Assembly (NCBI RefSeq): GCF_932294415.1
Contig: NC_065536.1
Location: 34,964,354 to 35,028,353 of the forward strand
DNA length: 64,000 nucleotides
DNA from: Quercus robur
Lineage: Eukaryota; Streptophyta; Magnoliopsida; Fagales; Fagaceae
Direction: 5' to 3'
Shown here: piece by piece, positions 1-64,000 of the stretch
Layout: each line of letters begins with the position of its first letter
Numbering within the stretch: the stretch's first letter is position 1
The notes under the pieces: generated by a model
Seen by the model: only the letters and a program-made list of their open reading frames with translations
What the model was told of the DNA's origin: nothing
Databases searched by the model: none
Program-made: the position numbers and the translations under genes

Positions 1-777
1 GATGAATCCTATCCCTAATCATCTATAGGAGAACTTGTGGAATATATAGCTAGCATATATCAGTTATAGCCTTCGTATTCTTTGTAAAATTTCAATAAAA
101 TTATTGTTACTTATAAAAGAATGAAGGAATTGCCTTCCAAATTTCAATACCATATTGTTTGCCGAACGCCCTTCCAACACACCAATAACTAAACCACTGA
201 TCTCAGCATAACCCATCTAGCTCCAAATAAACAGAAAAAAAGAGTCCACAAATCGAATAGCTGTATGTTTCCATTTTGTCTTAATCCCATACTTAACAAA
301 TATGAAAATCTATTGTGTGAGAACAAGAAACAAAGAAATAAGAAAAGCTGCCAATAAGCTTGAACTCAAATCAAAACTCATCCACTAGTAAGTACAGGAT
401 GGAGGTGGCTGTCATGAGTTCAAGACCTTTATGGGTAAGAGTGTAGCCTCCCAGCAGAACAAAAAAAAAAAAGTAACAGGGTGTCTTATTGTTTTATTAG
501 AGTGTAGCACTCCAATTCAATTCACTTTTTCTACAACATTGATTCAAACCTCGTCAATGAGCTCTAGTTCAATTGGCACCTCCTCTCCTTATAAGTCCTA
601 TGAGAAGGGTTGGGTCATGGTTTCAAGACCCATCACCATTAAGTGAGTGTGTAACTTACCATTAAAAAGAAAATTCGTTAAATCAAACCTCATTTCTAGT
701 AGGAACACAGTAGCATAATCTAATCATAGATTATGCTAATGTGAATGAAGTAGATATGGAATAAGTGAGGGACTTAC
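1..777. other. left edge, no gene seen; probably intron 2 of the AGD-like gene
   Basis: I find no exon here. The donor of the AGD-like exon 2 points into this stretch on the minus strand, and the conserved residues that should follow are not visible, so it is best read as the start of an intron whose next exon lies outside the window. The short frame at 431-646 is low-complexity and unsupported. Confidence 0.5.
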
Positions 778-1165
778 ATTAACTTCTTAGACCCTTGATA
801 TAGCCTTTGGCAGCGATCTTTCACTACATCAGTCGTCTGTTCTAGCGTATATATCTGACCATAATGGAAAAATGAAAGAAGTAAAATAAGAAGTATGGCC
901 ACTTTTTCTTTAAATACAGAAAGAGACAGTGACAAAGAAAAATTACATGGGTTCGGCAATTTCAACCATAAAAAACTTTAAATACAACCTCTTGATTACT
1001 ATTTTTGTGGAATCCAATTCCAATAGATTAAATATAGAATCTGATTCTATAACAAGTCAAGAATAGAAATAGTAAAAAAAACAGATGTATGATAAGAGGG
1101 TCCGATTGGGCTTGTACCTGCTTCAGAAACATAGGGGAATCGTCCAGCTTGATAAAGGCACCCAT
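778..1165 (-). CDS. first two coding exons of an AGD2/AGD4-type ArfGAP (BAR-PH-ankyrin), partial
   Basis: Two minus-strand exons join to an N-terminus typical of plant ArfGAPs with BAR, PH and ankyrin domains (AGD2/AGD4 type), which activate GTP hydrolysis on Arf GTPases in vesicle traffic. Exon 1 (1165-1118) starts at the only sensible ATG and reads MGAFIKLDDSPMFLKQ, then a CAG|GTACAA donor. Exon 2 (854-778) follows a CAG acceptor and contains VKDRCQRLYQGSKKL, matching the family's DRCQKLYKG segment at the start of the BAR helix bundle. It ends in phase 2 with AT|GTAAGT, so the next exon should begin with G to complete Met. The rest lies beyond the left edge. Both exons are open with canonical borders, so the gene may be functional. 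The choice between AGD2 and AGD4 cannot be made from this part. Confidence 0.75.
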
Positions 1166-1320
1166 TGTTTCTCTCGACTCGAGTCTCAACCCAAAAACGC
1201 AAAACCTCTCTCTCTCTCTCTCTGAGTTTCAGATCGGAGTGAAAGGAAATAAGATCACAATCGGAAGTCGTTTCACACTTCACGTGAGGTGAGGTGAGGT
1301 GAGGTGAGGTGAGAGGGCAA
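1166..1320 (-). promoter_or_regulatory. 5' leader/promoter of the AGD-like gene with CT and GTGAG repeats
   Basis: Directly upstream of the AGD-like ATG is a CT dinucleotide tract (about 1206-1223; GA on the coding strand), typical of plant 5' leaders. Farther upstream are about six copies of the pentamer GTGAG at 1284-1312. No clear TATA box was identified. Confidence 0.4.
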
Positions 1321-1726
1321 TATGGGCAATTGGATGACAAAATACCGAAGGTGCACCTTTTTTTCTCCTCGTTCAACAAACATAAATTATTATTTTTTAT
1401 AGGTTCAACAAACATAAATTGAGTGTTTATATTAATTTAATTTCGTGCGTTACAGACAGTTTCTTCAACTAATACTAAAGTTCCTGAAACCAAAACAAAA
1501 CAAAACAAAACAAAACTAGTACTACCATTTAAGGAAGGTCTCCTAGATGTGATTTTTTTTTTATTTTTTAAAGAAGAAAGTCTCCTAGATGTTATATATT
1601 TATATCTATACTACTATTTAAGGAATTTCACCTATTTGAGATCCTCATTTTTTTTTGTTCAAAAATACCCCTACACCCCAATGTTTAAGTAAAAACAAAT
1701 CTAAAAAACAATCCGGTAACATTTAC
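1321..1726. other. intergenic, no gene
   Basis: AT-rich sequence with homopolymer T runs and a short AAAAC repeat near 1491-1516. No coding signal seen. Confidence 0.5.
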
Positions 1727-1960
1727 AAAAAACGTGGCTATAGCTAACCTATAGCCGCGTTTTTAATAAATGTGGCTATAGACTTAGCCTACAGCCGCTT
1801 TTTTAAAATGCGACTATAGGTTAAGTATATAGCCACGTTTCTAAGTGTTTTTAGTCGCATTTTTTTGGATAGGGTCTATTGTCACATTCAAAAAACGTGG
1901 TTATAGGTCCAGCTGAATAATATATATATTTTAGAGCAAGACCTACAGCCGCGTTTTAAA
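1727..1960. repeat. GCCGCG/CTATAG subterminal-type repeat array, left
   Basis: At least six alternating direct and inverted copies of a motif like CTATAGCCGCGTTTTT and its complement are packed here. A matching array lies at 4283-4412. Such arrays are typical of the subterminal regions of plant CACTA (En/Spm) elements. I could not find convincing CACTA termini or a 3-bp target duplication, so the class is inferred only. Confidence 0.5.
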
Positions 1961-2270
1961 AACATGCATGCATGATTCCATGACAATAATTAACATCATA
2001 TTATTTGAAGTCCTTGGATTTCTTTCATTTTACTTTTGGATAATCTTTAGTTTTATTCAAATGAACAGTAGTTTCTTTTTGCTTTTCTGTGTTTCTATGA
2101 GTTCAATTTTTATTTTGTAGCTTCTATTGACTTCAATTTTTATCTTGTAACAAACCTTTTATTTTATTTTTAATTAATAAGTTACACACACAGTGGGTTT
2201 TTTTTTTAATGGTTTAAGCCCATCTGCTCTTGTTGCTTAATGTCAACCTCCATCTATTGTTTCTTTTTTA

Positions 2271-3572
2271 TTTTTTATTGGACAAAGTTTAACTACAAAA
2301 CTAAATGTAGCCTAAAGCTACAAACTGCTCTAATAAACTGACTTGTGTAAAAAATGGCATGTGCATTGTACATGATTACTTAAGTAAACTTAATCCAACT
2401 AACCCTAGTTAACTACACCTCCTATTAAAAAAAAAAAAACTAAAAACCTAAACTAACAAAGCGTATAATCTCTCTCTCTCTCTTTCATCGAAGAAACCTA
2501 GCTCCTACCAGTCTCAAACTCTCCTTTCTCCACCCCTGGCCCACCACCTCAAATTCTCCTCTGTCTCTACTACCAGCCCACCTCAAATCCTCCTCTACCA
2601 CCATCAGAGGCCCACCTCAAATCCTCCCAATGCAGCTGTACTATGGTTTTGTTTGTGTACTAGACTCAAAGGTAGAGTTGGGAATTGGTGTATGGATTTA
2701 AAACTTGAATTGCAATCTTTAAGGAATGCACTTCTTTCATGGAAGCAGTAATTGAGAAACATCCAGTATACACAGAAAGTGTTGTTGGAATTCTAGCAAA
2801 AAAAAAGAATGGCCACTTAGAAGTAGAAGTGAACAGCCATCTAATCTGATCTGATCAGAAGCATCAGATTTGACTTCTGAGGGCGATTATTACTACGCTC
2901 TCTCCTCAATCCGCTCCACATATATATAGTAATACAAAAATGTAGAGCACCCCAAATATCCACATTTTAATGCCAACCCCACTGTCCAATACTCTATCAA
3001 GGCCATAACACGTCACCCAAACACCATATATAGAGCAAATATCATTCATGCCATACTTGCCCTTAATAGCATTTTTTTTTCTTGGTCCGCTTCCTTAGAT
3101 AGGATCCTCACTACAGACAACCTTCAAAAGAGACCAATTATATGTGCAAAAGGTGTGTTCAATGGTTTTTGGTTTGTTTGGTATTCATTGGGTTTTGCCG
3201 GCGATGGAGACAGAGGAGGATTTGAGGTGGTGGGATGGCGGTGAAGACATTAAAGGATTTGAGGTTTGCCGGCAGTGGAGATAAAGGGTTTGGCTTGGCT
3301 AGCCAGTAGTGGAGACAAGAGAGTTTGAGACCGATAGGAGCTAGGTTTCTTAGATGAAAGAGAAAGAGAGAGAGATTATACGCTTTGTTAGTTTAGGTTT
3401 TTAGTTTTATTTTTTTAATAGGTGGTGTAGTTAACTAGGGTTAGTTGGGTTAGGTTTACTTAAGTAATCATGTGCAATGCACATGCTATTTTTTACACAT
3501 GTTAGTTGATTAGAGCAATTTGTAGGTTTAGGCTACAATTGGTTTTATAGCTAAATTTTGTCCTTTTTTATT
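2271..3572. mobile_element. Mutator-like (MULE) non-autonomous element with long TIRs and 9-bp TSD
   Basis: The element runs 2280-3563 (1284 bp). Both ends begin GGACAAA in inverted orientation. Roughly 260 bp of inverted repeat can be followed (2280-2540 against 3300-3563), including shared stretches such as GATTACTTAAGTAAAC, and weaker inverted similarity continues inward to about 2630/3200. The flanking nine bases TTTTTTATT occur at 2271-2279 and again at 3564-3572, a perfect 9-bp target duplication as expected for Mutator-type transposition. The middle (about 2640-3180) shows no transposase, so it is non-autonomous; I did not recognise a captured gene. It lies between the two GCCGCG-type arrays, so it may have jumped into an older element. 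Confidence 0.85.
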
Positions 3573-4260
3573 TCATTTACTGTTCAACTGAATATGCTTT
3601 TGCAAACTGAATATTTGAACTAAAGGCTTTGCTTCTTCTTTCACAACAATGAAATCATAGCTTTCGTAGATGTTATGTGAGATGAGTTAACGTTAAATGC
3701 TTCTGCCAATTTTTTGGCTTTGCAGTCAGCCTTGGTCTGAGAATTTAGTGTTTCAGGCTTCTTTGGCAGCAACTCCAGCTACACTGGTGAGTTGTGTTAT
3801 TCTGTTTCTAATGCACTAATTGATTCTCAATACAAGAAATTACAGTGTATCCACAAGAAATTCAACTTACTGCAATGCATTGGAAGGAAATTAGTTGTAT
3901 TGTGTTATTTTTTTGGCTATTTCATAAGAAGATTGTTATGTGATATTAATATAATGGCTTTAATATATTTAGGATGACAATGAAACACTATGATTGATGA
4001 GAACTCTCTGTGGATATTGATCAAATCATTTTGGCTGATCATGAATGACTGTTGTAGATAGGAATATTGCTGTGTTAATTTGAATGTATATTGTAGACAG
4101 GAGTTTAATTTTGATATGCTGGTTTGAATGTATATAATATTGTAGACAGGTTGATATTGCTATGTTAATTGTAGACAAGAATATTATTTTGAAATGTAGG
4201 TTTGAATGAATATAACACTGTAGATAGGTTGTATGTAACATTATAGACAGGAATTTGTGA
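3573..4260. repeat. AT-rich stretch ending in degenerate tandem repeats
   Basis: No gene is visible. From about 4040 to 4250 a phrase resembling TTGTAGACAGGAATATT followed by TTTGAATGTATAT recurs at least four times with irregular spacing of about 45-65 bp. It probably belongs to the element whose subterminal arrays flank this region. Confidence 0.45.
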
Positions 4261-4282
4261 TTGGCCCAGGGAAAAAAAAAAA

Positions 4283-4412
4283 ACCTATAGCCGCGTTTTT
4301 AAAATGTGGCTGTAGGTTGATGACCTATAACCGCATTTTTTAAACGCGGCTATTATACATCCTATAGCCGTGTTTAAAAAATGCAACTAAAAAGGCACCT
4401 ATAGTCACATTT
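4283..4412. repeat. GCCGCG/CTATAG subterminal-type repeat array, right
   Basis: Several direct and inverted copies of CCTATAGCCGCGTTTTT-like motifs, the same family as at 1727-1960. The two arrays bracket about 2.3 kb that includes the MULE and may mark the two ends of one old CACTA-like element. The ends are not resolved. The 450 bases after it, up to 4860, hold no recognisable gene and may include the promoter of the GRF gene. Confidence 0.5.
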
Positions 4413-4860
4413 AGTCTAAAATCACTTTACCTTCCTGTGGTTTGAAAAGTATCACTTCACCCACCTAAGGTAAGCTCTATTTATATTCCATAACCCACCT
4501 CTGCCTATGACATTAGAAAAACACATTTTAACCCCAAAATAGAACATAACACGAATCAAAACTCTCTCTCAAAATATTTTCACGAGAGTGACCACTCATG
4601 TTTTTTACATTCGAATCTCCATTGATTGACGTTATTAGGCTTAATTCTCTAAAGTTTTTCGAGTTTCGAATAAATCAAAGCTAGGTTTGTAGTACAGGTA
4701 AATAAAAACCAGGTATGTATGTTTGTTCTTCTTTTAGGGTTTGAATTTTTTTCAAAATAGCTACGATTGTCCGGTATGAAAATGGTGAATTTGTTGATAC
4801 CTTACATGTTGTAATACCCAGGAAGCAATTGTTGAAGTTTTTGTCAATTAATCTTTTGCA

Positions 4861-5391
4861 ATGTCTTCATCTGGTGGTAATTACCCGGGTTCAAGTGGGC
4901 ATATGTGTAATGAGCAAATATGTGTTTTGAGAACAAGTTTGACGCTTGAGAATTTTGGGAGGAGATTCTTGGGTTGTAGCCAATAAAAGGTTGGTCTAAA
5001 GTGTCCTTTCTTTGATTGGGTGGATAACCTAATCTGTAATCGTGGGAATGAAACTGCGCCCTTGGTTATTCAAAAGATATCTAGGCTTCAGAGTGCTATC
5101 CAACTTGCAAATAAGAGGCAAAGGGTAACTCAAGAAATGACAGATGAAGCTAGGCAAATAGCAAAAAAAGCTCTAGAAATGAAAGCCAAAGCCAAGGAGA
5201 TAGAGAGAAAGGTTCGTGTTGTGTATGCAAAAGTCAAGGAAAAAGCCATGATTGCTCGTGAGAAAGAGAGAATGTGTAGGTTTGTACTAATTTTGTCATG
5301 GCTCTTCTTTGCTATTGTTATGTTTTTATTTTGTTTTGGCTCAATTAAGCACTTTGGAGTGAAGAGATTAAGGTTGCCATCAAGTAGTTAA
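4861..5391 (+). pseudogene. GRF-type zinc-finger protein with C-terminal membrane helix, premature stop
   Basis: A single frame from the ATG at 4861 reads through to 5391 except for one TAA at 4984-4986. The N-terminal part contains the GRF zinc-finger pattern (RTSLTLENFGRRFLGC, later CPFFDWVD), a nucleic-acid-binding module. Next comes a Lys/Glu/Ala-rich coiled coil (about 5095-5270), then a hydrophobic segment of about 20 residues (FVLILSWLFFAIVMFLF) and a short basic tail. This layout is common in small plant GRF proteins of unknown function. The stop falls where relatives usually have Tyr (a one-base TAT to TAA change is enough), and the second Cys of the first zinc pair seems to be missing. 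It is therefore likely a young pseudogene; a downstream product starting at 5020 would lack most of the finger. Confidence 0.7.
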
Positions 5392-7116
5392 TTAGTTAGT
5401 AGAATTAGTTATGGCATTGTTATTGATGGATTTGCATTGTAATAGCACTTACCTACTTAGCTAATGTTCATTATCACTGGATATTGGTAATGGAAGAAGT
5501 GTTTCTTAATTGTGTGTTATGTGTGAAGTTGTGTTGAAGTTGGTTTGTTGTTATTCACACCACCTATAAATTGTGAGATGTGTCACGGTTTGATGCTCAA
5601 CTAGCATAACCACATAATGTCAAGAACACAGGTTCAGCATTACAACAATCTATTCATACCATCATAACAACTTCAATTTGATTATACCATAACAACCATA
5701 AGGTGGGTGCAACGGGGGGGAGTACACCTTGGCCGAGTTGACCATGGAGAAGGAAAATGGAGTCACCACCTAAATTAGGTCTAGGAACCATAAATATAGC
5801 ACCCTTCATGAAAGGATTGATCTACTACCAAAGCACGTGTTTGGAGTTTAGGTATGGAGATGGGAAGGTGTTAGGCACCCAATCCCATCCCACCTGTAGG
5901 TCAGCTTCCATTAATTGTGTCTTACATCTTAATCTTATTAAAGGCACATTGAACATTTATCATTCTAGACTCACACACACACTAGCATACATCTAAGCAT
6001 ACAACATGGCACTTTCTTCCCAAACCTTAACATACATCTATCATGCATCTCATCATATCTCAAACCCTAGCATACATCTATCATATATGGCATTATATCA
6101 TATTCAAGGAAAAAGCATAGACATGGCAACAATCAAACAACATGTTATAGGCATCTAAACATCAAAAACACATCATTCAATAAAGCATGTTCATACTCAT
6201 CCTCAAGGTAAAACCATATGCATGTTCATGTGAATGCATAACTTACTTCACTTACCTTACTACACCACAGCACCTATGCATCAATTTGTTTAGTGTTCTA
6301 GAAACTAAACATCCAGAACTTTCCAAGGACACCAAAATCAGCTCAATTGGAGTCGTGAAGACCATCAAATACACGGTCCAAGTCAGAACCAAAAAAAGTT
6401 AAGGCTATTGACGCCAAGGCTGGAGAGGCAGAGAGAAATCGATGTAGTGGCAATGATTTGTGGTGGTGGCGGCAGCAGTGGGAGGATCTAAGTTTTGGGT
6501 TTTGATTTTGGGGGAAGGAAATGGTGAGTTTTAGGTTTGGGGGAAGGAGATGTTAGCGTGAGAGATGAGAAGAGAGATTTTTTAAAAAACTTTATCGTGT
6601 TTTTGTTTTTGTTTTTTAAGAAGTATCAAGTTTTATAATTTGTATTTGGTAGGGGAAAAAAGATATATATATATATATATATATATTTTTTTTAATAATG
6701 CTGATGTGTAAAAATGTGAGAACTCTAAAAAAAGTCAAATATTGGTCAGAGGCTTTGGTTTTATAGTATATATAGATTAGAATTTTAAGTTTGATAAAGG
6801 CTACTCACAACTCTCAAACTCAAAAATCAAACATTCATCTATCATCTCTATATATAATAGCAAAAATCCAATCCTCAATTTTTTCTCCCGCTATGTCGTG
6901 TGTCATATCTAACACATACTTACAATCCTGAACCAACATAATTTTTCATTCCCAAAAACACCGTATAATAAGACAACTACTCAGATACACCGTCTAAACC
7001 AATCGTTATGGCTTTTGTCCCAACACTCCTATTACGAATACACTACAAAGCCAACGTTTCAACTTTGAAAGAGAAGATTTTGAAAATACTAAATACAATG
7101 TTTGGCTATCTTATAA
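5392..7116. repeat. intergenic repeats; fragment of a dispersed repeat at about 5755-5905
   Basis: No gene seen. At about 5755-5905 the sequence reads like GGAGTCACCACCTA, then CTAGGAACCAT, then GGGAAGGTGTTAGGCACCC. The same ordered phrases occur on the opposite strand at about 13770-13905, so these are two copies of one dispersed repeat of unknown class. A TA microsatellite lies at about 6664-6688. The remaining small frames are unsupported. Confidence 0.5.
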
Positions 7117-7188
7117 GAGAAGTGCTATGTCCACAATATTTTCACAACATATTCACTAAGTGAAAATGTTGTGGACGTAGCATTTCTC
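7117..7188. mobile_element. short fold-back MITE remnant
   Basis: The left end GAGAAGTGCTATGTCCACA and the right end TGTGGACGTAGCATTTCTC are near-perfect inverted repeats around a 14-bp loop, 72 bp in all. The phrase TGCTACGTCCACAACATTTT is common at the ends of eudicot MITEs, so this is likely an internally deleted copy. No clear target duplication was found. Confidence 0.6.
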
Positions 7189-7337
7189 ATTTTCTAAACA
7201 TGTTGTCACACTTTGTCCAATAAACTTGCCAAGAGTCCTACCCATGTATAAAAGTCAATGTTACAGTCCTATTTAAAATAAATAAAAATAAAAATAAAAA
7301 AGCAAAACACAGTGCTTACAAAAATTTTCTTCCTACC

Positions 7338-8219
7338 ATGTCTAATCTTAGAGGAAGAGGGGTTATTGAAAATGATACATGCGAGGCTTGTATTGTGATG
7401 GTTTTTGAATCGGTGGAGCGTGTTCTTTGGAGCTGTCCATGTGCATCAAATATTTGGGCTTTAAAATCTATTTTCAACTTTGCTGGCAGTATCCTAGTTG
7501 GTGATTTCATGGACTTTCTATGGTTTTTAATGTTCACTCAACAATATGGTGATGACACTATGGAATTAGCTATGACTATTTCATGGGTTAAATGGACTAA
7601 CAGGAATGAGAATAGGCATGGGGGAAGACCTAAATCTGGGCTGGATGTTCTACATTTGTGTGAAATGTTAATATCAAATTTTAAGTAAGCCAATTCTAAG
7701 GTTGACACTGCTAGACCTGTGTGTGTTCAAGGCTAAAGGCCACCTATTCCTCCTTCGTATAAGGTAAATGTGGATAGTGCTATCTTTCTATCACAATATG
7801 AGGCAGGGGTTGGGTTTGTTGTTCGTGATGGTCAGGGGTTGGTTATGGCTGCACTTAGCAAAAATATTAAGCAACCATTGAGTCCTTTAGAGATTAAAGC
7901 TAAAGTGCTTGAGGAAGGAATTCTCTTTGCTAGGGATATTGGTATACAAGAGTTTGTGCTAGAAGGGGACTCACAGGTGGTTGTAAATGCTATTACAGGT
8001 TGCTCTCATCCTCCTTCATCGATAGCCCTTGTTTGTTCTTTTTTGCATGAGTTTCGTGGGGTTGAGGTCTCTCATACTCGTAGGGATAGAAATGTAACTG
8101 CACATTTGTTAGCAAAATATGCTCTAGGTGTTAAGCATTATGTTACTTGGATTGAGGAGAGCCTTTGTTTATTAGAATACGCTATCTTAAATGATGTAAT
8201 TTCTTTTTGTTTTGTTTAA
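7338..8219 (+). pseudogene. 3' fragment of an L1-type LINE: zf-RVT region plus RNase H
   Basis: One reading frame covers the zinc-binding region that follows reverse transcriptase (CEACIVMVFESVERVLWSCP) and an RNase H domain (VNVDSAIFLSQYEAGVGFVV, then EFVLEGDSQVVVNAI, then RRDRNVTAHLLAKYAL). Two in-frame stops (TAA at 7686 and another about 50 bases on) separate the domains. The first catalytic Asp (NVD), the Asp of EGDS and the late Asp region are present; the usual Glu (AEA motif) seems replaced by Lys in IKAKV. No reverse transcriptase lies upstream, so this is a 5'-truncated, inactive copy. It ends near a TA microsatellite and the LTR at 8261. Confidence 0.75.
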
Positions 8220-8260
8220 TGAAATTCTAGTTTTTCTATACATATATATATATATATATA

Positions 8261-8714
8261 TGATGATGCAAAAAGTCAACAGTTGAGTTCCTCGTCTCTG
8301 TCGATGGACGAAGTGAGTTGAATACGTCGCTAATGTAAAACCTGCAATAAGATTCAAACTGGGAAAAGAATACACTGGTGTGGTGTTTGTCAAAAACCCT
8401 CCGATGATTAAGTCAAAAAGAAGCTTAGAGAGAGGATTTGACTTAAGAGTAGTTTTTGGATGAAATTTTGTGTGTACCTTTTGATTTTGTTTCCCCTTTC
8501 TTTTATAGTTGTTCATTGCCTTAAAGGCCAATGAATCTCTATATTTATGTGTAATAGCTAGTACGTTACAAATGGGTGCTCTGGTGTGTACAACTCCTTT
8601 GTTATTGTTGCTCCATTCATTACTCTTTGTCATAAATGCTTGTAATGAATGTGGAATGCACCCTAGGGTCGTCATACTTAATAATGACAATTTTATTATT
8701 TTTTCTACTCATCA
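8261..8714 (-). repeat. 3' LTR of the Tat-type Ty3/gypsy element
   Basis: Read on the minus strand, this 454-bp unit starts TGATGAGTAG (8714) and ends GCATCATCA (8261), giving the TG...CA ends and the short inverted TGATGA/TCATCA expected of an LTR. A TATA-like ACTATAAAAG lies at about 8503-8512 (minus), followed by a U5-like segment containing ATCGGAGGG, a phrase seen in plant gypsy LTRs. A purine tract abuts its start. No second copy is visible to the right of the pol genes, so the 5' LTR was lost or displaced. Confidence 0.7.
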
Positions 8715-8728
8715 GCTACCCCCCTATT
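8715..8728 (-). promoter_or_regulatory. polypurine tract before the 3' LTR
   Basis: On the minus strand the sequence AATAGGGGGGTAGC runs directly into the LTR start. This is the expected site of plus-strand priming in reverse transcription. Confidence 0.6.
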
Positions 8729-9245
8729 CGTGTCTCTGTCATATTGGACAAGATAAGAACACAGATTCTTGTTGCTTCGTATTCCGTGTTTGACGCATTT
8801 ATTATGAGTTGATGTTTCGTCTACCATGTGACATGTGTACGGTCAATATGACTTCGTCATGTCAATTTTTCTCAGTTTTCCACACAAGATCTTCTATTTG
8901 GTCTGTGTTTTTCCCTCCTTTTTTTATTGATGTGTTATTGTTTGTAAGCATTTCATTTCTTTGGAGCTCTCTTCTTTTTCCCCGATATTCCTCTCATTTT
9001 TGGTAAGTCCTTTTCTTAATCTCCTTTCTTTCCTTCATCTTTTCATGGTGGATTTTTCTTTGGTTAGAACAAGTTGTCCCCTATCTCTTTTTTCCTTGCT
9101 CACCTGTGTAGTTTGCTTGAGTCCATAGGTAGAAAACGTCCTGGGGTTGGGCTTTTTGTAGGGAGAGATTGCCCCTATAGGTTTATTCTGCCTTTTCTCT
9201 TCCCTTTAGTTTACTGTTCAGTAGGAGTTGCCCAAACTTCGATAA
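8729..9245. other. 3' non-coding region of the Tat-type element
   Basis: Pyrimidine-rich on the plus strand; no conserved frame. It lies between the antisense ORF and the 3' LTR. Confidence 0.4.
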
Positions 9246-11022
9246 TGTCTGGTGAGGAGATAAGATCTAGCGAGCTTGAAATAGGTATGTCCTCGTCTGA
9301 GGATTGAGGACTTCTTGAGGTTTCATCCCTGTCTACGCCTTATAAGGCCTGGAGCATCCGCTATGTTCTAAAGGAAAAGGACGAGAAAAGATTGGTGAGG
9401 ATGTTAGCCAATGATGGAGATTCCATTAGGATAGATGAGTTTTTGCACCTTTATTGTCTAAGACGATCTAAGATTCGTGGTTACTGGGAGTTCAAGCCTT
9501 AGGATAGGAGTTCAAGGCTAATTCTGGATTCCTCCTCTTCTTTTCGGAACTAGAAGACGAGTTTTTTCTTCGTCTCTGGTGAAGGTTGGGAGACTATTCC
9601 TGGTGAAAACTAGGATGACGCCCCCAATTTTCTTTGCAGCTTGGGTACTCCTATGTCTGGTGCATCTTTACATACATGTTTATTTGTACATATTTCCTTG
9701 CATATGTGGGTTTGACTCGTCGTTTGTTTTCTTTGTGCAAATAAATTCTGTCCTTGTATGAAGAAACAGTATCACAGTCGTTTGGAAAGGGTCAGAGGAT
9801 ATTTGGAGATCGTTTCAAATTTTGACAAGTTCATCTCCCCCCTAGTCCCTCTTTATTCACTTTCTCGGTCTAGAGCCGTTGAGCCAAGTTTGAAAGAACG
9901 TTGCGGTTGTCAAGAAGAGTAAGTACTTTGGCTTTGTGGGTTTCGAAAAGGAATGACAACTTGGGCTAATCATCTTTTTTTTCTCTTTTTTTTCTTTCTT
10001 TTTTTTTTTAAATTTTAGGAATGACGACTAGGTTCAGCAAGGGTAAGTTGGCCGAGGTTCAAGAGAAGAAGGCCATGACGGGCCTAAAGAGTGGCCTTCT
10101 GATGAGGAAGCACCAAAGGGATAGTAAGCCGACTAAGGACGATCCCATGGTAACCTCCCCTGTTGGTAACCTCCCCTGTTAGTACCTCTGTGTCTCATCG
10201 TCTAGCTTTGCCCACCTCTTCCTTAGAGTTAATCACTCCTTCTAACAGAAGTTCTAAGGCCAATGGAAGGGATAAGGTCTCAATGGGTTCTTTCTGGGAA
10301 GACGCAAGTGCTGCGATTCTGAAGGCCCACGAGGCAATTTCTGTTGACAATCTTCAGCCTCTGGGAGTGAAGTCGTCTCATGAGCTAATGTCTTCCCATG
10401 TACATAGGGTTATGAAGGTGCGAGTTAGGAATTGTGTTTGTGTGAGGATCTTTTCTTGGTTCTTCTTTTGAGCTTCTTTCTCAATGTCTTTATTTCTTTT
10501 TCTCAGGTGTTAGGTGAGTCCTTGTACATTTCTGGGAAATACCTGGACTTTGAGAAAAAATTTGTCATAGCTCAGTCCAAGGTGGAGGCCCTCTCTTCAA
10601 AGAATGAGTCTCTTAAGAAATAGATTTATTCTCTCTTAGAGGAGGCGAAGGTGGATAAGGACTGTCTAAAAACTTTAGAGAAAAGCATTGACACTGAAAA
10701 GGCCTTCTCCGAGCTGAAGGACAAACAAATAGACGAAACCCTCCAAAAGATTGAAAAGGCTAGCTCGAAGGCAGTGGATAAGTTCAAAGCTTCTGACGAG
10801 TACTTGGACAAACTATGCGATTACTACGTGGGAGGTTTTGAGCTCTTCCGAAATTATATGGCCAAACACCACCCCAGTCTAGACTTTTCTAATCTCGACA
10901 TGGAGGCTGTTGAGAAGGAGATATTAAAAGATTGTCAGACCGCTGAGGGGATTGGAAAGGGTGGTGAGGTTGCTAGTGTTGACAGAGCCACCGTTGATTT
11001 GTCTTCCTCCAATGCGGTTTAG
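9246..11022 (+). pseudogene. antisense extra ORF of the Tat-type element (plant 'gypsy-type transposase' family), broken
   Basis: This lies on the plus strand, opposite to pol, between integrase and the 3' LTR. An N-terminal piece (from the ATG at 9246: AWSIRYVLKEKDEKRL) resembles the plant proteins labelled putative gypsy-type transposon/transposase domain. A second piece from the ATG at 10021 runs to an intron (donor AAG|GTGCGA at 10418, acceptor CTCAG at 10506) and then a coiled-coil exon (10507-11022) with VLGESLYISGKYLDFEKK and YYVGGFELFRNYMAKHHPSL, typical of this family. It is broken by stops at about 9306, 9499 and 10621, and by a 16-bp tandem duplication near 10149-10180 that shifts the frame. 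The function of the family is not known. Antisense ORFs at this position are a known feature of some Tat-lineage elements. Confidence 0.65.
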
Positions 11023-11209
11023 GATATTTCTTTCCCTTTTTAAAAAAATTAAAAAAAAAATTCTTTTTAGGCTCGCTGTTTTGAGCATGTACTAATGACA
11101 GTTTTATATTGTGTGCCGATAGTACGTTGTGCATCAATGTCTTTTCAAGTCACGTGTTGATGATGACTTAACCATTTCTTTTATGTATGGATGACAGTAT
11201 TGATAACTG

Positions 11210-11900
11210 TTTTTTGGTTCATTTGTGAATGATGGTTTATGTATTAATAACTATATATATATATATATATATATTCTAAAATCATGTGTGAATGACGATA
11301 TAGTTATGTATTAATAACTATTTCTCAGGTCATGTATGAATGACGATGTAGTTACGTATTAGTAACTATTTCTTAGGCCATGTATGAACGACGATGTACG
11401 TACGTATTAATAACTATTTCTTGAGTCATGTATGAATGACGGTTTGGTTGTGTTTTAACAATTCTTGTCATGTATTAATGACGACAAAAATTATGTATCA
11501 ATATTTTTTATAAATCATGTATCAATGACGATTTAAATCATATATTAATGACTCTCCAATTCATATTGCAATGACGGTGGGAATTATGCATCAATAATTT
11601 TTCCAAGTCATGTATCAATGACAATTTGAGTCATATATTAATAACTCTTTGAGCCATGTGTCAATGACGATTTAAGTCATATATTAATAACTCTTTAAGT
11701 CATATTTTTATGATGATGTGAATTATGTATCAATAATTTCTCCAAGTCATGTATCAATAACAATTTGAGCCATATATTAATAATTCTTTGAGTCATGTTT
11801 CAATGACGATTTAAGCCATATATTGATAACTCTTTAAGTCATATTTCTATGACGATGCGAATTATATATTAATAATTATTTTAAGTCATATTTGTTTGTA
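11210..11900. repeat. 46-bp tandem repeat array in the 3' region of the Tat-type element
   Basis: The unit is two similar half-units, roughly GTCATGTATCAATGACGATT then GTCATATATTAATAACTC. Clean copies start at 11607 and 11653 (46 bp apart); elsewhere the array is degenerate. A TA microsatellite lies at about 11254-11274. Hypervariable 3' tandem repeats are typical of Tat-lineage Ty3/gypsy elements. Confidence 0.75.
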
Positions 11901-12379
11901 GGCAACACATAGATAATGACAATGATAATGTGTGAATAATACGGTTCCTCGCACTTTATTGATAGAGTATGAAAAGACTAGTGATAGGGATACATCAAAG
12001 AAAAAGTTGTAAATTACTTAGGGTTTCTTATTGGTAGTACTTCTTCAAGTGTTCTATGTTCCATGGATGGGATAATTCTTGTCCGTCCATTGCCTTCAAG
12101 TGATATGATCCTTGTCTAGAATAGCGAACAACTTCGTAAGGTCCTTCCTATGTTGGTCCTAATTTTCCTTGAGATAGGTCCTTGGTGGCTTGCGTAACTC
12201 TTCAAAGGAGGAAGTCGCATGGGTTGAACCTTCTGATCTTTACTCTCCTGTCATAGTATTTGGCCATCGCTTCCTTGTACTTCATCATCCTCATTTGGGC
12301 TTCATCCTTGACTTTGTCAATTAGATCTAAGTTGGCGTTGAGTTCCATCTGGTTCTTCTGTTCGTCAAAGGTCTTCACC

Positions 12380-12961
12380 TATAGACTCATCGATCCTACT
12401 TCCACTGGTATGATGGCTTCGATGCCGAATGTAAGTTTGAATAGCATTTCTCCTGTTGGTACCCTTGTCGTGGTCCTATATGCCCATAGGATGTTTGGCA
12501 GCTCTTCGGGCCATGTGCCCTTTGCCCCCTCAAGCCGGGTTTTGATAATCTTTAGTAGACTTTTGTTCGTCACTTCAACCTGGCTGTTTGCTTATGGATG
12601 CCTAAGGGAAGAGTAATGGCTCTTGACTCCTAAGTCTTTACAAAATTTTCAAAACTCGGAGCTATCAAACTGCTTCCCATTGTCCGATAAATGGTGTTTG
12701 GAATGCCAAACTTACAAATTATGTTCTTCCATACAAAACTTTGTATCCTGGCATTTGATATCGTGGCTAGCAGCTTGGCCTCTACCCATTTAATGAAGTC
12801 AATTGTGACGACTAAGAATCTGACCTGCTTTTTTCATGTTAGGAATGGGCCTATGATATCAATTCCCCATTAGGCAAAAGGCCATGGAGTGCTTATTGGT
12901 GTCATCGGCTCTCATAGCCGCGCCTGGTTCTTGGTAAAGAGTTAGCACTTGTTGTAGACAT
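12380..12961 (-). pseudogene. integrase catalytic core and C-terminal part, decayed
   Basis: In several frames one can follow PWPFA.WGIDIIGPFL (first Asp), VVTIDFIKWVEA, then VTNKSLLKIIKTRLEGAKG (Glu region) and LPNILWAYRTTTRVPTGEM with IEAIIPVEVG. The middle DNG motif is lost (YRTMGSS). Stops are frequent. The C-terminal tail continues to about 11990. Confidence 0.75.
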
Positions 12962-12965
12962 CACA

Positions 12966-13912
12966 AGTTGTACCCCTTACGACTTAGGCTCCCGTTCCCC
13001 AACGATGCTAAATTTTAAGACCCAAGGTTGGTTTAGGGCCCAATTAGATGTTAAATTAACTTGAGAAATTTTAAAATGAAAAATATAACTTTTAATGAGC
13101 AAATAAATATATTTTTGGAAAAGTGAAGCTAAGGAAACCCTCGCTATGTGCACACAAGAATCAGCTTGCACACACATCTTTTTGCATGCGCACGTAGGCA
13201 TGATTCTGCGCACGCATAACGAATTTCAGAAAATAAACAAGACAAGATTTCTACATTAATGTTTAGGTTTGGAACGAATCCCACATCGTCTAGGAGTCGT
13301 TCTAAACCCCTATTTTCACAATATAAGTAGCTTTACATGGTATATTTTCAAAACACATAGAAATCCCATGGGAAAACATTAAGATTCACTAGAAATAGTG
13401 AATCAAAGATGGAGTTTTTCACAAAACATCCTCAAGTCAATTTTCTTTTGATTAGGGCCTTCTCTAGCCTTGATCTTCGTGTTTAAGATTACTAATCACT
13501 ATTTTTTTGAATTGTAAATAGATTTAATTGAGGGAAACAATAAAAAATCAAGCTTGAAGAGCTTTTGTTTGAGGTATCTAGTCTGAACTTTTCTTTTTCT
13601 TTTCTTTTCCTTTATATGCTTTAATCTTTCTGTTTGATTTCGTTTTCCTGTGTTAGTACGTTATAATATGTTTATGTAGTCTAGGTTTACATTGTTGTAT
13701 GTTTTAAAAGCATGTTAGGAGGTTAGATTTATCATTTTCAAGTTATGTTATTTCTGCTATGTTTTTGGGTGTCTAACACCTTCCCAAGACCATACCTTAA
13801 ACTTTGAACCCATATATCTGGTAGTAAGATCAAAAGATCATTTTTCAAGAGGACGCTATATATATGGTTCCTAGGCCATTGCAAAAACTAGGTGGCGACT
13901 CCCCTTTATGTC
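12966..13912 (-). mobile_element. 0.95-kb insertion of unknown class inside the integrase
   Basis: The two halves of the integrase zinc finger are continuous if this block is removed. CACA stands at 12962-12965 and again at 13913-13916, a possible short target duplication. On the minus strand the insert starts with the GAGTCGCCACCTAG and AGGTGTTAGACACCC phrases shared with the repeat at 5755-5905. It holds no recognisable gene. It does not have TG...CA ends at these borders, so calling it a solo LTR would be a guess. Confidence 0.55.
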
Positions 13913-14195
13913 CACACACTTTGACGAGGTCATAAGCGTCCTTTTGAATTGTAGGCCAGTAGTACCTTGCCCTAAGCACCTTTCTTGCTAAAGATCTTGC
14001 TCTTGCATGGTTGTTGCAGATCCCTTCGTAAATCTCTCGGAGTACATAGTTGGATTCTTCTGGGTCAGTGCATTGTAGGTACAGATAGGGATATCCTCGT
14101 CTGTACAGGATGTCATCAATGATAATGAAACGTGCAAATCTGATTTGGACTTTCCATGCTTCTGACTTATCTTTCGGTAACAGTCCTTCCTTCAA
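13913..14195 (-). pseudogene. integrase zinc-binding (H2C2) region, cut by an insertion
   Basis: The frame reads REIYEGICNNHARARSLARK then VLRARYYWPTIQKDAYDLV, the His-His half of the H2C2 zinc finger. After LVKVC the frame leaves the family at about 13912; the second Cys part resumes at about 12961 (CDVYNKC). The interruption is the 947-bp insert described separately. Confidence 0.8.
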
Positions 14196-14429
14196 AAAAA
14201 GGATGAGGGGAGTTATCTAGTTGTCCTGCATCTGTACTGTTAATACATGTTTCTCTTCTATGTTGGACTATTCCCTTCTCTCCATAAATAACTCGGGGGA
14301 TATGTCATGGTCATCGGACGAAGCTAATCGTGCCAAGAAATCGACTTCTGCATTCTTCACTCAGGGTATTTGTTGGAAGTTGACACTATCAAAGCATGGC
14401 ATAAGTTGTTGAACGATCCACAAATATTT

Positions 14430-14720
14430 CTACATCCTTTCTTCTTTTACATCATAGTCTCCTCTTACTTGGTCAATTACGAGTTGAGAATTAGCTTGGA
14501 CAATTAGATCCTTTACTTCTAACACTTTTGCCAGTTTCAAGCTGGTTAACAGTGCTTCATATTCGGCTTCGTTATTTATTGCAGGGAACTGCAATCTAAC
14601 TGCGTACTTCAAGGTCTCTCCCTCCGGTGATATGAAAATTACACCTGCTCCTCTAGCTTTCTTGGTGGCGGACCCGTTTGTTTGAACCGTCCATGTTCTC
14701 TTTAAAAGGTTCTTCGTCAT
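14430..14720 (-). pseudogene. archaeal-type RNase H (aRH) domain of the Tat-type element
   Basis: An open frame of 96 codons with the pattern WTVQTNGSATKKARGAGVIF, then NNEAEYEALLTSLKLAKVL and then VQANSQLVIDQVRGDYDVKE. This is the ribonuclease H fold with the Glu (NEAEYEAL) conserved, while the first Asp (usually DGS) is Asn and the second (usually DSQL) is also Asn. Both changes would remove catalytic metal ligands. Its place between RNase H and integrase is what identifies the lineage. Confidence 0.75.
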
Positions 14721-15280
14721 CTTCAGTATAAGTGAATTCCAAAATGAAATCCGCTAGGACTTGGGCTTTTATCACAACTCGAGGCTAGTATTCTATGTCA
14801 AACTACCCCAACTCTATGGCCCATTAGACGAATCGCCCTACTGCGTCTATCTTGTTCATCGTCTTCCTTATTGGTTTGGTTTGTCATAACGATGATAGGA
14901 ATTGCCTGAAAATAGGGACGGAGTTTTCTGGAGGTGACTACTAGAGTGAAGGAAATTTTCTCTAGCCTTGGGTAATTTGCTTTAGCTCCTTAAAAAGCTT
15001 GGCTGGTGTAATACATAGGCTTTTCTACTTCTTTTTCTTCTCTAATCAATGACAAGCTTACCGTCGTGTCGAATACTGCTAAATAAAGGTATAACTTTTC
15101 CCCTGTTACTGACAGACTCAATAATGGTGGTTATGCCAAGTATTCCTTCAATTTTGTCATGGCATCTTCACACTTGTCTGTCCATTGGAAGGCTTTCTTC
15201 AGGACTTTGAAGAACGGCAAGCACTTGTCTATTGCCCTAGAGATGAACCTATTCAAGGCTACCACTTTTACCGTCAAGCT

Positions 15281-15847
15281 CTATACCTCATTCACAGTTC
15301 TTGGTGATTTTATCTCAATTATTGCCTTTACCTTGTCCAGATTTGCCTCTATGCCCCGTTGAGACACCATGAAACCTAATAATTTTTCTAAGGCAACAAC
15401 AACAACACCCTTTGCTGGGTTCAGTTTCATGTTGTACTTATATAATGTGCCGAAGGTTTCTTCTAGGTCGTCTAGATGGTCTGCTTCGTCTTTACTCTTC
15501 ACCAGCATATCGTCTACATATACTTCTACATTCCTCCCTATTTGCTAAGAGAACATACGATTCACCAATCTTTGGTAAGTTGCGCCTGCGTTTTTCAACC
15601 CGAAAGGCATCATCGTATAGTAGAAATTCCCAATAGGTGTTTTAAAGGCAGTCTTTTCCTCATCTTTTAGTGCCATCTGAATCTGATTGTATCCGCCAAA
15701 TTCATCCCTAAAGGAGAACATCGCATTCCTCGCGGCAAAATCTATCAGCAGATCCATGTTGGGCAATGGGAATTCGTCCTTGGGACAGACCCGATTAAGA
15801 TTTCTAAAGTCGACGCAACATTGTATCTGTCCGTTCTTCTTTTTCAC
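15281..15847 (-). pseudogene. Ty3/gypsy reverse transcriptase domain
   Basis: Two consecutive frames separated by one stop near 15545. Visible motifs are CVDFRNLNRVCPKDEFPLP, the first catalytic Asp in FSFRDEFGGYNQIQ, the MMPFGLKNAGATYQRLVNRM block and the YVDDML active-site box. The thumb/connection follows (LGFMVSQRGIEANLDKVKAI). The usual Met of SFMDAF is Arg here. RNase H-like remnants continue to about 14900 with several stops. The catalytic residues survive but the reading frame does not. Confidence 0.8.
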
Positions 15848-16299
15848 AAGTACAATGTTTGATAGCCACTGTGGGTGTTGAATTGGTTTGATAAATTTGG
15901 CTGCTAACAGCTTCTACACTTCCTTTATTATCTGCCCTTCTATTTCGGTGTGGAACACCCTAGCAGGTTAGGCCATTGGCTTAGCCCCAGGATCCACGTT
16001 GAGCGTGTGTACTACCAATCCTCGGTCTAGCCTAGGCATTTCGCTATAATCCCAAGCAAAAACATCTCTAAACTCCTTCAACAGAAAGATCAATTCCACC
16101 TTTTCCTCCTCTTAACAACTTTAAACTTATTGAAATTGGTCTTGGCTTTTGTGGATCCATGCCCAAGTCGATTTCCTCTAGTTTTTCTTCTATCATTACT
16201 TGTACTTCTTTCTTCGTCGTAATCTTCTTTTCGCTTTCGGTGTTACTTTCTTCCCCTAAACTTTCTTAGGCCACGTAGCATACTAGGGTCTTATGCTGT

Positions 16300-18059
16300 G
16301 GCTCTCTTCTGGGGCCCCCTTGCGTGCTGCAAGTAGGCAACGCGCACCTTTTGTGATTTTGGGCTGGACTACCTCCTACTGTACTGGGCCCAAGTGTTCT
16401 GCATAAGAGAGTCAGGACCGGTCCAGTTGCAACTCATCCTAGTCCGGCTTGCGCACTAACTATGCCCCGTTTGCCGAAACATTTAGTCACATGCCATGGT
16501 AGGCGAAGTTGCTACAGAAAATTTATGGCAGATAAATGCAATAAAATAATGATAAAAGAAATATGTTTCTTGTTAGGCAAAACAAGTAAAGGATCCTTAG
16601 TTAAAACAGAGAAAAAGAACACATTATAGGCGATATTGCAAAGACAAGATAAGAAACAATAGCAAGAAGTGATAAAATCAAAGAATGAAAGATCAGTTTG
16701 CCGTGTTCAATTGTATTCACGGGGCTGAGGCCAAGGAAGGAACCATTTCCTTAACGCGAATAACCTTACAAGATAATCATGCCGTAGAAATTATCCACTT
16801 TGAGGGAACGGGCCTGAATGGCTTGTGCCCAAACGAGTCCTTTATCCTTAATAGAAGGTAGGCTTTTAGAGGGAGCGAAAGTATTAGGCTATTGGTGCAT
16901 GCATGCCATTCTACACTCTGTTTCTTTTCTCTTTTCTCTTTGTTTTGTTACTTTGATTCTTTCCCACTCTTTTCTCTTCTTTCTTAATGCTTGCTCATGT
17001 GGTGTTATGGTGATGGTGGTGCTGTGATTCTCTCCTAGCGGTTGTTATTGTTCCAATCCTTATATTGTGCACGGCGAGGGCCCTTTATATACTACTTGCC
17101 GTGACTAATTTTATCATTTTAGTCTTTAACTACTTTTGTCTGTTTTAGGGTGTTCCTCCCGACCACCCACTGGTTTGTCAGCTGTCCAGCCACCACCACT
17201 TACCTGTGCTGGCTGTGCCATTCCCCATTACCAAACAAAGAAGTCTATTTTGTTTGTTTGCTCACTGTGGAATTCTCTCCTGCTATCCCTTATGGCATGC
17301 ACCTAGTGGTCCCAACTCATCTTTCCTTCTTTTGAGTGGTATGTCATCCCAGTAGGACATCACCCCAAAAGAATATGAGCGGGAATGCCAGAATAGGCTT
17401 TCCCTTCTCCCCTCCGCCAGACCATACCCTCTCTTACCTCTGACCCACGACCCACCACTCCTGTATTGGCTGGGTACAGGTTGGTGGTGCCTGGGCCTTG
17501 CGCATACTTCACTTCCTGTGCACGCCAAAAGCGTGTCCGCTGCTTATGTGCCTGCCGTGGTCTAGAGGCTCATCTGTGCATTCTGCCGCTTATCTTTAAC
17601 CTCGTATGGCGTGAACTGTTTTATAATTTTCCATTCTTTATTAGCTTGTTCCTTTCAAGCGCTGGGCCTTGCTTAATTGTGGGTTTTCCCCCTTTTAACC
17701 CATTCTTTGCTCCTTCCGCAATCTTGTTTCCAATCCTACCATACCACTCTGCTATTCCTGTTGTGATGTCATTTAACTCGTGCTTGCTGGGCCTCTTTGG
17801 GCCTGCTGCCTATTCTTCTCTCAATGACTTAATATGGTCATTGGACTTATACTTATGCTACTTTGGGTTTACTATTTCTCTTTCTGGGTTCTTTTAGGCC
17901 CGTTAGCTTTCCTCAAGGCCCATTTATGTACTTTATGGGCCTATGAACCATTGTTCCTATCATTCAGGTTTAACGGTTTTTTCTAACAATCCACTAACTC
18001 TTCTCTACCCATATTGCTGGGCTTCTTTCTGCTACTGGGCCTCAAAATGAGCATCAACA
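16300..18059 (-). repeat. LTR-like dispersed repeat, copy A
   Basis: A GC-richer block with no gene; the many plus-strand frames are pyrimidine-rich shadows. It ends GAGCATCAACA (18059). A TATA-like TATATAAAGGGCCC stands on the minus strand near 17085-17095. The same succession of phrases recurs in copy B (18560-20590), for example ATGGCATGCA.C.AGTGGTCCCAAC and GAGCGGGAA. Read on the minus strand it would begin TGTTGATGC, compatible with an LTR start. Its left limit is approximate. Confidence 0.55.
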
Positions 18060-18559
18060 GTATTTTTTTTCGTAAAAGTCTCCACCAATTCAATTATGCA
18101 TACAAGTGCATAAAAACACTTAATAGAGAAAAATGATTAATAACAATCCAAATATTTCTTCCAAAAACCTAAGTTCTCAATACAAATAATCAACTTTTGG
18201 TCAATTTTAATACAATAACACACACATATATAAACTATAGAATCTTAACCGATCCAAATAAGACTAAAACTTCAATATGATGTGACTAATAAAATAATGA
18301 ATTTCTAGTTTAGACTAAACTAAAGACCATATATGAAAGCTGATTAGCTTTAACTAAAGGTTATTTCCTCAATCATTATTCAAAAACGGATGTCCATTCT
18401 TATCCTTTAAGTAGATTTAAAATCAATTCATGGGTTTTGTTGATGTCTTTTGATGTTTCCCCATAGAAGTATTTTATTAGATTGTTTTAAGTTGTTGATG
18501 ATGGTACGAAATTAACTCTAGTAAGGGCATACACTTTTAAGAGGTGTGGTAGGCCTTTT
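18060..18559. other. spacer between repeat copies A and B, no gene
   Basis: AT-rich, no coding signal, no recognised repeat. Confidence 0.5.
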
Positions 18560-20590
18560 TATGTTGTTGGGCTTCAATCCCTCCTGCAGCACTACGACTC
18601 GTAGATCTGAGGTAAGAGAGCTGGGATTGGCTTAAATGGGACTACACTTTAGGCCAGTTTATGTGCAAGTTAGGCCATCCCAATATAGATGCATTCTGGC
18701 AGGAGCACCGCGGGCTAGGCATATGATATGGGCATGGCAGGAATAACTGTTACAGATGTTATAGCAGGAACACAGTACGACAAAATAACTAGAATACTAA
18801 ACGAAACGAATAAGACTAATGCCAATAAGGAAAGTAGCTAATAAAGTTACAACAGAATAATATAACAAGTGGAAATAATCGCTACGGCAAGCAACTTAAT
18901 AACTAAATGGTAAACTAATCACCCAAAAAGAACAAATAAATAAAAAAACTTGTCTGCCAGAAAAGTAAGCTTAGCTTTTCAATGGAAGCGAGTCCAAGAA
19001 GGGAGCCAATTTCCAACGTGAGTAACCTCAAGGAAGGCTTCTGCCATAGAAGTTATGCACTTTGGAAAAATTACCTAAATGGTTTCAGTTTCAATTCTCA
19101 ATCCCTCAAAGAGTGGGTCAGTCAAGAGGGAGAGAAAAAATGTGGTCTATTGATGCATACATCTATTCCTACAACTTATATCTCTCTGGTTTTTTGTATG
19201 TTCTTTCTTTTTCTCTATTCTTTCTCCTCTTTCTTTCTACCTCTCCTTCCTTATGTTTCTTTTTTTTTTTTTTTTTGGTTCACAACTACCCCTTTTTATA
19301 CTATTTGTCATGGTGAGATTTACCATTTTTACACCTCAACTGCTTTTGGCTCCTTATAGGTGTCCTTCCAGGACTGCCCACTGGCCTGCCGACTGCTCAG
19401 CCACTACCATTACTCTAAATGTGTTGGCTGCACCACTCTCCATTCCCAGACAAAATTGCTTGTCTTGTTTCTTACCTCTCTCTATTTTTCACTTCCCTTA
19501 TCCGGATAAGGATTAAGCCTCTCATTACCTACCTCTATGGCATGCATCAAGTGGTCCCAACCTATACTTACCTCTTTTAGGTGAGATGTCAACCCAACAA
19601 GACATCTCTCCCAAAGAAGCTTGAGCGGGAACCTCAAAATAGATCCCTTTTTTTCTCCCCACCACCAAACCACACCTTCTGAAAGCCTTGACCTGTGGCC
19701 CACCTCCCATGTATTAGTTGGGTATAAGTAGGTGGTGCCCTGACCATTTATGCATGCTCCACTCTGTCTGAATTTGTTTCTTTCTGGCCTTCACACCATT
19801 TTTGCTACATCTGTGTTTGTTGATTTTGCTGTACGTGCTAGTTGGTGTTTATCTTTTGTGGCGTGAAGGACATGTGGGCTTTTAGGCTCATATTCTCTGC
19901 CTTTCACCGCTTCTTGGACTGGGCATTAATTGGGCAAAGAACCCTCATCTTCCTGTCGAGCCTATGTTTTCCTTTTCTGTATCCGTGGGCCTTTTGGCTA
20001 TTGAACCTGCCATATCACTTCATCGTGTTTGCTATAACTTTACCTCTCCTTTCATTTCTTGTTATCCCATGGGCTTGCAAGCTGATGCTCCTGCCATACC
20101 AGCCCACTTCTTCATCCATCTTTTGCTCAGGACTTCCTTGACCCACTTTTCACATCTTTACATCTTTTGGGCTTTGTTGGCCAATATTCCTGTTATGCCA
20201 GCCCATTTCACTACTTCATTCCTCGGGCTTCCTCGGCCCATTTACTTTTCTTTACCTCTTTTACTCTCATGGGCTTTTTGCTAGATTCTTGGAGCTTCCT
20301 CGGCCCAATTACTACATCTTTATCTCTCGTTACTTTTTGGGCTTATTGGCCTTTAAGCCAACCCATTGAGTTTACTAATTTATTTCTCGGGCTTCCCCGG
20401 CCCATTTACTTCTTTACCTCCTTTTGTTACTTTACCTCATTTTGTTCTTGTGGGCCTGCTAGCTATCAATCCTATAATTTCAGTCTACTAGGCTTGTTTC
20501 CTTATTCCTTTACCATTTTTCCTTCCTTGCATTCTCTATTGTTGGGCTTCTTCTGCTGTTGGGCCCTTTGTCAAAAAATGGGCATCAACA
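18560..20590 (-). repeat. LTR-like dispersed repeat, copy B
   Basis: A diverged direct copy of 16300-18059, ending GGGCATCAACA at 20590. By eye the two copies are too diverged to be paired LTRs of one recent insertion. Copy B has an extra internal array near 20045-20450 in which CGGGCTTCCTCGGCCCATTTA-like phrases recur three to four times. No gene is supported. The 400 bases after it (20591-20992) are AT-rich and featureless. Confidence 0.55.
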
Positions 20591-20992
20591 AGGGGAAAAT
20601 GAAATTACCACCAATAAATAGGACTTTTACCAAGCACTATTGGAAACTTATCGCATAATTGATTTTATTACTAATTTAAGGTTAACAGGATTTAAGGCCT
20701 ATTAGCCTAAATCAAGTATCAAACTATGTGGGAACTATAAGAATGAGTTTATAGGTTTTCTAAAATCTGAATAATTCTTAAAATTTATAAATTTAATCTC
20801 AACACATTCCAACAAGCATATATTTATTAAAAAAATGACGTAGGTAAGATGAAACTATTAGGTTTCAACAAACAAAACGTACAATTATTGCAAAAATATT
20901 TTCTATTTTAAAATTTTCAGATAAATTAAATTACTCAACATTCTTACTTATAATGGAAACTTCACAAAATTGCAAAGAGTATATATATCTTC

Positions 20993-21651
20993 TATAGGGA
21001 CACGGTTTTCAGCCCAGACCCAAAATGTATGGGATACTGGCCCAGTGAACCCAGTACAATAAATTTGTAGAGAGTGGGTAGAAGAACTAGGCTTTAGTGA
21101 ATGGGATAGCAGTTATAATGAGTCTCCAAGGCAATCAAACGGAAACGAACCAAGTTTGTACAAGAAAGTTTGTCCTCGGCACAATCCGAGGAGCTCTGTT
21201 CTAGTATATATTGGATGATAATGGTTACAGGAGTTCTTGAGATTTCTACAGTGCTTTCTCTCTTAATCCCCGGGCCCCTTCTCCATGGTGAGTCTCTCCT
21301 ATTATATAGTCCCCTTTGAACGATCTTGGCCTTCCACTTGTTGATCATCCAAGCCTATACTTGAGTGTCTGTCCCATCAGACACCCTCTCTGGCGTTCTG
21401 TGAGTTGCGGTAACTGAGATAGTACTATTCAAGGGTCTTGTCCACATAAATGCGGTGTTAGCAACTTTCCCTTAAATATTCCTGAGTTCCTGTCCTTTAG
21501 AACTTCCTAGAAGGTCACTCTAACTATTTAGGACTTATATCTGACCGTGCTTTAGCTGGTCCGAGGATATATTCCTCCTCGGACTTGGACTATCGCGCTC
21601 TCGGCCAAAGCCTCACGCCCCATTGTATGATTTTTAGCCCATGACCCCACA
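20993..21651 (-). repeat. 3' LTR (left copy)
   Basis: Minus-strand start TGTGGGGTCATGG, end CTATA where the other copy has CTACA. The second base of the terminal dinucleotide is mutated (TATAGGGAC on the plus strand instead of TGTAGGGAC). A TATA-like GGACTATATAATAGG lies near 21300-21315 on the minus strand. Confidence 0.9.
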
Positions 21652-21668
21652 ATAGCCCCTCAAAACTC
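21652..21668 (-). promoter_or_regulatory. polypurine tract of the LTR retrotransposon
   Basis: Minus-strand TTTTGAGGGGCTAT runs directly into the LTR start TGTGGGG. Confidence 0.7.
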
Positions 21669-22560
21669 TGGTTTTTTCCTCTCACCCGAGGAGAAAAGTG
21701 GGGTTTTGAATTTTTTTAAGAGTTAACTCTACTTGATCCTTTGATTTACACCCGTGGGAGTGCCGTTTCACGCGCCCTATATTTGTACTGTAAATTGCAC
21801 ATTTCAGAGCTAAAAATCTGAGGAGTCGGTTATAATCTTGGGTCTGTCTTGACATTTAGGCAATGTTTGGATCCACGTTTCTTCCACGTTTGCGTCTGCA
21901 TTTGTTATAATTGCTGGGACCCACGCTCCAAAACGTGGAAACGGGAAACGCAGGCTGAAGGAGAAACGCGCAAAGGGACATTCGGAAACGCAAAAAATCA
22001 CTCACAACGCACCGTTTCATTTAGTCAGTACTGTTCATGGACCAGCTCTCTTCATTCTCATCACAAATACGCACCGTTTAATTAAAAAACTGGTCTTGCG
22101 CGTCCTGTTCATCCTTGCGCGTCCTGTTCATTGTTTTGTGAGCGTACTGTTGAACGAAATGAAGTTGTTCTGATGCCCATCACAAAACGGTACGCAACGG
22201 CTATTTTCTTCTCTCTCTCACAAACCGGACCAGCTTTCTTTTCTTCTCTCTCTCAACTACCTTGGTTCAATGCCTTCAATGCTAGTTGTTGCTCCGTCCA
22301 AGTCGTCTTCAATGCTTTGCACCTACCCACAAACCACAAAACCATCAAAACAGAGAAGGAAAGGAACTCAAAAACCCATTAGCCGAACCTCTCTAAACCA
22401 CTCCCCCCTGTTCTTCCTTCACTCGAGTGAATCTCCTCTCCGCTGTGGACACCGTTGCCGCCGCTGTGGGTCTCCACATTCACCGGTAAGAGTCATTAAA
22501 ATTAAAATGCTCTCTGATCTGCTGGTGTAGTTATATTGTTTTCTCTGATCTGTGTGATTC

Positions 22561-23242
22561 TCTGATCTGTTTGTGTTCAACGTTCATCCCTTTTTTTTTT
22601 TTATGTGTTTTCCAAGACAGTATGAAAGTAGGTTCTTCGATCCTCCGTGTAAACCTTTGTTGTATTTGGATGTATGTGTGAGTTTAGTTTTCATTTTGCC
22701 TAACTGATTATGATTATGCACATGAACTGCTTGTTGAAATGTGTCAATGAGGCATTTCATCAATCTATGGTTTTGTAAAAAAAGGCGTAGGACAATACTG
22801 AATATATAGGAAGACCTGCTGCTTTCATTGACCCATACATTGCATAAAGAAGCTAGACTCTGATCATTTCGCTGTCAAGTACTCAAGTTGCTCCCAAAGT
22901 ACTGCTAATAACAAAAACGTGTAGAATTTAATGGTTTGGTAGCAATCTTTTTGTCTCCGTGAATAGCTAGATTGACTACTTGGCCAGTGGGCTAGCTTTG
23001 GCATTTACTTCTCAGTGATAAAAAGTAAAAACACCTCGATCAAAGACTTTTATCTGATCTGTTTGTGTTCATGAGTCTGTGCGTTTTTTTTTTATGTGTT
23101 TTCCAAGACAGTATGAAAGTAGGTTCTTTGATCCTCCGTGTAAACCTTTGTTGTATTTCGATACATGTGTGAGTTTAGTTTTCATTTTGCCTAACTGGTT
23201 ATGATTATGCACACGGACTGCTTGTTGAAATGTGTCAATGAG
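22561..23242 (+). repeat. direct duplication of about 190 bp in the leader of the accessory gene
   Basis: The sequence from TCTGATCTGTTTGTGTTC through ATGAAAGTAGGTTCTT to GTGTCAATGAG occurs at 22561-22751 and again at 23053-23242 with few differences. It is non-coding and lies in what is probably a 5' leader intron (possible donor at about 22481). Upstream, CTTGCGCGTCCTGTTCAT is tandemly duplicated near 22093-22130. Confidence 0.75.
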
Positions 23243-23265
23243 TGTAGAAGGAAGTTCTAGGAAAA

Positions 23266-24324
23266 ATGGTTAAGGAGAAATTGAAGGATGGTGGTAGTAA
23301 TGATCAGAGAGCTGATTGGAAAGACCCTAAGGAACTACAAGCCTTTTGTCAATTATGTGCTGCTCAAGTCCTAGCCGGCCAGAGGAAAGGAGGGTTTCTA
23401 ACCAAAGTTGGGGTTGACAACGTGATTGAACAGTTGGGTAACATGGGGAAAGTGGTGACTCCACTTCAGATTAAGAATAAATGGGATCATCTGAAAAAAG
23501 GGTGGAGGGATTATAACCAGTGTTTTGACAATGAGACTGGGTTGGGTTATGACCCGGGAACTGGGATGCTTCAGGCCCCTGATGAGTGGTGAACTCGAAA
23601 GATTGCGGTTAGTTCACGTTACATAATTATGAAATTCTTTATTGTCTAAAACCATATTATTGTGTTCTAATTATTGCTTGTCCACACGTAGGAATGTCCC
23701 CTTGCAAAAACCTTTAAAAATAAAGGTTTGCCGAATCATGACTTCAAAAACATCATGTATGGAGGCACGGTTGCAACAGGGAAAAATGCGTTTTGCACGA
23801 GCGGTCAATTACCAAAGGAAACCACCGAAGGTTCTGGGGACTCTGCTGATAGCACAGAATTTGTTGACCCCCAATGTGAACCGTTTGTGAATGTTGACAC
23901 AATGGAGGTTGAAGGTCCATCATTGTCGAGGGCAGAACCAGCAGTGAGTAAGGGGAAAGGCTTGGCAACCAATGTCCACCTTTTCAAGCCAATGTACAAG
24001 AAATAATAAAAAAAGCCTTCAGTTGCGCAAGAGATGTCCGACTCTTTGAAGAGCATCTCAAATGTGATTGTTCAGAGTAGAAGTGGAAGTACACATAAGG
24101 ATATTGCTTCCACAGCAACTACTCAAGTTAAAGCCATTTTGGACATGGTGTTGAGTCTTCCAGGGGTGTACTCGGGGCATTACCTTCATCTGTTTAGCAC
24201 CATCTACTTCATGGAAAAAGAGTGGGGTAGGCACATGTTTCTTGCCCTTGGCGATGACAAGGATATCCAATTGAAGTGGCTAGAAAAAGAGTACCAAAGG
24301 CACCCTGAATTCCATTTTGACTAA
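23266..24324 (+). pseudogene. Harbinger accessory gene with Myb/SANT-like DNA-binding domain, two stop sites
   Basis: Exon 1 (23266-23607) encodes a Myb/SANT-like trihelix (ELQAFCQLCAAQVLAGQRKG, QIKNKWDHLKKGWRDYNQ, then ETGLGYDPGTG and APDEW). In PIF/Harbinger elements such a protein binds the ends and works with the transposase. A GT-AG intron (23608-23691, phase 0) joins exon 2 (23692-24324), which continues with GLPNHDFKNIMYGGTVATGK and an acidic linker, ending in a helical tail (LGDDKDIQLKWLEKEYQRHP). The frame is whole except for a TGA at 23590-23592, where the family has a second Trp (DEWW), and TAA TAA at 24004-24009. These few stops in an otherwise open frame suggest recent inactivation. 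Confidence 0.8.
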
Positions 24325-24403
24325 AGGAAAGAAAATTGTCTCGATAGGAACACGGGCTTGGTGTAGTAATCGTATTTTCAGCGTTGTACTTGTTGGACGA
24401 TTG

Positions 24404-24434
<31 letters not shown>

Positions 24435-24693
24435 TGGTAGAACTAAAGCTTACCATGGCTGTGTATGTAAGACAAAATTTATCATTTCTATGTCAACTTT
24501 TGGGTATATTTATATATGTTTTCCCAATGCCTCTTTTAGCTATCTTTTTTGTATTTTTGATGGTTATGCATTGTTATTTGTGGTAAACTTTGATGATGGT
24601 TGTTCATGTTTGGCAAGAAGAAGTCATGGCATATATATATATATATATATATCATTGAAGCAAGTTCTATGTCTTGTGGTTGTTTTTCTGGTT

Positions 24694-24922
24694 CTGCATC
24701 AGGGCTGCATTAGTCGCTGCATCAGGTGCTGCATCAGGGTGCATCAGGTGCTGCATCAGGTGCTGCATCAGGGTGCATCAGCTGCTGCATCAGGGGGTGC
24801 ATCAGTGCTGCATTAGTCGCTACATCAGGTGTTGCATCAGAGTGCATCAGGTGCTACATCAGTGCTGCATCAGTCGCTGCATCAGGTGTTGCATCAGAGT
24901 GCATCAGTTGCTACATCAGTTA
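24694..24922. repeat. TGCTGCATCAGG-type minisatellite
   Basis: About 18 imperfect copies of a 9-12 bp unit (TGCTGCATCAGG, GGTGCATCAG and variants). Open in several frames only because of its composition; no start or flanking coding support. Confidence 0.85.
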
Positions 24923-27804
24923 TTGGTATGATTATTTCAGATATTGATGCTTTTATGCTCTTTAACTGCTTCTAAAATGGATGTGACTAATTTGAAAAAG
25001 AATTGTTGTCCTTTGTCTTGAGTGACATATTAGTATTCATACTGAACTTTGAGATTTGTATTTGTGTGTTTTAGGGGGAGTAAGAGAGAGGTCCTGTAAT
25101 GGATTCTTTAGTATAAACGCACATAAATAGAAGTTCCGTATATTTTCGCTGTCTCACCTTTTCTTTTCTAGCCAAGAGGTGCTTTTTTCAGTTTCATTTT
25201 GCTTGAATTGTAAGCAAATAGCCTCCAGACACATATAACAGAAATATGATTACATGTTTGAATATGAACAGGGAAGAGCTAGGCTTTCAGTGTTATAAGT
25301 ATTTATCTTTATATTTGTTGGATTATATTTATACCGAAATATAGTAGTTCATTTTATTCGTTGTTTTGAAATTCTTAGTGCATGTTAAAAATCTATTCCT
25401 CATAAATCTACAGGAACCGGTATTTTCTTTTTGGGTACTTAGCAGAAGTGGTTGAGTTTGATATGGTGATAAGCTCTCTTTTTGTCCCGCTTTCATCTCT
25501 CTCTTGTCATAAGAATTATACAATTTTTGGCTCTTTTAATTCTTTATAATATTGGGGCCTCCTGCTGTTAGGCTTAGCTTTTTTGGGCAGCCATAAATTC
25601 AATGTCCCACCTGGTGAGGGTTTGAAATTTCCCTAGCAATTATATTTCCTCTGTCCTGTCTTGTTTAATTTTTTTCTCATTCAATCTGAAGATGGTAATG
25701 CCTCTTATTGTTGTGGGGCAGGTAAATTAACAAAGTTTGTAACCGATGTTTGCCAGGGAAAAATAATTCAGGCTTTTGCTTTATCCTGTTATGATTTGCA
25801 TGTGTTGGGCTTTGCATGTAACCTTAGATTGTTGCTGATTACTTTCCTTGTCGTAGAAAGTGAGTGGACAAACACTGTCAATATCAAATCAGGTTCATTT
25901 TTAGTCTGAAGTTTTTGTTATTTCTGGTCTCATATTTGAGCACTGATTGACATGTTTCTTTATAAGCTGTAGATGTCCATCTTGTTGTTTTGTGTGGACA
26001 ATGTTGATTATTTTAATCTTGATCTATCTACATCAGGGGAAATTGAGTTGGACTTGCATTGACCATTGCTATGTTCTTTTTCTTCCATGGTTATCAAAGT
26101 AAATTAGTCTACCGTTGATGGCTTAAAAAACATAGGGTACACCTGGTTCCTGTCCTCCATGTAAAGCTTTTCATCTGCACAAAAATGAGTGGCTATAAGA
26201 TACCATTTAAGACTCAAAAGTCAAAACACACAAGAAAATGTTGTCGTACATATCAAGTTGTAAATTGTATTTTTAAATAAAAGTGAAGTAAACTTCTTTA
26301 AGTTTGAAGAGAAGAAAATTGATGTTTTTACTTTTTATCATGCTAAAATCATGTTTTGCACAACTGAACCATATAGCGGTGCAAATATGGATGACGGTGC
26401 AAACACATTGTTCTGGATTCGAATTTAAAGGTACTTACTTCCATCTCTTTCTTCTCTTGTGTGTGAGTAATTTTACTTCATAATAATCGTTAGTAAATCG
26501 TTGGCAGGGGCTCAATACTTTTTAGGTGAGATGATTCTTAATATTTAAATATAAAATAAATAAATAATATTTATTTATCTTTCTATATTTTAATTTTTTT
26601 CCTTTTGTTTAAAAATTATTTTCTTGCCATTTGAGATGTAAGATTATTAATTAAATTTTTGTATTTAAGTTTTATTAAAATCTCGTCTACAATTGAAAAT
26701 AGTTTTTTTTTTTGAGACAAAGGTAAGCGAAATATTATCAAGAAAAACCAATAAAAAAATAAATAAATAAAAAACACACTCATAACAATTTTCTCTTGGT
26801 AAAATAATTAAGGGATTTCAATTGAGTTGGATTTCAATTCCTTCAATAGACGTGAGAGAAGGAATGGAAAATACACTTATATCATTTTATTTAAAAAAGA
26901 TAAAAAAAAAAGAAAAAAATTGTCATTCTAATTAATCCCTTGAAATAACCTCAACAGTGGAAAGAAAAAGTATTTTTCCTGTAGTAGTCCATCGATTAGT
27001 TCAGATTGGGTTGTTGTTTTAGATTATTATGAGTTAAGAGTTTTATGGACATTATCTTTTAGTCCTGGAATTGGTTTTGTATTTCAAAAGAAAAAAAATA
27101 GTATTTTGCACCAAATATGCCTTGTCAATGTGTAAATGCCAAGTACGTAAACTAAACATGTTGATTGATAAATTTTTAAAATTAAGTGCCAAGACCTTAT
27201 ATTATCCTACACTCTGAAGTAATAATTTTATTCCACATGATTTATTAGTTAAGTTGGAATATCCTTATGTTTGCCATAGAGAGTATTCTTGAAAAGATAA
27301 TAGAATAAGTTTTATTTTATTCATGAACTGGGTAGAAATATATATTTTTTAAATGAAATTTATTCTCAAAGAAAATTGTGGTATTTTAGCATGTATGCAA
27401 AATACATTTATTTTATATCATTGCAGCAGTAGTAATTACAACACTTATGTAAAACAAGGGAAGTAAGACCTCCATTTCATGCTTATATGCAATTGTTTGA
27501 TTATTGGAGTAAGGCTTCCATTTCATGCTTTACTTATTCTACTCATGCTCAAGTATTAATATCTGACATGATGTTCAATGGAATTGGTTTTGTATTTCAA
27601 TGTTTTAAATCAATTTGCTTATGCATTTTGGGAAACTTCTATATATATATATATATATATATCAAAGAAAAAAGTAGAGATAATTAATTAAATATATGTA
27701 TTTCAATATTTTATACTTCCACCTAAGTGTTGAGAGTTTCTTTGGTTGTGTTGGGATATACAAGGAGAAATAGGCATTAATGTAGACTCAAGGTATACAA
27801 AAGG
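24923..27804. other. Harbinger internal spacer, no gene seen
   Basis: About 2.9 kb between the accessory gene and the transposase. AT-rich, with T-rich tracts and a TA microsatellite at about 27640-27662. No conserved frame recognised. Confidence 0.5.
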
Positions 27805-29369
27805 ATGGATTTGCTAAATGACTCATCTGATTCCCAGCACCAGTAAGTTTCTATACTTTCCCCTCTAGATGTGAATATACAATTTGAAGAAATCTTAGAT
27901 GAAATCATGAAAGCATATGCTTAGGATTGTTAATTTAGCCTACATTTTTCATTTTTTTACTAACCTATATATTATAGTATCACATTAGTATTTGTATATA
28001 TGCAGGGACAATGAGTTTGACCTGAGCGACGACATTGTACATGCAGCATATATAGCAGGGTGTTCATGTGCATTTTACGTGGAGACCTATATGACTAAAA
28101 TACCATTGCATACGAATATACAAAGTGGGTATGAATGGGTACAGTATACATTAACTGGAAATGAGGAGAAATGTCGAAGAAATTTTAGAATTTCAAGCCA
28201 TGTGTTTAGACAACTATGTAATACATTGCGCCAGTATGGATATAACGGTACCAGAAGAATTTGCTTGGAATAGTCTTTGGCAATGACATTGGTGGTACTT
28301 GGTCATGCCGAGGGTAATAGATGGGTACAAGAAAGATTTCAGCACTCGGGTGAGACAGTACATCGACACGTGACCACGGTAGTTAAATTGTTAGCCACCA
28401 TAATGGCACCAGACATTATCAAGCCTGCTGATCGTACATTTCAGGACGTGCCAAAACATATTCAGCATTCAAGTCGATATTGGCCACACTTTAAGGTACT
28501 TTCTGAATTTGGTATCTTCACTTGATTTTATTCAAATTATCTTTATGGTTATACCATGTATTTAATTTCACATTTGATTTTTGTTGCACTGGTTAGGGTT
28601 GCATTGGTGCGATTGATGGGGTCCACATCCCCGTGATCATACCAGATGAGGAGTAACACCCGTACTATAACAGGAAGGGGATCACCACAACAAATTGTAT
28701 GTGTGCGTGTGACTTTGACATGAAGTTCACATTCGCATGTGTAGGGTGGGAAGGGCCAGCGCATGACACGAGAATTTTTTTAAGCTGTCTCAATAATGAG
28801 AGCGACAACTTTCCAAAAGCTCCAGCTAGTTAGTAAATATGTAGTTTAATTACAGTATTAAAGTATGTATTAATGTAGTGAAAATGCTAATGTAATAAAT
28901 GTTTTCATCTATAGGAAAGTATTATCTTGTTGATTCAGGGTACCCTATGAGGAAAGGGTTCCTTGCACCATATAAGGGGGAGAGGTACCACATCCCCGAA
29001 TTTCAGCCTTATGAAGTGCTGCATCGTCCAGAGGAGAGATATAATTATCTCCATTCGTCACTCCGTTCGGTCATAGAACGAACTTTTGGAGTTTGGAAGA
29101 ATAAATGGAAAATTTTGAGAAATATGCCAGGGAAGAGTATACATAGTCAATCGAAAATCATTGTTGCTACAATGGTTCTTCACAATTTCATTAGAGCACA
29201 TGAGATAAATAATAATGTTAACAGTTCCAGATATACAGGGGGCACATCTGAACGTAGTGAGAGAGGTTATTACGATGCCGAGGCACATGCAATCTCAATC
29301 TTGGACGAACTTGAGATGAAACAAGTTCGTGACAATATCACAGCATCGATATGTGCGGACCATAACTGA
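27805..29369 (+). pseudogene. PIF/Harbinger DDE transposase, four exons, two premature stops
   Basis: Exons 27805-27842, 28006-28495, 28597-28828 and 28915-29369 join with GT-AG introns and matching phases to 405 codons including the stop, a normal size for plant Harbinger transposases. Recognisable parts are a short acidic start (MDLLNDSSDSQ), the helical region (CRRNFRISSHVFRQLCNTLR, VQERFQHSGETVHRHV) and the nuclease (GCIGAIDGVHIPVIIPDE, GPAHDTRIF, HSSLRSVIERTFGVWKNKW). The catalytic triad Asp (28615), Asp (28765) and Glu (29076) is intact. Stops are a TAG at 28271-28273 (where a Glu codon is likely) and a TAA at 28654-28656. The enzyme would cut and rejoin DNA at TTA targets; this copy cannot make it in full. 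Confidence 0.85.
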
Positions 29370-29775
29370 GTATGGTGACTATTATTTTTGTCACAATGGA
29401 AATTTAGTGTGGTTGAAAATACCATTGACATTATGGAAATTTTGTTTGTGGGGACCAAATTGGACAGTTCACAAACTTCAATATTGTATTACCATTTTTT
29501 GTTATATTGTTGGTAAGCACAACTGAGGGCTCACAAAACTTGATTGTAATACCATTACAGTATGCATTTGTATATAATCGTTACACGTGAAACTCATGGG
29601 TATTGCAACAGTAGATGTCAAGATTATAGGAAACTTATAAATAGACCCCAATCTTATTTGAACAAGACATAAACAATACTAGAAAATATAAAACCTGTTT
29701 GTATACAGGAGAGAGTATAGCTTCAATATCATTAAGATTGTACTCTTTCTACATATGTAGCAACCTAGCTTTGGG
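29370..29775. other. transposase 3' flank, no gene
   Basis: AT-rich, no conserved frame. The probable 3' UTRs of the transposase and of the opposing BPS1-like fragment meet here. Confidence 0.4.
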
Positions 29776-30399
29776 TCACAGAGTACCATTACATAGCAAA
29801 GCATCACGCCTAGTTAAAACTACATGAAAAAAGCCATCAACTTCCTTTGTAAGAAGATCTATAGTCCCTATGGAAGTCCCTCTGCTCTCCTTGCCAAATC
29901 TGAAACGGATGACAAGGAATGCTTCCGCTTTAATAGGGTCCACACCACCTTGGATCGTGGGATACAATTTATTTACACTTGTATCAACTGCTTCGAGCTC
30001 TTTCAAAACTGTAAATCTTCCACTTGAATATAAATTTCTAATTTCACTATTAATGCTAGTTTGCAAACTAGTAAAAGCTTGAGCCCACAAAACCCTTTGT
30101 CATCAACATTCAAATCAAACAACTCTATTGCAGAACTAGAGAAGGGTGAAGAAAAGACACTGTAGATAAATACCATCAAAAAAAACCCCATACATAGCAC
30201 GCATTAAAACCTTCCCTTTGGCTGAGTTCGTAACCTGCTCCGTTGGGTTAAGCTTTCTCAGCCTCCCACCCAAGGTTTCCTCAAAATTGTTCAACAGTAA
30301 AAGAAGCCTTTCAGACAAATTGCAACCCTTGGGTGATATCATCCGGGAAGGATTTCCAAAACGGAAGAAGGGATGGGGTAAGCCATGTGGAGGACTCAT
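29776..30399 (-). pseudogene. BPS1-like gene fragment with the middle of the protein deleted
   Basis: The minus-strand frame starts at an ATG (30399) with PHGLPHPFFRFGNPSRM then LLLLLNNFEETLGGRLRKLN, the N-terminus of plant BYPASS1-like proteins (regulators of a root-to-shoot signal). It jumps directly to NSAKGKVLMRAMYGV, which normally lies about 145 residues further on. After a frameshift it continues as WAQAFTSLQTSINSEIRNLY, TVLKELEAVDTSVNKLYP and LTKEVDGFFHVVLTRRDALL to the stop at 29776. So both ends of the gene are present and the centre is missing, with at least one more frameshift and a stop near 30115. BPS1-type genes usually have an intronless coding region. The fragment lies inside the Harbinger element. 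Confidence 0.8.
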
Positions 30400-30702
30400 G
30401 TCAATGAATTAACTGCACAAGAAAGTTAAAACGGGTAGGGATGACATTAGAAAAAGCATCAGAAAAACCATAAGACAAAGCACCAAGTTCCCGCACCATA
30501 TGAAAAAAATTAATACAATACAGCATTTTTGCTTGCAGCATAAACAATTCCTTGACACAACAGCAAGAAAGTAATCATTTCAGCAAAGATGTTTCTACCA
30601 AAACACCTACCTATGGATAATAACTAGAACCAAACAGAATACTTCTAGAACTATAAAGGTAAGCAGCAGCAGCAACAACAGCAACAACAACATCAACAAC
30701 AA

Positions 30703-30737
<35 letters not shown>

Positions 30738-31747
30738 GCAGACAACAACCATGCCATCTCAGCACAGACTAATCAAGCTACAGACTAATCCCTTGACTTC
30801 TTTCAAATCATATTCATACAACAGATATGATTTCCATTTTCACAGGGGTACTCTCATGAACCCAACTTTCAAGAGCAAAACCAAAACCAACAAATTTACA
30901 GCAAATAATTAAAACAGAATTAAAAAAAATAAAAAATAAAAACAATGAAGACCCAAAAACCCAAACCCTGTGCTTGGTATAATTATACATCAACAGCAAA
31001 AGGTTTAAACTGTCAACCATAAATCCCTTGCATCCAAACATATATAATCAGAAATTAAAACAGAGCTTTCATTAGTAACCATAACTATTTGTGTCACAAC
31101 TTGAAGGTCCATGTTCAAGATTTAGAAAAGAATATACAGATTTCATTATCAACTACTGATATCAAACAAGTTCATAATTTTGCTGGTAAGACAATAACAC
31201 ATGCAAACTCCCAACTGACAATTCAGCTCAGTTATGATGCCATTTGCAATCAAAAGGGAAAGGAAGAATGCTAATTTTTTGTAGTAAAAAAAAAAAAAAA
31301 TTCAGTCATGCCAGTTGACAGTTGCGAAATTGTTAAAAGCATGACTGAATTGCAACTGCCAAATCTATATGAGAGTAAAATTTTCTACATAGGGCTGCTT
31401 CTTGGAAACAAAATAATAAAAGTAGGCACTCAAGGAATCCATGGATCACAATCCGAAGGACAGCAATAAAGAAAAAAATAAATAAATAAATAAAAGTGTC
31501 ATCTGACCCAGATTAGGCCTTTTTCAATCTGACCAAAAATTTCCTCTAAATGTTACGAAAAAAAAAATAATCAGCTAACAAACTTGTAGGTGCTATGTAT
31601 TTCTTGACACCTAAGATTGTGTAAATTATAAACACATACCCAACAAATAATAACTCACCTAATGGGATTGTGTAATTCATTACCTCACAAGTTTCTAGAG
31701 TCTACTGTAGAGGTACAGATTTAAAAGAAAAAGAAAAAGGAACTTAC
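30400..31747 (-). other. probable non-coding upstream part of the BPS1-like fragment and intron remnant
   Basis: A splice-acceptor-like TTGTGCAG lies 15 bases upstream of the BPS1-like ATG, as in a 5' leader intron. A CAG/CAA trinucleotide repeat fills 30662-30748. Two T/A-rich runs are near 31288 and 31558. No exon continuing the next gene fragment was found. Confidence 0.4.
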
Positions 31748-32250
31748 AGCAAAAGCGACGATAGCAGAAGAGAGGGCGAGAAAGCCATACTTGACCATGC
31801 CTTCGGAGAGGCCAATGAAGGTATTAGCTATGCCGAACATAAACCTCCAGATCAAAGCACAGAGTAAAACGGCAGTGGCCCCAAAGAGAAAGAGAGAGTT
31901 TATCTTAAAGAAAGCCTCAAATTGCAAACCAATGGCCTGGCGGTAGCGAGAGAAAGCGGAAGAGAGAGCTGTGGCGGGCTTGTCGAAGACCTTTCTAGCG
32001 AAGTTAGCATTGTTGACAGAAGAGAAGAACCTAAACCCAGTTGATGTGAAAGAGAGATTAGGGTTATGAGGTGGTTTGAAAGTGGAAGTGTTTGAGAAAG
32101 AGGGTTTTGGTTTAGAATGTTGAAATTGAAATTGGGAGATCAAGGAGGTTTTGGTTTCGGATGATGAGAAATTACGAATAGCAGCGTAAGAAGGGACATT
32201 CGGAAGTTCTGATGGGCGTGGAACTCTCCTGAGGCATGGAACTCTCCTGA
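31748..32250 (-). pseudogene. 5'-truncated first exon of an organelle membrane protein gene
   Basis: An open minus-strand frame without an upstream ATG reads a Ser/Arg-rich, probably organelle-targeting start (YAAIRNFSSSETK), then FSRYRQAIGLQFEAFFK, a hydrophobic helix (INSLFLFGATAVLLCALIWR) and FMFGIANTFIGLSEGMVKYG with a second hydrophobic stretch. It ends precisely at GCT|GTAAGTTCC (donor G at 31747). I recall plant proteins of unknown function with the GLSEGM.KYGFLAL segment, but cannot name the family. An 18-bp direct repeat (CTCAGGAGAGTTCCATGC and a variant) marks its 5' edge. The next exon is absent. The preserved donor shows that it was copied as DNA, not from a spliced RNA. Confidence 0.6.
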
Positions 32251-32639
32251 GGCGTTAGTTAGGGTCCAGAGAAGAGTGAATGAAGGAAAGGGGAAAAGGG
32301 TTTTTAATTTTGGTATTTATATGCTACAGTGTTTTCAGTTCCGCTACAGTACCGCGTTTGGTTTTTTTCATCTGCGTTTTTTCCACTTAATTGCTACAGT
32401 ATTTTTAACAATAAGTTTTCAGTTTCAGCAAAATAAGCTCTATCCAAACAGACCCTTAGTGAGAAACAAACAGATATCATGGAACGTTACTTTCTCCAAA
32501 GTATGTGGTCCGAGAAGTCAGGCATGACTAAAGTTCTGTTTAAACACTTGACAAGTCGTCATGGAATGTTAACCTTCCCGCATCATCTAGTCCGAGGACT
32601 TATGCATGGCTAAGGTTTCTGCTTAACACTTAGCAAGAG

Positions 32640-33030
32640 GTATGATAGACCCAACATACCCAAGGTTCTTCTTAGCAGGAGGTCTAAGAGACCCGACATA
32701 GCTAAGGTTTTTCTTAGTAAGAGGTCTAAGGGACCCGACATAGCTAAGGCGCTGTATAACGCTTAGCAGGAGGTCTGAGGGGATCCGACATAGCTAAGGT
32801 TCTTCTTAGCAGGAGGTCTGAGGGACCCGACATAGCTAAGGCTCTGTATAACGCTTAGCAGGAGATCTGAGGGGATCCGACCTAGCTAAGGTTCTTCTTA
32901 GCAGGAGGTCTGAGGGACCCGACATAGCTAAGGCTCTGTATAACGCTTAGCAGAAGATCCGAGGGGATCCGACCTAGCTAAGGTTCTTCTTAGCAGTAGG
33001 TCTGAGGGACCCGACATAGCTAAGGCTCTG
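32640..33030. repeat. 92-bp composite tandem repeat array
   Basis: The unit is two half-repeats of about 42 and 50 bp, both containing GCTAAGG and GCAGGAGGTCTGAGGG, ending GACCCGACATA or GGATCCGACATA. About four units lie head to tail. The stretch 32459-32640 before it holds more diverged relatives. Confidence 0.8.
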
Positions 33031-33100
33031 TTTAACTGCTTCTAAAGATGTCAGTGCGTGATAATTTCACCTTAGCATCTAGTCTGAGGACTACAGGCAT

Positions 33101-33615
33101 GACTAGGGTTCTATTTAACCACTTTCCCCGAGTGCCTTATAAGGCTCGACCCCAAGTGCAAAGATGTCACTGTGTGTTAATTTCCTCTTAGCATCTGGTC
33201 CGAGGACTACAGGCATGACTAAGGTTCTGTTTAACCACTTTCCCCGGGTGCCTTATAAGACTCGGCCTCGAGTGCAAAGATGTCACTGTGTGTTAATTTC
33301 CCCTTAGCATCTGGTCCGAGGACTACAGGCATGACTAAAGTTCTGTTTAAGCACTTTCCCCGGGTGCCTTATAAGGCTCAGCCCCGAGTGCAAAGATGTC
33401 ACTGTGTGTTAATTTCCCCTTAGCATCTGATCCGAGGACTACAGGCATGACTAAGGTTCTGTTTAACCACTTTCCCCGAGTGCCTTATAAGGCTCAGCCC
33501 CGAGTGCAAAGATGTCACTGTGTGTTAATTTCCCCTTAGCATCTAGTCCGAGGACTACAGGTATGACTAAGGTTCTGTTTAACCACTTTTCTCGGGTGCC
33601 TTATAAGGCTCAACC
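33101..33615. repeat. 116-bp tandem repeat array
   Basis: About 4.5 copies of a 116-bp unit, including GGTCCGAGGACTACAGGCAT, CACTTTCCCCGGGTGCC and GATGTCACTGTGTGTTAATT. GACTA begins at 33101 and again at 33217, giving the period. Copies are very similar, suggesting recent amplification. Confidence 0.85.
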
Positions 33616-33873
33616 CCGAAGGGAGCCCCTTGAAGGAGTCTATGGAATTTGCTCTTAGGCCATCGAACCATCTCACCGCCACGGGTCCCAGACTCTACGT
33701 TGCTCCTTAGAGATGTGACTTCCAACTCGAGAGTGGCTTTTGCTTGTATGCGTAGTATACACGCTGCCCTCTCGATTCCTCCTACGCTCAAGGTTGGCGA
33801 AAGAATTTTCGCGTTGGGACGCCGTGGGCTCTACCTGGTGAGGACCCGAACCCACCATAGTTGACCGTTGCAC
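33579..33873 (-). pseudogene. start of a gag-like frame, truncated
   Basis: Just inside the primer site, minus-strand frames read MVGSGPHQVEPTASQRENSF, then NREGSVYTTHTSKSHSRVGS, the Ser/Arg-rich, poorly conserved N-terminus seen in plant gypsy gag proteins. The frame shifts near 33700 and then gives way to the tandem repeats, so no capsid domain remains. Confidence 0.55.
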
Positions 33874-33891
33874 TCACTATCACACAAGCTC

Positions 33892-33909
33892 TTCCCACAG
33901 ACGGCGCCA
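33892..33909 (-). promoter_or_regulatory. primer-binding site
   Basis: Two bases inside the 5' LTR the minus strand reads TGGCGCCGTCTGTGGGAA. TGGCGCCGT is a recurrent start of tRNA primer sites in plant gypsy elements. The exact tRNA was not matched. Confidence 0.7.
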
Positions 33910-33911
33910 AT

Positions 33912-34570
33912 TGTAGGGACATGGTTTTCAGCCCAGGCCCAAAATGTATGGGATACTAGCCCAGTGAACCTAGTACAATAAATTTGTAGAGAGTGAGTAG
34001 AAGAACTAGGTTTTAGTGAATGGGATAGCAGTTATAATGAGTCTCCAAGGCAATCAAACGGAAACGAATCAAGTTTGTACAAGAAAGTTTATTCTCGGCA
34101 AAATCCGAGGAGCTCTGTTCTAGTATATATTGGATGATAATGGTTACAGGAGTTCTTGAGATTTCTACAGTACTTTCTCTCTTAATCCCCGGGCCCCTTC
34201 TCCATGGTGAGTCTCTCCTATTATATAGTCCCCTTTGAACGATCTTGGCCTTCCACTTGTTGATCATCCAAGCCTATACTTGAGTGCCTGTCCCATCAGA
34301 CACCCTCTCTGGCGTTCTGTGAGTTGCGGTAACCGAGATAGCACTGTTCAAGGGTCTTGTCCACATAAATGCGGTATTAGCAACTTTCCCTTAAATATTC
34401 CTGAGTTCCTATCCTTTAGAACTTCCTAGAAGGTCACTCTGACTATTTAGGACTTATATCTGACCGTGCTTTAGCTGGTCCGAGGATATATTCCTCCTCG
34501 GACTTGGACTACCGCGCTCTCGGCCAAAGCCTCACGCCCCATTGTATGATTTTTAGCCCATGACCCCACA
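33912..34570 (-). repeat. 5' LTR (right copy)
   Basis: 659 bp, intact TG...CA ends (TGTGGGGTC to CCCTACA on the minus strand), with the TATA-like ACTATATAATAGG promoter element near 34216-34230. It carries the 5' end of the element and is followed inward by the primer-binding site. Confidence 0.92.
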
Positions 34571-34682
34571 TCTTCCTTATAACATCCTCTGTCACATAAG
34601 GTATTTTCGTGAGATCCCGCACCTCCATATCTTTAGTATTTGAAACATTTAAATTGAATTTATGGATTCTGTGATTTGTTTC

Positions 34683-35369
34683 TGTGGGGCCTGAAATTTG
34701 AAATCCCAGCCCACTTCACATTAAGGGCCTAAAGCCCAAGCCGAGGAGCCTACTGCCGAGGACGTATGGCGAAAGCCCCTTAATATCCCAAGAATGTGGC
34801 TGAGGACGATCTCACGCTCAACACCTCACAAAACGCCTGAAAAAAAGGACAAACTCAGTACAAGAGCAGTACAAACGAGAAAGCTGCCAACACCATAATG
34901 TGGAGCCTAGCGCCTGACAAGCCCATACTCCATACCATGCTATCCAGCTTTTCCCAACCACTCTGACGTATGGATTGACAGGACGAATAATTACCCCAAA
35001 TAAGGAGAAACTGACACGTAGATGAAGAAGGGGAAGTGAATACTAGTATAAAAGGGAAAAGAGAGCTAAAAAGAAAGGGGGGGGGAGAGGCCCCGGAAAA
35101 AGGAGGAGAAAAAGGAAGAAGAATGGTGAGAATATAATGCTCCTCGGACTAATTCCGAGGAGTCAGACCTTTCGAACTACATCGATGTAAGGCTTAGCTA
35201 TACAGTCAAAACCTGTCTTTGTATGAGCTCTCATGAAACCAGGACCAGACCGATGCCCAGCACCCAAGGGCAGGCCTTTCCAAATCCACTCTCTACAAAT
35301 CATATTGTTCGGGCCCTTTACATACGAGTCCAACGTCGTTCATGAGTCGTTATAAATCGTGTCCTTACA
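34683..35369 (+). mobile_element. solo LTR with TSD GTTTC
   Basis: 687 bp from TGTGGGGCCTG to GTGTCCTTACA, flanked by GTTTC at 34678-34682 and 35370-35374. A TATA-like AGTATAAAAGGG lies near 35044-35055, so it is plus-oriented. There is no internal sequence on either side, so it formed by LTR-LTR recombination. It belongs to a different family from the neighbouring 659-bp LTRs. Confidence 0.9.
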
Positions 35370-35374
35370 GTTTC

Positions 35375-36704
35375 TAAGATTAAATTATTTTATAACATTA
35401 GCTACTACAAGTTTAATAAAAAAATCATAGGAAAGGAAATAGTTAACTAGAGAATTATTTGAATTTAGGCTATAGTTGTGAAAATTAATATTTAAGGAGG
35501 TGTCATAGATATTTTAGTTAAATTGAGGGCTTAAGGACCTTATGGTTCAATTAATGGCCTAAGAGCGTTTGACGGATCTCGATGAGATCTCACCCAAATC
35601 TCAACAAATTTGAGATTAAGAGAGAGAGAGAGAGAGGGAGGATTGGGTCAAGGGGCATGGCAGTTTTGCAAGTTTGGATTCAATCATTTTGGTTTTTGTC
35701 GAGTTTCAAAACCCAAAACCGCCACTCATCCTGCCCCCCTCAAGTTCTAATGCTGAAGACCTATTGTCAACCACCAACTACTAGGATCAAGTCAGTTTTG
35801 GTTCAAGTGGCATCGTGTTGGTCAGTTAGGTCGGGTGTTGAGTTGGTCTGAACAACCCTAGTCAATTGGATATAGTTTTATTTGTCACCTTTGGTATAAT
35901 TAGGGTGGTGATTACAAGTTTTAAGAATCGATTATAAAACAGTTACCAACATAACCCATCATCACGCTAAAAAACCACTACTTCTAAAGCCAGGAATGCC
36001 ACAATTATAGACTATTTCAAGTTCATCATAAACCTATTAACTAACCCACATTTTTAAAGAGAGAAAAAATAAATAAATAACAAATCATCTACCTCAAACG
36101 CTAGGGAATTTATGTTACATCCAATGGAACATACAGTTAGTTAAGACTTACAACACCAATACTTTTAAATTAATCCAGTGTTATATAAATAATTTGAATA
36201 GCAGTAGGCCTGGAATGGCAATAATTCGATTTCCAGTCTCATACTCGATGAATTTTGGATGAATGGAGGCCTTTGTATCCTTGGGATACACCGATATCTT
36301 GAAATTTCATACCTTTAATTGAAGTTTAGAGGCATATAATTAATATGACAGTAGAGAAATTTTCCCTTTATATCTTAAAACAAATCCTTTTTTTTTAATT
36401 TGTTTTTCTTACCGATAAAATAAATAAAAACAATAAACTCCCAGTTGCAGAGCCAATGAGATTTTATAATTGTTCTTTCTTGGTAAGATTTGGACCTGAT
36501 GCCTCCAAAAGAACCAATTATAACATAATTTTACAGGCGCTAAAAAACCTGTATTGATAAAGCCATTAATTAAATAATTAAAAAAAGCATGTAAAATATG
36601 GATTTTCATTTCGGAAAAGAGAGGGGGGGATGGGGGTTTGACCTGGCATCCTAGAAGCAATCAATAAATAAGAAGCAAAAATGCACCACTAGTCTTCACA
36701 CACT
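35375..36704. other. region downstream of XRCC2, no gene seen
   Basis: AT-rich with a GA microsatellite near 35620-35638. The XRCC2 3' UTR and poly(A) site should lie in its right part. No conserved frame. Confidence 0.45.
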
Positions 36705-39700
36705 TCATGCAACAAAGAAGACACCAGCCTGCAGGTTCCAAAACAAAATACCAGAAAAGTCCAATAGAAAAAGCTAAATCTCAATTCCTTTAATAACATT
36801 CTCAATCAATGAGTTGCATAGGCATCTGCTCACCTCTTTCACTATAAATTTGTCGAGGAAACTCAGTGATGGCAGCAGCCATTCTGAAAAATAGACCGAG
36901 TGATTTTGATCATCACTTACGGCAAGATGATCATCTGGAAGCAAAGAAAACAGCATACATCCATATTTAAGGACAAAAAAATTAATTGGCTAGTATTGTT
37001 ATGACTACAAGACAGAAAGTAGTTGGCTATTATTCTGAACCTGATGGTCGTAGAAGTATCCTGTGTGTAACAAAGGTCTGCAAAGATTTTTAACATACAA
37101 GCAATCAATCTGTAAGACTCTAAACACTGAATGGACCCCATAATAATTTCAGGAAAAATTTCTGGTGAAAGATCACTGTCTAAACTCATAATTTACATTC
37201 AATGTCTCACCGCACACCTCAGTATGTTATCAGCAAAGACTTTTAACCAAGAAAGTTTCATCAGTAAAACCTTTTTTGTAAACAAGTTTCAATTTGTATT
37301 CTTAGAGTCCAAAATTTCTTCACAAGATATATGACATGAGCAAAAATGCCAAAAATACATCTAAGGTATCCACATTAATTTGTCGAAATCTTCCTCTTAT
37401 ATAACTAAAGAACAAAACCCAAGTTGACAATATTCATCTTGAAATACAAGATTCAGTTATAGCATGCTGCAATCAGTAAAACATGCAATAACATGTGCCA
37501 TACAGTTGATTATTAACTGGTCATATACCGGTGAAATATACTATGAGTCTATCAACATGTAACTAACCATGAAATACCTGCCAGACAGAAGGCATATACT
37601 CGCGGTATGGAAGTTGCAGAGCAGTAATGCCCCCACTTTGTGAATTTGAAGTATCTGGTTTTCTTAAATTCCTGCTAGCATATTTTACAATAAATCAAGA
37701 ACCTAGACTAGAATAGAGACTTGAAACATGTTAATGAAAAAGAATAAAAGATGATGACATTGCATAGAAAAGGAGGAGCTGGAAATTCTTAGATACCAGC
37801 CCTCAGAACATTTGTTACCTATATTATGCTTTGGGGAGAGATGGTGTAAGTGGATTTGCACTTGTATTTCCACTGTTCAGTTTTCTGTTTTGGTAAATGA
37901 GTCTCCAAATGATTTCTTTGGAAGTTCAAGGGGATCTGCTCTCCCATGTTGTTTTTAATTATGATAGAGATATTTAGTAGGATGTTGAAGAGCGTGGAGG
38001 GGGCGGGATTAATAAGAGGGTTCAAGGCTCATGGTAGGGGTGATCGGGTATGTTTTTCACATCTCTTGTTTGCATATGATACGATTCTTTTCTGTGATGC
38101 AAATGTGGAGCAGTCCTTCATATATGAATGTTGTTACTGTGTTTTCAAGTTGCGATAGGCTTGAAGGTTACTGTATGTAAGAGTGAAATAGTTCCAATTG
38201 GGGAGGTTGATAATGTGCATGCTTTGGCAGAGATTTTTGGGACGTAGGGTTGGGACTTTGCTTATGTCTTACCTTGGCATGCCTCTGGGGGCTTCTCATA
38301 AGTACCCTTCTATTTGGAATCCTATCTTGAAGAAATTTAAGAGAAGATTGGTAGGATGGAAGAAGTTGTATTTGTCAAAAGGTGGTAGATTGGCGTTGCT
38401 TAAGAGTACATTATCAAGTCTTCCTACTTATTATTTATCACTTTTCACCATTCCTACTAATATGGCTAACAAGATCGAGAATATTTAATGAGACTTTCTT
38501 TGGGGAGGTGTGGGGGGTGAATCTAAGTTACATTTTGGTAAAATGGGATAAAGTGTGTGCTCCTATGGCCAACGGTGGTTTAGGGATAAGGAAACTGATT
38601 ATCTTCAATAAAGCCTTGTTGGAAAAATGACTATGGCGTTTTGGGGTTGAGAAGGCATGACATTAGAGGAGGGTGGTAGCTAGAAGTTTGGGGAAGTGTG
38701 GGGGGAATGAACTTCTAAGTTGGGCAAGGGTGTACATGGTTGCGGTTTGTGGAGATGTATTCGAATGGGGTTGGGAGGCTTTCAGCCAAAATACTCTATT
38801 TGAGATTGGGGTGAGGAATAGAGTGAGATTCTAGCATGACTATTGGTGTGGGAATCAACTTGTTCGAGTGACTTTCCTTTGTAGATTTTCTCTGGCAAGG
38901 CAAGGGGTAGGGGAGAGGAGTTGGGACGTATGGTTCACTCGAGATCTGAATGATTGGGAGTTGGATACAGTGGTGGATTTCTTTCATATTTTGGAGTCTA
39001 ATACCCCTTCAACTGAAAATGGAGACCGCAAGAGATAGAAGTTAAAGAAGAACAGGGACTTTGATATTCGCTCTTATTATAATAGGCTGCAAGGCCCCTC
39101 CTCTGTCTTCTTTCCTTGGAAAGATATTTAGGAAGTTAAGAGCATTTGCAGCAGTAGAGCTAAAAAGCTATAATGCTATTTTAGCTCCACCAATATACCA
39201 AAAAAGGCTTGCAGCAGTGGAGGCAAACCTATAAATTTTAGCTTATTTGCTACAGTGCACATCTATAGATAGATGTGTACTGTAGCACACATCTAAAAAA
39301 AAATTAATTTTTTATTCCATCTCTGATTAAAATAATATAACTCACTTTATTTTTTTTCATTCTTTTATTCTATCTCACCGACTCTCAGTTATCTCAAACT
39401 CTTATCTCTCTCAAGCTCTCATCTCTCTCATCTCCCAACCAACTCCACGCCGTCGCCGTCTCAGCCCAGCCCACGCCGTCGCCGTCCCAGCCCACGCCAT
39501 CGCTGTCCCACGCCATCCCAGCCCACGCTGTCGCCATCCCAGCCCACGCCGTCGCCGTCCCACTCTCCTCTCTCACCGTCACTTTCCGATGTAGCGTAAT
39601 AGAAAACCAAAGCGTTGGCAAGGATGTTGATAGCGTGGGCAGCATTGATGCATGGGTTTGTCTCCGATTTGTGCTGGATTTGTCTCCGGTTGGTGATTTT

Positions 39701-42700
39701 GTTTGGTCTGGATTGAGGATTTGGGTTTTTTTTTTTTTTTCTCTGCTGTGGACTGCTGGTGGTGGTGGTGGTGGTGGTGGAGGATGTTTGTGCTGTGTGG
39801 TGGTGGTGGTGATATATTATTTTATTGTAGTAGAAATATTATTATTTTATTGTAGTAGAAATATTATTTTATTGTGATGAATATATTATTTTATTGTATT
39901 GAAAGCTAAAATAGATCCACTGCTGCAGCATGTGTGTAGGTAAAATAGATAAAGTAACTTTTGGTGGAGCTAAATTGCTAAAAAATTTGCTCCACTGCTG
40001 TGGATGCTCTCCTCGACGAGTTTCTTTTTTTGTTTGAACCGCAACTTGGGGTAAGATACTCACTAGTGACAATTTAAGGAAAAAGGGTTTCACTTTTGTT
40101 GATTGGTGTGTTATGTATCAGCTACTTCTACCCTATATGGTGCTCATCTGGTTTGAATCAAGTTCAGGTTTAAAAATAAATCTAGGTAAATCAGAGTTGG
40201 TTCCTGTGGGAGTGAATATGATACAGTTCATTTTTAAAGCTAGTCGTTTACTAGTGCTTATGTTGTATGATAAGTAGATCCTTTTACTTGTAACAAAAAG
40301 TTAGTTAATTGATAGATTGTTAGTAATAAGTGCAATAGCCTATTAGTTAGTTAGAGAGGTTTGTTAGGTTTTGGCCAATCACATCGTAGCCACATGGTAG
40401 GTTCTTGTAACTAACTTTCTAGCTAATCAACGGCTTGCCTATGTATCTATAAATAAGTGAGGCTGCCCTCCTTGTAACTAGTTGAATTTGAATCCAATAA
40501 ATCTACCTATGAGGTATTATTCCAAGAGTGTGCCTCTTGAAGAGCTAGTTCATTCTATCTTTTCTCTAAGCAACTTAGCTTTCTAAAACATCTTTCCTTT
40601 TCACCATTTTTTCTCCATTAGAATATTCTGCTATTGGTGGATGTGCTAGGATGTAAACATGGTTCCTACGAAATACTTGGGTCTTCCTTTGGGTGCTAAC
40701 TTCAAAGATAGGACACTATGGAATCCAATTTTAGAGAATGTGGAAAGGAGTTGCGGGGTGGAAACATTTATATTTATCCAAGGGAGGTAGAGTAACTTTA
40801 CTTAAGAGTACTCTATTGCGCTTGCCTACCTACTTCCTTTCTTTATTTCCTATCCCTGCAAATGTGGCAAACCGTATTGAAAAAGTACAACAAAAATTTT
40901 TATGGGGTGGTATGGGGGAATAGAACAAATCTCATCTAGTTAAATGGACAAATGATTGTACTCCTCTTTCTTCAAGTGGTTTGGGTATTAGAAGATTAAG
41001 ACTTTTTAATGAAACCTTGTTAGGGAAATGGTTGTGGCGTTATGGACTTGAAAGGGATGATTTATGGAGAAGAGTGATAGATGTATGGTAGTGAATTGTT
41101 GGGTGAGGGGGCGTTCTCTTGTTGTATGCTACCCTGAGTTATTTAGGATTTGTCATTATAAGGAAGGATGTCTGGAGGATTCAATGCAATTCACCAATGA
41201 GGTTCTTCACTAGAATCTACAATTTGTACGAGCTATTCAAGACTAGGAATTGGAGTCCTTGATGACCTTCATGGATACGATCTATGGTATGGTAATTAGG
41301 GGGTTGGAGGGGATAAGATATACAGGAAACCAAACAAGAAAAAGGGCTTCAAGGTTGGTACTTATTACCAACTTTCTGGGTGCCATTGCAATCACCAGTG
41401 ATCATTCTTTCCCTAGGAAAATCATATGGAGATCAAAAGCTCCTCTAAGAGTAGCCTTCTTTGCATGGACTACAACTTTGGGTAAAATTTTTACAATTGA
41501 CAACTTAAGGAAGAGAAAGATAAGGATTATACATTGGTGTTAATGTACAAATGCAATGGTGAATCTGTTGATCATCTTTTGCTGCATTGCTCTAATGCGT
41601 CAAACTTATGGTCCACGATTTTGGGTTTGTTTGGAGTTTATTGGGTGATGCCAAAATCTGTTGTTGAGCTTTTAGCTAGCAAGGTCGGTTTGGTCGTCAT
41701 CAGAATGCTCATATTTGGACGGTTATATGTCATTGCTTGATGTGGTGCATTTAGAGGGAAAGGAATAGAAGAAGTTTTGAAGATACTGAAAGTTCTATGC
41801 TTGATCTCAAGTTGTTCTTTTTTAGAACTTTATTGGTTGGCTGACAACCATGAGGAGCCTATCTTTATTTTCTATTGCTGATTTATTAGATTTATGCAAT
41901 ATTTGTATCTAACTGTTACCCCAGTGTACTTCCTATAACTATTCATATGGATTCATATTCCATCACTAAAAAGCGGGGTAAGCATCGTGGTTCTATTTAG
42001 GTTGGTAAATCGGGTCTGGATTGGACCATTGCACGCTTGGTAGAATTATTCCATTGGGATTTTAGCAAGCAATATTTTTTCAAACGTTTTCGTGAGAATT
42101 ATAAAATCTTGAAGTTTTCTATTAGATCGAATAAGGGTGGTACTTTTGTGGAAATTTCAGAGTATCATAATGGGGCAAGATGTGGTTGTTTGCATGTCCT
42201 AGAAGGAGTTAATAAGCGAGTCTAGGCTTTTCTTGAAGTGAAGTTACGTAGTTTTTTCTTGGGAAAATTAGCTTCAAGGCCAAGGAAGGAGGTGGTTGTT
42301 GGTGGTGGTGGGTTTGAAAAATCCACTGGCAATTCGAGGAATCAAGCTTGGAAAAATATTAATGGTAAAGTGAAATCAGGAAATGAATGGAGAAGCAGTT
42401 TCCAAATCTTACTGCCAATTTAAATCAAAATGAGAGATTTGGAGGATTTGACTTAATTCAAAAGTCAAATAATCCAACTCATTTCAAATCTGGCCGCCAC
42501 ATGCATTTAACGTCTGTTAAATGGACCCAAACCCATTTTTCTTTAAAAATTTCTGCTGATTTAGAAAGTGAAGGCAAACATATGGTTAATTGGGCCAATA
42601 TTGTCCAACCCAAAGGAGTAAAGACTGGCCAAGTCTTTAAACCTTCTGTGTTAGGGCCTGCAATTAAACAAGTCCAACACACACAACGGCCAAAACCCAA

Positions 42701-45700
42701 CAGGCACCCAGTGTTTTTTAACCCTTGGTGAGACAGAATCACCCAAGTTCGGGGGACATGGGCGAAGGGTCAGGCTCCCACGAGTCAGCCAAGAAGACTC
42801 CGACAGTGTCTTCGAGTACCGACGAGGTGGGTGGGGTGTTTTCAAGGTCCGAAGGTTGCTTTGATGTGGCTGTGGCTGGTGGTTCTTCTCTTGTGGGCTC
42901 TCTAAGCAGCGGTGCCGAGGTGGGGCAAATAGATTTTGCTACTACATTCATCGATGGTCCAGTTGTGGGTTGTCCAATCACTAGGGCTGAGGTGGGTTTG
43001 CATGTTTCCAGCTCTAATGATCATTTTGATGGGCTTTCTGACATCACCAAAACTGTTGATTCTCCAAATGTGGGATTTCCAACAATGCTATCGGTTTTCG
43101 AGCTCTCTGATATGCTTAGTTGCCACAAGTTGTTGAGACCAAACCGATTCTCTCCAGTTTTTAAGCTGATTTCTGATTCAAAGGAAGATGACATTCTATT
43201 GTTGAATTGGGACAATTCCATGGGGTCAGGTAAGGCTGAGAATGATCAAAATTCTTTGGATTGTGTAACTTTAGCTCAATGGGATCGTTATGGGGTCTAG
43301 ATTTAGTGACAGAGGAGGGTGTACTATATCGAATGACACTTTTGTGGGAGATGACTTGGAGCCTTCGGTTTGGGTGAAAAGGATGGTTATAGGCTTTGGT
43401 AAATTCGTGGGTTTTCCTATGGATTCCAGTGAGAGGCAATGTATTACTTTCTTTCAACAACTTGAGAGCTGTAGGAAGTCTCCGTCAAACTGCTTCTTCA
43501 CTTAAAAAAGGTATGAGGGAATTAAGGAACTTAGTTTCTTCTATTCATTATGATGGGCACTCTGGTAGAAGTACCAGAGGAAGTGTGAAATCCATTGGGA
43601 TGGACTCAGATTGTTGTCCATGAACTTGAAACTCTTATCTTGGAATGTGAGAGGATTAAACAATCCTCATAAGAGGGATACTATGAAGAATTTACTCAAG
43701 GAGTGGAAGTGTGAAGTTGTGTTTTCAAGAAACCAAATTGGACTATACCAACTCCTCTATTTTGAAAAGTCTCTGGAGCAGTCCTTTTGTAGATTGAGTA
43801 GTTTTGGATGCCATTCACATGGCAGGGGGTGTTCTCTTAACTTGGGATAGAACGGTGTATGAGAAAATTGACTGTGGTAGGTAGATTTTCTGTTTCTAGA
43901 GTGGCAAACAGTTTTGTTTGGATTTGTACGGGGTGTATAGTTCGACTATTGATGGTCTTAGGGATGCTTTGTGGGCAGAACTTGGTAGTGTGAGAATGAG
44001 GTGGAGCTTGGCTTGGTGTGTCTATGGTGATTTAAACATCATCAGATATCCAGTAAACCAACTTTAGGTTGTATTTCTTTTAGTCCAACCATGTTCAAAT
44101 TCTCGAACTTTATTGAGGAATTTTTTTGGTTGATCTACCTTTGGTGGGGGTGAGTATACGTGGTTCTGAGACTCAGAGAATCCTTCTATGTCTAGAATTG
44201 ATAGAGTTTTGGTTTCAGCTGACTGGTAGAATCATTTCTTGGATGTGATCTAGAGGCCTCCCCTCTTGTGGTATCCAATCAGTGTACTCTTATTATGAAG
44301 GCAAGTGGCATGTGGGGGGAGAAGAGCTCCTTTAAATTTGAAAATATGTAGCTCAAAGTGGAGGGTTTTGTGGAACAAGTTTGATGTTGGTGGAATGGAT
44401 ATCATTTTGTGGGGCCTCCTAGTTAAGTTCTAGCTTGTAAATTCACTTGTAAATTCAAGGCTCTAAGGAGATTTGAAGCATTGGAATAAACTTGTTTTGG
44501 GGACATGTCTTTTAGGAAAAAAATGGTTGTTGTCTGAGCTCTTGGATCTAGATACGAGAGAAGGGCTGCAAGTTTTGTCTCTGGCAAATGGAACAACAAA
44601 AACTGAGATCAAGGTCAATATCGAGTATTTAGCTTTCTTGGAGGTAGAAATCAAAGGCTTTGATTTTAAAAAAGAGGGGGATAATAATACTAGGTTATTT
44701 CACAGGCTTGCTAACTCCCATAGACGAACTAATACAATGAGAGATGTGGAGGTTGACGACATTATGTATAAGGCTGATTCGGATATTCAGGATCAAGTGG
44801 TGGATTTTTATAAGAATTTATATCGGGAATCTAAATCTTGGAGGCCTATTGTTGATGGTTTAGAGTTTTCTAGTCTGGATGAATCTGAGAGGTTATCACT
44901 AGAAAGGGACTTTGAAAAAAGAGGAGATTATTGAGGATGATAAGGCTCCTAGTCCTGATGGTTTTACCATGACTTTCTTTCAAAAGTGTTGGTGTGCACT
45001 TAAGAGGGATGTTATGGCTTTCTTTGTGGACATTCATAGACAATGTGTCTTTGATAAATCTCTCAATACCACTTTTTTGTGCTTGATCCCCAAGAAGATC
45101 AATGCAGTTAATATTAAAGATTGTCGTCCTATTAGCCTTGTGGGTAGTTTGTACAAACTTCTGTCAAGGGTGTTGGCTCATAGGCTCTGATGTGTGTTGG
45201 ATAATCTCATATCCAATTCCCAAAATTCTTTTGTTGGGGGAAGACAGATCCTTGACTCTGTTCTCATTGTAAATGAATACTTTGATAGTAGATTGAAGAG
45301 TGGCATTCCAGGCGTGATTGTTAAGTTGGATATTAAGAAGACTTATGATCATGTGAATTGGAGTGCTTTGTTTTACCTGATGGATAGGATGGGTTTTGGG
45401 GAGAAGTGAGGGAGATAGATGAAGGCATGTATTTCTATAGTACATTTTTCAATGCTTGTTAATGCAACTAGGTTTTTTGATAGTTCTCGCAATCTTCATC
45501 AAGGAGACCCCTTATCTCCACTCCTTTTCCTATTGGTGATGAAGGTGTTGAGTAGGTTATTGAAAAGGACAGAAGAGGGAGGTTTTCTTAGTGGTTTCCA
45601 AGCAAGCCCCAATGCGCAAGGAGGTTTGCATATTTCTCAAACCTATCTCCTTTTTGCTGATGATACTATTCTTTTTTTTTCCTTTTTGTAATGCATCTAG

Positions 45701-47274
45701 GGAAAAATTATTGTATATTTGGATGGTGTTGATTTTCTTTGAAGTTATCACAGGCTTGGAATTAAATTTTGGTAAGAGTGAGATTGTGCCTGATGGTGAG
45801 GTTGGGAATTTGGATGCTCTGGCTAGTATCTTATGTTGTAAGGTTAGCATTGCCCATGACTTATTTGGGTATGCCTCTTTGGGCTCATTATAAGGATTCT
45901 TCGATTTGGAACTCTATTATAGAGAGGCTGGAGAAAAAGCTCTCTAGTTGGAAGCATTTATATTAGTTAAAAGGAGATAGGCTTACTTTATTGAAAAGTA
46001 CTCTATCAAGCCTTCCCATTTATTATCTATCTTTGTTTACTATTCATCAACATGTGGCAGACAAATTAGAAATGATTCAAAGAAATTTCCTTTGGGAGAG
46101 ATATGCTAAAGTCTTTGAATATCTGCTTGTTGCTTGGGAAAAGGTTGTTTGGCCAGTGAAGCAGGTGGGAATGAAGTCACCCATTTATAGCGTCAGGTTA
46201 TAGCCACCAAATATGGGGAGGCTAGAGGAGATTGGTGCACTAGAGCTGTCAGAGAGACACATGGTTGTGGGACATGGAAGAAAATTAGGAAAGGAGAATA
46301 GAGTTTCTTTGGTCATGTGGTGTATGCGGTAGGAAAGGGTATTCGTATTTGATTCTGGTACAACCCTTGGAGCAGTCCTATTTCTTTGAAAGATTTGTAT
46401 TCAGATTTGTTTGCCTATGATATGGCTCAAGAAGCTTGGAATTCTTATTTGGTTTTTACTACACCAGATGTAGAAGCTAGAACTTAATATTCCATCGTGC
46501 CTTTCACAATTAGGAATTGGAGAAAGTTTATACTTTTTTTGTGCATATTTACTCCAAAATACCAAAGGGGGAGGGTGATGATATCTTAATTTGGCAGTTG
46601 ACTCGAAATGGTGTTTTTGATGTGCACTCATTTTATAATTCATTATAAGACGCCATTTCTGCTTCTTTCCCTTGGAAGAGCATTTGGTGTGTTAAGATAA
46701 CTAAAAGAGTGTTTTTATGGACAACTGCTAGGGGTGGGATTCTTACAATAGATAACCTTGTCAAGAGGAACTTGCCCCTTGTTAATTGGTGTTGCCTATG
46801 TCATTGTGATGAATAAACTGTAGATCATCTTCTGCTCCATTGTAAGCTTGTTCATGCTCTATGAAGTGAAGTCTTTCTTATGTTTGGGGGCCAGTGGGTG
46901 ATGCCGAATATAGTTGTTTCTCTCCTTTTTGCAGGGAAGAAATGATTAGGGGCACTTTCTTCAAATGTTTGGAATATGGTATCGTTGTGTCTTATGTGGT
47001 TGATCTAGAAGGAACGCAATTCCCGAACATTTGAAGACATTGAGAGACTTGGAGATCTATTGAAGTCTTTGCTAGCTATGACGTTGTTTGAGTGGTCTCG
47101 TATTTGGTGTTTTACACATTGTATTTCCATGTCTGATTTCCTTATTTTTGTTAGCTCTTCCCTTTGATTTGTTTGCATTCGTTTCAAGTGTAGTTGGTTT
47201 ACTATCGTAAACAGATTGAATTTTTCTTATCAATAAAACTTTTATTACCTATCCAAAAAAATTACTTATATAAT

Positions 47275-47308
<34 letters not shown>

Positions 47309-50300
47309 TATCTCTATATTATCCTTCTATAACTTGCTAAAACTCCCCCTTATTGATTCTAATCGACTCCTATATAATGCTTTTGTGATGATATCAACAA
47401 GTTGGCCTTCAGATTTCTCAAACGGTGTAGCAATTGCTCCATTTAGAATCTTATCTCTCACAAAATGGCAGTCTACTTCAATAACTAGGTATATCAGTTA
47501 CAATCCCCCAATAACTAGTGAATCTATTATCACTAATGTCATCAATGACAGTCCTGAATCAACATTCATGGTGGAGCACTTCTCTTGGGGCATGTTAAGG
47601 ACCCTTCTGATAGATGGCAATCAAAGGAGTGAACACAAGTAAGAAATGACTTGCACTTTGCATGATGGATACAGGTATAGATGTCAAAGACAATCTTATG
47701 CAGGTAAGTGACCACCTCTAAGGCTCTAACTCAATATGACATAAGTGGGGTATAGGATATGCATTGGACACACATGATGTTGGCCAAACAGATCTGTCCA
47801 ATAAAGTACAATTGAGACAAGAAAAATGTTCTGCAATCAATAGTACCAAATCTTTTCAATCTAATGAACTTGGTGTCAGGGTTCTTTTATATTGACCACA
47901 AAAACTATTTATTAACAAACAGGGTCATAGTATATGACCTATGTGGACAAAAAATTAAGACCTTCTCACAGTAAAGAAAAAAGTATCGATACTGACATAA
48001 TCAGAACTTTTTCCTATTAGGAACTCACCATTTGGCCTCATTCATGGCTCTATTCCCGAAAAGCGTTGCCTTTGTAGCTATGGCAAGCATGGGATGCAGC
48101 AGCAGAAGCTTTCTAATCTCCTGAACTACAGTTTCTAACACAGTCTGAATAGAATGGCTTTTTCTGCATACCAAACAGTTAAACATTAAGATTAGGTACA
48201 ATCTAAGAATCTGACAGACTTTATAAGTAAATATTCAATCCAATAATTATCAAATTTCACAGCATTTATCAAAGTAACTAACAATAATCAAAAGTTGAAT
48301 GCATATATGTTACAACATCTGGGGGAACATGAAAGCTTGAATAATCTAATGTTACTAGATCATACAAATTCAGTGAAGGAAAAATAATTTCTTTAAACTC
48401 TACCACCTATTCTGGCATAAATAGATTCGTATACCAATCTGTGGACAAACTTCTTGTAGCAAAGATCAACACCTAACTTTGCATCAATTATACTTGGGAT
48501 CTGTTTGGATGCTTGGATTTGGCATTAGATTTGGGTCTTGGATTTGGAATTAGAGGGCCCAATGCCAAATACATTGTTAGGATCTTTAGGTTGAGCATGT
48601 AATTGGCTTTGAGTTCCAATCCATAACAAAACAAAAAATTTGTAATTCCAAACCTCAGCCATTCCACATTTCTCTTGAACTCATGCCAGAGTGCAGACCC
48701 ACCCCCCCCACCACCCTGCCTCCTCAACTTCTCAAAGCCAGCAGCAACTCAATGCAATACCCCAACAACGGCGATGACATTTGTTGTCTCGGGAAGTGTG
48801 TTTTGGGCATTCAAAATTAACTACCCTAACACACATAAGTATTATTTTTATATGTGGGTGCTGAGACAATAAACCTGGAGTGGTTTTTGATTACGAGTAT
48901 CAGGAGGAGACATGGGAGGTAAGCAAAGAAGACAGGGAAGAGAACTGTCAAGACCAGGGGAAGAAGAAAAATAGTACGTAGACTCAAGAAAGGTAACATC
49001 AGCACTAATAAAATGCCAACAAAGGGTAGGTGAGTAGCACTTGTATCCTTTCTGAGCACAAGAGTACCCAAGGAAAATGCACTTGATCAATCTAGGGTCA
49101 AATTTGATAAGCTTGAACCTTTTCTGAAGGTGTAAAGGTGTTAATTGAGTGAATCTAAAACTCGGATGCTTAAAGCTCTTAGATCTAAGGAACGAGATTG
49201 TTTGTGACAGTAGTGGTGAAAGGCCAACAAATCAATTCCAAAACCCATATGTTGGAGGCAGTGGAGGGTAGACGGAACAATGGTAGTGGAAGAAATAAAG
49301 GAAAGAAATTAATGCTGAATTCTTAAAATTCAAATATTGCAAATCTTGGTAGTCAAACCCATGATTCACGCGAGAGGGACTCTAGGAAGGAGAAAGCACA
49401 GATTAGGACGAAGATCACGTCTACTATAAATGGAATTGTTTCAAGCAGGACTAAAGGTGGTTTGATTTTGAATGACATGCACCGAGAATCAGATGGAGCT
49501 AATATGCACCGAGATGATTTTCTCAAAGGTCAATGATTCCAATGCTACCGTGGATGAGTATTAGTGTTCCAATGGACCTATAGACACTTTTAGTGGGTTG
49601 GAACTCACACATGATGGTGATGTGGCCTTGTAACGCGACATCCAAAGGATCCTCCAAGAGCATACAGACAATGTCATCAAGAAATGGGGGAACTCTAAAC
49701 AGTGGGTTCTTGAATTACAAGATGGGAGGAGGGTGGCAATTCCGATTCAAATCTCTTTGCCACTGGGAGATGCCGTTGATGGATTTGATGAATCAAATCA
49801 AATGACGGTGGTACCAATGGTGTCACTGGACTCAAAGGAGATAATATTAGGATAGGAAGAAGGGGATGACAATGTTGTGGACAATTGGATTTCAAATGTC
49901 TATTCCAAGGATGCTTTTCAGTCTACAGAGGGGTGTTTGTTTCCTCTAACTGTTGAACCACTGGCTTATGCCTATGGGTGTCACAAATAACTGTGAAGGG
50001 CTAGCAATTTTAGGTGTAGAGAAATTAATGGGTAAGGACAATTACTCAGTGTGGTTCCAAAGTAGATTCAATAGGTTTGACGATTTTTTGGGGACATCTC
50101 TAAAAGGTTTGGAAGAGCCAACAACCAAGTTTTTGTTGGCTGTTGAAGCTCAATTACAATAGAGAGCTACTAAGGAAAAGATTCAAAGAACAGTGAAGGG
50201 TACAAGAGGGAAAGGAATAAGGGAGTTGGTAGAGATAAGGAGAGATCCATATCAGATTTGAAGCTATTTTTCTTTAGAACATTAATGGATTGGTTGGCTG

Positions 50301-53300
50301 CTTTGCGGAACCAATCCTTTCCATCCTTTCTTGATTTCTTAGATTCTTGTAATTTTTGTTCTTGATTGTTTGAACCCTTGTACACTCCCTGTGTACTAGG
50401 GTGTTCCATTTTTTTGAGATCAATAAACTTTTACTTATCAAAAAAACACTCTAGTGCACCAACCCCCTATAGTCTCTCCATACTTGGTAGCTATAACTTG
50501 ACACCATAAACAATTGGCTTCACTCCCGAATCGCCAAAGCCATTTTCCAAGCAGGGCTTGGATAAACAATCCAATCCTCTAGATCCCCAAACCACCTGCC
50601 TCAATCAGCCAACACACCTTATTCCAAGTAACTAGCGGATATTTAAAAGCTTCCTCAGAATTCCCCACAAGAAATTTTTTTGGATCCTTTCTAATCTAGC
50701 CGCCACAGTTTGAGGAATAGTAAACAAGGATAAGATATATGTGGGAAGACTTGACAAGGTACTTTTCAGCAAAGTTAATCTTCCCCCTTTTGATAAGTAT
50801 AAACGCTTCCAACCAGATAGCTTCTTCTCCATTTTTTCTATAATAGGATTCCAAATTGATGAATCCTTAAAATGAGCCCCAAGAGGTATACCCAAGTAAT
50901 TCATGGGCAACCTACCAATTTTGCAACCTAAAACATTAGCCAAAGCATTCAAACTCCCTACCTCCCCCACTAGAACAATCTCACTCTTACCCACATTGAC
51001 TTTCAAACTCGTGATAGCCTCAAAGAAAATCATCACCATCCTATTATATAATAGTTGTTCCTTGGTTGCATCACAAAATAAGATAGTGTCATTAGCAAAA
51101 AGAAGATGAGAAATATGCAAACCTCCCTGCGCGTGGGAATTCACTTGAAATCCACTAAGAAAGCCTCCCTTTTCCGTTCTTTTCAACAGCCTACTTAACA
51201 CTTCAATCACCAATAGGAAAAGAACAAGAGACAAGGAATCCCCTTGACGAAGATCCTGAGTACTACCAAAGAAACCCGCTGGTGAGTCATTGACAAGGAC
51301 TGAAAAATGGATTGTAGAAATGTAGACCTTCATCCACCTCCCCCACTTCTCTCCAAAACCCATCCTCTCCGTAAGATAAAACAAAACATCCCAATTCATA
51401 TGATCATAAACCTTCTCAATATCTAGCTTGACAATTACAATGCCAATCTTCATTCTACTATCCAAGCATTCATTTTCAATGAGAATGGAATCACGAATCT
51501 ATCTCCCTCCAACAAAAGAATTCTAAGAATTAGAAATGAGTTTATCCAGTACACAACGACGCCTATGTGCCAACACTTTTGACAACAGCTTATACAAGCT
51601 ACCCACAAGGCTAATCGGACGAAAATCCTTAATGTTAATAGCATTGGTCTTCTTGGGAATTAAACAAAGAAAACTGGCATCAAGGGATTTTTCAAAGATG
51701 CGAGTTCTATGAAAATCCACAAAGAAAGCCATCACATCCTCTTCTACCACACTCCAACACTTCTAAAAGAAGCCCATAGTAAAACCATTCGGCCTAGGGG
51801 CCATATCACCTTTAGTCTCCTTTATAACCCACCAATATCTCCTCTTTATCAAACTCCTTCTCTAAAGATATCCTCTCTGTCTCATCTAAACAAGCAAAAT
51901 CTAGGCCATCAATAGTAGGCCTCAAAGATTGAGGCTCCTGATATAAATTCTTATAAAACTCCACCACCTGATCCTGAACCTCCCTATCATCCTCGTAAAG
52001 AACACCCTCAACCTCCACACCCCTAAAGTGATCGGTTCTCCTGTGCGAGTCAGCCACCCTATGAAAAAACCAAGTGTTATTATCCCCCTCTTTTATGAAC
52101 AAGGCCTTTGATTTTTGCCTCCAAGAAATCTCCTCCAAAGAAGCTAAATGCATGATATCAGCTTTGATCACAGTTCTTCTAGTTTTATCTTCCTGAGACA
52201 GAACTTGCAGCCCTTCTTTCATATCTAGATCCAACGACCCTCTCAAAAGACATTTTTTCCTAAAAGCCACATCCCCAAACACATGCATGTTCCAATGCTT
52301 CAAGTCACCTTTCAAGGCTTTCAACTTACAAGCTAGAACATAACTTGGAGGCCCCAAAAAGTGATATCCATTCCACCACTGACGAACTCTTTCCACAAAA
52401 CCCTCCACCTTCAACCACATATTTTCAAATTTAAAAGAACTCTTCCCCCTCGGCATACCTCCTGCCTCTATTATAATAGGACAATGATCCGACACCACCC
52501 GAGGAAGAATCTTTTGGGTCACATCCAAAAAGTGATCCTCCCAGTAAGTTGAACTAGAGCTCTATCAATTCTAGACATGGACGGATTATCAGAATCTCGA
52601 AACCACGTGTAATCACCCCCTCTTTCCAAAGGCAGATCAACCAAATTACTTTTCTCAATAAAGTCAAAAAATTTAAACATGGCTGAACTAAAAGAGTTAC
52701 AGCCAAGTCTCTCTACTGGATATCTGATGATGTTTGAATCACCAACCAAACACCAAGCCAAGCTCCACCACAACCTCACAGAATCAAGTTCCACCCACAA
52801 TGCATTTCTAGCACCATCATCAAAAGGACCATACACCCCCAAACAAACCCATTCAAAACCATCTACCACTCCCGTCAACATAACAGAAACAAAAAATCTA
52901 CCTACAAAACAATCAACTTTCTCAAATACCCTCCTATCCCATGCCAACAAAATTCCCCCAACAGTGTGAATGGCATCCAAAATTCCCCCAACAATGTGAA
53001 TAGCATCCAGTACAACCCAATCTACAAAAGGGCTGCCCCATAGACTTTTCACAATGGTAGAGTTGGTGCTATCCAACTTAGTTTCCTGTAAACAAACAAC
53101 ATCACCCTGCCACTCCTTAAGCATATTTTTCACAATATCCCTCTTATTAAAACTATTTAAACCCCTCACATTTCAAGATAGAATCTTCAAGATCATGGAT
53201 ACTGATCTGAGCCCAATACAATGGATTTCACACTACCTCTTGTAGTCCTCCCAGAATGCCCATCATAATTAATATTAGAAATTAAATTCCACAATTCCCT

Positions 53301-56300
53301 CATACCTTTTTTGCTTGAGTTCCCTATCCGATGAGGATTAACAGCTGCAACCTTTTCTTTCCAAGCTTTCTCAAGTTGTTGAAAGAAAACAATGCATTGT
53401 CTCTCATAGGATGCAATGAGAAAACCCACATACTTACCAAAACCCGACGGTGGTGGTGGGTGGGAGAGAGGTTGGTTTTTCATGGGAGAGGTGGGAAACT
53501 CTCATTGAGGAGATCCAATATTCTTCAATGTAACAACACCCTAAAACCTAAACCTAAACCTATATGGAGTTCTCCTTATTTAGATTGGTCATATCTGGGT
53601 TCGGAAGACAAGCTTCTGGTGGAATTTTGCTCATGTGGGATTGAAGGGTGGTTGAAAAGGTGGAGGAAGCGGTGGGGCATTTTTTGGTGTCTTGCAGATT
53701 TAAAAATGTTGGTGATCAGTTTGAGTGGGCTTTCCTAGGTATCTTTGGACCAAATTTGAACAAGAAGAGTAAACTTATGTGGGAGGAATTGGCAAGACTT
53801 AATAGCGGGTGGAATTTTCCATGGTGTTTGGGAGGTGATTTTAATGTTATTCATTCTCTATTAGAGAGGTTAGGGGCGAAAAGATATACTCATTCCATTA
53901 TGACTTCTCTGAATTTATCTCTCTTCATGGGCTTATGGACACTCCTTTGGAGGGGGGCCTTTACACATGGTCTAACTCTTGCTCAACTTCTAGAAAAAAC
54001 CGGTTTCTCTTCTCTCTCCAATTTTTGCAAAGTATTTCACACATTTATCCCAAAGAAGACTACCTAAAGTGCTATCTGATCACTTTCCAATTCTATCGGA
54101 GGGTGGGAGTCATCAGAGAGGAGAATCCCCTTTCATTTTGAGAATATGTGGTTGAAGGCGAACGGGTTTTTGGACAAGGTGAAGTCCCGATCAGAGAATT
54201 ACCATTTTCAAGGGAATCCTAGTGACATACTGGCCAAGAAATTGACAGCTTTAAAATTGGATCTAAAAGAGAGGAATGAAACAGATTTCAATAATGTCAC
54301 TGCTAAGAAACAGCAACTATGGAGTAAATTGAATGCCTTAGATGTTCGAGAGGAGAGTCAACCTCTAACAGATGAGGAAAATGAGAAAAAGCAACCCTTC
54401 ATTCTAAACTTAAGAAGACCACTTTGTTAGAAGAAATTAGCTGGAGACAAAAGTCAGAAGTTCTATACTTAAAGGAAGGGGACTCCAATAGAAGAAATAA
54501 CTAGGATGGCCAACTCCAATAGAAGAAATAACTGTACTGAGAATCTTATCGTTGATGGGGTTTTGACTTCCAACTAGGATATGACTGCCGATTGTATTAT
54601 GCAATTCTATATGAATTTACGAATTTATACTCGCGGCAAGTTCACCGGCCTTTCTCGGATGTGTTGGAATTTCCAAGGATTTTAGGGAATAAAGTAGATT
54701 GGTTAGAGAGACCTTTTGAGGAGAAAGAGATTTTTGAAGTCATCAAGGATTTTAACGGGGACAAATCACCTGGGCCAGATGGTTTTCCAATGACATTCTT
54801 TCAATCTTGTTGGGGGATTCTCAAATCAAATATCATAGCTGCGTTCCACCATTTTCATGTTAAAGGTCAATTTGAAAAAAGTTAGGATGCAACCTTTATT
54901 GCTGTCATTCCAAAAAAATCTACAACAGTTGAAGTAAGAGATTTTCGTCTTATCAGTCTTATTGAGGGGATTTATAAAATTATTGCTAAAGTTTTGGCTA
55001 TTTGATTTTGCATGGTTCTAGGAGATATCATTTCAAAGCCTCAGAATGCTCTTATTCTAAACAGGCGGATTCTTGATCCCGTACTCATTGATAATGAATG
55101 CCTTGACAGTTAGGTTGAAGTCTAGTCACCCAAGTTTACTGTGTAAATTGGACATAGAAAAGGCCTTTGATCACGTGAATTGGGGCTTTCTTATACACTT
55201 GCTTAAGCGCTGTGGATTCCCTAATAAGTGGAGGCGGTGAATTTCTTTTTGTTTATCTACTGTTCGTTTTTCTATCCTTATTAATGGATCTCCCTGCAGT
55301 TTTTTTGGGAGTTCAAGGGGGTTGCGGCAAGGAAATCCTTTGTCCCCTTTGTTATTTATGTTGGTTATGTAAGCCGTTGGTAGAATGTTGGATAAAGCTA
55401 TTAAGGAAGGTCACATGTCAAGTTTTCATGTAGGTGATTCAAAAGGAAGATCTTTGGTGATTTCTCATCTCTTTTTGCTGACGATACCCTAATTTTCTGA
55501 GATTTTGACCTTGATCAAATGCTAATACTCCTCATGGCGCTCATTTGGTTTGAGGCTATGTCAGGCCAGAAAATAAACCTAAGTAAGTCTGAATTGGTGC
55601 TTGTGGGGGCAGTTCATAACATTGAATTATTAGTGGCCGTCCTAGGCTGTAAGAAAGGTTCTCTTCCTTTGAAATATTTGGGTCTTCCTTTGGGTGCAAA
55701 ATTCAAGGATAAGATAATATAGAATCCAATTCTGGAGAAGGTGGAAAGGAAATCAACGGCTTGGGAAAAATTATATTTACCTAAGGGAGGTAGAGTCACT
55801 TTAATTAAGAGCACTCTCTCAAATCTACCTACTTATTTTCTTTCCTTATTTCCTATCCCCACTTCTGTGGCTAACCATCAATGGAACTTTTTATGGGGTG
55901 ACCTAGGGGATGAACCCAAATTTCATCTTGTTCAATAGGCTACTGTTTGCGCTACACTTTCTTTAGGTGTTCTAGCTCATTCTCTAGTCCTTACGAAGTC
56001 AGTTTGTGGAAAGATATAAGACGGGGATGGCCCCCTTTGTCTCGGTTTATCTTGTATGAAGTTAGGGATGGATCAAAAGTGCAGTTTTGGCAAGACTGGT
56101 GGTGTGGAATGACTTCTCTTGCTAACTACTATCCCAAATTATTTAGGATTTGCCGAAACAAGGAGGCAAGTGTGGCTGATCTTATTAAGTACACCAATGG
56201 AGTCCTTCATTGGGATATACATTTTTTTAGGGATGTGCAGGATTGGGAATTGGAAGTTTTATCAAGCTTCATGGATACCATTTATGGCACTCCTGTAAAG

Positions 56301-59300
56301 GGGATTAGGGAGGATGAGAGGTGTTGGTTACCTACTAGGAGTAAAGGGTTTGTGATTAGTGTGTATTACCATCTTCTAGCTGGCCAGTGATCATTTTTTT
56401 TCCCCTTGGAAGAGCATTTGGAAGCAGAAGGTTCCTTCTAGAGCGACTTTCTTTGTATGGACTGCTGCCTTGAGAAAAAGTCTGACAATTGACAATTTAA
56501 GAAAAAGAAAGGTATGTATTTTGGATTGGTATGCATACTCCTACTCCCTATATACCTCGGTTGTCTCTTTTTCTATATCAATAAATCTTTATTACTTATA
56601 AAATATATATATATATATATATCTAGCTTTTTTAGAAGGCTTTTGCATCAGTTTTAGTTCAGTATCTCAATTCGTTAAATATTTAATTTGAGTTCTAAAA
56701 ATTTTAGTACAGATTATTCTTTTTTGCAATGTCTTTCTCCCATCTTCCAAACTTCTCTGCACCAAGATTAACTTTCACCAGTTAAGAAGAAGGCAATTGG
56801 CTATAAATCAATGTTTCCATCTATGTATCTTTGTGCTAGTCACTGAATCAAATCCCATTTCAAAAGCAGAGAGACAACAGCAAAGGGCCCTTAGCTATTG
56901 CTTGCAGATAAAAATCCTTAGGCAGGCACTGGGGCTTCCTCAAATTGGAGACCAAATTTGGAACCTTGAATTGTAAACAATAACTGGGTATATCGAATAA
57001 CTTTCCCGACATCATACTAACACAGGCAGCAAAAAGCTACCAGGAAAGCGAGCTTAAAGATCAAATTATTCAAAAGGACAATTTTGATGTGAGGCCTCAC
57101 AGGAATTCTACAAAGTTTTACATACTTAGCATGAGAAACAAAAAACCAAACCAGGGAAGAAACATGGCTGTTGGCAAATCAGCAAGTGACTAACATTATT
57201 TCTATATAAAGGAAAAGAAAAATGGATTAACCACGCCAACTTTTGTAAAACAATGACTAAAAGATAAGTATACTATGTACACAATTCTAAGCCACATAGT
57301 TGTATCTGATACCTGTTATTACCCCTTAGTGGCAAACATGTTGAGGCACGATCTATCCAATGGAAAGCCCCAATGCTGGTAAGAAAGGGATCCACATTCA
57401 GATATTAACAATTAAGTTACTTCAATCATGCCAAAACCAGCAAAAACTTCACAATGCATATCATGCCAAATGGAAGAAACATCACATAATAATTGTTTAA
57501 CTTTAAAATATTCAAATTCTATTTATTAATATATTTGAAGCATGGAAATAGAAATTGTTTGTTGCAATTTTCATATCTAAGGCCAAAAAGGAATCTTAGT
57601 AACCTAATATCTGAAGTCAGGCATCTAAACCAGTAAGCAATTATTTATCAGCATTTAAGAAAATTTCTATTATGTAACCTACTAGGCCCAACTCTATGTG
57701 CAGTGAATAAGGCCCAACTCTATAATAGATCTCCTGTATGTGCAGTGAATAAGGCTCCATCAGTTTCATGAAAAGTAGCTTCCTGCTAAAAACAATTTAC
57801 TGTGAAGGCATTCAGTGAACATGTCTTTGATTCAACTAATTTTCCTAGAAAAGTGGCACTTATTATAGAGGCAACCAATGCTATCCAATATATAACTGTG
57901 AAGTCAATTTTCAACTTTTTTTTTTATAAGAAATAAAGATTTATTGATATCAAAGAAAGAGACACCCAAGTACACAGGGGGTACAGGGGTATTCAATCAA
58001 TTACAAAAATTACATAAGTCAATTTTCAACATTTTAGAAAGAGCATCTCTGCTTAGGTCCATAGTGGATCATGAGCCCATTTGCAGAGGAATAAAGAATC
58101 AAACAGACGCTAGTAAACACACCCCCCGGGGTCCCCCTTTCTCCCTTCCCCAAGCAGAAAACTTTAAAAAGGATTTTGTAATGGTCTGTTCCAAAGGCCC
58201 ATGGCCATGAGTCCTGTTTAAACTGTGAAGTCAATTTTCAACATTTTTTTGATAAGTAATAAAGATTTATTGATATCAAAGAAAGAGACACCCAAGTGCA
58301 CAGGGAGTACAAGGGTATACAATCAATTACAAATATTACATAAGTCAATTTTCAACATTTTAGATAGAGCATCTCTGCTTAGGTTACCATTGTGGATCAT
58401 GAGCCCATTTGTAGAGGAATAAATAATCAAACGAAGGCTAGTAAACACACACCCCAGGGTCCCCCTTTCCCCCTTCCTCAAGCAGAAAACTTTAAAAAGG
58501 ATTTTGTAATGGTCTGTTCCAAAGGCCCATGGCCATGAGTCTTATTGTTTTAAGTCCTTTTTCTATTTGGTTTAGAAGTTATTAATTACTTTTTCTATTT
58601 TATTAGTAATCCTAGTCTTTTTAGGAATAGGTTATTTAGGAGTCCTAGTTCTTCTAGGAAAATATCTAGCAATAGTCTATATAAAGGCTTTATTGTAATT
58701 AGTAACATTGATAGAGAGATTGATTTAAAAAAAAAAAAATTTCCAACAGCTTATTTTAAGCTTTGAGGTATGATTGCCAAATGTGATTGCTTAGGAGTTA
58801 GGAGAACATAGATGTGAATCATGTGATTGCCTGGTGTTTTATCTTTCTTTATTTCATGCACTATTCCTTGTTTTAATACCAAACAGCCATCAACGCATTC
58901 AAAATCCTATTGTTTCATTACCTAAACCCTTAAACATCAACCTCATTTAATAACCCTTCAAAACAAACCTCAGCAATAATTCTACTTTAGTGCTGAATAT
59001 CTAATGATCCTACATCAAAATTGGTATCACAACCCATTCAAGCTTCCATCTGCAGTGGGGTAAGAAGAAGGGGGGGGATTGTTAAAGCCAACAAACTCCT
59101 AGAAAACAATACAGAAATATAATATTCCATATTACATGACAAACCTGTCAATCAGGAGCATATGAACACAAGTGCCATATGCTTTTTCCTTCTGAATCCG
59201 ATAGTGCAATGTCTTTAATCCAGAAGGTAAAAGAATCAAATTATAACCTTCCACAATTGAAATAAGCTTATCAAGGAAACAATAACGAAGTATGGCCAAA

Positions 59301-62103
59301 ATTAATGCACCTTCTTCAATAAGGTATTTGGGGATGTAGAACTGCTTGAATAAATGGTTCTTAAACACAAAAATGTGATCAAGGTAGTTGGATTATCATA
59401 GTAAAATGTTTGCTTTTGTTTTTGGCATGGACATTTGAGGTAATATCTGCCATTGTTAGCATGGGGGATGATTCTTTTTTTTTTTTTTTGATAAGTAAGA
59501 AAATTATATTAAAAAACCTCATGAAAACATAAGGCAGAACAGAGAGTACAGAGAAGGAAACATAAAAAGGGAGAAGAAAAGGAGAAAACAAGAAAACAAG
59601 CGAAGCCAACAAAGAACTCAGCATAATTATATATCAGTTCAAGTTTACTCTTATATAAGTTATCTAAAATGACATATTTTGAGTAAAGAATCTAAAGATG
59701 CTTCAAACCAGCTTCAAACCATTGTCAATCTTGTTTTTTCATGAAATGGTAACATCCTATAAATGACAAACAGTTATGCTTCAAATTGCCATTTAACTTT
59801 TGTGCAGCAGCTAATGGAAGCAATGTGATCTTGACCCCTCCAAATAGCAGCTAAGAAGCACCATGACATGGCTTAACAAAGGAATTAGAACAAATTTGGG
59901 ATTGTAAAATAGAAAAAAGCAACGGCACGTAGTGCTAAATGCATAAATGTTCTTATTAATTCAAAATTTCAAATCACCCAATAAAAACGCTCAGTAGTAG
60001 AAACTAGAAGGTATGTCCACAGACCTAAAGAAGTTTTTTTCTTATTTGATAAATAAGAAAAAAGTTTATTAATCAAGGCCACTTCATGCAAGGAAAACGA
60101 AGTAGCAAATAAACAAAACCAAAAAAAAAAAAAAAACAAACAAGCTATGCACAAACAAGAAGAGAACTAGAAACAACGGAATGGAATCACTAGACTTGAA
60201 CCCCCAAGCTCGTGACCAGTGTCAAACAATGTGCCAGTAAATAATGCTATGAATTGATAATGCTCCTTATCCTCAAAATTGTGATTATTACACTCCCTCC
60301 AAATAATTCACATAACACACGAGGATACCAAATTCCAAATATTTGAAGCACAATTCCCTAACTAGTTCCTCCACCCCATCAATATATCACACACCTTCTT
60401 TTAGAAAATCCAAGAAGCTCCAAAAGTTGTAAGAGCAAAACTCCACAACTTAAAAACCCCCTCACAATGAACCAACAGGTGGTCAACATCCTCCCCACTA
60501 TGTTGACAAACACAACACCAATCTACTAGTATAAGCCCTCACCTTCTCAAGTTCTCACGTATAATAATCTTCCCCCATTCTGCCATCCAAACAAAGAAAG
60601 CAACTCAACGTGGAAACTTCACAAGCCATATGCTCTGCCAAGGGAACACATTAGAAGAAGATCCCCTCAAAGCTCTATAAATAACAAATGACATGGATCC
60701 TAAAACATTAAGCTTCCCATATAAATGAAATTTCACCAAATATTTTATGCAACTAGCTAGCACTAGATTGATGCCAATTCTATCCACATTAGAGGCATTA
60801 TACACTGGTTCTCCTCGCTCAATGTCTTCTCTTTTATTCCCTAATTTTATTTTTTTTTCAATCCTCGAGCACATTATTTTCTTCCTACCAAAATGCCTTA
60901 TCCTTCTCCTCTGTGCACTATTTCCATTCAGAATACTGCCTTTTCCATGGAAAGGGGTTTCACTTCTTTTATTTTGAAGGAAGAAGGGACTACCACATGG
61001 AAATCTTATTGAAAGAAAATGATAAATGAACAAGTATCTGTCAAATTGAGCAGGTTTCCATAAAAGAGATATTTAGATTATGATCTAATATTTCCACATT
61101 ACCTCTAAATTCTAGCAGCACCTAACAAGTACTTCATAATAAATTCTATGCAGTAACATGTAATTTGCCCCTAACTGAAGCAAGAATTCTTACCAGAACA
61201 TGCTTTTATGATTAATTTTAATTATTAGGTATTTGTGTATAACCCATAAATAAAACCAGAATTCTTGTCAAAGAATGCTTTTAAGGAAGATAAATTGTTT
61301 TGATTTTTTTACATCTCTTCCATTGTGTGGGTTCACTCTTTCCCTTTTCTCTTGCATCTACATCCCTTTTTTCCCGACTTTTAATGATTTCAAAAGCAAT
61401 AGTAATTGTAGCATTTCAAGGAAAAATTCATACACTACACAATAACACTTACTAAAGAGTAAAAAGTAAAAGTACTCCTCACCTTGAGAGTGGCAAGAAA
61501 TTCAAAACTATCATAACAACGGACATACAAAAAACGTCTCATGCACAAAGTATATAATTCCTCATCATAAGCAATACTTGATCTCTCTTTCGTACTGTTG
61601 TTTTGCTCCCTATCTATTTCACTGATTGATCCTGGGAAAATTATAACAAACTATGGTAAATTTAAACACTAACTTGCCCAAAGTTCTAAAAAAAAACACA
61701 ACAATATGGAAAGATAAAATTTGTAATTTGATGAAACAAAATTATAGCTGGACTCCTAACCCCTATAAATTTGTAGTTTACCAGACGCTAATCGAAGCTT
61801 GAGCAAGTGTGAAAAGCGGAAAATGTCAAATCGGCAATCCAAGTCGATGAAGATAACAAAGCCATCGAAGCCTCCATAGTGGACGCCATTCCAGTCTACA
61901 GGAAGAACGCAAGTGAGTGCAGCCTGAATGAGGAGGTGGGTTTTGGCAGAAGGAGAAGGGCCGACGATCTCAAGAACATTACGAGGGCGTAGAGGAACCC
62001 TATGAAGTGGAGGAAGAAGCAAGAAGGGACGCGCTCTACTTAAGACCCTACCCAGCATCTCTTTCGCACTCTCGTCCCCTGAGATCCACCCTTTTGCTTC
62101 CAT
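36705..62103 (-). CDS. XRCC2: DNA repair protein XRCC2 (RAD51 paralogue), nine exons
   Basis: XRCC2 works with other RAD51 paralogues in homologous recombination repair in the nucleus. Coding exons on the minus strand are 62103-61782, 61631-61483, 59212-59145, 57375-57313, 48163-48029, 37671-37578, 37077-37041, 36934-36834 and 36728-36705. Every junction is GT-AG and all phases agree, giving 993 nt, 330 residues and no internal stop. Exon 1 has the start [20 protein letters not shown] and the Walker A loop GPSPSAKT (residues 48-55), then [12 protein letters not shown]. Exon 2 has [15 protein letters not shown]; exon 3 ends in the Walker B strand HMLLID (to residue 179), and exon 4 continues [12 protein letters not shown]. 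Exon 5 has VVQEIRKLL and [10 protein letters not shown], exon 6 [10 protein letters not shown], exon 7 TFVTHRIL, exon 8 [16 protein letters not shown]; exon 9 is only 24 nt. Introns 4 and 5 are about 9.1 and 10.4 kb, packed with transposons. The gene appears intact. Confidence 0.92.
37820..40120 (+). mobile_element. L1-type LINE fragment 1 (in XRCC2 intron 5), split by a MITE
   Basis: Starts within the reverse transcriptase ([14 protein letters not shown], then [10 protein letters not shown] where FADD is expected) and follows [20 protein letters not shown] and [20 protein letters not shown] to the tail near 39139. After the MITE it resumes with RRVSFFV and [19 protein letters not shown] to about 40120. 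It is 5'- and 3'-truncated with several frameshifts. The active-site FADD reads FAYD, so it is doubly dead. Confidence 0.75.
39140..40009. mobile_element. 870-bp MITE-like element with embedded minisatellite
   Basis: The ends GAGCATTTGCAGCAGTAGAG and GAGCATCCACAGCAGTGGAG are inverted repeats, and further inverted similarity (TTTAGCTCCACCA) follows inside. It sits cleanly between two parts of a LINE frame. Inside are a palindrome (GCTACAGTGCACATCTATAG and complement, near 39250-39287), a roughly 20-bp minisatellite CACGCCGTCGCCGTCCCAGC at about 39447-39565, and a GGT tract at 39757-39780. No transposase. No target duplication was seen, so the superfamily is open. Confidence 0.65.
40121..41940 (+). 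mobile_element. L1-type LINE fragment 2, split by a solo LTR
   Basis: Begins abruptly in reverse transcriptase ([20 protein letters not shown]), is interrupted at 40219-40620, and continues with [20 protein letters not shown], then [20 protein letters not shown] and the zinc region ([18 protein letters not shown]). It ends in a LINE 3' tail near 41940 without a clear poly(A). Several frameshifts. Confidence 0.75.
40219..40620 (+). mobile_element. 402-bp solo LTR with TSD GAATA
   Basis: GAATA stands at 40214-40218 and 40621-40625, and the LINE frame closes when the block is removed. It starts TGATACAG, has CTATAAATAAG near 40448-40458 as a TATA element, and is followed by a leader-like AATAAATC signal. 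The 3' terminus reads TTA rather than CA, probably mutated. Copia-like by general appearance only. Confidence 0.7.
41947..47260 (+). mobile_element. nearly full-length L1-type LINE 3, decayed (XRCC2 intron 5)
   Basis: The ORF1 start (ATG at 41947) leads into [20 protein letters not shown] and [13 protein letters not shown], the N-terminal module of plant L1 ORF1, with a stop at 41998-42000. A low-complexity linker (42400-43300) follows. ORF2 starts at 43620 ([20 protein letters not shown], endonuclease). Reverse transcriptase runs from about 44470 ([75 protein letters not shown]), and the zinc tail runs to about 47050. The 3' end is AT-rich with AATAAAACTTTTATTACC near 47233-47250. Stops and frameshifts occur throughout, but FADD is intact. 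A CA/TA microsatellite follows at 47277-47310. Confidence 0.8.
47310..47600 (-). pseudogene. Ty1/copia RNase H fragment
   Basis: The minus strand reads [20 protein letters not shown] then [20 protein letters not shown], the conserved C-terminal end of copia polyproteins. Upstream, weak DDRRSTSGY-like similarity reaches about 47600. The 430 bases to the left edge of exon 5 hold nothing else recognisable. Confidence 0.75.
48848..49135 (-). pseudogene. Ty1/copia fragment from the region after integrase
   Basis: The minus-strand frame [20 protein letters not shown] then [20 protein letters not shown] is the well-known KCVFLGYS..QKGY block between integrase and reverse transcriptase of copia elements. 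Between exon 5 and this fragment (48480-48830) lies a stretch beginning GGGATCTGTTTGGATG, similar to a Harbinger MITE end, with a run of C at 48702-48714. Confidence 0.75.
49590..50447 (+). mobile_element. L1-type LINE 4: ORF1 piece joined to a 3' tail
   Basis: The plus-strand frame [20 protein letters not shown] resembles the C-terminal segment of plant L1 ORF1. From about 50255 the sequence is a typical LINE 3' end ([20 protein letters not shown]) finishing GATCAATAAACTTTTACTTATC and a short A run at 50441-50447. Nearly all of ORF2 is missing between them. The stretch 49140-49590 before it holds probable ORF1 linker without clear domains. Confidence 0.6.
50448..53483 (-). mobile_element. 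L1-type LINE 5 on the minus strand (XRCC2 intron 4), long open frames
   Basis: From right to left: the end of ORF1 ([19 protein letters not shown]), endonuclease 53169-52519 ([26 protein letters not shown]), a linker (52528-51812, [20 protein letters not shown]) and reverse transcriptase 51750-50632 ([45 protein letters not shown]). It breaks off near 50448. The active-site box reads FAND instead of FADD, and the ORF2 start has a TGA in place of a Trp codon (at about 53174). The longest reading frame in the window is here (277 codons), so it is younger than its neighbours. The direction is the same as XRCC2. Confidence 0.85.
53570..56600 (+). mobile_element. L1-type LINE 6 (XRCC2 intron 4)
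   Basis: Endonuclease remnants ([19 protein letters not shown]), reverse transcriptase pieces ([28 protein letters not shown], then [14 protein letters not shown] and [20 protein letters not shown]) and a zinc tail follow one another with frequent stops. The 3' end is AATAAATCTTTATTACTTAT followed by a TA microsatellite (56598-56622) instead of a clean poly(A). Head-to-head with LINE 5. Confidence 0.8.
56623..57312. other. XRCC2 intron 4, part next to exon 4, no other feature
   Basis: AT-rich, no repeat or gene recognised. Confidence 0.5.
57894..58546. repeat. 327-bp tandem duplication containing a 100-bp LINE insertion
   Basis: Two head-to-tail copies (57894-58220 and 58221-58546). In copy 1 a minus-strand LINE 3' tail of 100 bp (57916-58015, poly-T first on the plus strand) is flanked by the 15-bp direct repeat AAGTCAATTTTCAAC (57901-57915 and 58016-58030). 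Copy 2 has the same arrangement from 58228. So the LINE inserted first and the duplication came later. It lies in XRCC2 intron 3. Confidence 0.9.
58547..58750 (+). repeat. possible LTR fragment
   Basis: Contains TCTATATAAAGGCTTTATTG (TATA-like) and a 13-A run, resembling copia LTR sequence. Borders and target duplication were not found. The rest of intron 3 to 59144 is featureless. Confidence 0.35.
59473..59625 (-). mobile_element. short LINE 3' tail, minus strand (XRCC2 intron 2)
   Basis: On the plus strand a run of 15 T followed by GATAAGTAAGAAAATTATATT is the complement of a LINE end with poly(A). Only about 150 bp are present. Confidence 0.5.
60020..60720 (-). mobile_element. L1-type LINE 7, 3' part, minus strand (XRCC2 intron 2)
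   Basis: The minus strand reads [19 protein letters not shown], then pieces of the zinc region ([20 protein letters not shown]) and a tail ending in TTATCAAATAAGAAAAAA near 60030. Several stops; no reverse transcriptase, so 5'-truncated. The remaining parts of intron 2 (59213-59472, 59626-60019, 60721-61482) are AT-rich without recognised features. Confidence 0.65.
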
Positions 62104-62270
62104 CTCTTCCCAACTCCTCTACTTCGATTCTTCACACTCACTATCAACAACAAAGTTGAACAAACAGCGGGAGATAAGAGAATCAGGCTCATTTAAACAT
62201 ACAGTTTTTAGTTTTTTTCAAAATATTTGAGGGTGAAAAAGGTTATAGAAATAAGTGTAATGTTATTGGG
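62104..62270 (-). promoter_or_regulatory. XRCC2 5' leader and proximal promoter
   Basis: Only about 170 bp separate the start codon from the fold-back element. The leader is pyrimidine-rich on the plus strand. No certain TATA box. Confidence 0.45.
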
Positions 62271-63250
62271 TTTAAACAGGCAAAATTTGCTTAATAGTAC
62301 TTTTTTAGAAAATAATTGGGTGAATAGCATACGTTTGAAGTTATTTAGTTAATTAGATTGTTTTTGGAAATCGAGTTTAGCAAACTCGAGTTTGGACTGA
62401 AAGTTGAGTTTGACAAACTCGATTTCCAAGCAATATTGACGCATCCTGCTTGGTCTTGCTTAGAAGTCGAGTTTGACAAACTTGGAGCCTGTTTGGATAA
62501 GCCTTTTTCGTCACTCAATTTTCATCACTCATCACTCATCACTCAATTTTTCACAACCGTTTGCCTTCATCACTCAGTTTCCATCACTCACTATTTTTCA
62601 CACTATTTGGAGGGCCCACGCCTATCATAGTGCAGCTTTTTTTTTTTTTCCACTAGCAGCTTCTTTTTTTTTTTTTTTCCTCCTGGGTCGGCTGTTCGGC
62701 CTGGGTTTTTTTTTTTTTTTTTTTCACTAAGTTTGGTGAGTCTAGGTACTAAAGAAAAAAAAAAGAATAGAACAGAACAGACAAACCAGTAAAAAAAAAA
62801 AAAAGGAACGAACAGCCAACGCCAACCCAAAAAAAAAAAAAAAGTCAAAAGGTGGTCAAAAGTTGCGGCTGTGGGTCCCTCATGTATGTTTATTTACGGA
62901 AATGCCATTGAGTTATGAGTTATGGAAACTGAAAACAGCCTTTTGTTGTTTTCAGTTTCTATAACTCATAACTCAAAAATCAGAGAATTAAGTGATGGAA
63001 ACAGAGTTATCGTATGGCCAAACAACCTTTTTGCTATGGGTCCCACCATTTTTGAGTTATGAGTTATGGAAACTGAGAATTGAGTTACGGAAACACTTAA
63101 ACCAAACAGGCTCTTAACTTTCAGCCCAAACTTGAGTTTGCCAAACTCGACTTCCAAAAACAGTTTAACTAACTAAATAACTTACTTTGTGTACTGCTTT
63201 CCTAAAATTTTTCTAAAAACATACTATTGGCAAATTTTGTCGTTTAAACA
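62271..63250. mobile_element. fold-back element with long inverted arms upstream of XRCC2
   Basis: The left arm (62271 to about 62484) starts TTTAAACAGGCAAAATTTGC; the right arm (63114-63250), read in reverse, starts GTTTAAACGACAAAATTTGC. Both arms contain TTATTTAGTTA, GTTTTTGGAAGTCGAGTTTG-like and CTGAAAGTT phrases in the same order. The left arm also repeats TCGAGTTTGACAAACT internally. No gene. No convincing target duplication was found, so the class is open. A MITE is nested in the centre. Confidence 0.65.
62485..63113. mobile_element. Harbinger-like MITE nested in the fold-back element
   Basis: The ends GAGCCTGTTTGG (62485) and CCAAACAGGCTC (to 63113) are perfect 12-bp inverted repeats, flanked by TTG and TTA (imperfect TTA-type duplication). 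Inside, ATCACTCA-type repeats on the left face AACTCATAACTCA on the right, and there are three T runs at 62638-62722 and three A runs at 62755-62843, which together would form a large A/T hairpin. Confidence 0.7.
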
Positions 63251-63293
63251 ATATGTACCAAATGGCCCATCAAGCATTGATTGATATGATATC

Positions 63294-63897
63294 TGTTAGG
63301 TTCTTGTAAGAACCAAGTACAAGAATTCTGGGCCTTAGATCACTTGGGCTCACAATTTATTTGTAGTGGGTTTAAGGATTTCCTACAATGGGTCGTTCTC
63401 GGCAGAGAGACTCAAAGCAACACTCAGTTGATACTCTCTCCTTGACTATTTTCTCTCAATTTTTCTGAACCTCTTCTTCTCCCAACTTTCTTCTATTTAT
63501 AGCCAAGGTTAGTGGGGAGATCATGATTACAGTTACCGTTAATGCTATTGAAGGTCCAGTATTATCTGGTTAAAGTGGTTGTTTAGGTGAAAGGGCGGTG
63601 CAGCATTTATGATCTTGGAACTTGGTTCCATTTTCACCGATTATGTTCGGCAACTCACGTTCCCGTGCATATCATGACCTTCCCGGATATGACTCATGCG
63701 CTCTACTGGGAAATCGGTCAACCCCGGGAACTTAATACCCAAAACTTGTTTTTGCTCTAAGGCAGTTTCAAGAAGGGCATAAGGTAACTGGAACTTTCTG
63801 CTGGGCCTGCGCCTAAGGCCGGTATGGGCTTGGGCCCGGGGCCTAGATGGGTCTGGGCCCAAGGCCAGTATGGGCTTTGGGAGCTCGGTGCCGTACA
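63294..63897 (-). repeat. 3' LTR of a retrotransposon running off the right edge
   Basis: 604 bp with TG...CA ends (minus strand TGTACGGCACC to AACCTAACA). A TATA-like GCTATAAATAG lies at about 63493-63503 (minus). A purine tract (AAGGGGGGGCTAT on the minus strand) abuts its start at 63898-63910, so the internal region lies to the right. The five bases outside are ATATC; the other end is beyond the window. Confidence 0.75.
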
Positions 63898-64000
63898 ATA
63901 GCCCCCCCTTGATTCATACTCGGTCGCCGAGGAGAATCAAGGAGCTGCCTGGGCCTTTTGACCTCGGGAATCTTCTAGTCTGGGACTTCTGGCTGTCACT
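63898..64000 (-). other. polypurine tract and start of the internal region of the edge retrotransposon
   Basis: Only 100 bases are visible: the purine tract, then GC-rich sequence with CCGAGGAG motifs like those next to the LTR at 20993-21651, suggesting a related gypsy family. Confidence 0.5.

What the first reader, a model, noticed from the sequence alone, without database searches (positions are those of the whole stretch)
21859..32455. PIF/Harbinger element that appears to have captured two unrelated host gene fragments
TTA flanks both ends, the accessory and transposase genes are inside, and the block interrupts a retrotransposon that is otherwise continuous. Between the transposase and the right end are pieces of a BPS1-like gene and of an organelle membrane protein gene. 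Gene capture is well known for MULEs, Helitrons and CACTA elements but much less so for Harbinger.
Basis: partly seen in the sequence, partly recalled or inferred. Interest (0 to 1): 0.85.

Follow-up and report, generated by a model that had tools for sequence, protein, structure and literature searches.

The report
Jumping gene stuffed with plant DNA
This is a PIF/Harbinger transposon in a plant genome that carries, between its own genes and ends, copies of fragments from about nine unrelated places in the host genome, and its relatives in the same genome show the states before and after some of those captures.

Summary
Block 21859-32455 is one PIF/Harbinger element inside an LTR retrotransposon; paralogous retrotransposons show the empty site with one TTA. 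The same ends bound relatives at independent sites; 7 of 10 copies have equal 3-bp flanks. Donors were found for both fragments: a 352-aa BPS1-like ORF at C4:38.66 Mb and a gene at C37:67.64 Mb. Relatives without the second fragment show its insertion point: 11 bp of element lost, no target duplication.

The 2.1 kb before the transposase is a patchwork: C38, C6, C40, the same C38 locus again 13 bp further on, then C4; joints overlap by 0-3 bp. Nine donor loci supply about 47% of the element. Other copies carry other patches, one a kinase-gene fragment.

Best reading: repeated break repair inside the element with unlinked chromosomal DNA as filler. The BPS1 cargo looks dead. Gene capture by PIF elements is already published (PMC2528002, PMC8903248); the layering and before/after states are the interest.

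The parts
20993..34570 (.). Host LTR retrotransposon interrupted by the block; LTRs 20993-21651 and 33912-34570; TCTTC repeat at 20988-20992 and 34571-34575
   Evidence: empty site
21856..21858 (.). left TTA target-site duplication
21859..32455 (+). the whole PIF/Harbinger element (10,597 bp)
21859..21872 (+). left terminal inverted repeat GGCAATGTTTGGAT
23263..24323 (+). accessory gene (ORF1, Myb/SANT-like), broken by stops; extent by eye
   Evidence: PF12776 E=5e-11 on 23263-23589; stops visible
24687..24920 (+). GCATCAG-type minisatellite at the left edge of the filler region
24923..25029 (-). captured piece 1, donor C38 near 48,557,000 (100%)
25030..25268 (+). captured piece 2, donor C6:46,526,146-46,526,384 (97%)
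25267..26055 (+). captured piece 3, donor C40:41,354,189-41,355,023 (97-98% in two stretches)
26053..26372 (-). captured piece 4, the same C38 locus (48,556,652-48,556,971), resuming 13 bp beyond piece 1 (98%)
26372..27069 (+). captured piece 5, donor C4:1,502,385-1,503,081 (89-95% in two stretches)
27084..27403 (+). older captured piece, donor C5:19,396,248-19,396,643 (94-98% in two stretches); donor sequence not fetched
27408..27465 (-). 58-bp remnant of a serine-carboxypeptidase-like gene fragment, donor C2:88.698 Mb (98%); gene name read by eye
27998..29369 (+). transposase gene (DDE_Tnp_4), three exons by eye, broken by two in-frame stops
29691..31604 (-). captured BPS1-like gene (3' part, coding region with an internal deletion, sequence upstream of the start codon), donor C4:38,659,595-38,661,847
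31077..31495 (+). further captured piece inside the BPS1-derived stretch, donor C39:21,566,299-21,566,730 (88%)
31694..32205 (-). captured fragment of an uncharacterised plant gene (part of exon 1 plus start of intron 1), donor C37:67,638,581-67,639,107 (95%)
32442..32455 (-). right terminal inverted repeat (GGGTCTGTTTGGAT inverted)
32456..32458 (.). right TTA target-site duplication

Best explanation
A PIF/Harbinger transposon family in this plant has repeatedly taken up copies of unlinked host DNA into its interior and multiplied some of them. Shown: one element with matching ends and 3-bp target duplications, an empty site, donors present elsewhere in the genome, and relatives that lack individual fragments. 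Inferred: a double-strand break or gap inside the element was repaired by copying from, or joining in, unrelated chromosomal DNA (gap filling with template switching), after which the element jumped on with its cargo using its own or a relative's transposase. The window copy has layers: an old BPS1-like capture, a C39 piece inside it, carboxypeptidase and C5 pieces, the C37 exon, and a five-piece patch that among the scored matches only the C37:9.75 Mb copy shares. The BPS1 cargo shows no sign of protein function; the transposase and accessory genes of this copy are broken.
For: Same two ends on independent copies, with equal 3-bp flanks in 7 of 10 copies examined: window, C38 and C37b TTA, C2 TTT, C1b and C40a TAA, C4:74.07 TAT. 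Empty site. Donors: 352-aa BPS1-like ORF, 202-aa ORF over the first exon of the C37 gene, 339-aa kinase ORF with the AA_kinase domain. BPS1 coding sequence: 1 intact locus and 23 other loci (some matches as short as 32-65 bp), of which 22 lie within 20 kb of a match to the element's 24000-25000 region. Before/after for the C37 fragment: copies C4 and C40a keep an 11-bp stretch that C2, C1a and C1b replace with the fragment; read on C1b, one joint has one extra base, the other none, and there is no target duplication. Before/after for the patch: copies C38, C2 and C1b keep about 0.8 kb or more of other DNA where the window and C37a have the patch. Patch order C38-C6-C40-C38-C4 with overlaps 0, 2, 3 and 1 bp. 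Other patches in the same interval of C40a and of C4 and C1a. No match of element-native sequence in 12 fetched donor stretches.
Against: The repair step itself is not observed. Overlaps of 0-3 bp also fit plain end joining, and no chance model for overlap length was computed. Copy C1a shares one patch with C4 and the C37 fragment with C2 and C1b, so simple descent fails and exchange between copies must be assumed. The flanks of C37a are TTA and TAG, and those of C1a and C4 could not be resolved. The C5, C40:23.11 and C39:40.64 donors were not fetched, so their polarity rests on match boundaries. Only one part of the C37 donor gene was seen. A single BPS1 capture is assumed; the distant copies keep different parts of the gene and no copy without BPS1 was found that shows its insertion point.
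Confidence: 0.78

Rival explanations
1. Neighbour fusion: two related elements landed near each other and the outer ends mobilised the DNA between them, as proposed for Pack-CACTA and Pack-PIF.
For: Published model for this very superfamily; it would also give cargo inside one element.
Against: Cargo of one element comes from nine loci on eight contigs. The C37 fragment sits inside element sequence that continues on both sides, with only 11 bp lost and no leftover inner ends at the joints seen. A donor is re-used 13 bp further on.
Confidence: 0.1
2. Separate transposon insertions: the pieces are themselves small mobile elements that inserted one by one.
For: One piece in copy C40a (its 8881-9204 stretch) is a multicopy MITE with TTA flanks.
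Against: The window pieces show no target duplications at the joints displayed. The C38, C6 and C4 pieces have one to a few matches each; the C40 piece belongs to a tandemly repeated family. The BPS1 and kinase donors are uninterrupted ORFs.
Confidence: 0.04
3. Plain end joining of DNA fragments (linear pieces ligated into a break) rather than copying with template switching.
For: Junction overlaps are 0-3 bp, one with an extra base; donors standing in this genome do not tell copying from ligation.
Against: Return to the C38 donor in the same orientation 13 bp on is easy for a copying strand; ligation needs a later break within the first piece.
Confidence: 0.3
4. The cargo is kept because it works, for example as a chimeric gene reading from the C37 exon into BPS1.
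For: Both gene fragments read in the same direction, and the large BPS1 deletion totals 381 bp, a multiple of three.
Against: All six copies examined share a 2-bp insertion that shifts the BPS1 frame, and changes relative to the donor are 31-35 non-synonymous to 7-10 synonymous codons. Expression was not tested.
Confidence: 0.04

Closest known systems
Pifvine-3 PIF elements of grapevine (Benjak et al. 2008, PMC2528002, section 10 read)
   Same: PIF elements with up to 3.5 kb of extra DNA besides ORF1 and transposase, in most cases matching host exons and introns, shared in some cases by several copies
   Different: There the extra DNA is a long 5' region; here it lies between the two genes and between the transposase and the right end, with nine donors in one element and before/after copies at base resolution
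Maize Zm-Pack-PIF cluster 18 and other Pack-TYPE elements (Gisby & Catoni 2022, PMC8903248, sections 8 and 9 read and passages)
   Same: Stepwise internal gain of gene fragments in a PIF family (163 bp, then 58 bp)
   Different: Those elements average 0.4-0.5 kb, belong to a class defined as non-autonomous, and their growth was explained by fusion of neighbours; here the elements are larger, carry a transposase gene, and the joints seen speak against fusion. The 1.05-kb C4:74.07 Mb copy is close to their class
Pack-TIRs of animals and the gap-filling model (PMC8277862, passages read)
   Same: Breaks inside the element, small loss of element sequence, microhomology with a median of 2 bp, filler from elsewhere
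   Different: In animals most unique cases have a donor on the same chromosome (59.8%), often within 15 kb; here the donors lie on eight contigs and the products multiplied
Pack-MULEs of rice and Helitrons of maize (multi-gene cargo recalled; the families are mentioned in PMC13317346, section 7 read)
   Same: Elements that carry host gene fragments
   Different: Different transposase families

Membership tests
PIF/Harbinger superfamily | 3-bp TTA/TAA-type target-site duplication | tested here: met
   7 of 10 copies have equal 3-bp flanks (TTA three times, TAA twice, TTT, TAT); 1 unequal (TTA/TAG), 2 unresolved
PIF/Harbinger superfamily | short terminal inverted repeats of the GG..TGTTTGG type (motif recalled) | tested here: met
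   11 of 14 bases equal between the ends (read)
PIF/Harbinger superfamily | DDE transposase of the DDE_Tnp_4 family | tested here: met
   PF13359, 56.4 bits against a cut-off of 24.8, on 28899-29369; gene broken in this copy
PIF/Harbinger superfamily | second gene with a Myb/SANT-type domain | tested here: met
   PF12776, 43.8 bits, on 23263-23589; broken in this copy
PIF/Harbinger superfamily | empty site with one target copy | tested here: met
   4 of 4 fetched retrotransposon paralogues
Pack-TYPE transposons | host gene fragments between the ends, donor elsewhere | tested here: met
   BPS1 and kinase donors with full-length ORFs, C37 donor with a longer first exon
Pack-TYPE transposons | non-autonomous, no transposase gene | tested here: not met
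   the window copy contains a (broken) transposase gene; the 1.05-kb C4:74.07 Mb copy shows no match to that part and fits
Neighbour-fusion origin of cargo | cargo is one chromosomal stretch flanked by inner element ends | tested here: not met
   several donors on different contigs, no inner ends at the joints displayed; not testable for the old BPS1 capture
Gap filling with template switching | small loss at the break, 0-few bp overlap at joints, donors kept | tested here: met
   11 bp lost at the C37 fragment, about 0.8 kb at the patch; overlaps 0-3 bp in the four inner joints of the patch; donors present; the repair step itself is inferred
Gap filling with template switching | overlaps longer than chance | not tested
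   no null model was run

The most novel reading that the evidence does not exclude
The interval between the accessory gene and the transposase of this family is a recurrent break-and-fill site. At least once, a single repair event copied five pieces from four unlinked loci and returned to its first template 13 bp further on, and such chimeras then transposed. That would make template-switching repair inside a transposon, rather than fusion of neighbouring insertions, a main source of cargo in TIR elements.
Probability: 0.4. Interest if true: 0.68.

Novelty: new member of a known kind. Interest (0 to 1): 0.55.

Why it matters
How DNA transposons pick up pieces of unlinked genes is unsettled; a 2026 review says there might be a yet undiscovered mechanism for fragments of unlinked genes (PMC13317346, section 7). 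This family keeps donors, element copies before a capture and copies after it in one genome, so models of capture can be tested base by base. It also shows that a large PIF element can be nearly half host DNA, which can mislead gene annotation.

Tried and rejected
Tried without result: plasmid collection search with the cargo (no match). Considered that the two ends belong to different families because they share only about 14 bp: rejected, since they recur together on relatives. Considered an RNA-derived capture at the jump inside the C1:8.03 Mb piece of copy C40a: rejected, no splice signals at the jump (by eye); the C37 fragment also keeps the start of an intron. A 15-bp repeat AAGGGACATTCGGAA at 21973 and 32191 was considered as a joining homology; its right copy lies in the C37-derived fragment, so I treat it as chance or minor. 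Functional cargo was considered and disfavoured. Absolute dating was not attempted: no mutation rate for this plant is at hand.

Limits: the genome tool scores only the best candidates (40 at most in these searches), so copy counts, and the statement that the patch is shared only with C37a, hold for the scored matches. Paper searches made; one search found the word Pack-PIF in one paper only. I found no description of this oak-type family in those listings, which is not proof that none exists.
Full report
WHAT WAS CHECKED. The window lies on contig C3 of a 786-Mb genome. The block 21859-32455 is bounded by TTA on both sides and sits between two LTRs that differ at 22 of 661 positions; the retrotransposon has its own 5-bp flank repeat TCTTC (by eye). 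A query made of the two flanks joined at one TTA matched other copies of the retrotransposon without interruption. Of the 40 candidates scored, five loci aligned over the full 353 bp at 95-98%; four were fetched and all four show a single TTA at the joint. The block is therefore an insertion into that retrotransposon.

ONE ELEMENT, NOT TWO. The ends share GG...TGTTTGGAT (11 of 14 bases) but nothing convincing further in. That alone would leave open that the ends come from different elements. Ten related regions were fetched and compared. Left and right end sequences occur together on C37:9.75 Mb (C37a), C38:22.9, C37:19.89 (C37b, internally deleted), C2:51.44, C1:52.1 (C1a), C1:2.45 (C1b) and C40:24.27 (C40a); C4:2.42 matched at the right end only, and C6:50.0 and C40:0.9 are distant relatives whose fetched stretches did not match these ends. 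Together with the window and a small copy at C4:74.07 Mb, ten copies (the eight with at least one end, the window and the small one) were examined for flanks. Seven have equal 3-bp flanks (TTA three times, TAA twice, TTT, TAT), C37a has TTA and TAG, and C1a and C4 could not be resolved. A search with the left 332 bp gave 41 matches from 40 scored candidates: nine (the window included) cover all or most of the query, two reach base 111 or 191, 29 cover only its first 48-85 bases, which looks like MITEs sharing the tip, and one is a second stretch of one of these.

GENES OF THE ELEMENT. PF12776 (Myb/SANT-like) in 23263-23589 and PF13359 (DDE_Tnp_4) in 28899-29369 are the two proteins expected of PIF/Harbinger. 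Both genes carry in-frame stops in this copy, so this copy looks unable to supply its own transposase today.

THE TWO REPORTED FRAGMENTS. 29691-30513 and parts up to 31604 match, in order, a locus at C4:38.66 Mb that has an uninterrupted 352-aa BPS1-like ORF (PF05633 and PF03087). A search with that coding sequence found the intact locus and 23 other loci, some with matches of only 32-65 bp; 22 of the 23 lie within 20 kb of a match to the element's 24000-25000 region, and the exception is a 51-bp match. So the dispersed BPS1 fragments seen here travel with this transposon family. 31694-32205 matches C37:67.64 Mb (95%), where a 202-aa ORF covers the first exon and runs into the intron; the rest of that gene was not fetched or read. 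Its relatives in other plants are, where named, uncharacterised proteins (63 hits), and no Pfam family matched, so the label organelle membrane protein is not tested here.

BEFORE AND AFTER. In copies C4 and C40a the place of the C37 fragment is undisturbed. In C2, C1a and C1b the same surroundings contain the fragment in place of 11 bp; read on C1b, the left joint has one extra base, the right joint none, and no target duplication is seen. C38 has in addition lost about 120 bp to the right of the fragment, and the window and C37a have also lost about 70 bp to its left. Base identities in four blocks order the copies in broadly the same way, with C40a and C4 outermost of the main group in the right end.

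THE LARGER FINDING. The 2.8 kb from 24925 to 27700, between the accessory gene and the transposase, was searched against the genome (40 of 591 candidates scored), and the donor sequences for 24923-27069 were fetched and compared. The order is: 24923-25029 from C38:48.557 Mb; 25030-25268 from C6:46.526; 25267-26055 from C40:41.354; 26053-26372 from the same C38 locus, 13 bp beyond the first piece and in the same direction; 26372-27069 from C4:1.502. Overlaps at the four inner joints are 0, 2, 3 and 1 bp. Among the scored matches only C37a shares this patch (98%). Copies C38, C2 and C1b have other DNA there, and much of that in turn matches C5:19.396 Mb, of which 27084-27403 remains in the window. 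27408-27465 is a 58-bp remnant of a carboxypeptidase-like gene at C2:88.698 (the gene name is read by eye from motifs). 31077-31495, inside the BPS1-derived stretch, matches C39:21.566. Counting the spans 24923-27069, 27084-27467, 29691-31604 and 31694-32205, 4,957 of 10,597 bp (47%) are host-derived; this counts small unmatched gaps within the BPS1 span as captured, so it is an upper figure for these donors.

OTHER COPIES, OTHER PATCHES. Copy C40a holds the C2:88.698 fragment with stretches from C1:8.03 Mb inserted at one base of it, and a MITE with TTA flanks. Copies C4 and C1a share pieces from C40:23.11 and C39:40.64 (98-99%). A 1.05-kb element at C4:74.07 Mb (left end, 377 bp of a kinase gene at 98.7%, the remnant of the C37 fragment, right end) has its donor at C41:12.22 Mb with a 339-aa ORF (AA_kinase; the specific name N-acetylglutamate kinase is recalled). 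That C1a shares one patch with C4 and the C37 fragment with others means copies have exchanged parts; this is inference.

HOW IT PROBABLY WORKS. Donors are present elsewhere, the fragments sit inside continuing element sequence, element loss is small in one case (11 bp) and about 0.8 kb in another, and the inner joints of the patch have 0-3 bp overlap. This is what break repair inside the element with unrelated DNA as filler would leave. Whether the filler is copied with template switching or ligated is not settled; re-use of the C38 donor 13 bp on favours copying but a second event would also do. The fusion-of-neighbours model of Gisby & Catoni does not explain several unlinked donors in one element.

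IS THE CARGO ALIVE? In the six copies examined BPS1 has a large internal deletion and a shared 2-bp frame-shifting insertion, with 31-35 non-synonymous against 7-10 synonymous changed codons relative to the donor. This looks like unconstrained decay. The other cargo was not tested for selection, and expression was not tested.

RELATION TO WHAT IS KNOWN. PIF elements with transduplicated host DNA were described in grapevine in 2008 (section read) and Pack-PIFs in 2022 (sections read). Gap filling was argued for animals in 2021 (passages read). The 2026 review leaves the mechanism for unlinked fragments open (section read). The window element is a member of that known kind, unusual in its number of donors and in the preserved intermediate states.

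Noticed in passing
20993-34570: The interrupted retrotransposon has 116-bp and 92-bp tandem repeats in its interior; paralogues at C37:63,148,863, 63,151,230 and 63,153,597 are spaced exactly 2,367 bp apart, suggesting a tandem array of the retrotransposon.
   Followed up: no
C4:74,071,122-74,072,170 (L035/L031): A 1.05-kb element of the same family carries a 98.7% identical piece of a kinase gene (N-acetylglutamate kinase by recall) plus the remnant of the C37 fragment, flanked by TAT.
   Followed up: yes
22558-22751 and 23050-23242: A 91% identical direct duplication in the 5' part of the element, with matching pairs in several relatives.
   Followed up: no
C2:62,937,848-62,939,017: Match pattern suggests another internally deleted copy of about 1.2 kb with both ends and part of the cargo.
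   Followed up: no
43802-46168 and 50592-52982: Two 2.4-kb stretches, 76% identical, in inverted orientation; not examined.
   Followed up: no
P0069 and P0079: Quercus lobata BPS1-like proteins with missing or repeated segments, possibly gene models drawn on captured transposon copies.
   Followed up: no
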